Origin: Eucommia ulmoides
Taxonomy: Eukaryota > Streptophyta > Magnoliopsida > Garryales > Eucommiaceae
DNA: 64,000 nucleotides
Direction of reading: 5' to 3'
Assembly (NCBI GenBank): GCA_016647705.1
Contig: CM028336.1
Location: 18,054,880 to 18,118,879 of the forward strand
The notes beneath the pieces are model-generated. The model saw only the letters and a program-made list of their open reading frames with translations. It was not told the DNA's origin and did no database searches. A program made the translations under genes and the position numbers. Of the stretch, positions 1-64,000 are shown piece after piece (position 1 is the stretch's first letter; each line of letters opens with the position of its first letter).

Positions 1-474
1 TAGGGAGAGAATGGAGAGAATGTAGAAGAAGCACGATGATACTGTTACAAAAGCTAAGGAAGATGCTGTAGAAGAATGAGAGAATTCATCTGCCTTTACC
101 GACATGAAGATGCTTAGCACGACTGAGATGGTTGAAAGTGGTCACAGATACACGATTCGTAATTTGCGTCGACAACACCCAAACTTCTCGGTGGATAACA
201 TCTGTATGGATTATTCTGATGTGAAAAGAGATGTCAACCCTGAGATGGAAGATACTGCAATTGGAGAAGGAAGTAAAAAAGCAATGGCGGTGGTAGTTGA
301 TGCCAAGATGGAGGAGGTTGGAGCCGATCAATAAAATACCGAAACCCAAATGAGGGTAGTAAACGTCGACTTGGACGAAATGGATATCGTTTTTGGGAAC
401 ATTATGGTCAGGCAGGATGAACTCTCTACTGGTAAAGGTGAAGCTGATCCATCTCCCATCGACCAATAACATAC
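1..474 (+). pseudogene. Antisense extra ORF of Tat-type element 1 (C-terminal part)
   Basis: A plus-strand, coding-like stretch (for example YTIRNLRRQHPNF and DYSDVKRDVNPEME) lies beyond the integrase end of the minus-strand element, antisense to its pol genes. Its position and wording (charged, helical, then a Pro/Asp-rich acidic tail) match the C-terminal part of the extra ORF carried by plant Tat-type elements. The related protein family in databases is labelled putative gypsy-type transposase. Its N-terminal part lies outside the window. Function unknown. Confidence 0.5.
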
Positions 475-479
475 CTCAG

Positions 480-1299
480 TCCCCCAATCTTGAATCCAAA
501 AAAATAATTGAACCTGACTTGCTTTTTTTTTTTTTTTTTTGGACTGTTTAGCGTCCTAGCCTCCTATGCCTAGATATGGGCCTTTCTGTAATGGAAATTG
601 GCAGCCCTTTTGGGAATGTGTTGAACACGGAATGAATGAATGAATATTTTCTTATCTTTTCCCGGTAGATTCTAAACACTTGTGATTTTCCCTTACTGCT
701 TCTTGAGTTTGTGAATGCATGCCTTGACATCTTTTTGTTCTTCTTTATCTTATTCAACAATGGGGAGAGTCACTTGTGAGTGAAGAAGATTCATCTTCCC
801 AGTGGTGGAGTTTTACTCTCACCCTCGTCTCGGTTACACCGAGAAGGGAAAATAACATAGCTTAGGAAATTGACAAAATGTAAAATGGAGTTCTTGCTTG
901 GGTAATTCCTTTAAACTTATCTTGGAGAAGAACCGAGCCAATGCTCGATCTAATTAGAAGACTTAGGATGTTTCTGGATCTTTCTCTGACCATAAAGTCC
1001 CCTTCTCGGTTGTTTTTGGATACTTCGTCATTTTAGGCTATGATGAATGCTCTTCTTTCAGATCTTGGAAATTCTATGCCCTGGGCGGATAATCCACACT
1101 TGGGCAATTTTTAAGATTTTTTGCTTGAAAAAATTCAAGTCTCCTTGTTGTTTGGTTTTATATCTCCTCGGATAGGAACCGAGAAAAAGTTCAAAAAGTC
1201 GCACTCCTTCTTTAGGGATTAACTCCCTGGAAGAAATCCATGCTTCCCCTTTGATAGGTGTGAAAAACCTATCCATTTTTAAACCAAATTTATTAGTTT
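480..1299. other. Spacer between antisense ORF and integrase of Tat element 1, left part
   Basis: No gene is visible. A T-run occurs at 521-540. The wording GAGAAG / CTCGGT recurs as in other non-coding parts of this element. It joins the segment 2685-3382 if the nested solo LTR is set aside. Confidence 0.5.
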
Positions 1300-2679
1300 T
1301 CAAGTGTTTTAGTTATATTTAATTGTGTTTTAGTTTGTTTTAGTGTAAAACAGGTGAAGAGACGTTAAAGGGCGAGAAATAAGTGAAAAGGGTGGAGAAA
1401 CGGTGAACAAAATGTGCAAAACAGGATTTCGGTGAATGAAGATCACCGCCTAGGCGGAAAAGAGGCAGAATGTTGGAGTGCTGAAGGGCTGAACCACCGC
1501 CTAGGTGAAGTTACCGACAGAAGCTTAACCGACTTAAGTCCACCGCCTAAGCGGTGAACCATCGCTTAGGCGGTAACACTTTGCACAGAAATATCTATTT
1601 TCAGATATTTTGAAGATATTCCCAAACCTTACCTATTTAACCCTTTTCTCCACCAAACCTCAAAAGCCTTAGACATGAGAGGAGGCTCCGGTTGACATCT
1701 TGAGAGCTCTCATTCCACCTTAGTTAGGTTTAGGTAATTTAGGAAGTAGATTAGATTATTTTAGGAGGTGTTCTTGGCCAATCCTTGAAGAGCTAGAAGA
1801 GGAAGTTCATAAACGGAGAAGAGGAAGCTCGAGAGGACTGTTCTTTGGCGAAAGTGGACTACTCCACTTTGAGATTTGACTTTTCTTCCCTTGTTTCCAT
1901 CTTTGTATTTAATGTTTATTGTTGATGATGATGATATCCTCTTGATTTAATGTTGTATTGTCTAAAAACATGTTAGTGTAATTTAGAGATTAGTTAGGGA
2001 AAGGTGTAGTTGTGTGAATACTCATTTGGTTTAATATACGTTTCTTTAACGGTTGTTGCTTTTAAGTCCGATTGTGTTTATCATTTGATGACGACCTTAA
2101 TATGCCTGTAATGGTATTTGGGTTGGATTTGAGAATCTAGGGTTTGACACTCGGGAGAGGTAACCCTGGATTCGGATTAGGGTAAACACATCGTTACGAC
2201 CTAACGACCCGGGAGGGCGTTAGTTAGTGTGCAATCGATGGCATTGGGTCAAGACTCACGCGGCCTAGAGTTGTTAAGACATTGAGGAGGACCTCTTCGT
2301 CGACACAAAATCGTGTATTCTCGCGTCTTACACTCGAAAGAGGTGGCGGAGGAGTTTACGAACTGAGATTGTCGAATACCTAAACTCCGTTATTGTTAAC
2401 CGAATGAAATCAAATGTGTATTAAGTGAATGAAATCAATCCCTAATTAATCAACCTAGTTAGAATTAACCCACTAATTGTAGTTTAGCTTAGTTTAATTT
2501 CAATTCATGTCTTCCGTCGTCAGGATAACACGAGACTACATCAATTGCGGTATTCAATTCAATTATTCACACTTTTCTCTGTGGGAACGATATTCGATCT
2601 TTAAAGATCCACTATATTAAAACTTTAGACCTTGTATACTTGCGAGTGTAAGTAGGCGTGCACAAATGCGCCCTTACCA
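1300..2679 (+). repeat. Solo LTR nested in Tat element 1 (Athila/Ogre-like)
   Basis: A 1.38 kb segment is flanked by the direct repeat AGTTT (1295-1299 and 2680-2684). Removing it leaves continuous spacer sequence. Its right end has the wording ACTTGCGAGTG and GCGTGCACAA seen at the ends of Athila/Ogre-type Gypsy LTRs. It has no ORF, PBS or polypurine tract. The left boundary is uncertain: the 5-bp duplication implies a start at 1300, while the first TG is at 1305. It contains a cluster of CCGCCTAGGCGG-type palindromes at 1441-1580. Confidence 0.6.
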
Positions 2680-2684
2680 AGTTT

Positions 2685-3382
2685 TTGTCCCCTTTTCGGG
2701 AAGCACTATTTCATGCTTTTTCACCATATCCACTACCTTTCACCATATTCACAGCGTTCCTGCCTCCCAACCTAACATCCAAGCAAAGGTCAGGTAGTAG
2801 GTTAAAAGTCTAGGAGTGGTACCGGTATGGAATCTATCCCTCGCGATCCCCAGGGAGGTAACCCCAGGTCGACCCCCTGTGGCCGGTCATAGTTGCATTC
2901 TCCTTAGTGTGGCTTATCTCTAAGCCCATTCAGGTTATCCCAAAATTGCCCTGCCAGGGACATTCTCCCTTTACATCGCCTAAATTGGGCTCGGCTGTGA
3001 AGGGTGAGATGCTTACTTATAGGTCCTCAGACTCGACTGGTGCAATTGCTATCAAAAAACGATAGCTTTCAATCTCTGGGCCAAGACAACCGACCTGCAG
3101 ATAGGTCCTGGTTACACCCTTGACACAGTGTGCCAGGATGGGGTTCTTTGTGGAGATTATCCCTAATGCTAAGTGTCAGGACACCGTTTTGGGTTGATAA
3201 AACACAGGGGGTGGCGCATCTTCATTCGAGATGGGACAAAGGACTACTCATCCTAATCCGAAAATGGGATGGGGGTTGTATTTTGCCGCCACCAACAAAA
3301 GTTAGAGAATGGAGTGATAGTTAAATAAAATATTGCTTCCATTCCTAAGGAGATACTTTACAAACTTTGAAAGTGAAAAACT
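2685..3382. other. Spacer next to the integrase end of Tat element 1
   Basis: A GC-moderate region without a convincing ORF, lying downstream of the integrase C-terminus on the minus strand. It is typical of the long non-coding stretch of Tat-type elements. Confidence 0.5.
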
Positions 3383-4772
3383 TTACAAGTCCATCGGTGC
3401 TCCCTTTTCAGGAAAGTATCGTTTCAGATGTTCTGTATTCCAAGGGTGCCTTAGGGGGACACCTTTCTCGGTCTCCAACTCATAGGTGCCAGGACGTGCA
3501 ATACGGGTAATACTATATGGCCTATCCCAAGATGGAGCGAGTTTGCCGGTAGTCGTATCCTTGGTGGCCAGGGTTACTTTTTGGAGGACAAGATCTTCAA
3601 CGTCAAATGACCAAGGATGGACCTTTCTATTGTAATACCTAGCCACCGTTTGTTGATAAGCTACTTGTCGAAGACGGGCACGTTCTATTTTTTCCTCAAG
3701 AAGATCAAGGTTAAGGGCCAAAATGTGTTGTTTTCATCTTGGCTGAAGATCATTGCTGTCCAGGAAGACGGTATGCCAATCTTGACGAGAATTACCGCTT
3801 CTGACCCAAACGTCATTGCGAAAATAGTTTCCCCTGTGGGGGGTTCTTGCTGTGGTATGGTATGCCCAAAGAACGAGGCATATGTCCTCAACCCATGTTT
3901 TCTTGATTTATCAAGTCTGGTCTGGAGTCCGTGGAGAATGGTTCTGTTAGTTACTTCCACTTGCTCGTTGGCTTAGGGATGCTCTGGAGATGCGAAGTGG
4001 GTTTGAATCCCTAGGCCGACATAGAATTTTGCAAAGAGGCTATTGTCGAACTGCTTCCCATTGTCGAAAATGATGGCCTTGAGTATGCCAAAACGACACA
4101 CAACATTTTTCTATACAAAATCTCTTATCTTTTCTTTGGTGATTCGTGCAAGTGGCTTGGCTTCTACCAATTCTGTAAAATAGTCGATTGTGACAACGAT
4201 GAACTTTCCCTGCCCAGTCCCTTGGAGGAATGGACCAAGAAGGTCAATGCCCCATTGGGCAAAAGGCCAAGGACTCGTCATAGGGACGAGAACAGTTGGT
4301 GGTTGTTTGGAATGAGAGATAAATCTCTAATATTTATCGCATTTTTTGACAAATTCTATGGAGTCCTTGTGTATGTCCGACCAGAAGTATTCATGGAAAT
4401 GAGCTTGTTAACCATAGAACTTTCCCCTGAGTAGTTGCCACACATCCCTCTGTAGACTTCATTCATCACGTAGTTAGATTCCTCTAGTTTAAAGCAATGG
4501 TAATATGGACCCAAGAAGGACCTCCGGTAAAGTACTCCATCGATGACAGTGTACCAAGATACCCTATACCGCACTCGCCTAGCCTATGCTCGATTAGAAG
4601 GGAGTGTTCTGTTCGAGAAGTATTTTCTTATTGGATCCTTCCAAGTCGGTGTATCTGAAAGAGCGCATATGGTGGTAACTTGATTAGAGATTGCGGTGTT
4701 TGGTTCCTCCAAATACTCTACGGGGACGCTCTGCTCCAAGGTGAACTCCTTAGCAGAGGCCAGGTTGGCCAA
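3383..4772 (-). pseudogene. Integrase remnant of Tat element 1
   Basis: The pieces run from 4772 leftward. They are a linker with VEYLEEPNT wording (4584-4772), the zinc-binding N-terminal region with NEVYRGMCGNYSG (4356-4574), core segments around 3685-4330, and the C-terminal chromatin-side region with DTTTGKLAPSWDRPY (3383-3721). The enzyme inserts element cDNA into host DNA. The copy is decayed. Confidence 0.85.
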
Positions 4773-5055
4773 AGCATCAGCATGTCAATTCTCTTCTCGG
4801 GGGATTTGGCGTACTCGGAATTTTTTTAAAACTTTCCATAAGCGCCTTAGCCATTCTGAGGTAGGCGGTCATACTTGGATCCTTGGTTGCGTACTCACCG
4901 TTGACTTGATTTACAACAAGTTGTGAGTCACAAAAGATTTGTAGGTTTTTGGTGTTGAACTCTCTTGCTAATCTGAGTCCGGCAAGAAGAGCTTCATACC
5001 CTACTTCATTGTTGGTAGCTCTGAATCTTAGTCAGAGTACATATTCAATTTCTTC

Positions 5056-5658
5056 CTAATCAGGGGTTACCAAGACCATTTCGGCCCTACAGTCCCCCAC
5101 GTTGGAGGAACCATCCGTGAATAATTGCCAATTAGCCAGACCAAAGTCGTCACTTATGCTAGGATGATGAAGTGCCCCTTTTGAGACCAGCACTTCTGTC
5201 TGGCTGAGATGGGGCTCCGGTCGGGCAGGGTCATGATCATCCAGGATTGGCTCTTCTAGGAAATTAATTTCAGTAATAAAGTTGGCCAGGACTTGCCCTT
5301 TAATGGCTGTCCTCCACTGGTATTCGATGTGAAATTGACCAAGTTCAAGGCTGTATTTTATGAGCTGTCCAGAAACATCGGGTGAGTGTAGAACTTGTCG
5401 CAAGGGTTGGTCAGTAAGCACAATGATCACATGGGCTTGAAAATATTGCCTCAATTTCCGTGACGCAATGAGAAGGGCATGGGCCAACTTCTCAAAGAGC
5501 TGATATCTTGTTTCGACATCGGTTAACACTCGACTCACATAATATACAAGCATTTGAACCCCTTCCTCTTCTTGGATCAGTGTTGCACTGACTGCAGTGT
5601 TGGAAGCAGTGATGTACATGAACAATTCTTCTCTGTCCTTGGGAGTACTCAGTTGCAA
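5056..5658 (-). pseudogene. RNase H remnant of Tat element 1
   Basis: Conserved Gypsy wording appears: LFMYITASNTAVSATLIQEE at the start, VYYVSRVLTDVETRYQ, and later a second RNase-H-like start LFTDGSSNVGD near the end. Two RNase-H-like segments in tandem fit the Tat group, which carries an archaeal-type second RNase H. Decayed. Confidence 0.85.
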
Positions 5659-5896
5659 CGCCGAAAAAAGATATGTTTTAAGATCTTGGAAGGTAGCCTC
5701 ACATTCCGTTGTCTACTGAAATGCCTTGTTGCCCCCGCAAAACTTTGAAGAAGGGAAGACACTTCTCCAAAGATTGTAAAATAAAACGATTCAGGGCGAC
5801 TAGTCTTCCTATGAGCATTTGAATTTTTATTTTTGTCTGCGGAGAATCCATTCTGAGAATGGTGTTGATTTGATCAGGATTGACATTAATGCTTCT

Positions 5897-6793
5897 CTAG
5901 GACACCATATAGCCTAAGAACTTCCTTGCTGAAACCCCAAAGATACACTTCGTGGGGTTTAACTTCATGCGGTAAGTTCTGAGCTTGTTAAAGAAATTTT
6001 GGAGATGACCGAGATAGTCGCAGGCTTTGGTGCTTTTTATGAGCATATTGTCGATGTAAACTTCCATCGTTGAACCAATCTCGTTCTTGAGCATCTTGTT
6101 GACAAGCCTTTGGTATGTATCCCCAGCATTGTGAAGACCGAAGGGCATCACCTTGTAACAGTAGGTGTCTCTATCCAAAATGAACACGGTTTTTCCCTTG
6201 TCGTGAGGAAACATGGGAATTTGATTGTACCCAGTGTAAGTATTGAGAAAACTCAAGAGTTCATGCCGTACCGTAGCATCGATGACTAAGTCTATTCTCG
6301 GCAAAGGGAAGAAATCTTTGGGGCATGCCTTGTTAAGGTCTTTGAAGTCCACACAAATGTGCCATTTGTTATCGACTTTATGTGTGAGGACAACATTGGA
6401 GAGCGAGTCAGAAAATTCCACCTCCTCCACCACGGCAGATTTCACTAACTTACCTATTTCTTGCTCAATGAGCCTTTGTCGATCTGGGTGGAATTTTCTT
6501 CTCTTTTACCTCATAGGGGGATGGTGAGGGTTAGCATGGAGTCAGTGTATGGCAACGCTTGGATCGATCCCAGGAAGTTCATTATGGGACCAAGCGAACA
6601 CATCGTAATTCCTCCTAAGGAGATTGACTAATTCTTCTCGTTGTGCCGAGATGAGTTTGGCACCAATTTGAATGGTTCTCCCCTCAATGGTAAGATAAAT
6701 AGGAACTTCTATCAGGTCATCATGAGGACGTGGATGAGGTTCCTCATCTTGGGGGTTGTCAATAAACATGGTCCCGGGATTGGTCAAAGCCAT
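5897..6793 (-). pseudogene. Reverse transcriptase remnant of Tat element 1
   Basis: The N-terminal part (6542-6793) has FAWSHNELPGIDPS. The palm segment (5897-6445) has WHICVDFKDLNKACPKD, MPFGLHNAGDTYQRLVNKM and the catalytic-box region VYIDNMLIKS. This is clear Gypsy RT. Decayed. Confidence 0.9.
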
Positions 6794-7095
6794 GAGTACA
6801 ACTTCGCTGTTTTCGGTCCCGGCTGTTAATTTCTATTTATTCTTTTAAAATGCCCTTCTGGTGCAGGTACGAGTAGATTCTTGGTTTCCTCTCACCTCTC
6901 CCACACCTTTTTCCGTAGGGAATTTCATCGATTAGTGGTAGGGGAAGGATACGGCTTTTAGTGTCACCAAGGTGGGTTGCCCAATGATTGCATTGTAAGG
7001 AGAAGGTTGGTAAATGATGAGGAATTTAACCTAGACAGTGTCCGAAGTGGGCACAGTACCAACCGTGAAGGGAAGGGATGTCCAACCCATAGAAT

Positions 7096-7482
7096 TCACC
7101 ACCTCCCCACCAAAACCGACAAGGGGGAGGTAGTAGGTCTCACAGAACTTGAACTTACGTTCATTTGATCGAAATCATACTTGAAAATGATATCCACGGA
7201 GCTTTCACTGTCGATCAAGATTCGTCCAACTTTGTAGTGGTTGATTAGGGTGGATACCACCAAGGCATCTTCATGAGGGGTATGAACCCCACGAAGATAT
7301 GTTTCACTGAAGGATATGACATTGTGCGGGGTAGCATTACTCGTGCTCACCTTGTACACATCCTCGTCGGCCTTCCGCTTTGCTTTACCCCCATGCCTTT
7401 TCCGAGAAGAAGTAGTTGCTCCCCCGAGGCCGAGGCCGCTATATATCACAGTGATCTTATTGATTTCACAATCAATACGCAT
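7096..7482 (-). pseudogene. Aspartic protease region remnant of Tat element 1
   Basis: The segment has HEDALVVSTLINHYKVGRIL followed by the protease active-site area (IDSESSVDI) and FDQMNV, the usual wording of the plant Tat protease. It lies between gag and RT as expected. Decayed. Confidence 0.75.
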
Positions 7483-7775
7483 TTCATTATCAAATTATTC
7501 AGTTTCTCTTCTCAGAAGGGGTCAGCCGCGGTTATGCCTTCTCGGCCGTTCCCTTTGTTCATCGCGGTGACTGCTTTCTCAGGCTCCGGAGCTTGCGTTT
7601 TCTTTGCAGACATAATGACCAAAGTGCCTCCTTTTTATGAGGGCCTCGATCTCTTCTCAGAGATGGAAGCACTCATTCGTGGAATGACCACAGTCACAAT
7701 GGAACTCACAATATTTGGAGACGGTTTTCCCCATGGGTCTTTCTTTAGGCGAAGGAGCTAGTGGGAAGAATCATT

Positions 7776-9314
7776 TCACTGAATTTTTAGCAAAACATTA
7801 TGGCTATTGATGCAGTGCGAGACGTCAGCCCTAGGTGATTCCCTGGGGATAGAGGATGTCTTCGAACCCCGGGAAGAGGTCCTAACCTCCCCTCCGCCTG
7901 AAGCCTTTGTGATCCTTACGCCCTGCTCGACCCTTCCTCTAGTTGTCCTTTCCACTTCTAATTCTCTTCTCGCTCCCTCTTCACAGCGTCTCTGAGGTCG
8001 GCTTGGTAGAAACTTGTACCCCGGCCAAGGGCAGCAGCTAGATTTCGCGCAGGATAGGAGCACAAATCGTATGACAGTCTCTGGTATCGTAATTCGTCAA
8101 TAAAAGTGTTCGGCGCCACGGTGTCTAGAATGTTACTGCAACACAAACTTTCTTTGTGGAATCGCGCAATAAAATAACTCAAAGTTTCGGTGTTTTCTTG
8201 CTGGAGAGTAAGAATGTGAATTGTCATTTTAGGTCTTATCTGAGAACAATCAAATTGGGCTAAAAAGAACTGTTCCAGATTGAGTAAATATGGAGATCGA
8301 TGCATGAGTTAACTCTCGGTACCAGGTGTTGGCCATTCCGGTTAGAGTAAGGGAAAATTATTTACATCTTACCGCCATGGATACTGTGTACATGTCCATT
8401 AACGCGATGAAAACGGAGAAGTGATCGCTAGGGTTGGTGATTCTGTCGTAGGGGGTTATTTGCAGATTGGAGAACCTATAGTGGACCATCTCAAATACTA
8501 TATAATCAACGAAAAAGAATCTAATACTCAAAGAAAGTCCAGCAGCCCCCTAGGGCCCCGTATCTACACGAGGGCTGCCTCCATCTCGGCGACGCGCCTT
8601 TCCAATGCCGTTTCTCCCCTAGGTGGTGTTGCCACATGACTTGCAGCCACTTTTGATCCCTGCCTTTTGGTGGGAAGAGTGGGAGTCAACCTTCCGAGAA
8701 CGGAGAGCTCTACGAACTGCACGGGTAATGTTACTATAAGTTCTTCCCTTCTGGTGATCACAATGATCACGACGATCCTTTGTCCGGCATGCCTGTAAGG
8801 GAAAAGATGTAGAATCGAAAATGGCTAGTGGAGCCAGAAGTCGTTCTCTAATCAGTTGATCACGCGGACGAGGTTGTTCCACTGATACATACCCTTCAGA
8901 ATGGATGACATAGCATGATTCCTGGTAAGAATCCTGACCTCCTACATACTGGAGAATCGGTCCCCCCAATTGGGAGCCGGTGGCAGGTGGCGTTCCTCTC
9001 CCTCTATATTCTAGAGAACCGATCCCTACAGATTCAGGGACTGGTGACAGACAAGAGAGGATGGTGTCGAGGTAGGTTTGAAATTGAAACAGTTGACGTT
9101 CGAAGCTATCAAGTTGCACTGCATCCGCAGCTCCTGGAGATGGTCCTGCATGGGGTCCTATAGGTGGAGCTGACGAGTCTACCTGGTTGATGGGGAGTGC
9201 ATTTTTCTCTTCTTCCGGGATGGGGACAATAATCCTCGTATCCGGCCTGGGGTTGCGCAATATTTCGCCAGTGGGGTTGTTATCTACTGCGCTGTTAGGG
9301 TCTCTTGGCCACAA
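7776..9314 (-). pseudogene. Gag remnant of Tat element 1
   Basis: The element starts gag near 9314 (MWPRDPNSAVDNNPTGE) with a Pro-rich N-terminal half. A retrotransposon-gag core lies around 7958-8305 (LLNLEQFFLAQFDCSQ, ETLSYFIARFHKES), then a charged tail. It would form the particle shell. Decayed. Confidence 0.75.
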
Positions 9315-9397
9315 AAACTGACCAAACTTTGTATTTATCTAACATCTACCCCGAGAGAAGAACAAATGATAATTGGAGGAACGCTTTTAGTAGGGCC

Positions 9398-9417
9398 TTC
9401 CCATAGACGGTGCCAAA
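9398..9417 (-). other. Primer-binding-site region of Tat element 1
   Basis: The minus strand reads TTTGGCACCGTCTATGGGAA four bases inside the LTR end. This resembles the TGGCGCC-type sites used by plant Gypsy elements. Confidence 0.65.
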
Positions 9418-10081
9418 CTATTGATGTCAAATTTTGGTCGACACAAGCGGTATGATTTGGTCAGCTTTGGAGAGTGTTGAGAACCTTGGAATAAAGATCT
9501 TCGATTCATGTAGCTTCTAATCCATGGAGAAACCTCTGGCCAGGAAGGGGAAGGCTGATATCGAAAAGGACCTGACAACCTTCTAAGCCGAGAAGAGGAG
9601 GAGCAGAATACTTCGTGATCCTTGGAGAGATGAACCAACACTTGGAATTGAGAAGTTCTAGGAAGAATAAGCGCCTAGAAACCTGCATAAAGAACTTGCT
9701 GAGGTTTTCCTGGCGTGTCTCCTCCAGCGTGAGAATCAGCGTATGGGGGGAAGAATTTATAGTGTGATTGCCGAGAAGAGTATAGATTAAATAGTAAGCA
9801 AAGTTCATCTACCTTTGAGCAATTGTATACTCTCCATTTTTATAGGCCATGTGAAAATTAGTTTAGGGGCTAAGCATGGGTTTAATGTCTTTTCAAGATC
9901 ACATCATGGTGCCAACTTTACATGTAACCAATGAAAATGTGCCAAGAGGCTCTTATTTTAGCCATATTTAGGAGGTATTTAGAGATATTTTGGTTAGGGA
10001 AGAAAGCCACAATGATGCTTTGGGATATTTTGGAGATATTTTGGGGTGCTTAAAAGATGGAAAACCAGGTCAATCTTATAA

Positions 10082-11670
10082 TGTCACACCCCACCCCAGA
10101 CATCCGTCACCGTGGGACCGGCGTGACGTCGACATGACAACACTTGTCTAACCAATTTAATTACGACAATATACAAACTTTCATCTACACGTCATATATA
10201 TATATATATAATAAGTTCATACTATAAGAATACATCTGCCCTAAAATAAGAATAACAAAACAAATCTCATGAACCTCCCTTAGGTTCATTCTCAAACCGC
10301 TCATCTCAATTTTACTCTCGTGTGACTCCAACGCCTACCGCGCATGACTCTAACTAGTGCCAGTAGGGGACCAACCGACTCCTATCTGCTCCACCTGTGA
10401 GTGTACTGTCTTCTTAGTAAAAATATTTTATAATAAGAATTCATATCTACAACATCTAAATGGATCAAGTGTAAGTATATAAACACTACATAGCTCATAA
10501 AGTCTCCAATATATAAGTAGTAAAAATAAAGCGATATAGATAAGTTTCATTTAAATCCATCTAGTATAAAATCATACCAATCACCATGATAATAAATATC
10601 AAGTCAGCCAATATACGTAAAGCACCACATCTCAAACACACACCTTAAACACACACCTCAAACACACACACTAGCCAGCCCTAGTGATCGTTTAACCTCA
10701 CGATCGGGAGTTGGAACGGTACCGTACCACCCATAGGATTTGCCTTCCTACGAACACCCATCACTCCACCGAAGTGGATAATCACTACGCAGTATAATCA
10801 TCTAACATCATTCTACCGAGGCAGATAAACATCACTCCGCCGAAGCGGATAACCATCACTCCGTCGAAGCGGATAAATACTATGGCATCGTCAAATCAAA
10901 TACAGCATCATCGAATCACAACTCAATAAATATCGTCTACTCAACATCGTCAAATCACCACGTCTATCTCTTTTCCTCAAAACCAACCTTTAAATCCAAA
11001 AATCATATTTCACACCTTTTTTTAAAGAAAACGTCTAATTTTATCAAAATTACTTTTTCACCCTTTATTTATAGAAAACCAGGCATTTTTTAGAAAACAA
11101 ATATTTTCTATTCTCTTTTGAAAACACCGTCTGATTTCACCAAATCCAACAAAAAATTATTTTCAACTTCTTTTCGAAAACCATCGAAATCTTCCGAAAA
11201 TTCAGTTTACCAACTCACCCAAATCCTGCCTGATCCATATCAATTATAAATTCGTACAGTTTATGTAAACACATATTTCATCATATATATATATATATAG
11301 AAAAATAGTTTGGCAAGAAGACAGTACACTTACCTCGATATCCGTTTTGCAAAACTGACACTGACCATACTCTATCTAGACGTCGGTGCCTGTGAACCTA
11401 ATAGTGACAGAGTCTAAATTAATATCTTATCTAAAACATCCTAATCATGCAACACAGACCCTATATTCCGAATCGTTACTATTTATGTACCACGTAATTA
11501 AAATTAATTAATCGTTACAAAATTATTACGATTTTAGGATTTGTAATGCAAAATAAAATTTAATTAAACAAAAATTAATAATCGATTGAAATTTCACCTG
11601 TTTCCAAACTGTTCGGCGACCACAAGCTGGGTTTTGGATTTTCTTCAGGTAGTTTCTGCAAATTCTTCTT

Positions 11671-11711
<41 letters not shown>

Positions 11712-12401
11712 CTCTTTCTTTTCTGTTTACGCTTACTATTTTTGTTTCGGTTCAAAATATCGTCGGCCACCCTCTCTCTCTTTCTACTATTACCGTCCAC
11801 CCGAGACCTCCCACGCCTCGTCGCTCTTACCGCCGGCCCTACTCCATCCCCCACCACGGTTCACCAACCACCACCGGCCACTCTACCACCAATCTCATCT
11901 ACCTAGTTAAAACGTACACGCCCAACCGTAACGACCCACACACACCATTGGCCAAACTCATGCCGCCACTGCCTCCGTCATTTACCCCAACTGATCACAC
12001 ACCCGCACACAGCTGCCCAAACAGAAACAGAACACACACACACATCACCGCCACTACTGCTGTCGGAGGAATACCCACACACATGACGATCGTCGATCAC
12101 CTGCACACACACATCGGACAAACACACTTTCATACATTCACACCGGAGGAACACACGCATACTCTGTCGCATACACGCCGGTGACTGAACGCCTGAGATT
12201 ACACGACGGCATCGACGCTCCGCTCCTTCGATTCTCTCTTTCTCTCTAGATTTCTGGATTGTTCTTCATTGAAGAAATTGAAATGGTAGGCATATGTATA
12301 TATATGCATGGAAATGGTGGTGTGAAATTGATCGGTTGCTCGCCACGTCGATCTCCACTCTTCTCGATCTCCCTGTCGGCCGGCCGAACTCACAAACTCA
12401 C

Positions 12402-12443
<42 letters not shown>

Positions 12444-12742
12444 CATTTGGTTAAATTGAACCTTTCTCCCTCTATCTTCCATTAAGTCTTTATTTAATCC
12501 CATTCATCTTTTAGGATTTTCTTAAATTGCATTTTGATCCCTAAAATTTTTATTCTAAAATTCAACAACAAATTTTGCATCTCAAATTTAGAATAAGTTT
12601 CTAAATTTGCAATTTGACCCAATCATTTTTATTTTATTTTATTATTATATATTTATTTTTTTTAACTCAATTTTTCTCCGAAATTTTCTAAATGCTCTCA
12701 ATTGAAATTAAAATGACGTACGTGCTAAATCGGGGTCTTACA
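10082..12742 (+). repeat. Solo LTR (chromovirus/Tekay-like ends), nested in the Tat LTR
   Basis: The segment starts TGTCACACCCC and ends GGGGTCTTACA. It is flanked by perfect 5-bp duplications TATAA (10077-10081 and 12743-12747). There is no coding sequence. The end wording and the 2.66 kb length are like the long LTRs of plant Tekay/Del-type chromoviruses. Inside are TA microsatellites (10190-10211, 11283-11300, 12403-12442), a T-run of about 40 (11672-11711), a CACACA-rich tract (about 11990-12170) and a short minisatellite at 10759-10877. A LARD-type insertion is possible but less likely, as no internal LTR pair is visible. Confidence 0.85.
10759..10877. repeat. Minisatellite, about 25-bp unit, inside the solo LTR
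   Basis: Three to four imperfect copies of ATCACTCCGCCGAAGCGGAT occur in a row, each with an internal CCGAAGCGG-type near-palindrome. Confidence 0.75.
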
Positions 12743-13073
12743 TATAAACAAACTAAGGAGGATACTACCTTGCTATAGCCGGGAAAAGGAGATTGACTCT
12801 TACCCTTCCTGGGTGGACGGAGACGGGAATGGATGAGCATTGTCGCGCAGGAGAGCACCGAGATGGGGAGTGGTTACCCATCCCAGCGATGACTTGCTAG
12901 CCACCTTGGAGAGATCTGAATTCTTTGGGGGCAATTGGTGCATTTGGAGACGTCTCCCTTCTTGGTACATCCTTCATACTTAGTCTTTTCCATGATTTAG
13001 ACCCAACAAGAAGTTACGGACGTGTGGCGGTCTTTAATTAGTTGTGTTGGAGTGACAATTTTTACACTCATCA

Positions 13074-13262
13074 GGGCCGATTATTGATTGCATAAATAAT
13101 AACCATACTAATATTAAAACAATGTCTATCATTTAGTTAAACAATAATCTTCCTTTAGGCCAGTTATGGTTCGCATAAATAACATACACCAATGCTTATT
13201 ATTCAGCCAAACAATAGTTTTCCTTTGGGCCGGCTATTGTACGCATAAATAACAAACATCAA
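13074..13262. repeat. Tandem repeat in the Copia leader, about 2.5 copies of 70-85 bp
   Basis: The wording GGCC-GTTAT-GCATAAATAA followed by AAACAATA-TTCCTTTGG recurs at about 13075, 13158 and 13228. Confidence 0.75.
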
Positions 13263-13910
13263 CATTTTAATATCCCAAAATAAAATAAATTACACAACAG
13301 AGATTACTTTGATAACATATTATTTCATTTTAATTTATTTCAAGATATTAGATTTTATTAGTAGACAGTCCTAATGGTCCGTTGATGGAATGTCGTACAA
13401 CAAGTTTAAGTTTTTAACGTTGGGCATCCAATCAGTCGACTGGTCCTGAAAATTCGATTGACCAAATTGGACAGAGACCAATTACCTCCATTTTGAAGCA
13501 GACGATCGACTGACCCATATGGTTCGGTCGACCGAATCAGTTAGACCCAAAAAATTTGGGGGTTCTGTGGCAATCGGTCGACCTATTTGTGAAAATCGGT
13601 TTACCAATTCAGTCAGATCCAAATTTGGATTAGTTTCTGCACAAATAGGTTAACCGATTTGGTCATATCTGGATCCGATCTGAATTCTCTACAGTGAAAA
13701 ACACCCAAAAAATTTCAAAAAATAGGATTTTTCTTTCCTTAGATCTGTAACAAATCCGTAGTTTTTTAGCAAAAATAAAATCAAACCACATAAAATCTTA
13801 ATGTTTTCTCCCACGATTCCACAGATAATCAAACTTTAATAAAGAAAACACAAACCCTAAAACTCTACGAACTTAAAAAACTTAAGAACCCTAATGATTC
13901 ATATGAAGTA

Positions 13911-13923
13911 GGCTCTGATACCA
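13911..13923 (-). other. Primer-binding site (initiator tRNA-Met)
   Basis: The minus strand reads TGGTATCAGAGCC, the standard Copia PBS. Confidence 0.9.
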
Positions 13924-13926
13924 TTT

Positions 13927-14433
13927 TGGTGGGATTTAATCCCTATAAATCTGAATCTATAACACCTACATCAACATGTCAAATCATCACGAATTCTATA
14001 AACACGTAAATCGCGTACCTGGATCCATTACGATTGATTGACTCCCGATGCGGAAATCCTGAGACGATCGATCACAAATAGGCCGCAAATCAAGGTGGGT
14101 ATGTGATCTTCCTTAACCAAATCGCCTTAGTTCCTCAATGGGACTTTCGTTTCTCTTCCAGATGGGAAGAAGGGAAGCCGTATATTAATTTGGTGTCTTG
14201 GAGACCATAACCCTAACTTTTATATATATAGGGTTTCCATAATCTCCTAATCACCCCCATAATTCCTAGTTTCTACACATTCAGTCCACATTATTTTGAA
14301 TAGTCCACGTGCTTATCTAAATTAATTAGATTATTTAATTTCAGTTTATTAAATTTAAATAGCTAATATAATTAAATTAATAATATGTTGTCCTAATCAA
14401 TGTGAAATTTCCTAATAGTAAGGACTCCAACCA
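13927..14433 (-). repeat. Copia 5' LTR
   Basis: A 507-bp segment with near-inverted ends TGGTGGG and CCAACCA, located directly beside the tRNA-Met PBS. It has a TATATATATA-type TATA region near 14221-14230. Its partner LTR is outside the window. Confidence 0.65.
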
Positions 14434-16309
14434 TCAGTTTATCCCTCTTGTTTAATGTTCCTTTTTTGACTCCAACTATCTACTTATCCCAAAAGTTAAT
14501 GTTCCATTTTTTTATTTTTGTTAATTTACTCCTTCAGATTTCGTGAATTTTAGAGTAAATTTCAAAATTAGCCAAATTCTGTGGACTTTTTTGGCTGAAA
14601 CGTAAGGGATTTAAGTAGAGTTGTCTCGAATTATTTACTCCCATTTCACAACAGAATCCATTTAACACAACCCAACAGAATCCATTTATCACACATGAGT
14701 CTTCCATTTATTGCTCAGATTCTACCCAACAGAACTCATTTAACACACGAGTCTTTTGTTTATTGCTCCTATGCTTCTCTTCAGCTTTATCCGGCGATAA
14801 TGCTAGAATTTCATCAATAATTTCAACTCTTGAATTTTTGCCTGTAAAATTTAGGATAAATAATTGGGATACCGGGATAGTATCAATCAAATATCTTCCG
14901 GCGTGAGAATAAGTAAATCAGAAATTATGTATTTTGACCTATAAATTATTGTATTTATAGAGTAGAACTTACTTGACGTTGTTTATTCTCATAAACTCTT
15001 AACTGATTAACGTCTTTTAGATATACTCAATCTTCAACGTCTAGATCAATTATTTGAGTAGTTGAGCCTTATTTAATCATTTTAGATCTCTCATGGATTG
15101 CTTCAACAGAAGTCCACGTGAAACTCTTTTTATTGGCGAAGATGGACTTACTAACTTGAGTTCATCACATTGCATTTTCTGAAATGGTTATAGACTCGCT
15201 CAACTAAAGTTCATAATTGTTCACTTATTAAATGCTCGGCGTGGTTCGTCAAAAAATCACTCACATCAGTGGGCTTTAAGGATTATTCGCTATTTTAAAT
15301 TCAATGCTATTTTAATAATTGTATGCGTAGAAAAAGAAAAAAAACATTTTTATTCAATTCAGGAAGAAAAGTAGTTTCTTTGCTTGTCATAACTTGCATT
15401 AATTTTTTTAGCTTGGGATAAGTGTGCCTGGTTATGCTAATGGTGCAATTAATGCCTTAAACAAACGTCTTGGCTTATGCTACCTGTACATCATAAAAGC
15501 ACCAATATTTAAACCACATACAACCGTCGTCACATGGACCCAATTAATTGCTTAGATGGTGAAGTAAATTGTGCATCTCGTACACGAGAACCTTGTTCTA
15601 TTTTATGATAAGATGTGTTTAAACTAATTTATACGTATTTTGACTAATCACCTCTTAGGACAATAGCAAGGACGCAATTCCCCATATCGATGCAGTGCAT
15701 TCAGGATTAAATTCAAAATTTAATTTGTGAAGTGCTCACCAAGAGAGTCGAACCCTATATAACACAAAAATGAGACATCTCCACTTGCCAACCGGATTAA
15801 TACTTCTTCAATTAGTATACCGGATATGAACAACACTTTTTCACACCATCTTGTTATGGGAAAGCCAATTATTATTGGGGATAAACTCTTTTGAGGTTTT
15901 TCCCCCTCTTATGTATGAGGGGAAAATCTTTTATCATCAATTAGGGCAATTGCAAATTCACTATCGGAATTACCGGGTTTGTAAAACCGCTATCAAAAAT
16001 AGCATTTTCAAGGGTGAAGTCTTGCCTAGATATGTTTTCTAGTAATGAAGGCACCACGTGTAAAAGCATTTTCTGAGATAGCGCTTTTTGTTGCCTTGAA
16101 ACACTATTTCTAATAGCATTTTCTTTGCTTGCACCGATAAATGAAATGACCTTCGTATTATGTAAAAGTGTCATTTGTAATAGCGTTTTGAATAATGAAA
16201 ATGGTAATTTGAACAACGCTTTCATTTTAAAAAATGTTAGCTTCATAGGATGGTTTGTGAAACATGTAAAATTAATATAATATATTATTTTGAAACATGC
16301 AAATTTATA
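14434..16309. other. Unassigned AT-rich region
   Basis: No gene or element end can be supported. It contains a local duplication of CCCAACAGAA-CATTTA-CACACGAGTCTT wording at 14660-14770. A stretch at 15950-16250 repeats AATAGCATTTTC / ATAGCGTTTT motifs. Short ORFs here look random. Confidence 0.5.
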
Positions 16310-16329
16310 TATATATATATATATATATA

Positions 16330-18449
16330 TGTTGATCTTAAGATTTTGATGAACAATTAAGTATTGATATTTTGGTGGAACTAACGGTTTGTTAAGTGTT
16401 TCAGTTAATTAAGTTCTAGTGATGAAGATGCAATGACAAATTATAAATGGATGCTAAATGATAATGTCAAAAATAATGAAGAATTAAGAGCTTGAAAAAA
16501 TTAGGAAAAATAACTTAGGTGAATTTGAACTCTTAATATCCCAATTAGGAACACACACGACACTAAAAGTTTTTATTATTTATGTGTGTTTTGAAAAGAT
16601 GAAATTATTTGCTCCTATGTGTATTTGGAAAACAATATTTATAATTGACTAAAATGGAATTTAAGAAGTTAGTGGAACTCATTTAGAAAAGAAAATAGTT
16701 AAAGGGGTAAAAACGTAAATAAGAATGAGTTAAAAACGAGTTTAGAAAAGAGATCCAGCATGCATAATTCGACTGGTAAGTCAACTGGACAAAACAATAT
16801 GAACTCTCTGTATTTAGTAGTTGACAGGTAGGTCGACCAGTGAAGAGAAGGCGAACTCTCTGAATCTCCAAGTCAACAGATAGGTTGACCGATGAACACA
16901 GCAACTTTGGTTTGGCTAAATCCTAAATCTCGCAGTCGACTGACCGGTCGACTGAGAGCGCTGCTTCAGGATAATGAGGATTCCAAATTCATATCTAAAA
17001 GTAGCCATTTTTTGTTGGAATTTGTGAGAGATTTAAGGGATCTTATGATATTTAAGATATGTTTCATCTATTATTTAAATCCTATTAATTTAGTTCATTA
17101 AGCTTTAAAATTTCTCAATTTAGTACATATAATTGTTTCTATTCTATTTAATTGAGATTGAGAAATATTTGGGGGACTTAATTGAAAGTTTCAAAAGCTA
17201 TAATTAAGTAAATTAAATCAAAATGAAGTCATAATGATATAAGGGGTCTAAGAGAGTAATTAAGTGTCATGACATATGAAAACTAGCCGTTAGAGAGCTG
17301 ATTTATATCCCATATATATAGAACCTGCGTTTTTTCCATATCATAAAAAGAGAGATTAAGAGATCAAGAGATCATATTAAGCTTTTTTAAGAGATATCAT
17401 ACTGAGTTTTTGTGAGAGCTATTCTAAGAGATAATCTTGATAATCATTGGTTGTTAATCATTGCTGCTATCGGATCTAAAGTAACTACGCTTTAATTATT
17501 TTTTTTGGTGGATTCCGGGTGAGATCTTTCCAATTACTTTTTATATTGTATTACTTTTTTAATTTTTGAAAATTGATCTTTAGAAATTGTTTTTTATTTT
17601 TATTGAAGAAAATATTTTATAAACAATTTCTTGAATCAGATTACGTGCTAAATTACATGCTACCCATCTTTTATTAAAAATCAGATTTTGACTATATCAC
17701 ATTTTCTATCACTAGTTTTGGGATGTTAATTGAGTTTTAATTTATCTGGGGTGGTAGAAACTCCGAGTGAGAAAAATTACTTGTCAATTTTTATTGGTAA
17801 GTTGAGTAACGGATTAAATATGGTTGGATGTATTTAATTAAATGGTAACTGGTTTTAGTCTCTTCCTGTAAAGAGATTGAGTTAGTAATTTTTCCTAGAT
17901 AAAATTGATTTGTGTGAATTTTGTAATGGTTCAATCCTTACCGGGTAAAAGGATATTTGAGATTTTGGTGAGGTTTTGATTCTTGAGCCTTAGGTATAAA
18001 AAGAATTAGGTTGTGATTCTCCCTGTAATAAAATTAGGTTATTCTTGAACTTGTAAAAAGTAGAGGTTATTCCTAAGTCTGAGAAAATTTTTTTGTAAAG
18101 GTTGATTCTAAGCCTGTGAAAAGAATCATTGTGATGGTTTAGTTCCTACCTGTAAAGGAATCTTGAATTTAGTGGATGCGAATCTCCGTGGAGCTCGGAG
18201 GACTGGATTAGCCAAGTGTAGCTTAGTGAACCAAGATATATCGGTGTATACTGTATTGTTTATTTTCTTTATTTTATCTTGTGTTGTTTGGGTGTGCACC
18301 TAGAACTTATTACAATTATTCGCTGCTATAAAAATAATAATTAATTTTAGGATAAAATTAATTGTTTGATTTTTGAAGTGTTATTTTTTTCCTGATAATT
18401 TTTTAACAACCAATTCACCCTCTCTCTTAAGTATTTCACTGGGCCAACA
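16330..18449 (+). repeat. Left LTR of the Sirevirus-like element
   Basis: It starts TGTTGATCTTAAGATTTTGA and ends ACTGGGCCAACA beside the PBS. GTCGAC-type motifs lie at about 16768-16955. Tracts of the form CCTGTAAA-AGAAT-GG recur at 17870-18150. Confidence 0.85.
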
Positions 18450-18451
18450 AT

Positions 18452-18463
18452 TGGCATCAAAGC
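18452..18463 (+). other. Primer-binding-site region of the Sirevirus-like element
   Basis: TGGCATCAAAGC two bases after the LTR end resembles the tRNA-Met PBS TGGTATCAGAGC. Confidence 0.7.
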
Positions 18464-18816
18464 TAGTTTTAGCTTGATTAGGCTTAACATCCTAACTAAA
18501 TCGGTCACATGTACACACCATGAATAATGTGTTTTGTGTATCCTATTTTGATAGTGGTAAATGTGTATATTATAATGTGATCTATGATTCTTATGATTCA
18601 TATGGTAGTGATGGAGATGATGATAATGAAAATATCCATATTGTCATGAAAAAATAACTTTCCTTCATACTATGTTTTGCTAAAGAGAGCTTGAGTTTAA
18701 AAAGAAAAAATGATTCTTTTGAAAATGGAGAAAAAAGTGTTTGAAAATCTAAAATACATTTGGATGAATATTGTGATTCAAAAGAGTTTTCGGACGTTAT
18801 TTTTTAAATTAATAAT

Positions 18817-19307
18817 TTGCTCTCTAAAGTGAATTCTCTTGAAAATGAAAATAGAGTTTTAAAAAATAATTTTGACATGATTTCCAAGCAAAAGTCAGCT
18901 CTTGTTTCTAAAATCGATTTACTTAAGAAAATTTTTGAAAAATCAAATCCGACCCTAAGTCTATTTCGAGAGATTCTAAAAATGATTTTTCTGGGTAAAG
19001 TAGATATATTTCATCGTCTCATCCTTCATCACAAGCCAGTGATAATTATGTGGCTATTGTTAGAAATTATTCTTATTTTATATCTCGTGCTTTCTATGAT
19101 AAATTGGATTTGAGATGTTATTATTGTAATAGGGTTGGGCATTTTAAAGTACCATGTCCGTTTCGGAACCATCAGTTTATGTCTAACAAGGACGGATCCA
19201 AAATGAAATGGATACCGAAGATAACTATTGAAATGTTTTGTGTAAAATTACATAATGTCAAAAGTAGACCTAAAGTAGCAAACAAAGAAGTTATATCAAA
19301 GCCATGA
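18817..19307 (+). pseudogene. Gag remnant of the Sirevirus-like element
   Basis: A coiled-coil stretch (NSLENENRVLKNNF, KSALVSKIDLLKK) is followed by a CCHC zinc knuckle (CYYCNRVGHFKVPC) and a KMKWIPK tail. That order is known from Sirevirus-type Copia gag. The knuckle binds element RNA. Decayed. Confidence 0.75.
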
Positions 19308-20452
19308 CAGGAAGTCACTAAGGATCCACAAGAGACTCATACAAAGCAAAAAGATGCACCAAAGACAATATGTGAAGTTGCAAAGAAGCCACAAGAGAAA
19401 TGTGTAAAGAAAAAAGTTGTACAAAATCCAAGATGGGAAGCCACAAGCGATAAGTGCAAAAGGAATCATCAATGAATTACATGACGAAAATCAAAGGAAG
19501 AGAGGATATGAACAAGCCAAGATGAATTGCGCATCCAAATAAATTATGAGCTCAAATGAGGAAAAAAATAAAGTTGCCCCTAAGGATATAAAAGGTACCC
19601 CTAACCCTCCGCATTTTAAATTTGTTAAAGAGAGAGAGTCCCGACTTACCAAATAGGTAAGTTGGTAATTGTTCCTAAGATCTATTCTAAATGAGTCGTT
19701 CTCCTGTTGTCATGGAAATATTCTATGGTGATTATGACAATCACATTTAGTTAAGGAGTATTAACATGTTTTTATGTGCTTATTTCAAGTAATGATCATG
19801 TGTTAATTTTAAAACATGTTATGTGATTTAGAGGATTAATCGAGTATTTGTGATCTTATTAATTAATGCTAATTATTTGTTGCATATGTTTTTTAGTAGG
19901 ATTATTTGTATAATGTGCTATTATTTATACTATTTACTTTTATATAAATGAGTTGAATTGAGCAAAGTTTTTTTATTAATCTTGATATATTAAAATGCAT
20001 GTTATTTGAGGTGAATTAAATGATTATTATTGTGTAAGAGATTGAGCATGTTATGAGATAAAATCTTTAATATGCATGTTATTGATTGAGATATGATTCA
20101 TATTTTTTAGCGTTAATGATTATTGTTGAAAAATAGAGCATAATTTTTTTAAGCATGCATTATACTGATAGCTTCATAAACTATCATTAAGAGATGTTTC
20201 ATGTCTTAGTGCTTCAAAAATTATATTTTTCTCCTTAAAATGAATTAATTTGTTTACACTTATATAGTGGGAGACTGCATAATTAAGAATAATGCTTTTG
20301 GTATGAATTTTGATGAATTGAGTAGACTTGATATTTATCTATAAAACTAATCCACATAGTCTTGATATTTTGTGCTTAAAAGTTAATTTGTTAAAATGAG
20401 TTTTGATTTTAAAGTTGAATTTATAAATTAATTCAATGTGCTTTTAAAAGAT

Positions 20453-20454
<2 letters not shown>

Positions 20455-20502
<48 letters not shown>
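20455..20502. repeat. TA microsatellite in the Sirevirus-like interior
   Basis: An uninterrupted (AT)n run of about 48 bp. Confidence 0.95.
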
Positions 20503-20504
<2 letters not shown>

Positions 20505-20806
20505 ATATTTAATTCTTTAGGTTTATTCTTTCAAGTATATTATATGATTGCCTAAAGTAATGCTTATTTGTGTTTTCCCCTCCCTAAATTTTATTTTTGA
20601 AGATGACAAAGGGGGATAATTAGTTGATATTTTTTTAAGGGGGAGTTTATTTTTAAATTTGTGCTTTATTGATTATGTTTTATAATATCTTCATTATTAT
20701 GTTTCAATGAGTTATAAAACCCGTCCTCAGATTTAAGGGAATGTGGTTATATTATTGTTTTGAAGAAAATATCAAAGTTAATTGTCATCATCAAAAAGGG
20801 GAAGAT

Positions 20807-22913
20807 TGTTGATCCTAAGATTTTCATGAACAATTAAGTGTTGAGATTTTGGTGAAACTAATGGTTTGTTAAGTGTTTCAGTTTCAGTTAATTAAGTTCC
20901 AGTGATGAAGATGCAATGACAAAATATGAATGGATGTTAAATGATGATGTCAAAGATGATGAAGAATTAAGAGTTTGAAGAAATTAGGAAAAATAATTCT
21001 GGTGAATTTCAACTCTTAATATTCCAATTAGAAACACACACGGTACAAAAAGTTTTTATTATTTATGTGTGTTTTGATAAAATGAAATTATTTGCTCCTA
21101 TGTGTATTTGGAAAAAATATATTTATAATTGATTAAAATAGAATTTAAGAAGTTAGTGGAGCTTATTTAGAAAAGAAAATAGTTAAAGGGGCGAAAATAT
21201 AAATAAGAATGAGTTAAAAATGAGTTTAGAAAAGATATCCAACATGCATAAGTCGACTGGTAAGTCGACCGGACAAAACAGTATGAACTCTGTGTATTTA
21301 GCAGTCAACAAGTAGGTCGACCAGTGAAGAGAAAGCGAACTCTCTGAATCTCCAAGTCGACAGATAGGTCGACCGACGAACGCAACAGCTTTGGCTTGGC
21401 TACATCCGAAATCTAGTAGTCAACTGACCGGTCGATTGAGGATGCTATTTCAGGATAATGAGAATTCCGAATTCATATCTAAAAGTAGTCGTTTTTTGTT
21501 AAGATTTGTGAGAGATTTAAGAGATCTTATGATATTTAAGATATGTTTCATATATTATTTAAATCCTATTAATTTGGTTAATTAAGTTTTAATATTTCTC
21601 AATTTGTACATATAATTGTTTATATTCTATTTAATTGAGATTGAGAAATATTTGGGGGACTTAATTGAAAGTTTTAAAAGTTATAATTAAGTGAATTGAA
21701 CCAAAATGAAGTCATAATGATATAAGGGGTCTAAGAGAGTAATTAAGTGTCATGACATATGAAAACTAACTGTTAGAAAGCTGATTTATATCCCATACAT
21801 ATAGACCTGCTTTTTTTTCATATCATAAAAAGATAGATTAAGAGATCAAGAGATCATATTGAGCTTTTTTAAGAGATATCATACTGAGTTTTTGTGAGAG
21901 TTATTCTAAGAGACAATCATGATAATCATTAGCTGTTAATCATTACTGCTACCAGATTTGAAGTAACTATGCTCTAATTATTTTTTTCAGTGGATTCTAG
22001 ATGAGATTTTTTCAATTACTTTCTATATTGTATTACTTTTTTAATTTTTAAAAATTGATCTTTAGAAATTATTTTTTATTTTTATTGAAGAAAATTTTTA
22101 TAAACAATTTCTTGAATCTGATTACGTAGTAAATTACATGTCACCCATCTTTTGTTAAAAATCAGATTTTGACTATCTCACATTTTCTATCACTAGTTTT
22201 GGGATATTAATTGAGTTTTAATTTATCTGGGGTGGTAAAAACCTCGAGTGAGAAAAATCATTTGTCAATTTTTATTGGTAAGTTGAGTGACGGATTAAAT
22301 ATTGTTGAGTGTATTTAATTAAAAGGTAGCTGGTTTCAGTTTCTTCCTGTAAAAAGATTGAGGTAGTAATTCTTCTTGGATAAAATTGATTTGTGTGAAT
22401 TTTGTAACGATTCAATCCTTACCAGGTAAAATGATATTTGGAGTATTGGTGAGATTTTGATTCTTGAATCTTAGGTATAAAAAAAATTAGGTTGTGATTC
22501 TCCCTATAATAGAATTAGATTATTCTTGAGCCTGTAAAAAGTAAAGGTTATTCCTAAGTCTGAGAAAATAAATTTGTAAATGTTGATTCTGAGCTTGTGA
22601 AAAGAATCATTGTGAAGGTTTGGTTCCTACCTGTAAAGAAATCTTGAATTTAGTGGGTGCGAATCTCCGTGGAGCTCGGATGACTGAATTAACCAAGAGT
22701 AGCTTGGTAAATCAGGATATATCAGTGTGTACTGGATTGTTTATTTCTTTTATTTTATCTTGTATTGTTTGAGTGTGCACCTAGAGCTTATTACACTTAT
22801 CCGCTACTATAAAGATAACAATTAATTTTAAGATAAAATTAATTGTTTAATTTTTGAAGTGTTATTTTTTCTCTAATAATTTTTTTACTACACAATTCAC
22901 CCCCTTTCTTACG

Positions 22914-22920
<7 letters not shown>
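20807..22920 (+). repeat. Right LTR of the Sirevirus-like element
   Basis: It starts TGTTGATCCTAAGATTTTCA and aligns with the left LTR along its whole length. Its last dozen bases run into the TA array. GTCGAC-type motifs lie at 21251-21435. Confidence 0.85.

Positions 22921-22990
<70 letters not shown>
22921..22990. repeat. TA microsatellite at the right edge of the Sirevirus-like element
   Basis: About 35 AT units. A shorter run (16309-16329) borders the left LTR. Confidence 0.97.
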
Positions 22991-22993
<3 letters not shown>

Positions 22994-23625
22994 GAAGCAT
23001 ATAAACATATACTATATTAGTTGTTAAAGTATTGTAACTTTTATTTTACTTGTACATTTTTAAAAAAAAAAAAACAACCCAAAACCATTGAATGACAATT
23101 GTAGTTTTTATTTTTCTAGAGAAAATGGTAGTTTGTATTATGCTTGAAAAAGATAAGAAATGTAGAATGTCAAACATAAAATGTAATCAATTGCTACTTT
23201 GTGATGAATTCGAAAAACTTGACTTTTATTTTTTTTTATATTTAATTTGACAATTTGAATTTGAAAATAAAAATAGATTCGTCATTAATGGTCATCAAAT
23301 TTAAGATTACAAAGAATAACAGTATTTAGATATTGAATCCAAATTCAAAATACTTTTTTTTTCTATTAATAGGAAGCATCTCATGCACCTTTTGCTCAAA
23401 GTTGTTATCGTTATTGCTATAGTTGAAACGATCTAAACCACTATAGGTCCATCGATGTTGGAGAATCGCTTTGATTAATGCTTCTAGATTGCACTCATAT
23501 TTCTTTATCTATTTAATACCATGAAATCGTTCTAAACATGTTTCCATCTGGTCAATTTCACATTGAAGTATTTTAATAATTTCAGGATCATCACATGGTT
23601 GAATCGTGCTTTAGGCACACATTTT
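22991..23625. other. Unassigned region with a possible degraded exon on the minus strand
   Basis: Mostly AT-rich with no element end. On the minus strand, 23375-23612 reads as a mostly open, protein-like stretch (DDPEIIKILQCEIDQMETC, KKYECNLEALIKAI, SGLDRFNYSNN). This is amphipathic and loosely like the coiled-coil part of MIKC*-type MADS proteins. It abuts the Tnt1-like insertion. Not identified. Confidence 0.3.
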
Positions 23626-24226
23626 TGTTGGGTAAATCATTCCCATTTGGGGGTGATTTTTCAACAAAGTGGCCTACCTCCCACCTACCCACTTGAGGCC
23701 AAAAGAAAAAGTTAAAGAAAAGGGAAGAAGACAATAAATGCAGTCCAAAGAAGAAAAAGAAAAGTTGGGCCTGCAATGGATGAATTCGCTGCCTACCTTT
23801 GCTGAAGTTTCCTTTTTTGTTCAGACCGCCAAATCTGCTCAGTTCTCCTCTATAAATAGAGGAGATGAGCAAAGAGGAAATCACAATTCTCTACAGAAAA
23901 ATAGAGTAGAGAGGAAGAGAGAGAAATCCCATTTTGAAAAGATTAGTGAGAGCCAATTTGTGAAGTTTTATCTATAAATTATAGACAATATTTTTGTGTA
24001 TTGTTTGAGTGATCCACCAAAGTGTGAGAATTGTAATCTCATTATTTGTTATAGTAGAAGATTTAAGCAGTTTACGGGTCCCGTGGTTTTTTCCTTCAAT
24101 TGATGAGAGTTTTCTACGCTAAAATTTGCTGTATTATTTCTATTCTATTTTGGTTTAGGAAAACGTATTGGGACTGTGGAAATATCATTTTTTTCACAAA
24201 ATTATCCTATCATCTTTTCCAAAAAA
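23626..24226 (+). repeat. Left LTR of the Tnt1-like element
   Basis: 601 bp beginning TGTTGGGTAAATC. It contains the TATA palindrome at 23845-23864. Its right end is less well preserved than in the partner copy. Confidence 0.9.
23845..23864 (+). promoter_or_regulatory. TATA box inside a palindrome, left LTR
   Basis: CTCCTCTATAAATAGAGGAG consists of two 9-base arms around AA, with the TATA box (CTATAAATAG) at its centre. It is identical in the right LTR at 28659-28678. It is presumably the core promoter of the element. Confidence 0.8.
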
Positions 24227-24227
24227 G

Positions 24228-24239
24228 TGGCATCAGAGC
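24228..24239 (+). other. Primer-binding site of the Tnt1-like element
   Basis: TGGCATCAGAGC, one base from the left LTR, resembles the initiator tRNA-Met complement. Confidence 0.85.
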
Positions 24240-24491
24240 TGGGAGCCCAATAGAGGAGGAGATCATATACGTAGTATACTACACTAGTATATACATATAT
24301 ACGTGCACTGTACATACATACGTACGTATACGATACTATTCATAGTATTTATATGGGACATATACGGTATGTATACGGTACTGTTCATACGATATTATTC
24401 ACACATACGGGTACTATTCACATAGTATTGTATGCGGTACTATTCATCGGTGGCAAAGTACCGGACCTAGTGAAACCTGCTAATTAGTCCT

Positions 24492-25752
24492 ATGATCGAG
24501 ATGGAGGAGAGCACAGGCAACATGATTAAATTGATTGCATTTAATTATGCAATTTGGAAGTCGAAGATGGATGATCTTTTGTACATAAAAGATTTGTGGA
24601 AACCTATTGTAATGCCGACACAGGAGGCGACATCTACAATGGATGACAGAGTCGGCGAAACAACAACAATATCAACCACGAGCACATCAACAACCTCATC
24701 AGACGCTGATAGGACAGTGCAAAATCGAAAATGTGCTTCCCAAATTCGGCAATGGATTGATAAGATCATTTTTCAAAAAATTTCCAATGAACATGATGCT
24801 TATGTTCTTTGGCAAAAGTTAGAGAAAATGTATGCAAGGACAACCGCACAGAATAAAGCAAATCTGATGCGACAATTAGTCAATCTCAAATACAAAGATG
24901 GAAGCAGTGTATCAAAATATATGAGCAAGTTCCAAGGCATTATTAATCAACTCAATTCTATGAAAATGACCACAGATGACGAGTTGCAAGCGTTGTTGAT
25001 GTTGAGTTCTCTACCGAAGAGTTAGGATACATTAGTCATGTCAGTTAACAACTCTAATCCAGATGGAAAAGCTTACCATGGATATGGTAAAAGACAGAAT
25101 GTTGAACAAAGAGTCCAAACGAAAAGACAAAGAATACACTCCTGAGTCTGAAACGCTTGTCTCAGAAATGCAAGGCAGACAAGAGAAGCGTGGGAGAAAC
25201 AAAAGTAGAAATCCCCACGGTCAAGAAAGAGAACAATCTAAATCCAAATTTAAATCTGACAAGAAGTGCTATCACTATGGTAAACCCGGACATTTCATTC
25301 GAGAATGTCGAAAGTTGAAGGTGGAGCAATCCCAAAATCAGGAAACCAAAACCCGAACAAATGACACCGCTACTATCATTAATGAAGTTGTCATTATTCG
25401 AGATGATAACTATGTCAATCTTGTATCCCAAGATTCAACCTGGGTTGATAACTATGATGGTGCATTTGAAATTGTTGGTATCGGAAATGTTTGTCTCAAA
25501 ACCAATCTCGGATGCAAGCTACTTTTAAAAGACGTGAGACATGTTCCTGATATCTGTCTCAACTTAATCTCTATCGGGAAACTTGACGATGAGGGCTACA
25601 ATAATTACTTTGGTGAAGGCAGATGGAAACTTACCAAAGGTAATTTGATAATAGCAAAAGGCAAGAAGGACACGCATCTCTATGTCATGGAAGCCAAGTT
25701 ATGCAGAGGAGAGGTAAATACAACTAGGAAAAAAGTCTCCACTAAGCTATAG
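24492..25752 (+). pseudogene. Gag and protease region of the Tnt1-like element
   Basis: The gag head (24492-25025) has KLIAFNYAIWKSKMDDLLYI and SVSKYMSKFQGIINQLNSM, the usual UBN2-type Copia gag. The second part (25063-25752) has a zinc-knuckle region near KPGHFIREC and then the protease/linker wording TWVDNYDGAFEIVGIGNV and KDVRHVPDICLNLISIGK, as in Tnt1. Decayed. Confidence 0.88.
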
Positions 25753-26766
25753 CATAAGCGGCTTGGACACATGAGTAAGAAAAGTCTCAAAATCCTTTCC
25801 AAGAAAGAGCTATTGCCAAGAATGAATGGCACACCCTTGCAAACCTGTGTTGATTGTGTTATAGAAAAGCAACACAAAGTTACATTTCAAACTCATCCAT
25901 CATCTAGAAGGAAGAATATTCTAGATCTGATACACACAGATGTCTGCTCAATGAGTCATAAGTCACTGGGAGGTGCTCTTTATTTCGTGACTTTCATTGG
26001 CGACCATTATAGAAAAGTATAGGCCTTCGCCTTAAAAACTAAAGATAAAGTGGTAGAAATTTTGAAGCAGTTTCATTTAAACGTTGAGAGGGAAACTGGC
26101 AGATATTTGAAGTGTATACGTGCAGACAATAGAGGCGACTACCGTGGACCACTCAAAGAGTACAACAAGAACTTCAGCATCAGGCTGAAAAAGTCAGTAC
26201 CTGAGACACCTCAGCATAACGGTGTCGCAGAGAGGATAAACAGAACCATTTGTGAAAAATCAGATGTATGCTCTCAGATGCAAAGTTGCCGAACTTCTTT
26301 TGGGGGGGAGGCAATGAGGACAATATTTGATTTAATCAACCTTTCTCCATCAGCTCCACTGAACTATAATGTACCAGAAAGAGTCTGAACGGGGAAAGAC
26401 ATTTCGTACAATCACCTAAAAGTGTTTGGCTGTAGCGCACTTGTTTACTTCCCAAAAGGTGAAAGGTCCAAGTTGGATAGAAAGACAAAGCAATGCATCT
26501 TTGTGGGATATGCATGTGAAGAGTTCGGATACAGACTTTGGGATCCTGTCAGCAAAAGGATCATCAGAAGTAGAGACGTGATGTTTCTTGAAGATCATAC
26601 AGTTGGAGACTTTGAGAAATCTGAAAATCCACAACCAGATGAATTTCTAGTAGATCTCATACCTAACTCTTCCCCAACAAATTCTGGTGATGAGAGAGTG
26701 ATACCAGATCCTGATAATGCAACTCCACCAGCTAGCAGTTCGGAACCAGAATCGATTCCGGAATAA
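25753..26766 (+). pseudogene. Integrase region of the Tnt1-like element
   Basis: The GAG-pre-integrase motif (RLGHMSKKSLKILSKKELL), the catalytic core (DLIHTDVCSMSHKSLGGALY, PETPQHNGVAERINRT) and the C-terminal part (KVFGCSALVYFPKGERSKLD, EEFGYRLWDPVSKRIIRSRD) occur in order. Decayed. Confidence 0.9.
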
Positions 26767-26835
26767 GTCCAACAAGAACGGAGAAAATCTACCCGAGAGC
26801 GACAATCAAGTCATAGATATTCGCCTCATGAGTAT

Positions 26836-27558
26836 ATGATGCTTACTGAAGGGGGAGAACCTAAGAGGTATGAAGAAGCTGTTGCAGATCAACATAAGAG
26901 CGAGTGGTTAAAAAATATGCAAGAAGAGATGAAATCTTTGCAGGAGAACCACACATTTGATTTGGTGAAACTACTGCAGGGTAGAAAATCTGTCAAGAAC
27001 AAGTGGGTGTATAGGATAAAAAATGAAGAACACAACTCACAACCACGTTACAAAGCAAGATTGGTTGTGAAAAGATTCGGGCAAAAGAAAAGTGTTGACT
27101 TTAACGAAATATTTTCACATGTGGTGAAAATGTCTTCAATTCGAGTTGTTCTTGACCTTGCAGCTAGTCTTAATCTGGAGGTTGAACAACTTGACGTAAA
27201 AACTGCATTTTTACATGGAGATCTTGACGAGGAAATTTACATGGAACAGCCCGAAGGTTTCCTAGTCAAAGAAAAAGAGAAACTGATATGTAGATTAAAG
27301 AACCACTTGTATGGTCTAAAACAGACACCAAGGCAGTGGTACAAAAAGTTTGACTCATTTATGGAGAAAAATGAGTACAACCAAACAACAGCGAATCACT
27401 GCATCTTCATCAAGAAATTTTCTAATGGTGACTTTATTATTCTTCTAATTTATGTTGATGATATGCTAATCATTGGTCGTTACAGCGCCAAAATTAACAA
27501 GCTAAAGAAAGAGTTGAGCAAGTCTTTTACAATGAAGGACTTAAGAGCAACAAAGTAG
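26836..27558 (+). pseudogene. Reverse transcriptase of the Tnt1-like element
   Basis: A 240-residue open stretch has NHTFDLVKLLQGRKSVKNKW, KTAFLHGDLDEEIYMEQPEG, KNHLYGLKQTPRQWYKKF and the catalytic box LLIYVDDMLIIGR. Unmistakable Copia RT. Confidence 0.93.
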
Positions 27559-27745
27559 ATTATTGGTATGACGATTACCTATGACAGGCAGAATTGCAAA
27601 ATCTGGCTATCTCAATAACGCTATGTTGAAAAGGTTCTTGAAAGATTCAACATGAGTAAAGTTAAAGTTGTCAGTTCTCCACTTGCAAGCCACTTCAAGC
27701 TTAGTGTGAGATAATGTCCTTCAAGTAAAGAGGAAAAAATAAAAA

Positions 27746-28429
27746 ATGGATAGGGTGTCTTATGCATCTGTGGTTGGCAGTTTGATGTACGCCATGGTTT
27801 GCACCAGACCTGACATCGCTCACGCAATCGGTATAGTGAGCTGTTTCCTTTCAAATCCTGGAAAGGAACATTGGGAAGCAGTCAAATTGGTACTCAGATA
27901 TCTCAGGGGAACATCCAGTCATTGTTTATGTTTTGGCAATGGTAAACCTGTATTGAAAGGACATACAAATACAGATATGACTAGCGATGTGGATACGAGA
28001 AAATCCATATCCGGGTACTTGATAACATTTGTAGGTGGAGCTGTTTCATGGCAATCACGATTACAAAAATGTGTTGCCTTATCTACCACAGAAGCAGAGT
28101 ATATCGCAATTACTGAATGACGTAAGGAGCTCCTGTGGATAAAAAAGTTTCTACAAGAGTTGGGTCAGAAGCAAAAGAAGTATACACTTTACTGCAATAG
28201 TCAGAGTGCTATTCACCTCAGCAAGAACCCAACTTTTCACTCGAAATCTAAACACATCGACGTAAGATATCACTGGATTCATGAAATGTTAGACAACAAG
28301 TTGCTACAACTTGAGAAGATCCACACTAATGATAACGGGGCCGACAGGATGACGAAAGCTATACCCAGAGAAAAGATAGAAGTCTATAAGGAGGTTGTAG
28401 GTTTAGCTTCATCCCCAAATTGGTCGTGA
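27746..28429 (+). pseudogene. RNase H region of the Tnt1-like element
   Basis: VGSLMYAMVCTRPDIAHAIG, HWEAVKLVLRYLRGTS, CVALSTTEAEYIAITE, then SQSAIHLSKNPTFHSKSKHI and DVRYHWIHEML form the standard RNase H end of a Copia polyprotein. Decayed. Confidence 0.92.
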
Positions 28430-28439
28430 GATGGAGATT

Positions 28440-29037
28440 TGTTGGGTAAATCACTCCCATTTGGGGGTGATTTTTCAACAAAGTGACCTACCTCCCACCT
28501 ACTCACTTGAGGCCAAAAGAAAAGGTTGAAGAAAAGAGAAGAAGACAACAAATGCAGTACAAAGAAGAAAAAGAAAAGTTGCGCTTGCAATGAATGAATT
28601 CGGTGTCTACCTTTACTGAAGTTTCCTTTTTTGTTCAGACCGCCAAAACTGCTCAGATCTCCTCTATAAATAGAGGAGATGAGCAAAAAGGAAATCACAA
28701 TTCTCTGCAGAAAAATAGTGCAAAGAGGAAGAGAGAGAAACCCCATTTTGGGAAGATTAATGAGAGCCAATTTGTGAAGTTTTATCCATAAATTGAAGAT
28801 AATATTTTTGTGTATTGTTTGAGTGATCCACCAAGGTGTGAAATTTGTAATCTCATTATTTGTTAGAGTGGAAGATTTAAGTGACCTATGGGTCCCGTGA
28901 TTTTTATCTTCATTTGAGGAGGGTTTTTCACACTAAAATCCACTGTGTTATTTCTATTCTATTTTAGTTTGGGAAAACATACTGGGACTGTGGAAATATC
29001 ATATTTTCACAAAATTATCATGTCATCTTTCCCAACA
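28440..29037 (+). repeat. Right LTR of the Tnt1-like element
   Basis: 598 bp, TGTTGGGTAAATC to TCTTTCCCAACA, with the TATA palindrome at 28659-28678. Confidence 0.92.
28659..28678 (+). promoter_or_regulatory. TATA box inside a palindrome, right LTR
   Basis: The same 20 bases as at 23845-23864, unchanged although the flanking LTR sequence differs by several percent. Confidence 0.8.
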
Positions 29038-32000
29038 ATATCTCATAAAAGCAACAATAAACCTCTAATCCATATCATCTGTAATAAAGTTTTGGCCACT
29101 GCAAGTCTTCATCAATTGTTGTCACTCTTGGAGGTTATACTCTTCCAATGATGACGTGAACTATATAAGATTCTAGGTCAGAAATGAAAATAGGTTCATT
29201 TTTAACGAACGTTTTTTCTCATATCATTTTGAACTAGTCGGATATACATATACAATTACTGATGCAATGTTTTTTTTAGAACCCTCTCTTGTGCTAATCC
29301 CTAGGTAGACTATGAACTTTTTATGGGTGTCGTGCCCTTATACTTTCTTTATCTGATTGTCTTTAGGAATAAATCCGTTGAATTGGAGACAACTGAGGTT
29401 AATGAGTTTGATTGACTCGAAAGGGTTTAATTGCGAACTACGATTGTATATTTATAGGATATTTCCCAATATAATTTGTCATTCATTTTTTTTCCTCCAT
29501 TCCTTATTGCCCATTTTTTTTCCAAGCTACTTCTTCCTCACATTCCTCACTAACCCTTTTTTAGTGCTTATATTTCCAGTCAATTTTCGTTCAATATTCT
29601 CGCTTAATTTTTCCCCAGGCTTCGATTGTTAATTAACAAAAGTCAATAATTTAACTTGTAATAATTATTATTTTGAGTTAGAGTTGAGTTTAATTGAAGA
29701 AAAAAGCATCCAACTAGTTAATTTTTGGAGAAGGATTTTTTTTTTTAAATCTAAATTGAGAAATCGTCTTTTAAAATAAAGAAAGTTTTTCCATTAAAGG
29801 GGAATTTTTTGCATTACAAAAAAAGAAAAAAAGAAAAAAAAAATATTGAAAAACATTGTTATAATAATAAGACAAACTAAATTAAGTACATAATACATCA
29901 AGTAGTAGATAACCTAATCCCAAAAACATTTGCGAGACGAGTTGGACGTTTGCGGCGCATGGACCAAAATGGAAGTGATTGTCTTCAATGATGCCTCGCA
30001 ACTATAGAGTTTGGATCCAGTTGCCAATCTTTGTACTCACCACGGGGCCAATGTTATTCACACGGCAATAGTTTAAAAATATGTTTACTTGAATGTGCTT
30101 TGATGATGTCACTACATGTGTTAGGATAGTGACACAAATTATAGGACAAATACACTATAATGTTCATCAACCCTCTATTTGTGCTAACCAAGCTGTTGAA
30201 TCTTAAAAGAGAGTTAATTTATAGAGTGTGCCTTTAAAATGAAGAAAACATGTGTTCTAGAGATGAATATGCTTTTGGTTTATAGGTAATAACAACTCAT
30301 GATTATTAGATTACAATACATTGACTCGTTAGTAACACACACATGCATGTATCCATTTATGTTCTTCCATTGATCCTTAAATTGTTGTTCAATCGGAATC
30401 ATAATGTGTGGAAAGTATTATGATAAAGTGTCTAGAACATTAAGAGTAAAAAATATTAATCTAAAAATGTTGAAATCATATGTTATGGACAGAATGGCCA
30501 ACCACCCCACATAAACTAGTTGACGGAACCTTAGTTGATAAGCATCTAAATGTTTCCTGATGAAAATTCTTGACCATAAACTCGAACTGGTTGACTGAGA
30601 TGCCCAATTAGGTTTAGAACTATTTCTCTGACAAAAACAATTGAGTAATACCCATAATGGTCGACTGTGTTCCTCAATTCTATCAATAAGAGAATTCAGG
30701 TTAAACTGGTCGATCAAATACCTTCCTTCCGGTTGACTGTCTCCTCAATAGAAAGTTCAGATCCAAACTCAGTTCATCCAGATCGGCCATCATTCTTAGT
30801 TGTCTGAATTAACCGAGAGCCCCTAAATTCCTAGACCGTACATAATTGGTTGACCGACTTCGAATTTCTTGGTCTATAGAATTTCTCAAGGGCTTAGTGA
30901 TTTTGAAATCTCAAGCTTTCCAATTGACCAATTGTAAGACCCAATCGATCGGTTCATTCAGACCTATTTTATTTTTTGCGATTTGCTTGTTGTTTTCAAC
31001 CCATTTTTTCAGTTTTAATAATTGTAAAATGTTCTCCACTTTTATTAAAATTATTTTAGAATATATTTGTATCTTTTAATTGGATTAAATGATTTTCTAT
31101 GAATTTAAAAAGAGTTTTTAAAAAATAGTCTTTTCCTTTTATTATTCACGATTTTCCTCAACTAGAATCTTTTATCGTTTAATCATCACTGATTGCACAT
31201 TTTATCCTTGATTTAAATATAATTAGGGTTCATTAATTGTTGAAATTAATCTCATTATCTTAAAAATCAGATCTGCCCTAATTTAGACAAATCTGCTATA
31301 ATGTGTCCTGATTTTTAGCACTAGTTAATTTAGGTATGAATTTATGTTAGAATAGAGTTCTCTAATTGATTATTACTAATATTTTATTTTATTTTTAATA
31401 TATCAAATTGATTTTAAAAGTTCTATATTCATGAACAATTATATTATATATCGGCATATATTTATATTGAACTAAATTTTATACAAAGATATTTTTTGAC
31501 TAGTAACTATTACTCGTATGCTTAATTATTTTTAGATTATCGAATTGTGTATCCTTCTGTTGAGACTCATACTTATAGATCAAGAAAATATTGGTATTAA
31601 ATTGAATATTTAGTGAGATTAAGTTTCCACCGTGTGGTCCATGTTTGTAAATCTTGTTCAACGGGGTTCAGTTATTCAAACGAATAATAGGTACCCCTAC
31701 CCCAGGCAGAATGAGTGAGCTGTGTAATAGGCGACCACTTCGCGAGGTTCCTGGAGTCACTTGAGTCAGCCGCCCGCACCCGACAGCGTCTTGACCCTGA
31801 TCTCATTTTTGGGCCAATTCCCCCTTTGTACTACCATAAAATGAGATTCTTGCCGAATCCGAGTTTGTTGCTCTAACCATTATCAAACTAATACCTATTA
31901 CGAGTATATATTTTAGAGAAATTGAAATATGAAAAATAGAATATTCTATGAGAATAGTTTGTCAATGTTATATATACACTTGTTCATAATTTTATATTCA

Positions 32001-32330
32001 TTTTAATAGAAAAAGTTATTGACGGTAATTAGGAAAAAAAAAATTGTGCAAAAAGGAGAGAAATATTAGATCTAGACAAACATGTGAAACCCTGAAACTT
32101 TGTTGTGTATATTTCTTCAGAATTTTTTATTGTAATTCTTCATTTTAACTCTCGTATATCATCTTCGTTTTATCATTTTGAGTGATCTTATATGTGAGTA
32201 CAAACACAAGTGAGTTGAATTGATGTAATCTAAAATTGGGTGTTTAGAAGCTTCAATGAGTTTTGTATTTAAATACAAAATCGTTAGAGAAAGTTGAGTA
32301 CGTTTATTTAATTAATAGAGAGATTTTCCT
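29038..32330. other. Unassigned region, probably old LTR debris
   Basis: No gene can be supported. At 30480-30960 GTCGAC/GTTGAC-type motifs recur as in the Sirevirus-like LTRs. At 31610-31870 there is a GC-rich island in an AT-rich setting, with CGACCACTTCGCGAGGTTCC and GCCGCCCGCACCCGACAGCG wording. The stretch from 30.5 kb to 35159, minus the two MITEs, could be one long Sirevirus-type LTR, but I could not find its start. At 29057-29155 the minus strand may continue the exon-like sequence seen at 23375-23612. Confidence 0.4.
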
Positions 32331-32333
32331 TAA

Positions 32334-33427
32334 CGGCATGTTTGGTTGGATGGAATCGAGGACAGAATGGAATCGCATTCCGCCCTCGATTCCTATTCCA
32401 CTGTTTGGTTCTCCAATGAAATCATTTTTGTGATTCCATTGGAATGAAATTAGATGGAATGAGATTCCATTTGAGATGGGGTGGAATGGGATTCCAACCC
32501 AATAAAATCAATATCTTAAATTACATGATAACCCTTATAATTAAGCCCTTGAAAATTAAGAACAAAAATAGAAATTAGAGAACATAAATTAAAATTAGAG
32601 AACAGAAAATTGAGAATAAAAATAGAAAATTGAGAACAAAAAATTGAGAACAGAAACTGAAAATTGAGAATAGAAACAGAAAATTAAGAACATAAACCAA
32701 AAATTGAAAACAAAAATAGAAAATTAGAGAACAGGAAATTGAGAACATAAACTAAAAATTGAGAACAAAAATATAAAATTAGAAAACAGAAAATTGATAA
32801 CAGAAACTGAAAATTGAGAACAAAAATATAAAATTAGAGAACGGAAAATTGAGAATGAAAATTAAAAATTGAGAACAAAAACATAAAATTAGAGAATAGA
32901 AACAGAAAATTGAGAACAAAAACAAAAAATTGAGAACAAAAACAAAAAATTAGATAATAGAAAATTGAGAACGGAAATTGAAAATTAAGAATAAAAATAG
33001 AAAATTGAGAACAAAAATAAAAAATTGAGAACATAAACTGAAAATTGAGAACAAAAAATAGAAAATTAAAGAATGGAAAATTGAAAAAGGAAACTGAAAA
33101 TTGAGAACAAAAATAGAAATTAGAGAACAAAAACTTAAAATTAAGTTGAATAGTGAAATATAATAAAATGAGGAAAGAAATAGAATAATGAAATATAATA
33201 AAATTTTATTATAACTAACCAAGAAGGGAATGGAATAATAATTTTATAAGGGCAAAATGAAAATTTTACTAGATTTCACTATTCCATTCTTTCTTTCATT
33301 CCATATTAACCAAACAAGAGAATGGAATAGTGATTTCATTCATAATTCCATTCTATTCCTTCTCTCATTCCATTACTTCTTCCATTCCATTCCACCTTCA
33401 TTCCATTCCGTCCAACCAAACATGCCG
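32334..33427. mobile_element. PIF/Harbinger-type MITE with internal minisatellite
   Basis: Terminal inverted repeats CGGCATGTTTGGTTGGA and TCCAACCAAACATGCCG are perfect over 17 bases. They are flanked by the 3-bp duplication TAA (32331-32333 and 33428-33430), the TWA target size of PIF/Harbinger elements. Subterminal GGAAT/ATTCC repeats extend the fold. The 1094-bp element has no transposase; its centre is a purine-rich minisatellite (32545-33165). It is non-autonomous. Confidence 0.85.
32545..33165. repeat. A/G-rich degenerate minisatellite in the PIF-type MITE
   Basis: About 30 imperfect units of GAAAATTGAGAACAAAAATA (about 20 bp) run in one direction. The plus strand is nearly all A and G apart from single C and T positions. 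Confidence 0.85.
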
Positions 33428-33498
33428 TAAGAGTTTTATAATAATTTGATTTTATACAAGAAGAAGAAAACTTGTCAAGATATATATGTCATTGAATA

Positions 33499-34442
33499 GG
33501 GTATATGTCATTGACCTCCCCTGTCATTTTGTATTATATCAGATATCTCTCCTGTCATTTTGTAAATACTAGATCTCTCATATTTTTTAACTCAAACACC
33601 ACTTAACTCACTTATTGATTAAAAAATAATAATTTTTTTTTATTATAATACCAATTTTACCCTTGACTATTTAAAAAATAATTAAATAATAAAAACTAAA
33701 ATACATAAATAATCTTTTAATTTATATATATTCATCGTCACCTCCTAACACCGTACGCACTGTCACCACCACCTCCTACCGCCACCACCACCCGCCGCCA
33801 TCTCCTATTGCCACCACCTACCACCCACCGCCATTTTAATAAATATATATTTTTTAACCATTTCATTAAAAAAAATTAACATTTTCATTAACCCTTTTTC
33901 TCTCTCCGGTGATGGTGGGGGTTGGTGGTGGCGGCGGTGGGTGGTGGCAGTGGGTAGTGGTGGCGACAATGGGTGGTGGCGGGGGGAGTTGGGTAGTGGG
34001 TGGTGGGAGGTGGCGGCGGGAGGTGGCAATGGGAGTTGGGCGGTGGCGGTGGCCGTGGGAGGTGGTGTTGGGTGGCGACGGTGGGTAGTGGTGGAGGGTG
34101 GTGGGTGGTGGCGGCGGTAGGAGGTGACGGTGGGTGGTGGGTGGTGGGAGTTGCGCGGTGGCGGTAGCAGTGGGAGTTGGGTGGTAGTAAGAGGTAAATA
34201 TAATTATTTAAAAAATAAAAGGTAAAAAATATAATTTTAAAAATATAGGAGTGCTAATGAATTTTTTTAAAAAATAATAATTTAAGGGCAATTTTGTTCG
34301 AAGGGAGGTAAGTGGTATTTGAGTAAAAAGACAAAGGAAATCTTTGATATTTACAAAATAATAGAAAATGTATCTGGTACCAAAATAATAGAAAATGTAT
34401 CTGGTATATAACAAAATGATAAGAAAAGTTAATGACATATCT
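33499..34442. mobile_element. Mutator-type MITE with GGTGG/CCACC arrays
   Basis: A 9-bp direct duplication CATTGAATA (33490-33498 and 34443-34451) flanks a 944-bp element whose ends are imperfect long inverted repeats. The left end GGGTATATGTCATTGACCTC pairs with the complement of the right end (AGATATGTCATTAAC). CATTTTGT-ATAT-CAGATA and ACTCAAACACCACTTA wording is shared further in, over about 130 bases. A 9-bp duplication and long TIRs are Mutator hallmarks. The interior is non-coding: a C-rich block (33737-33832) faces a G-rich block (33908-34195). Confidence 0.85.
33908..34195 (+). repeat. G-rich array (GGTGGY)n in the Mutator-type MITE
   Basis: About 290 bases dominated by GGTGG, GGCGG and GTGGG units, with many runs of GG or GGG. 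The plus strand could form G-quadruplexes. The C-rich block at 33737-33832 is its partial complement. Confidence 0.85.
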
Positions 34443-34451
34443 CATTGAATA

Positions 34452-35159
34452 TATTAAGTGGGAAACTGAATCCGTAGGAAAATCCATTGGTTAAGAGACG
34501 ACTTCATCTCATAGGTTAAAAGGATCATTTGGAGAAATATTGAGTAGTAGTGGGGATTGATCTTTACCTCGGGAAGAGGTTAGGAAATCCAATAGAGTAG
34601 TAGAAGTTGATTTACCCGTGTAAGTGGATCAGAGACTGTAAAAGTTTTGATCTATGCCTGCGAAGTTAGATCATAGAATTAGTGGATTAGAAATGTTTGC
34701 GGGAGCTTAGGAGAGTAGATACGTGTAAAGAGTCTTTCCAAACTACTATAAAAATTAAAGGATATAGGGAGAAGATAAAGAAAATATATTAATTGATTTG
34801 TACATCCATAAAGAATCTTATTCTCCCAATTATATAGGCGCAAGAACAGGCTAAATTATGAAGAATACTATTGAAATAAATGAACTTATAAAACCCTACA
34901 CTAAAGATACGAAAAATAGAAATTAACGCGTAGATATAATATTTCAACAAAAATCATTTTGTCATTTATTGTGTGCTTGTTTCTATCTCTTACTCTCTTA
35001 TACTTTGTATTGTTTACTTAATAATGTTTCCATTCGCTACACATGTACACTAATAATACTAATCAAGTTGCTTAGAATTTTGGTTTAAACAAAGTTAGGT
35101 TTAAAAAATTTCGGGAACCAATTCACTGTCTCCCCCTCTTAGGCAATTTTGGGCCAACA
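34452..35159 (+). repeat. 3' part of a Sirevirus-type LTR
   Basis: The right end AACCAATTCACTGTCTCCCC...GGGCCAACA matches the LTR end at 18400-18449 and at 49340-49394. Upstream wording (TGATCTTTACCTCGGGAAG, TGCGGGAGCTTAGGAGAGTA) also follows that family. No PBS follows, so it is a right-hand or solo LTR. It is interrupted on its left by the two MITEs. Confidence 0.65.
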
Positions 35160-36570
35160 ATATTCCCCACATGTTTAAAAAATATTGAACCTTATACTCC
35201 TCACCCACAAAGAATGATGCATCCAACTTAATTCTTTTTCTGCTATAGTAGTAGAACATTGTATATTATATATTGACCACTTACTGTAGGTGCAACTTTT
35301 CTCGCTCGATATAACGATCGATACGTTTTCTCCACTTCATGTGTGATGAACTCAATCTTTGGGTCATACATGGTGGGTACCATCAAATTGATCAGACACG
35401 GTAATGACATGCATGTTTTCTTTTGTTTCACACTTTCGGTTTTGTTGTGCACATATACAGTGAAATACCTTAATAGTGTGTAGCCAAGCCATACTCTTCA
35501 AGCGACGTTTGTTGAAGCATTTGACTAGACAAAAGAAGGTCAATTTCATAAGGATAGTGATAAGTGGACATCAACAAACCTGGGGTACACTATTAAATGA
35601 TTGAACTATATTTGTAATTAGCAACCCATACTAACTACCACTACCTTTTAAGTGTAAACTAGAATAATGGTATGATTCTTTTCAATGCAAAGCTAAGACA
35701 ATTTGCAAGATAACAATTAACTCTTCAAAAGTCCAGTGAAAATACCCAATTAGCGTACCTCTTGTTAGATTGGTACGTAGGGGAGTTAAAATTTCAACGA
35801 GTAACTTAATCTTGCTAGTGGTGAAAGTTCTTCTTGTAACCAAATCTAACAAATTTTGTGATATACGTAAAAAAATATTTTTTAATTCTCTAATAAAAGC
35901 TCTTAGGTTTTTCAAAACGATTGATTTCAATGTATAATGAAAATACTCTTAGAAAGATCAATATTAAATTTCCAATTGTTTTATCACGAAGTTAATTTGA
36001 TATAATTTATAATCTATCTGTCTATATATATATATATATATGATCAACATAAGAAACATCTAGATATGAGTGTGTGTATAAGTAGATTAATCATTTCACC
36101 AAGCATGAATATAGATAAAGTGTCTCAATAAACAAGTTTGAGCATGTAAAGCATGATCTAGATATATTCCAAAGAAGCACATACTAATCATGTTCCAATA
36201 TTAAACAATAAAGATCAATCAAAGTCATGTATAATGAAACAAAATCACTAGATTTAATAATAATGATGTGTACTTTTTGCATCTTCCAGGATGACCGAAT
36301 TTCCTCCTTATTGACTCCCTTATAACCTTAGAACATTACAAAATTTGGCTTGAAGGACCTTATATTGGTTTGGCACTCGTGGAATCACTCCCTTGTTTTT
36401 ATGTTGTGTTTATCACACTATATCATTCATTGAAGAATCAAGAGGTATTTGTAAAGGAAGATAAATGTATAACTATTAAGATTAGACCCTCACCCTTATT
36501 TAATACGTGCAACTACATGGGGTTGATATAGGATTTGACAAGGTAGCGATTGTTGCACCAAATCTGACAT
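35160..36570. other. Unassigned region with an unrecognised coding-like remnant
   Basis: On the minus strand 35243-35549 holds two overlapping reading frames with protein-like wording (MVPTMYDPKIEFITHEVEKT, SLYRARKVAPTVSGQ; FHCICAQQNRKCETKENM). I do not recognise it. The rest is AT-rich, with a TA run near 36022-36042. No element ends were found. Confidence 0.35.
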
Positions 36571-37790
36571 CAAAAGGCAATTAATTCGAGAAAGAGTTTA
36601 AGGGCCTCCTTATCGGCCTGGACCATTGGTCCACCCACAAAGTCGAGTGGACGGGAGCCTGAAAACATGAGAACACTAATTAGCTCAGATGAAATAAACC
36701 TACATCAAGCACAAGTAAACATTTTGGGATTTACCTCACAGCAAGTTTGAAAGACACTTGTGATCTTCTAGGATGGGTCATCGCCAACCACCCAGTCGTA
36801 GTCCATTGGTATGATATGGACCAATGCCCACAACCTCATAACCTGGGACTTTTGAGGGCACAAGCCTTTGCGTTCAACCCCATAATCACCTACTAAATCC
36901 ACATGGATGAATCCAAGGTTTCATCAAGAACGATGGGAGCAGCAGGGGTATGAGAATTATCCCCCTCTTCGGTGAGGTCTTAGATCAGATCTTTGGGGTG
37001 CTCCTCCATCTTTGTTTTACTTTCCTAAGGATATTAAGGAAGATCTATCTAGCCTTCTTCATGGGGCACTCTCTTATTGCCACCCCAGTAATTAATCGTA
37101 TGTCTAGAGCCTGTTTGGTTTAATTGGGAAGGGCCCTCGCCCTGGGCAATGTGGCGGGGGCGCCGTCAATGGTAGCAGCAATGAAAAACCTCTTCTTTAA
37201 GAGTATCTCTTTCTCCCAAGCAGATATTGTTCGTCCAGACATCTATATAAAACAAAATCACAAGTTAAATGGACAAAGTCAACAGTTTTTAGTGCGAAAA
37301 AATAAATAGATTGTGTTTGGGAATACTCTCTTATTCAGATTGAGGGCATGAATTAGTCTATATCCTGCTCGAGTTTGAGGATGATTTATTCTCTGCCTCC
37401 TTACTCAGGGCTAAGGATGCTAGTTATGTCCCGAATAACATCTAGCTCGTACGACCATCGGAGGGGAACACATATCGAAAAATAAGGGCGGGCTCCCCTC
37501 TCACCGAGCAAGGGGCATAGTCAAAGATTGCCCTCCCGATCATTTGGTTGCTCAGTACTATCTGCGGGGTCGAGCCTAACAGAAAGCTCAACCCTATAAA
37601 CATCTTGCAAAGATGAACCAGTGGTACCAAATGTCTAGTGTCATCACCAGGGACATTACCAAACCAACGGAAAAAACCAAAGGTTCCAGACTTTCTAGGC
37701 ATCGCCGAAGAAGTCGATCAGAAATGAAAAATGAACGTGTAAAAAAGCTATAAACTAAAGGAAATTATAAAATACGGAAATAAAAAATCT
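36571..37790 (-). pseudogene. Antisense extra ORF of a third Tat-type Gypsy copy, with introns
   Basis: Minus-strand coding-like blocks (37442-37702 with RAIFDYAPCSVRGEPALIFR; about 37330-37390 with ENKSSSNSSRI; 37000-37242 beginning MSGRTISAW) are followed by a block starting GSRPLDFVGGPMVQADKEAL below 36658. A consensus intron lies at 36659-36734 (GTAAATCC to TTTTCAG), and an acceptor TTTTATATAG at about 37243. The wording and exon arrangement resemble the database family of putative gypsy-type transposase proteins found antisense in Tat elements. The sense element would be on the plus strand. Decayed. A host gene is a less likely alternative. Confidence 0.5.
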
Positions 37791-38009
37791 AAAACACCAG
37801 AAATGAGGAGGATTAAAATCACACAGAAATATCATTCCGCAATTTCAAAAACATGTTAGTATCTAAGGAAACAGGTTGTTGGAATTAAGAAGCCTGGTGC
37901 ACCAAAAAGGTCTAGGACGTTTTTTAAGTATAAGCGTTAAGAAAGCAAGAGTTGCAAAAGGGTCACACTGATACGACCCTCTGCTTGTTATAAAAGTTTT
38001 AATAGTCCA

Positions 38010-39429
38010 TGTTAAGATAATTGAGAAGTGGGGAACGAACCATAAATTGATATTTGTTGTGACAAAAACTGGGTTCTGTCCTGTTTTAATATTACTCGCA
38101 AGCGTACGAATCAATTGTAGTACGGAAGCGAAGTCGATCCCACGAGGATTGTTTATAGGAAAATTTAATCCGTCCAATTTAATTAAATTATAATCTAGTT
38201 GAAAATGATTTTGTATTTTAAAAAAATGAAAAACTAAATAAACTATGAAATACTTACTTTAACTAGATTTAAGATGGAAAAAAAAAATACTAAGATTTCA
38301 GAATCCACAGACGTCTAATTAATTAGTTCTATTATTGTGTTGACTCCAAATTTTTTAGTAATAGTAGGGTAATCAATCCTACTATCCTCTTAAGAATTTA
38401 GAAATTAAGCCCGATGTAGATCTCAAGTTGGTTTTTCTGGATCTTTAGAAAACAGTAATTCTTAAGTATTATTTGTATACAATTTAATGGAAAACACAAA
38501 ATCAAAATATGTACTTGATTAATAAAGATCCAAGCATTAAATAATCCATAACAATCAATGATACATGATATAAAAGATGAAATCATTTATTTAATTAAAA
38601 AACCGTAAAAGTTGAATTGCAATTTATTTAGAATCAACACAACATAAAATTTAATTAATTACACATGATTTCATCTTCAATCTTAGTATAAAGAAATTTA
38701 GAAATACATAATAGAAGAAAACAAAACCTTATTGACAATTAACATCTTCCACTGAAACGTGAAATTTCAGAGAAATAACCAGTAGCCCTCTTATCTATAA
38801 ACAACCAATCCGCCCAATAACCAAAATATACTATCCTCTGAACAACCAATGGCACTCTCTATAGGAAGCTTGTTGTGACAAAAATGGTCATACAAAGTTG
38901 GGCACATGGGGGGTGGGTGCACCGAATTTCGGTGCACCCTGTGTACTTTGGGTAGAAAGCAAGGCTCTCTCCCCTTGGCTGTATATGCGGCCAGTTATAA
39001 AGCTGACCACATATGCGGCCAATAATTCTGGTCGTACAGCGACTAGTGCAACTGGTCGTTGTGAAACCAGTGTTGGTCTTACGTGCGACCAGTGTACACA
39101 CCTCCCCCACCTCGGTTGGTCGTGATCTGTCCAGACTTCTCTCGTTTTCGTCTATTTCTTGTCCATTTTGTTCCGAATTAACGCGTTTTTATTCTATTTC
39201 AAAAAATCTGTAAAAACAAAGAAAATAAATCAATTACTATTTTTTAATTTACTTAAGAGATTAACAAAACTTAATTTAACGGTGTTAAATCGCATAAATG
39301 CGGTGCGATCAATATTATGAAAAGTGATACAGTTATAATATAACGATATACACATATTTATAGAGGAAGTGGGGGCTAGGGTTTTGCCCTAATGGGCCAC
39401 GTGGGCCAAGCCCATATAATACATTTACA
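38010..39429 (-). repeat. 3' LTR of the Ale-like element, split by a solo LTR
   Basis: Its outer parts (38010-38054 and 39312-39429) align with the 5' LTR. The middle 38055-39311 plus one ATATT copy is an insertion. Confidence 0.88.
38055..39311 (-). repeat. Solo LTR (Athila/Ogre-like) nested in the Ale-like 3' LTR
   Basis: 1257 bp with TG/CA ends (TGTTGTGAC on the left, GCGATCA on the right), flanked by the perfect duplication ATATT (38050-38054 and 39312-39316). The minus strand near its 3' end reads ACGCTTGCGAGTAATATT, like the LTR at 1300-2679. GCGGCCAG and CTGGTCG motifs cluster at 38980-39100. No coding sequence. Confidence 0.88.
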
Positions 39430-40480
39430 TCCCCCTCAAACTCAAGGCGATAAGTAAGAGGAGAACTTAAGTTTGGAAATCAGAGAGTGAAAGTGTCCGA
39501 ATGGATGAGCCTTAGTAAAAATGTTTGTTGTCTGATCGGTTGAACTGACGGATTGTAGACGAACCGTATTCTAAAAAATATGATGACAGATGAAGTGGCC
39601 ATCAATCTCGATGTGTTTGGTACGCTCATGGAATACATCATTGTGAGCGATCTAAATAGTACTCATGTTGTCACAGTGTAGGATAGTGGCAGCAGGAGAA
39701 GAGACGCCTATGTTAGCGAGGAGTCATCGAAGCCAGAGAAGTTCTTGAGTTGCATCAGCCATGGCATGATATTCAGCTTCAATACTGGAGCGAGCAACCA
39801 CAATTTATTTCTTACTACGGATAGATGTTAGCCTCGCCACTGGAGCAAGTGTCTCTTCATAGTCAATGTCATATTCCTGAGCGAATCATTTAGCAACAAG
39901 TCAGGCTTTATATTATTCAACAGAGCCATCAAAGAGCGTCTTGATTTTAAACACCCATTTATACCCAATAGGAGTTTTTCCAGGGGGTAGATCAACAATA
40001 TCCCAAGTATGAGTTTTAGCGAGGGCCTAAAGTTTTTCATCCATTACTTTCTGCCAAAGAGGATTAGTACTAGCCTCTTTATAGGATCGAGGCTCCTACA
40101 GATGAAGTATAGTGGAAAAATAATAAAAATCAGTAAGGAAATGTGGACGATGAGTTACCCTGGTAGAACGACGAGGGTGTTCTGGAGCGTGGGTCTCAGA
40201 AGCAGTTGGTACATAATCATCGGCCACATGAGAAGTCTCAGGCATGGTCACTGGAGCTGGAAAGGTGATATCAGCCGATGATTCAGGAGTGGGTTCAGCT
40301 GGTGGGTCTAGGGTGGACTCAGCATAAGGTGCAGGGTTGGGAACAACAGGTGGTGCTAGAGTGGACTCAATAGTACCTGGAACTGTATCATCTGGAAATA
40401 ACTCAATGGATGGATCAGTAAAGAATCAAGAGTTAGTGAGGGTTAACATGTCAAATGACTGTAAGGAAGAAAACATTTAA
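39430..40480 (-). pseudogene. RT and RNase H remnants of the Ale-like element
   Basis: Several frames carry Copia wording, for example INGCLKSRRSLMALLNNIKP (RT, 39828-40040). Nearer the polypurine tract lies the RNase H tail, with its host-recognition stretch and SSTDQTTNIFTKAHP. Decayed. Confidence 0.7.
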
Positions 40481-40484
40481 TGTT

Positions 40485-41112
40485 CTAAAAAAATAACATG
40501 TCTCGAGATACGAAGAGTTTTAGAAATGGGATCCCAGCACCGATACCCTTTATGTTCAATACCATATCCAAGAAAACAACACAGACGAGCCCTTGGTTCC
40601 AGTTTGTTGTATTCATGTGGTTTGAGAAGAACAAAACAGGCACAACCAAAGACTCTGAGTTCAGAGTAATCAGGACTTTTACCAAAAAGGCATTCAATTG
40701 TAGACTAGTTTTTGATTGTAGCAGAAGGGACACGGTTTATTGTGTAGACAGCTGTGAAAGCAGCGTCATCCCAAAAACGCTCAAGACATGATGAAAAAAT
40801 GAGAAGAGTACGAACTGTGTCAAGAATATGTCTATGTTTATATTCGACTCATCCATTTTGTTGGGATGTACAAGGACACGAGCGATAGGGGAGCGTGCCA
40901 TTTTTGTGAAACAGATTAAGAAAAGTACGATCCTTGTATTCCATTGTATTATACGAGCGAAAAACTTTTATATTTATAGAAAATTGGGTTTGAACCATCG
41001 AAGAATACTTAAAATATATTTGGAATAGTTCGGATCGATATTTCATAAGAAACAACCATGTATATCGAGAGTATTCGTCCACAAAGATAACAAAGTAACG
41101 AAATCCACCCAT
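40485..41112 (-). pseudogene. Integrase remnant of the Ale-like element
   Basis: FRYFVIFVDEYSRYTWLFLM and the QNG end (40849-41112) are the integrase core. The C-terminal wording with an SRDMLFF-type ending occurs at 40485-40733. Decayed. Confidence 0.8.
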
Positions 41113-41682
41113 TGAGGTATGAGGAGAAAGCCCCCAAATATCAGAATGAATTAAATCAAAGGGTACAAGGGAAATAGACTGACTTTCTTTTAAAGGTAGG
41201 GCTGATTGTTTGGCAAGTTGGCAATAGATACATTTGAATAACTCATGTTGAACTAAACCTAACTGACCACTAGAGATTAGAGATTTTAGTCAGCTAGATG
41301 AAATATGGCCTAATCGAGCATGCCACATTTGGGATAGTGAGAGATTAGCTGGTGGTTGTGGAGATAAAGATGAAGATATCGGTGGTGGTAGTGAGGTTGC
41401 ACAGGTTGATGAAGGGACTTGGGGTTGTGGTGGTGATGGAGTTGGAGATGGAAAGTATAAACAGGTAAGTTCAAATAGGCGTCCAACCTTACGACTAGTC
41501 CTAAGAGTTTCTCCTGTCTAAGGATCCTACACACGACAACCACTATTAGAAAACATGACTTCAAATCCCAATTCACAAAGTAGCCCAACAGATAAGAGAT
41601 TTAAGGTGAGTTTAGGAATCAAATACGTGTTAGGAACAGAAATATGGAAAGTAAAAACCTGACCGATATGGGTAACAAGCAT

Positions 41683-42027
41683 TTAAGAACCATCAGCGAT
41701 ATGAATACTAGGGATATTCATAGCGGAGAGTTTGGTTGAAAAAATATGGGGATCAGATGTCATATGATTGTGACAAGAAGAATCAAAGAACCAAGATGAG
41801 TTACCTGTAGTAAGTGAGAGAGCAAGGAAAAGGTTTGTATCATTACCAATGTTGGAGAAGATATGAAGGAGGAGTAAGGCCAAATCTGCAATAGACATGG
41901 TGACAATAGTGGAGGTAGGATCCAAACCCTCTTTGGCATTGATAATGAGAGAAGAACCTACAGACATCGTTGTTGAACCTGGAAAAGCTGTTGTCATGGA
42001 TGGATTCAAAATGCCAAAATTGTCCAT
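41683..42027 (-). pseudogene. Gag start and protease region remnant of the Ale-like element
   Basis: After a short N-terminal stretch the sequence has NSSWFFDSSCHNHMTSDP, the protease active-site area of Copia elements. The leader at 42100-42790 is non-coding. Confidence 0.7.
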
Positions 42028-42807
42028 GAACCAGTATTAAATCTCCAAGAATCGTGCGAGAAACGGGTGAACCGACGTAGAAACCACACAAATATAAAGA
42101 AAAGTATATACTGTGAGCCTCAAATCACCAAACAGAGGCCAAAAAATAGAATCAAAATGTCAAAAAATCCCAAGAACCGATCGAACTTTACAAAAAATGG
42201 TCTAAAAAAGCCTGAACCAGTCAAAGAGAAGTACCTTAGCCGAACCGGTGACGTGGCGGTCAATGGATTATATAGTAGTCAACGTGATGACATGGCACTT
42301 AGGTGGAACTGACATAGTGCTTAGGTGGCACTAACATGGATGCTGACTAGGTGTTGATTGGGCTACTAACGATGCGTGGATCTAATGCGAATAGCGAGCC
42401 GACCTTTTGCGCCATGCGTGAGGGCATATGTGGCATCAGAATGGAATTGTTTTTACATAGTTCAAATCGTCTCAATCTGACGGTTCCAATGGCATATTGT
42501 GGGATTGATTTAGAGCCCTAGTTAAGGCTTTAGATCCCAAAAGCCGAGACAACGAAGAGTGATGGTACTGCAGGCTGTTGACAGCACGTAAGAGCTCATG
42601 TAATCTCCGATGGCGGTGATTTTGGTGGCATTATGTTTGTTTCTGCAAGACGAAGATGGTGGTATGATGGTTGTTGATACTAGAGAAAGAATGAAGCTTA
42701 CAGTAGCGATAAAAGTCTTGGGAAAATAAGGGCGGCGGCGGCAGAGGCTTTAAGGTTGCAAAAATTTTAGGGAGAACATGTCCAAAAATGACTGGCTCTT
42801 GATACCA

Positions 42808-42965
42808 TGTTAATATAATTGAGAAGTGAGGAATGAACCATGAATTAATATTATGAAAAGTGATACAGTTATAATACAACGATATACACATATTTATAGG
42901 GGAAGTGGGGGCTAGGATTTTACCATAATGGGCTACATGGGCCAAGCCCATATAATACATTAACA
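42808..42965 (-). repeat. 5' LTR of the Ale-like element
   Basis: 158 bp. On the minus strand it begins TGTTAATGTATTATATGGGC and ends next to the PBS at 42807. Confidence 0.88.
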
Positions 42966-43930
42966 GTCCAAATCAATTCATGAGATTTGACGGTTAAGGA
43001 TTTCAGCCGTCATCGGGGTAACAAAATGACGCATCTGTGAAATCGTTCAATCATCAAATACATACCAAGTTTGGGTGCAAAAATCAAAGCAACGAGATGC
43101 TCAATATTTTAGTTTTAAGCCTCAAGACTTCATCTTACACCTTAACCAAATATTCCATGTCCCCGTAATTCTCGAACCTCGAGAATAAGGGACATCTGAT
43201 AATGGATATGAAGTTCCAGGACCCTTATATTAATGAAACTCACGTGCAATGCACGTGAGCCTGAGCATGACTAGTGGATAATCATATACAATGCACATGA
43301 GCCCAATCATGACTCGTGGGTACCCAAGAATTCTGCCCGGGACCCTAGGTCGAATACTGAGATCCTGTTCAATACCGATTACAACCTTGAGTCACTCAAG
43401 AAATGAGCTCAAGTCTACACATGGTAGTTTATCCTATAGATAACCGAGGAATTTCCAAACCACACCATATGCTTGGGTTTCGACCCTTACTCGAGGACGG
43501 TTAGCGAAATCCATTGTATAAGGAAAGGGGATCGGATAGCCAATATGACAACTATGATGCTTCAATCCTACGAATCTTTTGAAGCATTAATGGGGATTAA
43601 CCAAATTTTTGGGGAAGTCTTGTCAATAGGGGGTTATCATGCCAATGTTATACTCAATCATAACTCTACCAGAGCTCTATTTATTCTTATGTCGGAGGAG
43701 CAACACCGGCAGACCCACTCGAGTGCATTATATACAGGAAACAAAGCTTAGGAGAATCATATTTCAGGATCAAAGTGGACCATAGCAGATGATGCATATT
43801 ACTACATCATCAATATTAAAGCGATCTCATATGTTATCATGTCGGGACAAGTTTGTCTCCCTTAAAACGAAAGGGCAAATTCGTTAGATAATTTCTACTA
43901 TCTTTTCTTCCTACTAGATTTTAATTCAGG
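42966..43930. other. Unassigned segment, possibly the rest of the third Tat-type copy
   Basis: GC-moderate sequence that continues 37791-38009 across the Ale-like insertion. A 92-codon open stretch (43473-43751) is not recognised. A palindrome with two CACGTG cores lies at 43239-43259. It could be the 3' LTR of the Tat copy represented by 36571-37790, but I found no partner LTR. Confidence 0.35.
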
Positions 43931-45222
43931 GTTGAACTTTTATATAAAAATGATTTATTAAGTATTTTATGATCCAATTATTTGTGGGATTCAATCTTAA
44001 TTTGGATATTTGAATATATCAATGTATTCTATGTGGTGAGAATACGACTGTAGTATAGTTAATTGTGTAAAACTCATTTAAGAGGTGAATTAAAATTTTC
44101 ATTAAAGTAACCACTTAAAGATGTTGATTCATATGTTGTGTGGGTCATCCCACACTGATAACGAAAGAAGATGAAGAGTCATTAATTAAGACTCTGGTTA
44201 CCTCTTGAAGGAAAATACTCTCAGGTATTGAAATGATATGGACAGAAAGTAGGCTAAACATTAGAAAATAAATAAAGCAACATACGCGGACTGTCGTTGA
44301 GTGATCGTTGCCTGGCCTAGCCAAACTCGGCCTCAGGTCTGAGTCCTAAGTCCTGGGCCAGTGGCTTGTGGCCTTGGGGTCTTAGGGAATGCTTGGGTTA
44401 GACTCGGTATGTTTGGTACATAATCCGAAAGTCCAACCCAAGAAAAGCCAAAAAAGCTTAATTATTTAAGCTTGTAACAACAGAGAGTTACATATTTAGG
44501 GACTCTTCAGGTGTATAACTGTAGAGAGTTACAAACCTAGAAATTCTTTAGATGTATAGTAGTAGAGAGTTACTGTTATCCATTTATTTCCATCTTAAAT
44601 AAGAAATTTGAGACTTCTTCAGTTACTGGTTTTGCGCCCTATAGAAGAGAATGTTTTCTCAACATATAGACGTCAATTTCTTAGCTTGCATTGCATTTCT
44701 TCAAAGAAATTTTTGAGTGTTTTTTGTTGTTCTTGAGAGAGTTCATTATATTTCTTATTCGTTGTGTTTCTAGCTTCCAATGGTTGTACTAGAAGCTATT
44801 TGGTCGTTGTATCCTAAGGGGTAGACACTCATTCAAACCATAGGCACCTTGTAGGGGTGAAATCTACTTTAAGAACTAAATGTCAAACAATTGGCTTGAT
44901 CTTTTCCTGTTATTTCTATTTTTGTTTTGTTCTATAATACAGTAAGTATATTTGATGCGAACCTCACCAATAATTAGTGGGACCCGAGGTCCTTTGATGG
45001 TGCTTGTTGGTTCTCATCAATATTTATTTTTGTTTTAGTCTATATTACAATAATTATCTTGTTTCTGTTTTTCCTTCAATATTGTAATATTAATTTTTTT
45101 CTATCCTTCTATATTGTCATATGTTATCTGGAATATTTCTTCAATAAAAAAATTAGATATGTTTTATCTTTTTTTTTTATATATTTTTAATTAATAATTA
45201 TTTGATTAATTTCTGGACCACA
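43931..45222 (+). repeat. Left LTR of the old Copia
   Basis: It begins near TTGAACTTTTATATAAAAATG-type wording and ends CTGGACCACA. It contains three copies of a 45-bp repeat with GTAACTGTAGAGAGTTAC (about 44476-44575). Confidence 0.75.
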
Positions 45223-45248
45223 ATTAATGAATAATCTTAAAGCAAATT

Positions 45249-46474
45249 TTGAATATTCTTATACTGTTTTGGGTTTTTATTTTCTTTCAGGAAATATGTC
45301 TTCCATATATGTTATTTTTACCTCTTCTACGGCTGCAAATCAAGGTGTTACACCACCTGCTAACAGCGCTTGTTGCTTGTCCTATGTCTACTCTATATAG
45401 AAAAAGTCATAGAAGTTTCATGGAAACGTCTTCAAGAAGATGACAACATAAGATGTTCTTCTACCTAAAAACATTAAACTTGGCAAGATTTTTTTGTGAG
45501 GATGCTCCTACCATGACTGAACAGTCTGACACTCAGACTGTAGCTATTGTTTGCGCATGGAAACACTATGTTCCTATGCAAGAAATACATCTTGAATGGA
45601 CTGAGTAATACACTCTACAATTTGTATTGCTCATTCACGACGACTAAAGAACTATAGCAGTCCCTAGAATAAAAATACAAGACTGAAAATGCTGGGACTA
45701 AGAAAATCATAGTCGGAAGATTTTAGATTGCAAAATGGTGGACTTAAGGACAATCATCAGCCAGACTGAAGTTCTCTAAGTCCTACTGCATGACATTTAT
45801 GTAGAAGAAATTACTCTTAATTAGTCTTGTCAAGTGGCAGTTGTGATTGAGAAGTTGTTATTATCCTGAGGTGACTTCAAGAATTATCTCAAGCACAAAC
45901 GAAAGGAGATGATTCTGAAGACCTTGTTCTCAAACTAAGAATCGAAGAGGAGCATGGAATATATTATAAACGTGAGGGTCATAATTCTATGACGTCGAAA
46001 GACCATGTCATAGAAACTCACAAGAAGAGGAAGCAAAATGAATCAAGCTCAAGCAAAGGAGTTGCGAACAAAAAATTCATGGAAATTGCTATACTTGAGG
46101 CAAGTTGGGACATCGTGTTCAAGATTGCAGGAAAAACATTATACCAAAGGGAAAGAATCCTAAAAATCAGGCTCATGTGACTAAAGTGAAAAAACTTTAT
46201 TGATGAGGTTTCCTAGATGAATTTGTCAGCGATTGTATCTAAAGTCAATCTCATTGATAATCCCAATGAGTAGTATATGGATATTGGTGTTATTTGTCAT
46301 ATATGCTCAGATAAGAAGAAGTTCACCATTTATCATTTAATAGAATTTGGAGATACGCTCTATATGGGAAATTCTTTAACTTCGAAGGTTGAAGGACAAG
46401 GAAAGGTCGTGTTGAAGATGACCTCTGGTAAGGAATTTACTTTGAATAATATGTTGCATGCCGTACGAATCTGA
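45249..46474 (+). pseudogene. Gag and protease remnants of the old Copia
   Basis: Wording of Copia gag occurs in mixed frames, then the protease-associated segment 46277-46474 (MDIGVICHICSDKKKFTIYH, EGQGKVVLKMTSGKEFTLNN). Decayed. Confidence 0.65.
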
Positions 46475-46679
46475 TTTCTGGATCATTTCAGAGTAAAAAA
46501 TGATTCAGTCTAATGTTTGAGTCTGATAAAGTCTTACTTACAAAGAGTGGTGTGTATGTTGGAAAATACTATATGAATCAAGACATTTTCAAGCTCAATG
46601 TTATGACAGTAATCCCAAAGTATAATAATAAAGGCAATACTTCTTTTGCTTATATGATTAAGTCTTTAAATGTGTAGCA

Positions 46680-47760
46680 TGTTTGTTTAGGATATGTTAA
46701 TTATGATATTTTATGTAAATTAATCAATTTGAATTGAATTCCTAAATGTCAAGATAATACAAGTAAAAAATGTGAGACTTGTTTAAACTCAACATTGACT
46801 CAAATTTCTTTTCATTTAATTGAACAAAGAATATAACTTATAGATTTGGTGTATACAGATATTTGTGATTTAAAATTTGTACAAACTAAAGGTGAGAAAT
46901 AGTACTTTGTTACTTTTGTTGATGATTGTACAAGATATTTTTCATGTTTATCTCTTACGAAGAATATAACTTGTAGAGTTAATGCACACAGATATTCGTG
47001 ATTTAAAATTTGTACAAACTAAAAGTGAGAAAAAATATTTTGTTACTTTTGTTGATGAGTGTACAAGATATTTTTCATGTTTATCTCTTACAAAGTAAAG
47101 ATGAAGCATTAAACATGTTTGAACATTATAAGACTGTTGTTTGTCTTTTGGCGAGTTGTGTGCACATGTTATGATTCACCAAATCACAACACCTTATTCA
47201 TCTCAGTAAAATAGATTTATTGAAAGAAATAACAAAGTTTTTTAAAAAAAATGATGAATTCTTTGTTAATAAGTTCTGGTCTACCTCAGAACATGTCGGA
47301 GAAGGCGGTTTAAATAAGTCTCATTATGAATTGTGGAAAGGTAGAAAACCTCCATATTCATACTTAAAAGTGTGGGGTGTCTTGTAAAAGTTATGGTTCC
47401 TGATCCTAAGAAGGTTAAAAAAGGACAAAAAAAATTATTGATTGTGTATTCATTAAATATGCACAAAATAGTAGCACATACGTATTTTTTATTCATAAAT
47501 TAAAAATTGAAAATATGCATGAGAACACAATTATTGAATCGAAAAATGCATCATTCTTTATTAATGTTTTTTTCTGTATAAGACTTATGTTGATTTAAGT
47601 TTTTTAAAGACAACTACCCATACTACCTCTAGTACTTTCCAAGAGTACGAAATTGAACCTAGACACAGTAAAAGGACAAGAGTTTTCAAATGAGCCTCAT
47701 ACTTTTTGGGAGACTATGTCTACACTTGAAGCACTTCTTTGGAGAGAGGTAGTGAATAGT
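46680..47760 (+). pseudogene. Integrase remnant of the old Copia
   Basis: CETC-type finger wording near 46770, YFVTFVDDCTRYF-type core wording near 46900-47090, QQNRFIERN-like wording near 47200, and an HYELWKGRKPPYSYLKVWG stretch near 47325-47385. Decayed. Confidence 0.65.
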
Positions 47761-47810
47761 GAAATTGAATCCATATTACAAAATTATATTTAAGAATTAG
47801 TGGATCTTCC

Positions 47811-49394
47811 TGTTAATCCCGAGATTTTGAAGGACAATTAAATGTTGATATTTTTTGTGGAACTAATGAGTTTGTTGAGTATTTCAGAAAAAAAAAAAAA
47901 AAAAAAAAAAAGAGTTTCATTTAAAAATTGTATCATGAAGAAAATATCAAGGGTGCAAAGATGGATATTGAAGAAATGAAGAATGTTGAAGATCCTGAAG
48001 AAATCAAGTAGTTAAATACTTCGTATCTTTGTGATTGTTAATTGAGAAATATTTCTTGGACTTATTTAAGAATTTTAAAATACATTTTTAAGTGGATTAT
48101 CCCCAAATTGAATGAGATTATTATATGTGTCTTTTAGAGACATATCTTTTGAAAACTAGCCGTTGGAGGGCTTGATATTGGTCTATATATTTAGGCTTGT
48201 AGGATTAAGATGAAATACATCAAGAACATCAGCTTTGAGCTATTCTAAGAGTGATATTTATGTTGAGATTTTTGTGAGAATATATATAAATTCTTGATCT
48301 AAAGCGTTGTTGATTTGACGTCACCAACTTGTGCTATATTGCAATTCTGTTTTAATCTTCGGTGTTTTCTCAATGAGATCTTTTCAAGCTATTATTCCTT
48401 ATTGTGATTTCATATTATTATATTTGTTTGGTTGTTAAGATCTTTAAAATATCAAATTTAAGAGCATAAAAATCTTTTTAAAACGATTTTATGTTTTTAT
48501 CTGATTACGTACTTTATTTTGTGCTACCCACATTTATTTATAATCAGATATTAATTTACCTCACATCGTATCTATCACGTAGTAAATTTTAGAACATTAA
48601 TCGAGTATATATATCTGTTTTGAGATGGTAGAAGCTCATTGTGGAAAAAAACTCATATTTTTGTGTATTTATGCATTTGAGCGGATTAGACACAGTTGGT
48701 CCAGTGTTTGGTCAGGGTAGCTAGGTTTCAATATTTTTTGGTAAAAAGATTAGGGTTTGATTTTATCCTAAGTATTAAAAGGTTAGATTATTCTTTTCCC
48801 TTTAAAAGAACTAGGTTTTGATTCTTCCTGAATTGAATTGAGTAAATTGTGAAGGTTTCATCCTTACCAATGAAAAGAATACTTATGAAAGTTGTGAGGT
48901 TTGATATTTAGTCTGTAAAATAATTAAGTTTGATCTTTAACCTGTAAAATGATTAGGTTTGATCTTCAGGCTGTAAAAGGATTAGGTGGTGATTCTTCCT
49001 ATAACAAACTTAGGTTAGTTTTTAGTCTGGTAAGAAAATAAGGTTCTTCTTTAACCTATGAAAGGGAAAATTGTAAGGGTTTGGTTCCTACCTCATAAAT
49101 GGATCAAGGGTTTAGTAATTACGAACCTTCGTGGAGCTTGGGGGACTGTATTAGGCAAAGCTAACTTGTTGAACCAGGATATATCTTGATGTGTTGTTTC
49201 GTTATTATTTTTATCATATTCTGTTTGGGTGTGCACTTAGAATATAAACACTTATCCGCTGCGTAACGAAGATAATAATTTATTTATGATAAATTGATTA
49301 TTTAATAATATAAGTGTTGAAAATTTTAATTGTTTAAATTTTTATAATTACCCAATTCACCCCTCCCCCTCTTGGGTAGCTCACTAGGCTAACA
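47811..49394 (+). repeat. Solo LTR (Sirevirus-type) inserted in the RT region of the old Copia
   Basis: The segment starts TGTTAATCCCGAGATTTTGA and ends TAGCTCACTAGGCTAACA, aligning at both ends with the LTRs at 16330 and 20807. The flanks CTTCC (47806-47810) and CGTCC (49395-49399) are a near-perfect 5-bp duplication. Copia RT wording (ELVDLP) stops at its left border. An A-run of about 25 lies at 47887-47911. Confidence 0.8.
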
Positions 49395-50815
49395 CGTCCA
49401 TATGGGACGAAACCATTATGATGTAAACGGCTATTTAAGAAAAATATAAAAGTAGATGGATCAATTAATAAATATAAAACAAGACAGCTAAGGTTACAAG
49501 TAAAGAAAGTGTATAGATTATTTTGATACTTATTCACGAGTAACAAGAATTATATTTGTATGTATGTTAATAACAATTATAGCTATATATAATCTAGAGA
49601 AATATCAAATGGATGTTAAGACTACTTTATTGAATGATGAAATAGATGAATAAATCTATATGGAACAACCACAAAGATTTTTGATTCCTGAAAAAGAGAA
49701 TAAAGTATGTAGACTTGTAAAATCGTTGTATGGATTAAAGCACACACTAAAACAATGGCATGAGAAAATTTGACAATGTTATATTGTTAAATAATTCTAA
49801 GATCAATTAATGTGACAAGTATGTCAATATTAAGACAGCAAAATCTTGTTACATTATTGTATGATTATGTGTAGATGACATGTTTTTTATTGGTAATAGT
49901 GATAAGATCATAAAATCTACCAAATAAATGTCAACAAATAAATTTGAGATGAATAATTTGGAAAACGCAGAGGTCATTCTTGGAATTAAAATTTCAAAAA
50001 CATTTGAAAGATTGGTCTTGTCTCAATCTCATTACATTGAGAATATCCTTGTAAAATTAACAAGGATGATTCGGGTATAGTCAGAATACCAGTAGATGTT
50101 ATTCAACATCTTTTTAAGAATACTAGTGAGAGCACATATCGGTTGGATTATTCTCAAATAATTGATAGTTTAATGTACACTATGAATTGTGCAAGACCTG
50201 ATATTGCTTACGTAGTTAGTAAATTAAGCAAGTTTACTAGCAATCCAGGTAGAAAACAATGAAAAACTATAGTGAAGCTTTTGGGATATTTAAGATATAC
50301 TCAAAATTATGGTTTTCATTACATGAGATATCCAGCAGCACTTGAAAGGTATAGTGATGTAAATTGGATATCTGATACTAAAGACACCAAATCCATGAGA
50401 GGATATGTTTTTGTATTAGAAAGAGTTGTTGTATCATGAAAATCCTCTAAGTAAACGTGTATTGTCATATCCACAATGGAATCTAAATTTATAGCTTTAG
50501 ATAAAGCAGGAAAATAAGCAGAGTGACTTCGACACTTGGAAGATATTCTAATGTGGACTAAGTTTGTGTCAGCTATTTGCATGCATTGCGATAGTGAATC
50601 ATCTATTCGAAGAGCACAGAGTAATATGTATAACGATAAGTCTTGACATAAACGTCAAAGGCAAAATATCGTAATGTAGTTATTTTCAAATGGAGTTATC
50701 TTAATTGATTATATTAAGTCAAAAGATGACATTGTGGATCCGCTAACTAAAGGTCTTACATGTGATAAAGTAAACCACTTATCTTTGGGATTGAGCTTAA
50801 ATCCTATTACATAAT
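49395..50815 (+). pseudogene. RT and RNase H remnants of the old Copia
   Basis: RT wording includes YQMDVKTTLLND-like, EQPQRFLIPEKENKVCRLVK and LYGLKHTLKQWHEK. RNase H wording includes GSLMYTMNCARPDIAY-like and [20 protein letters not shown], then the tail before the stop near 50811. Decayed. Confidence 0.75.
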
Positions 50816-51420
50816 AATCATTATAATGAATGCCCAACTTAGTTGACTGAAGATCTCAAGATCTAGGTTCAAAGGGACAACCGAATTATGAAAGTGATTA
50901 TAAGCGTATCACCGAGTCGACAAAATTCTATGACTCATTCCTACGATATAACAATGATATATGCAATATGGTTAAGGATAAGTATGACTTGAATAATTTC
51001 TATATCTTGAAAATTTTCAAGTGGGGTATTGAAGAATACACTTTATAGAAAATCACGTATATAATTAAGAATTGGGTTAGTTTTGGGATAATGAAAAGGT
51101 TAAATTCTCTAGAAGCACTCATGAAGTATCAAGGTGTTCAGGACCAAAATAAACGCAACCATAAAATGGAAAGTATCTAGGAAGCAATTATGTAGCTTCT
51201 ATTGTCTTGATATATACTAAAGGACGAACAGTTTAAGACATCATGTTCACTGTTTGGCTGAGTAAATTCGATAGATTCTTATTAGGAAAGGTTCAAAGCC
51301 AAAAACTATTTGTCCTGATATAGTCTCTTTCTTTTTGAGCTCTTTCTCTCTCTCTCTCTCTTTCTTTTTAGTCTGCATTTAATATGCATGTTCATCTGAT
51401 CAATTTTCATTTATGTAGGG

Positions 51421-52620
51421 GACTCTTATATAAAAATGTTTTTTTGGGTATTTTATGACTCAATTATTTTTGGGATCCAATCTTAATTTAGGACATTTGA
51501 ATATACCAATGTATTCTCCTTAGTGAGGACATGAATGTAGTATATTTATTTGTGTAAAAATCATTTAAGTGGTAAATTAAAATAGTTCATTAAAATACCC
51601 ACTTGAAGGTTTCGATTGATGTGTTGTGTGGGTTATCCTACATTAGCAATAGAAGAAGATGAAGATTCCTTTATCGGGTTACCTCCTGAAGGTAGGTCCT
51701 CTAGGGAATTGAAATCATATGGACATAAAGTAAGTTAAAGATTATAAAATAAATAAAGCCATACGTGAGTGTCGCTGTTGTCGCTTACCGACCGACCGCC
51801 CGACTAGGCCTAGCCGAGCTCGGGCTTAGGTTCGACTGGGTCCTAGGTCCTAGGCGTGGGCTTGGGATTGTGGCTTATGGTTTTGGGGTCTTGGTTTGGA
51901 CTTAATATGTTTTGTACATAATTCAAAAGTCCAAACCAAACAGAGCCTAAAATGCCTAATTGTTCAGCCTTGTAACCACAGAAAGTTACCAACCTAGAGA
52001 CTCTTTTGGTGTGTAACTGTAGAGAGTTAAAAACCTGGAAACTCTTAAGGGGTGTAACTACAGAGAGTTACTGTTGTCAATTTATTGTCATCTTAAATCA
52101 TAAGTTTCAGATATCTTCAATTACTGGTTCTGCTCCATATAAAATGGGAGGCCTTCTCAGCATATAAGCAATCATTCCCAAGATTGCATTGTATTTCTTC
52201 AAAGAAGTTTTTGAGAGTTTGTCATTGTTCTTGAGAGATTTTTAGAGAGTTCAGCATGTTTCTTATTCGTTGTGCTTCTAGTTTCCAGTACCTGCTTGGT
52301 CGTTGTATCCTAAGAGGCAGAAGCTTATTCAAATAGTAAGAACCTAAAGGGAGCAAAATTTGCTTTAAGGACAAATTGTCAAACAATTGCCTTGATCTTT
52401 TCCTGGTATTTTTGTTTCTATTTTGTTCTACAATAAAGTAAGGATTTAAGTTTTTGTTTTAAATTCAATATTGTAATATCAATTTCTTCTATCTTGCTGT
52501 ATTATCATCTATTATCTGAAATGTTTCTATAACAAAGAAATTAGATCTATTTAATCTTTATTTTTTTGTTAATTAATAATTAATTATTTAACTATTGAAA
52601 TAATTTCTAGTTCAAACAAC
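51421..52620 (+). repeat. Right LTR of the old Copia
   Basis: Begins ACTCTTATATAAAAATG after the purine tract, aligns with the left LTR, and carries the same triple repeat at about 51973-52075. Confidence 0.75.
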
Positions 52621-52621
52621 A

Positions 52622-52882
52622 TGAACTACGTGTTGGATTTAAGTAGCATGTCTAAAAATCAGAAGATTTTAGGGATGAGATAAAACGTAGATTTATGGTC
52701 TCAGGTGTGTTTAAAATTGGCAAAATTTAGTCAAAACCAGTCTCACAAATTGAACTAGACATTGAAAACCAAAAAGATGATTTTACAACAACCAAAGAGT
52801 GAGAGTTGGGAGCATGGAAACAATATTCATATTAATAAGTGAAGTATTATACAACCAATAAACTGAGACATGTATAATATAT
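52622..52882 (-). other. psaE 3' untranslated region and downstream flank
   Basis: These 261 bp lie between the psaE stop codon and the right LTR of the old Copia element. They contain no ORF of note. Plant-type A/T-rich poly(A) context such as AATATGAATA occurs on the minus strand about 70 bases after the stop. The transcript end cannot be fixed from sequence alone. Confidence 0.5.
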
Positions 52883-52987
52883 TCACTTTACTTCTTCAAT
52901 CTCGTCCAAGGCATAGTTGTTTGTTGAAACGTTGGCGTAGTTAACTTTAGTGAATCGAACCACAACTGGATATCGAGTCTTCGGGTC
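52883..52987 (-). CDS. psaE: psaE last coding exon with stop
   Basis: This 105-nt exon encodes the conserved end of PsaE ([27 protein letters not shown]) and ends with TGA at 52883-52885. The residues after the domain are EVK rather than the EVAA-type ending I recall from Arabidopsis and rice, an ordinary variation at the C-terminus. Confidence 0.93.
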
Positions 52988-53896
52988 CTGGTTAGGCAAC
53001 AACATATACAATATTAGTTGAGAAGCTATACATTTAGGTTGCGTTTGGGTTAATTTAAGGAATGATTTCATTTGGATAAGAGATTTCACTAATTCCGTTT
53101 AGAAAAGTTCTTATTTGGATACTTTGAAGAAGAATTTATAAAATTCATTCATTTATAAAATAGGAGAATAAAAAAAATTGTAAATCTCTTTAAAACACAT
53201 TTTATTTCTAAATCATTTCAAGAAGACATTTGTTATTTTTTATTTTTTTTTAATCTATTTTACTTCACTTCAATTCTATTTTTTATTTTGTAATTGTATG
53301 AATTTCAAAATTCTTTCTTTTCTCTATATATTATATAATGAAATTATATTTATAAAAAATTATATAAAAATTATATTATTAAAATTATATTACTAAAATA
53401 GGTATAATAATTAAATTCTCTATTCTCTCTATATATTATAGAATAAAATTATATTTTTAAAATATATATATAAATAATATTATTAAAATAATTACGTACA
53501 ATTAAAATTATATTTTTATAATTATATTACTAAAATAGGTATAAAAATTGTATTATTATATTACTAATAAAACTTATATTATCAGATATATATTTTTATT
53601 ACTAAAATTTAATTAATTTTAAAATTCTGCGTACAAATACTTGTCAATTTAAGTTATATTATTAAATTATTAAAATAAAAATTATATTATGAGATATATT
53701 TTTATATTTTTTATTATTCATATTTAGTTTAATTTATTAATATAATTAAACTTATGTTTTCTATATTTGTGTTCAATCCTTTCTAAAATCATAGAAAACA
53801 CTTTTGTAGATAGAGACAAGGGGTTTTACCTGATCAACGGCTACAACCGATCCGATGCCTTTGTACCAATACGATTCTTTCCTAAGAATTCTCACC
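52883..53896 (-). CDS. psaE: Photosystem I reaction centre subunit IV (PsaE), last two coding exons
   Basis: PsaE is the small stromal SH3-fold subunit of photosystem I that helps dock ferredoxin and supports cyclic electron flow. It is nuclear-encoded and imported into the chloroplast. Reading leftwards, the exon at 53831-53896 encodes 22 residues ([22 protein letters not shown], here split as [10 protein letters not shown] and [12 protein letters not shown]). The exon at 52883-52987 encodes 34 residues beginning [12 protein letters not shown] and ending [12 protein letters not shown] plus a TGA stop. Together they match nearly all of the conserved PsaE domain. Splice sites are canonical: CAG|GTAAAA after the first of these exons, AACCAG|GACC before the last, and CTTCATAG before VRIL. 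Both exons are phase 0 and have no internal stops. The transit-peptide exon, which should end near a GPKRG-like motif, was not found upstream within the window. That space is taken by a Gypsy and a Copia element. The gene is therefore either split by a first intron of more than 10 kb or truncated. Confidence 0.93.
52988..53830 (-). other. psaE intron between the two visible exons
   Basis: An 843-bp intron with GTAAAA donor and AACCAG acceptor. Much of it (about 53100-53760) is very AT-rich, with short ATATT/TTATA repeats. The part near the acceptor (about 53035-53130) has the wording TTGCGTTTGGGTTAA, reminiscent of a MITE end. I could not find a matching inverted end, so no element is called. 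Confidence 0.85.
53831..53896 (-). CDS. psaE: psaE penultimate coding exon
   Basis: This 66-nt exon carries the start of the SH3-like PsaE domain ([11 protein letters not shown], then SVVAVDQ). It is bounded by an AG acceptor (CTTCATAG on the minus strand, AG at 53897-53898) and a GT donor at 53829-53830. It is in frame with the last exon. Since family members continue N-terminally with a Lys/Arg-rich stretch and a transit peptide, this cannot be the first coding exon. Confidence 0.92.
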
Positions 53897-53898
53897 TA

Positions 53899-54208
53899 TG
53901 AAGCGACATAAACATTGAGTAGTTAATGCAACTTTGGCCCACCACATTTTACTATTTTCGATGAACACCCTAATGTTTCCAAAACGAAAATTACATTAGA
54001 CAAATTTACTATATTAATCCTATTAGTAAAAAATACAAAATATGCTATATATATATATATATATATATAAACTAAATCTATTTCATATTTAAAAGTGATC
54101 AAATAATAATAATTCAACGCGAAAACTAAAATAATGTAAAAAAATTTAACCAATCATTAAGTGCTATGTGTCATCAATTTGGAAAAAAATGTGGTTAATA
54201 TAAAAAAA
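53899..54208 (-). other. 3' end of the intron upstream of the visible psaE exons
   Basis: AT-rich sequence (with a TA run near 54043-54069) between the psaE acceptor site and the start of a Gypsy-type LTR. It reads as the 3' portion of the first psaE intron. No additional exon is visible. Confidence 0.55.
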
Positions 54209-55082
54209 TGTCACGCAATCAAGGTGGGACAATCACTAAGCAATTAACTTTGGACAAGTGCCAATCAAACAATTGACAAGTAGCAAGAAAATGATCAATC
54301 AAATCGCGTCATTTGTTAAACAAGCCCACTTAAGAGAAAATAAATAAATCTCCAATTAAATGGTAATGAATATCTTAATTAGTAACTTTTATTAACATGT
54401 ACACAAGTTAATAAAATTTATTAACAGACCCCTCCACCTCTACAAATAGAGGAGGCTCACAACCAAAGAAAGGGACATACACACAAGTCTCAAAAGAAGA
54501 AGCAATGAAGTTCTGGCAGATTGATAGCACAATCTCCCTTTGACGTTCAAATCAAGCACCCAAGCAATCTTCAAGTTCAAATTGATGATAAAACTAGTAA
54601 ATCTTTATTCACGAAGCTTGGAGATTGATAGCATAAATCTCTCTCCAATGTTTACATCAAGCACCCAATCAATCTTTAAGGTCAAATAGACAATAAAACT
54701 ATTAAATCTCTATGCGCTAAGCCAAGAGATTTATACGAGATATATAATATCTTAAATCCAAAACTCGATGATCTTCATCGACCAAACCAGAGAAGATCAA
54801 TACTACTACAATGGGATCAACCTATAAGGCCATCGGCCGGCACAAAAGTTTTGATCAATTAGTATTCTTCAGTTATTTAGGAAACGATTAATTAATCTCT
54901 CTGATATTAAGCTACTCAAGCCCCCCTGAAGTCAACCATTCAGAGAGACGAATCGAGAATTTTTTACATTATAATTATAGAAAGTATTGGAGATTGTATT
55001 TGCACTTCCCAACATTTAATAAGATAGAATATTTGGCATAGAATTGTTTTTTTCGATTTTCAACACACGAAATTTGTGTGTA
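54209..55082 (+). repeat. Probable left LTR of Tat element 2
   Basis: Starts TGTCACGCAATCAAGG and ends before the PBS-like site. It holds a 104-bp tandem duplication (54519-54727). The wording CTCTACAAATAGAGGAGG (54438-54455) resembles a TATA/start region. Boundaries are uncertain, as no partner copy is visible. Confidence 0.5.
54519..54727. repeat. Tandem duplication, unit about 104 bp, in the Tat-2 LTR
   Basis: GATTGATAGCA-AATCTC, ATCAAGCACCCAA-CAATCTT and GATAAAACTA-TAAATCT recur in the same order at 54519 and 54623. Confidence 0.8.
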
Positions 55083-55297
55083 GAAATTCTGGCACGCGCA
55101 GTGGGACCTATCATCTCAGATATTTTTTCCTTGTATTTGTATTCAAATTCATAAATCAGAGCTGACCACGATGTGTTTGCATGGTCGCATGCAAATCTAA
55201 CCAGACCCAAATATCTCCATGTACTAGTTGTGTATTGATCCGGCTTATCCGATAGTTCGACTGAAGTAAAGAAAGTTCGTGCCCAAAAAGGCAAGCC

Positions 55298-55815
55298 ATG
55301 ATCAAGGAAGAACATAGGAAACTACTTGAGACAAATACAAATCAAAGAAATCAAATTTTCCCCCTGGTTGGACAATGTACTCCTAGTGAAGAAGAAAACA
55401 AAAAGCGCATGTACGTGTACTTCACTAATCTCAACAAAGCCTGTCTAAATATCAATGTTATTGTGGATGCAACTGTCTGCTACAAATCACTTAGGTTTCT
55501 CGATGCCTTTTGGAGGTACAACCAAATAAGTATGTATCATACTAGCAAAGGAAAGACAATATTATCACCGACAAACGACTTTATTGGTATAAGGTAATGC
55601 CCTTCAAATTGAAAAATGTTGAAGCAACATACCAACAATTGGTGAACAAGATGTTCATCGACTTGTTCGAGAAGACAATGGAGGTCTACATTGACGATAT
55701 GATGGTCAAGAGCAAGATAGCCAGCACTCACCTAGCTGACCTACAAGAATATTTTGACGTGCTCAGAAATGTGTGTTCGGGGTCGATGTCAGGAAATTCC
55801 TCAGTCACTTGGTAA
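55298..55815 (+). pseudogene. RT remnant of Tat element 2
   Basis: FTNLNKACLNINVIVDATV, FWRYNQISMYHTSKGKTI, NVEATYQQLVNKMF and EVYIDDMMVKSKIAST are the Gypsy RT palm in the Tat style. Decayed. Confidence 0.85.
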
Positions 55816-56313
55816 CAAGGAAGGGGGGTTGAACCTAGCCTGCAAGAGATAAGGGCAATCTTGAACATGACATCCCCAAGGACAATCAAGGGGGTACAAA
55901 GCCTGACAAGATAAGTGGCGGCTCTAAGTCACTTCAGTCCCAAGTGAGGAAACAAGAGTTTGGAGCAGACATGCAAATGTGAAGAAGCTTTCCAAGAACT
56001 CAAGAAATATATCTTGCAACCACAAATACTTACTACCCTGAAACCCAAGCAGGAAATAATTGTATATTCAATGACGTCGTCTACGGCTGTGAGCTCAGCA
56101 CTCGTAGTTGAAGAGCATGGAATCCAAACGCATGCCTAGTATGTCAACCACGTGCTAAATAGTGTGGAATCACATTACCCCGACTCAAACTGATAGTTTA
56201 TGCCTTGATAATCTCAGCAAGGAAACTCAGCATTACCTCCAAGCTCATCCAATGGCAGTACTGACCAAATAGCCATCGAGGGTGCACCGCCGGAGACTTA
56301 TAGGTGATTACTC

Positions 56314-56727
56314 ATGTGGTCCATCGAACTTGGGGAGTTCTATATCAAATATTGCCTAAGGATAACAATCAAAGCAAAAATGTTGGCCAACTCTTTCTTG
56401 GAATTCACTCTCCTCGAGAAAAGCACCTTGATAGATATGGTAATGGCCCCCAGACCCAACCAACAGGTGACCGATGATTGTATTACTCATGTTGACGGAT
56501 CATCAAACCAGAGTGGTTCGGGGACTGGGTTGGTAATTCGTACCCTTGAGGGTGACATCCTGGAGTATGCCTTGAGATTAGGTTTCAAGGATATAAACAA
56601 CGAGGTTGAGTATAAAGCATTGATCTCTTCATTGAGGATCTTGAAAGAGCTCAGGACGATCGAGGTGGAACTCCATTATGACTCTCTCCTCATATCAAAC
56701 CAAGTAAAACGGAGAATACACAGCTAA
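56314..56727 (+). pseudogene. RNase H remnant of Tat element 2
   Basis: WSIELGEFYIKYCLRITIKA, HVDGSSNQSGSGTGLVIRT and NNEVEYKALISSLRILKEL fit the second (archaeal-type) RNase H of Tat elements. Decayed. Confidence 0.85.
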
Positions 56728-56969
56728 GGAGGCAAAAATGATAGCATACCTTAACAAGTCCAAGCTACTCATGAAAGACTTCTCGAAGGTCACCATCAAA
56801 CAGATCCCAAGAGAGAAAAATAATCATGCAAATTCATTAGCCAACCTAGATCCTGCCTTCAAAACTAAATGGTAGAGGACTGTTCTGGTCGAGCATGTCC
56901 TACGACCAAGCTGTGATGAAGTCAAAGAGGAAGTTACAATGGTGACACACCACCTAGTTGTATGGACCC

Positions 56970-58180
56970 AATTTTTAACTATGTCGACAGTGAAATCCTG
57001 CTCCAACAGAAAAGCAAAGCCAAGAGGGTCCGGTAGTAGTTATCCTGGTATGTGCTAGTACGAGGAGTCTTGTATAAACAATCTTTCATGGAACCATTGC
57101 TCTCTCGCCTACACTCAAATGAAGGCCATTATGTACTCCAGGACATATACGAATGACTCTGTGGTAACCACTCAAGGGGCACAGTCTCTAACCAAAGGCG
57201 TTGAGGCAATGATACTTCTAGCCAACAATCAAAGTTCACGTTCATGATCTGGTGAAAAAGTATGAAAAGGTCAGAGAATCGGGGGGTTGGCCATCAATGT
57301 CTATGCAATTGGACAGTTCTCCATGACCGGGCCATGTCTATCTGCTCAGTGGGAGGTAGACATTCTTGGTTCATTCATGATAGTTATCGCTTAAAAGAAA
57401 TTCTTAATCGTTTAATTCACCAAATATGTTGAGGCCGAGGCCATAGCCAAAATCACCACATGGAAACATATCATTTGTCGATTTGGAGTACGTTAAGCCA
57501 TGATTAGCGACCATAGGACGTAATTTGATTGCAACCTTTTTGACAATTTCTACTTGGGATTAGGCATAAGCCACCATATGTTCACACTGGGTCATCCATA
57601 ATCAAATAGTCAAGTTGAGGTGACCAATTGAACTATCCTACATCCACTAAAAACCCAATTGGATAAATATAAGTCCAAATGGGTTGAGGATCTCCCTTTG
57701 GTCATGTGGCCATATCATACAACTTAAAGGGTTTCAATTGGAGAAACATTATTTGCAATGGCCTACGGTACCAAGGTAGTAATTCTCGTTGATTTGGGCC
57801 TAACATGTCGGGTGGCACACTACGATCTCGACGAGAACCACAACAAACTTGCTCTAAGTTTGGATTTGATAGAGGAGAAATGGGAGTGTGCCCATACACG
57901 ACAAGTAGCCTACAAACGACAGATGGGTCGTTACTAAAGATAAATGTGTCAAGCTACAGGAATTCGTGAAAGGTGACCTAATGCTATGAAAAATTAGTAC
58001 TGCGACACGAGACTGAGCATAAGGCAAACTGGGTACGAACTGAGAGGGGCCATATCCAGTCATTGATGCTATTGGCCTAATACCTACAAACGCGAGACTA
58101 TGGATGGGCAACCGTTGAGAAATCCGTGGAATATGGAACACTTGAAAAAATATTTTCAGTAGGAAAAGTGTGTAAGCTGC
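56970..58180 (+). pseudogene. Integrase region of Tat element 2
   Basis: Fragments of integrase wording occur in several frames. The order and distance after RNase H, and a C-terminal part resembling that of Tat element 1 just before 58180, support the call. Decayed. Confidence 0.6.
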
Positions 58181-60089
58181 ATTGTGTTCCACTTGATAAA
58201 ACATTTATTTCGATTAAACTACTGCAAGTATTAACACACCATCATTCAATGATAACTACATCAACATTCCTTGCTCGGGAAGATGTGTAGGAATGAGTTT
58301 ACGGCAACAATACCGAGACACACTCAACCGACTAGTCGACCACCGCAATTTGACATGCATAGCTCGGTAACAACCTGAAAAACCCTCCTAGTACTCTAAT
58401 TGTAGTTGGGCACAACAAACAAGTTAGGCATACACGAGAAGGAGGCCGAAAAGAAGAGCCTATCGGAGTTTAAGGGTCTTGCTACTCGGCTCAATTTTCT
58501 ACAACCTACTTGGTTTTCTACAATATACACGATGCTACCTACTGTCTCTCAAAACCATGTTTTTTCCTACTACTGTATTGCTTCTACAATTCGATTTTCA
58601 TTTAATCAACAAAAAGCAAACAAGAAAAAGTAGGAGTACTAAAAATCAATTTTTTATATATAGAAAGGGGGAGGGCAATCTCCCCCCTTACAGGAAAAAA
58701 AGGGAGGTGCCTTATATATCTTCACAAAATGAAACGAAAAATGTTTTTTTCTTCTTCTATTGGGAGCTGGAGGGGGTCTGGCTGTTCGATACCATTTCCT
58801 CATCGGTAGACTGGTAGCCATCCAAGCTAGTGTAGTTCGAGAGGATGAGATGAGCTCCTGAATATTCACCTATCAGGCAACACTCTTCGCCTCTACAGCC
58901 ACCCTAGCCTTCTTCTATTTCACCAGCTCGACCCGAAGCTTTGGTACTTTGTCCTCTTCCAGGATTTCAGCCACCGTATTGTAATGATAGGCATTCAGGC
59001 AGACACAGAGGACGCAGAGATCCTCTAATTTCTGAAGACAGTAGAAAGGTCATTCTTCCATCTTCAGTTGTTGGATTAGAACCTCGACTCTTTTTACCTC
59101 GCGGTTCTGCTTGGATCAACACATCTCAACGTCCTTGTGAAGACCCATAGTAGAATATGATAATGAAATCTAAAGATACGGGTGTAGAGAAAAGTATAGA
59201 TGAAAGTTTATCAGAAGAAAGTAAAGAAAAATGAGGAATACAAGGCTATAAATAGATAAATTCCAAGTGAGAAATATTAAGAGACATAAGTATTAAATAT
59301 GAATGACTGATTAGACGGAGAATCTTAAAAGGTTGTCGCAATAAATACAGACAATAAAGACTACCTTGGAAACACACGAACCATCACTCCTGGTGCATGG
59401 TTACCGTGGTGACCTTTGGGATCATCCCAAAACAGGATCGATTTCTCCTAATACCAAGATGTTCTACACTTCTCGATTAGACGGCCCTGAACAACCGAGA
59501 CAAGAAAACATAGTCATGTACTACAAAAGCTCAACACTGATACGACTTTGCCCTAGGTAACCCTCTCGAGTGATCCCCGCCAGACGAAATGGGCTATGCC
59601 CGGCGTAATTGACCTACGCTTGGAATGGAAAAGTCCACTTAGTATTATCTGCCTCGGAGTAAGCCTACCCAGTTAGATAAGACTACTAGTTAGTTGAGAG
59701 GGTCGCCATTCAAAATTTTGTTAAAGATCCATAATTGGAAAAACGACTATGCAAGCTACTTGATATGCATAGAAGACAAAAAAGTAAAGTGCAAACTAGT
59801 AATAAACAAGAATCAAGATAAAGTATAGCACAACGTTTCGTCGTTAAAAGAAAACAGGAACTAAAAAATACAGAAGGAAATGGGGCAAAACAAAACGACT
59901 ATGGGTCATCGCCAAGACCAGGCACAGACTCGTCACTAGACGAATTTAGAAGTGCCTCCCTTAGTGCTTCCTCGGTTGAACCTTGATCCGACACTGGAGC
60001 CTTACTATCCCCAACCCCGAGATATTTGCTAATTTACTATAGGATCATGAGATCATCTGGCTAGGCAGCTGGAGGCCCCAACTGATTAT
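58181..60089. other. Spacer of Tat element 2 between integrase and antisense ORF
   Basis: No gene visible; short ORFs (for example 58479-58817) look fortuitous. It corresponds to the spacer 480-3382 of Tat element 1 in position. Confidence 0.5.
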
Positions 60090-60905
60090 GCTCAGCTTGT
60101 AATGGTTCATAATCGAAGCGAGGGACCCCCAAGAGGTAGATTCCCGATAAGTCAACCTCGGGGTACTTCTCTAGTATCCTAAACTTGGCGTCCTCAAATC
60201 CAACTTCCATGAATTCTGCTTTGATGTCTCTCCTCAGCTGTTGGTAGTCAGCGGTTAGCTTCCAGTCCTAAATAGCCCTCGCTACAACATCCCCCGCTCC
60301 GGCCCTCTCCTCAGCCAATTATGACTCAACTTTCTCCTTGGCGGCCCGCTCCTTGTGAAGGCAAGTCTAAAGCCCCACCTCCACTTCGGAAGATCAGTGG
60401 AGCTCCTGCTCAAGCTCCGCGACCTTTTCCTCGGCCTTTGACGCATTTTTGCCACCTTAGCCGTCTTCTATTCTACCTCCGCTGCCCTCTTCTCTGCATC
60501 TGCTGCCTGGCGTCTGACTTCGGAAGTCTCCATCACTTAGAGCCTCGTCTTACCAACCTCCTTTTCAGCCTTAGCAGCTCAATGTTACTTCTTCCTGAGT
60601 TGGGACTTGGCTTTGGCCCTCTCTTATTCGAGGTTCCCGAGTCGAGTGACATGCCCCTCCACCCCTTCAGCAAGGCGAGAGAGTGGACTGTCATCTATCA
60701 AGAAACAAAAAACAAGGCTTAGCAAATCCTAACAAAAAAAATAAAAAAGCTACAAACGAGTAACAATGTTCATGAATACTTACCTCTACACTTAGTCAGA
60801 TCATACTTTGGTTGCAGTCGTTCACTTGCCCAGCAACCGCCACCTCAAGATCCTGAGGAAGAAACACAGCCTAGGCCCATCTGGCTGCATTTTCTAGACT
60901 AGGCA
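60090..60905 (-). pseudogene. Antisense extra ORF of Tat element 2, coiled coil with an intron
   Basis: On the minus strand a Lys/Glu/Ala-rich coiled-coil stretch (RRQAADAEKRAAEVE, KAEEKVAELEQEL, ERAAKEKVES) leads to an acidic C-terminal end (EVGFEDAKFRILEKYPEVDL). A consensus intron of 89 bp lies at 60695-60783 (GTAAGTATTC to TTTCTTGATAG). The ORF is opposite to the element's own pol genes, beyond integrase, as in the Tat group. Its N-terminal part would lie right of 60909 and is cut off by the Copia element. Decayed. Function unknown. Confidence 0.6.
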
Positions 60906-60909
60906 CTAT

Positions 60910-61010
60910 TGACCTCAGATCTTTTAATGAACTAATTAAGTTGGATGCTTTAAAGAATTAAAGTGTTTATTGAGTATTTCAGATTTTAGTTCCGATACTT
61001 TAACGGAAAA

Positions 61011-61049
<39 letters not shown>

Positions 61050-62638
61050 TAGTTTTATGAAGAAGAATGATAAAGAACGAGATGCAATAAAGAACATTGA
61101 AGATTCTTCTAAAAAATAAATTTTTTATATTACAACGTAAAGAACTCAATTTTTCTTTAAACTCTTAATCCAATCCGATTAAGACCACGCCAATCTGATT
61201 AAGACCACGCACTACACTTGAAATTAATTGAAAATATTTTTTAAGTGGTCATACTTTATAAATTTATGTGAAAATTATTTTCCTAAATACTCGATCAAGA
61301 AATCATTTGAAAATTCTCAAAAATTGAGAAAAAAATCCTAGACGGTCAGCCGCCGAAGCAACCAGTCGACCGATTGATTCAAGATGGCATAAATTTGGGT
61401 TTTAGGCTAAACGGTCGACCGATAAGTTGAATGGCTAATTCAGGGCCACAAACAGTCAAACGACCAATGTTGCAACGACTATAAAACTAATTGTGGAGCC
61501 TAACCGATCGACCGAGTTCTTCTTATTTCAGTTTTGACCAGAACATTTTTCAAAGATCTTCCATCCATTTTTTTAGATTATGAACATTAGAATATTATAT
61601 TTTTATGGAATTTGACTGGTTTTCAAAGATATATCATATATTTTGAAGATCTCATAATTTAGTTCATATTTTTCTTGATTTTGTGATTTATAATGAATAA
61701 ACTCATTCCAATCTTTATTGCTTTTAAATCAAAATACTTTTGCGACTAAATTTGGAGTTTTAAAAGTGTTATTCTTGGTCAAGCACATCTGATTTAAGTC
61801 TTTTATATGTTTATATGGTCTATATGTGTCATTTCTTGTCATATCTTTTGAAAAATAGTTGTTACTGGCAATGTTAAAATTGCCTATATATAGCCTTGCA
61901 AATTTTCATTTAAAATGAATTAAGAATTCAAATTAAGATCAGATTTTAAAGAGAGAGATCATATATTTTCTGATATGCATTTTTTATGAGATTTTTGAAA
62001 AATTCTTGATCGAGAAAAGATTTTTATTTAAAAATTAGGTTTGATTCTACATCGTTGTTATTTATATCTTTCTCAAGAAAATCCTGTTATGATCATTTTA
62101 TTTATATTTGCTTGCTCAAAGTGATTGTTCTCTACGTGATTCATATATAATCTGAATATTTGAGGATGTTATTTGTGTTACGAAAATAGTTTTTATATCT
62201 CAATATCTTGAAAATCTTTTTAAATGATATTTTATGAAAATATGATTGAAAAAGTATATGTGCTTTAATTGCTAAGATTCAAATTTTATATCTCACATAA
62301 TTTCTATTACTAGCTTATCGGAACATTAATTAAGTTAATCCTGAGCCAAAAAAAGATTGTTTTAATGGCTTTAGTTCCTACCTGAAAAAGGGATCAAGTC
62401 TAGTGGATTGAGAATTTCTACGGGTGCTCAAGAGAGTGAACATAGGTAATAGTAGCCTGTCGAACCACTATAAATATGTGTGTCAATTTCTCCACCCCTA
62501 TCGGTTTGATTGTGCACCTCGGTATACATGTTTCCTTCTTAATATCAAGATAATAACTATTTACAGATATTGAAGCAATTTGTTAATTTTTTTCAAATAA
62601 AAATTTACCCCCATCTTGGGTTGATCTTTGGACAAACA
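60910..62638 (+). repeat. Left LTR of the right-edge Sirevirus-like element
   Basis: About 1.73 kb, ending TCTTTGGACAAACA next to the PBS. The left boundary is approximate (TGACCTCAG at 60910). Contains an (AAT)n run at 61009-61050. Confidence 0.7.
61009..61050. repeat. (AAT)n microsatellite
   Basis: About 14 uninterrupted AAT units in the LTR. Confidence 0.95.
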
Positions 62639-62640
62639 AT

Positions 62641-62652
62641 TGGTACTAGAGC
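62641..62652 (+). other. Primer-binding-site region of the right-edge Sirevirus-like element
   Basis: TGGTACTAGAGC, two bases after the LTR end, resembles TGGTATCAGAGC. Confidence 0.75.
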
Positions 62653-62689
62653 GTGATTAGCTTAATAGGCTTCACATCCTAAATAACAC

Positions 62690-64000
62690 AATCACATGAA
62701 ACAACACATGAATACACTAGTTGAGGGAAAATCTATGCACCGCCCTCCTTGTTTCATGGGAGATAACTACATTTTCTTGAAGGCTTGAGTGATTGCTTTC
62801 AAATAGGCTACTAACTATGATGCATGATTATTGATTAAAAATGGTCCTTATGTGCCTTCTATTCATGAAACTCCATGATTATTGATTAAAAATGGTCCTT
62901 ATGTTCCTTCTATTCATGAAACTCCTAAGAAAGATGATAAGTATGACGGGGATGATTTTAAAAAGTTATATATAAAGGCTCAAGATATTAATCTATTATT
63001 CTATAGGATAGATGATAATGAATATAACAAGATATCACGTTGCGCGTCGGCAAAAGAAATGTGGGATACTTTGCAGACTACACACGAGGGGACAAATCAA
63101 ATGAAAGAGTCCAAAATCAATGCTTGGTCCACCAGTTTAAGCTTTTCAAAATGGGCAAAACAGAGACTATCCAAGACATGTACACCAGATTCACCAACAT
63201 CTGCAACAACCTCAGCATGCTTGAAAAGCCGTCTTCAATGCCGAAGAGAGTCTGGAAAATTATGTGGTCCTTCAACAAAGAATGGGAACCTAAGGTGACG
63301 GTCATTGAAGAACTCAGAGATCTTAACAAGTACACTATTGATGAGTTTACTGACAATTTAATGACTCACGGGTCATCTATCCGAGGATATGAAGGACCAA
63401 GTACTAGTAAACGAGGATCCTTGGCGCTTAAAGCTTAGAAAGTTGATAACGATGACGACAGTGATGACATAAGCCTCAACAGTGATCAAGAGTCGAACGT
63501 ACCTCTTATTACAAGAAGTTTCAAGAGGATAACCCGACGTACATTCCGTGGAAAAAGAAACTTCAATATGAATAATGTTGAATGAAATGGGGCATTTCCA
63601 ATCAGAATGTCTTGATCCGAAAAAGGAGAAAAAGTACAACAACAAAAGGAAATTAAAGGATGGCAAGAAGAAATCCATGAAAACAGCGTAGGCTGATTCA
63701 TATTTGAGTAGCTTCAAAACATCAATCAGTAATGAATAATCAACGATGCTTGCCCTAATGGCTATTGGGGATGAGTTGTCCAAATGTTCTAGTTCTTGTC
63801 CTTAAATTTTGATGAATTATTTAACATTTACCAAGAGCTATTACATGATTATAAAAATCAGTGTTTTAAAATTAGTTCACTACAAAGTATGGTTGTTTCA
63901 TTAAACAAACAGATTGAAAAATATGAGGCTAAAAACACTTCTCTTAAAAATAAAGTTTCAAAAAACATATCATTAGCTTTAGAAAAGGAAAACAATGATT
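62690..64000 (+). pseudogene. Gag remnant of the right-edge Sirevirus-like element
   Basis: UBN2-type gag wording occurs (HQFKLFKMGKTETIQDMYTR, FTNICNNLSMLEKP, NKYTIDEFTDNLMTHGSSI). A knuckle-like stretch near 63590 and a coiled coil (near 63880-64000) similar to that at 18817 in the other Sirevirus-like copy follow. Decayed. Confidence 0.75.

Follow-up and report, generated by a model that had tools for sequence, protein, structure and literature searches.

Here, we propose that the psaE gene on contig C12 of Eucommia ulmoides is, as judged from its sequence, a complete gene with a giant, retroelement-rich first intron and not a truncated copy. It is very probably one of three complete nuclear psaE genes in this genome, and we infer that it is expressed. 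The 23.3 kb between start and stop codons would be transcribed throughout by RNA polymerase II, the spliceosome would take out the 22-kb first intron, the PsaE precursor would be imported into plastids, and PsaE would join the stromal ridge of photosystem I (PSI). The first intron would have grown by insertions, which would have been tolerated because the splice signals were left alone.

Structure of the C12 psaE gene

The window analysed here is a 64,000-nucleotide stretch (C12:18054880-18118879) of a genome assembly of 946,670,599 bases in 391 contigs. The original prediction had described the last two psaE exons in this window as clean, and they are: exon 3 (52883-52987, minus strand, 105 nt; DPKTRYP...EIEEVK, then a stop) and exon 2 (53830-53895, minus strand, 66 nt) flank an AT-rich GT-AG intron of 842 bp (intron 2, 52988-53829, minus strand), with AG acceptors, a CAG/GTAAAA donor and one open frame. 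Their 56-residue product matches a solved PsaE chain (phmmer, E = 1.7e-31), and 55 of the 56 residues are present at the same site in at least 1 of 8 other PsaE chains (8 of the 13 distinct chains retrieved were used), the lone exception being T35 at a variable site that holds A, D or N in other chains.

As had also been stated, no exon 1 is seen in the window. None was found by tblastn with two full-length PsaE probes, and a scan of the window for GPKRG-like motifs gave 7 matches, none of which falls upstream of exon 2 on the minus strand; on these results, an exon 1 hidden within the window was rejected. A search past position 64000 on the minus strand located a transit-peptide exon with the expected GPKRG-like end at C12:18130817-18131089 (75938-76210 if the window numbering is extended), upstream of exon 2 on the contig and strand that carry exons 2 and 3. 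This exon 1 (273 nt, minus strand) has an ATG start and a 91-residue transit-type leader with a GPKRGAK end; its translation reads MATCNMASAAAGF...KAAKPPPIGPKRGAK and is followed by a GT donor (GTATTG). By tblastn the leader resembles a probe with a generic plant PsaE leader sequence (E = 5e-22) and the leader of the psaE copy on contig C14 (E = 2e-16), so that the exon is predicted, by likeness only, to encode an N-terminal plastid transit peptide.

The first intron therefore runs on the minus strand from 53896 to the window end at 64000 and beyond it up to C12:18130816, a total of 22,042 bp, in agreement with the gap of at least 10 kb that had been foreseen. Joined, the three exons give a 444-nt open frame of 147 residues and a stop, with both introns in phase 0 and of the GT-AG type, and the coding share of the 23.3 kb is less than 2%. 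PF02427 covers the PsaE domain of the protein over its whole length (E = 2e-30, profile positions 2-60 of 60). With exon 1 in place on the contig, a giant first intron, one of the two explanations originally offered, is the one that the sequence supports.

Contents of the first intron

The retroelements that had been noticed upstream of the exons are real, and their classes, where named Tat (Gypsy) and Sirevirus-like (Copia), are assignments that we presume. The roughly 240 bp next to exon 2 are assigned to no element. Beyond them lies an old dispersed repeat (54138-54950, strand not assigned; LTR-like in our reading) whose right end is the limit of the search over 54050-54950. It has at least 62 genome matches including itself, several copies begin at query position 89-90, and the highest-scoring other copy is 73% identical, with short pieces reaching 89% over 45 bp. 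A decayed Tat-type Gypsy pol fragment follows (55204-58156, plus strand) with reverse transcriptase (RT) and RNase H domains and, by eye, an integrase region. It runs collinear to a relative on the minus strand of the window at 6.5-3.4 kb and carries 20 stops and 11 frame changes in 723 aligned codons, as against 8 stops and 4 frame changes in that relative. A further dispersed repeat (58600-59800, the interval searched; strand not assigned) has at least 41 matches including itself; its long other copies are 66-71% identical, the highest-scoring one 69%, and short pieces reach 85%.

A copia-type gag remnant (62823-64000, plus strand; Retrotran_gag_2, E = 4.6e-11) closes the window, and its likeness to a relative on C12 extends past the window to 64478 in extended numbering. 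Further upstream, an RT piece near 68.4 kb, which we take to be LINE-like, has no Pfam match. A second Copia (about 71.3-75.6 kb in extended numbering) shows gag, gag-pre-integrase, SH3-like and weak RT matches, and its 3' end, judged by eye, lies about 70 bp from the donor of exon 1. The retroelement domains within the intron include RT, RNase H, gag and gag-pre-integrase. Both of the two stretches searched proved to be multi-copy dispersed repeats, and about half of the intron length is assigned to elements. A search for LTR pairs within the intron gave none, and hence no insertion in it can be dated. A nested host gene was looked for in 10 of the 44 open reading frames listed for 50-64 kb and in 9 of the 25 listed for the stretch past the window end; every Pfam match that passed or came close to the cut-offs was to a retroelement part. 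Scans for tRNAs and Rfam families gave no matches.

The gene also has a repeat neighbour on its downstream side. An old LTR element (43936-52591, plus strand, with an RT-like open reading frame at 50041-50262; class, Copia, and strand by eye) stops about 290 bp short of the psaE stop codon and is bounded by diverged repeats (43936-45209 and 51422-52591) that are about 75% identical and are read as an LTR pair.

Three psaE genes in the genome

A search of the genome with the PsaE profile found five exon-sized places, all on contigs C5, C12 and C14, and an exon 1 probe taken from C14 matched C14 itself, C12 (E = 0.001), C5 (E = 0.13) and, weakly, C3 (E = 9.7). On each of C5, C12 and C14 the searches list a single exon 1 together with a single set of exons 2 and 3. 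The C5 gene is open, with exons of 213, 66 and 102 nt and introns of 5,053 and 130 bp, and so is the C14 gene, with exons of 228 and 168 nt and a single intron of 633 bp. The first introns of the paralogs are thus shorter than the 22,042 bp of the C12 gene. The intron positions and phases are held in common, the K/V junction in all three copies and the Q/D junction in two of the three (C14 lacks this second intron), and no likeness was found between the first introns of the C5, C12 and C14 copies.

The copy count that had been called for gives three open genes, and the comparison of synonymous and nonsynonymous change shows little nonsynonymous change among all of them. By the NG86 method, over the 66 conserved codons of the 147 in C12 (the leader-coding part of exon 1 left out), the C12-C5 comparison gives 33 synonymous changes at 46 sites and 6 nonsynonymous changes at 152 (a ratio of about 0.017, with dS near saturation), C12-C14 gives 40 and 6, and C5-C14 gives 33 and 5. 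Synonymous sites are at or near saturation, which makes the three psaE genes old duplicates, and the small numbers of nonsynonymous changes indicate that purifying selection has acted on each of them.

Probable constraint on the exons and decay of the intron

Neutral change was simulated with transitions making up half of the substitutions and with indels at 0.1 per substitution. At d = 0.03, 6% of runs kept exons 2 and 3 undamaged and with no more than one untolerated residue, and at d = 0.05 the share was 0.5%. The gene as a whole was still open and could be spliced in 17% of runs at d = 0.03, 5.9% at 0.05, 0.3% at 0.10 and none of 3000 at d = 0.15. Starting from an open version of the comparator frame, simulated change at d = 0.3 produced 16.9 stops per 723 codons on average, compared with the 20 in the Gypsy fragment. 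Because the exons that flank a Gypsy with 20 stops in 723 codons are undecayed, constraint on psaE probably outlasted insertion into the first intron. Most simply, the gene would have gone on working during the decay of its intron. A weak point of this argument is that the Gypsy stops may in part have been acquired before arrival at the present site.

The leader and the alternative readings

Upstream of the C14 gene, two promoter words, CTATCCAC at -199 and ACGTGG at -159 relative to the ATG, lie close to the start. In C12 the same words stand at -1091 and -1063, with TATAAA at -1012. The words were picked post hoc, after C12 and C14 had been viewed side by side; spaced 12-52 bases apart, the pair has two matches in 560,004 bases, a figure that counts both strands of the regions covered, and each match lies upstream of a psaE start. 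The stretches just upstream align weakly between the two copies (63%, E = 3.6e-4). Both words are absent from the 700 bp upstream of the C5 gene, and the promoter comparison therefore concerns two copies. The C12 leader looks about 0.9 kb longer, and a MITE-like element about 416 bp long (-770 to -354, an interval taken from the ends of genome matches) accounts for part of the difference. This interval has at least 55 genome matches, from 40 scored of 1,848 first-look candidates, and the MITE reading follows from its short imperfect inverted ends and its copy number. The 980 nt before the C12 start hold 13 upstream ATGs, as against none in the last 150 nt of either C14 or C5. Such a leader would impair translation if transcription began far upstream and no leader intron were spliced out; TATA-like words nearer the C12 ATG, at -227 and -63, could serve a later start.

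These findings on the leader and the upstream ATGs count against a healthy gene, and for this reason we retain a small share of probability for a gene that is intact but poorly expressed. On such an account, which we consider unlikely, the C12 psaE would be complete on paper and silent or nearly so, following recent insertions in the leader and the first intron, with the C5 and C14 genes carrying the function. The displacement of the promoter words by about 0.9 kb, the MITE-like element, the 13 upstream ATGs and the two open paralogs that could carry the function all agree with it, as does the finding in grapevine that large-intron genes are, in the portion of the study drawn on here, richer in EST singletons (46.0% vs 32.8%; PMC3058033). 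A point against the expressed gene comes from Arabidopsis, where, within the passages used, a T-DNA intron of more than 20 kb in GL2 was never rescued, for which the authors suggest that it possibly exceeded the capacity for transcription or splicing, although splicing did occur for a 17-kb intron in OPR3 (PMC5364540). Against silence, however, the start, stop, frame and all splice dinucleotides of the C12 gene are intact, its nonsynonymous counts (6 against C5 and 6 against C14, with 5 between those two) do not set it apart, any loss of constraint must by the simulations be recent, and the TATA-like words at -227 and -63 could provide a later start. We therefore continue to favour a gene that is complete and expressed.

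An assembly artefact, in which two unlinked psaE halves were misjoined within repeats, is very improbable. The intron is repeat-rich and the evidence comes from a single assembly, but the stretch contains no N (none in the 29 kb around the gene), and the PsaE profile and exon 1 probe matches pair up on C5, C12 and C14, save for the weak one on C3. No psaE half is left over, because the profile places all its matches on these three contigs and the exon 1 matches fall there plus the weak C3. Least probable of all, and barely credible, is a truncated psaE in which exons 2 and 3 lack an exon 1 and the exon at 18131 kb is the leftover of another copy: a 22-kb gap does separate exon 1 from exon 2, but the searches list each of the three exons a single time on C12, with order, strand and phase as an intact gene requires, decay is seen on neither side of the gap, and the gene structure contradicts the truncation that the original prediction had considered; the further copies thought to favour it do exist, as two more open genes, and the C12 gene is nonetheless complete. 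The marks of a truncated or processed pseudogene (a missing exon, lost introns or a disabled frame) are not seen, as three exons, both introns, start, stop and frame are all present, and a retrocopy is rejected because the introns are there.

Comparison with known systems

Arabidopsis has two nuclear-encoded isoforms of PSI subunit IV, PSAE-1 (At4g28750) and PSAE-2 (At2g20260), and a small amount of PSI is still formed when both are missing, according to the sections of PMC11449065 used here. The E. ulmoides genes resemble this pair in protein family, in being duplicated nuclear genes and in their transit-type leader, which in Arabidopsis ends in PPPIGPKRG (solved chain sequence); they differ in that there are three copies, one with a 22-kb first intron. 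Among viral contigs, 11 pattern matches to psaE were obtained and none was confirmed as a relative.

Large repeat-filled introns are already known in plants, and what is unusual here is the host gene. In grapevine, as described in the parts of PMC3058033 consulted, large introns (3-100 kb analysed) consist largely of repeats including Copia and Gypsy LTR elements, and in 39 compared genes it is mostly the 5' introns that are large. The first intron of the C12 psaE is likewise large, repeat-rich and furnished with Copia and Gypsy elements. That study stresses recent insertions, whereas the elements in the psaE intron look old and decayed, and its main text contains no occurrence of "photosynthe". 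A limited search of the open-licence literature found neither papers giving psaE intron sizes nor an earlier report of a giant psaE intron.

Within the same genome, PsaL and two PsaG/K-type matches have the domain in one unbroken frame, PsaH lies in two pieces about 0.9 kb apart, and many of 27 Lhc-type matches have the whole domain in one piece, the gaps between paired pieces being about 1.5 kb (C16), 0.6 kb (C7) and 0.5 kb (C4:4491381). A gene at C13:20981317-20994997, which we take to be Lhcb7-like, appears to have introns of about 8.1 and 5.1 kb; it too is photosynthesis-related with long introns, yet these are shorter than the 22 kb of psaE. That length is the longest among the few photosynthesis-gene introns examined in the genome, in which other long ones exist.

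What might the transcription of such an intron require? In Arabidopsis, heterochromatin marks together with IBM2 and EDM2 counter premature 3' end processing at intronic retroelements (PMC4417168, PMC5364540, in the sections drawn on). The genes concerned there are transcribed, and have long retroelements, or also T-DNA, within an intron, as the C12 psaE has retroelements. Their dependence on IBM2/EDM2 was measured with mutants, and for psaE it is suggested by analogy. We give a slender chance to the idea that output from the C12 psaE would require machinery of the IBM2/EDM2 type, acting on intronic heterochromatin, for transcription to pass through 22 kb of silenced retroelements.

Implications

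If that dependence were true, one of the three psaE isoforms would be under epigenetic, and not purely light, control, and the plant would have a conditional PsaE isoform. There is also a practical warning for gene annotation, in that a procedure that stops at long gaps would label the complete C12 psaE a fragment. According to one hypothesis, quoted in the text used of PMC3058033, long introns are costly in energy to transcribe, from which we would expect a short, strongly expressed gene for photosynthesis to retain short introns. The three open psaE genes, with first introns of 0.6, 5 and 22 kb, thus offer a natural series for the cost of intron length and of intronic retroelements.

Results and discussion

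Comparison of the gene structures of the three psaE copies shows that the second intron (VDQ|DPKT) is common to the copies on contigs C5 and C12 and is absent from the C14 copy (C14:54671589-54672617). This difference reflects either a loss in C14 or a gain in C5 and C12.

In the leader of the C12 copy, the stretch upstream of the ATG, lies an element of about 416 bp that resembles a MITE (within C12:18131439-18131879), and for which a genome-wide first look gave 1,848 candidates (40 of these were scored). Directly downstream of the gene is an LTR element, assigned to Copia by eye (window 43936-52591), the end repeats of which are only about 75% identical.

Elsewhere in the window, the minus strand carries at 3413-9338 another Gypsy of the type found in the first psaE intron, with open pieces longer than those of the intronic element. 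A direct repeat of about 2.1 kb (16330-18437 versus 20807-22919, 90% identity) may represent either paired LTRs or a segmental duplication. Both strands carry ORFs at 60061-60722, possibly a retroelement accessory frame; the single ORF scanned there (68 aa, minus strand) had no Pfam match.

On C13, the gene at 20981317-20994997, which we take to be Lhcb7-like, has inferred introns of about 8.1 and about 5.1 kb. Five Lhc-type matches of equal score fall inside 170 kb of the same contig (C13:41279913-41446752) and likely represent a gene cluster.
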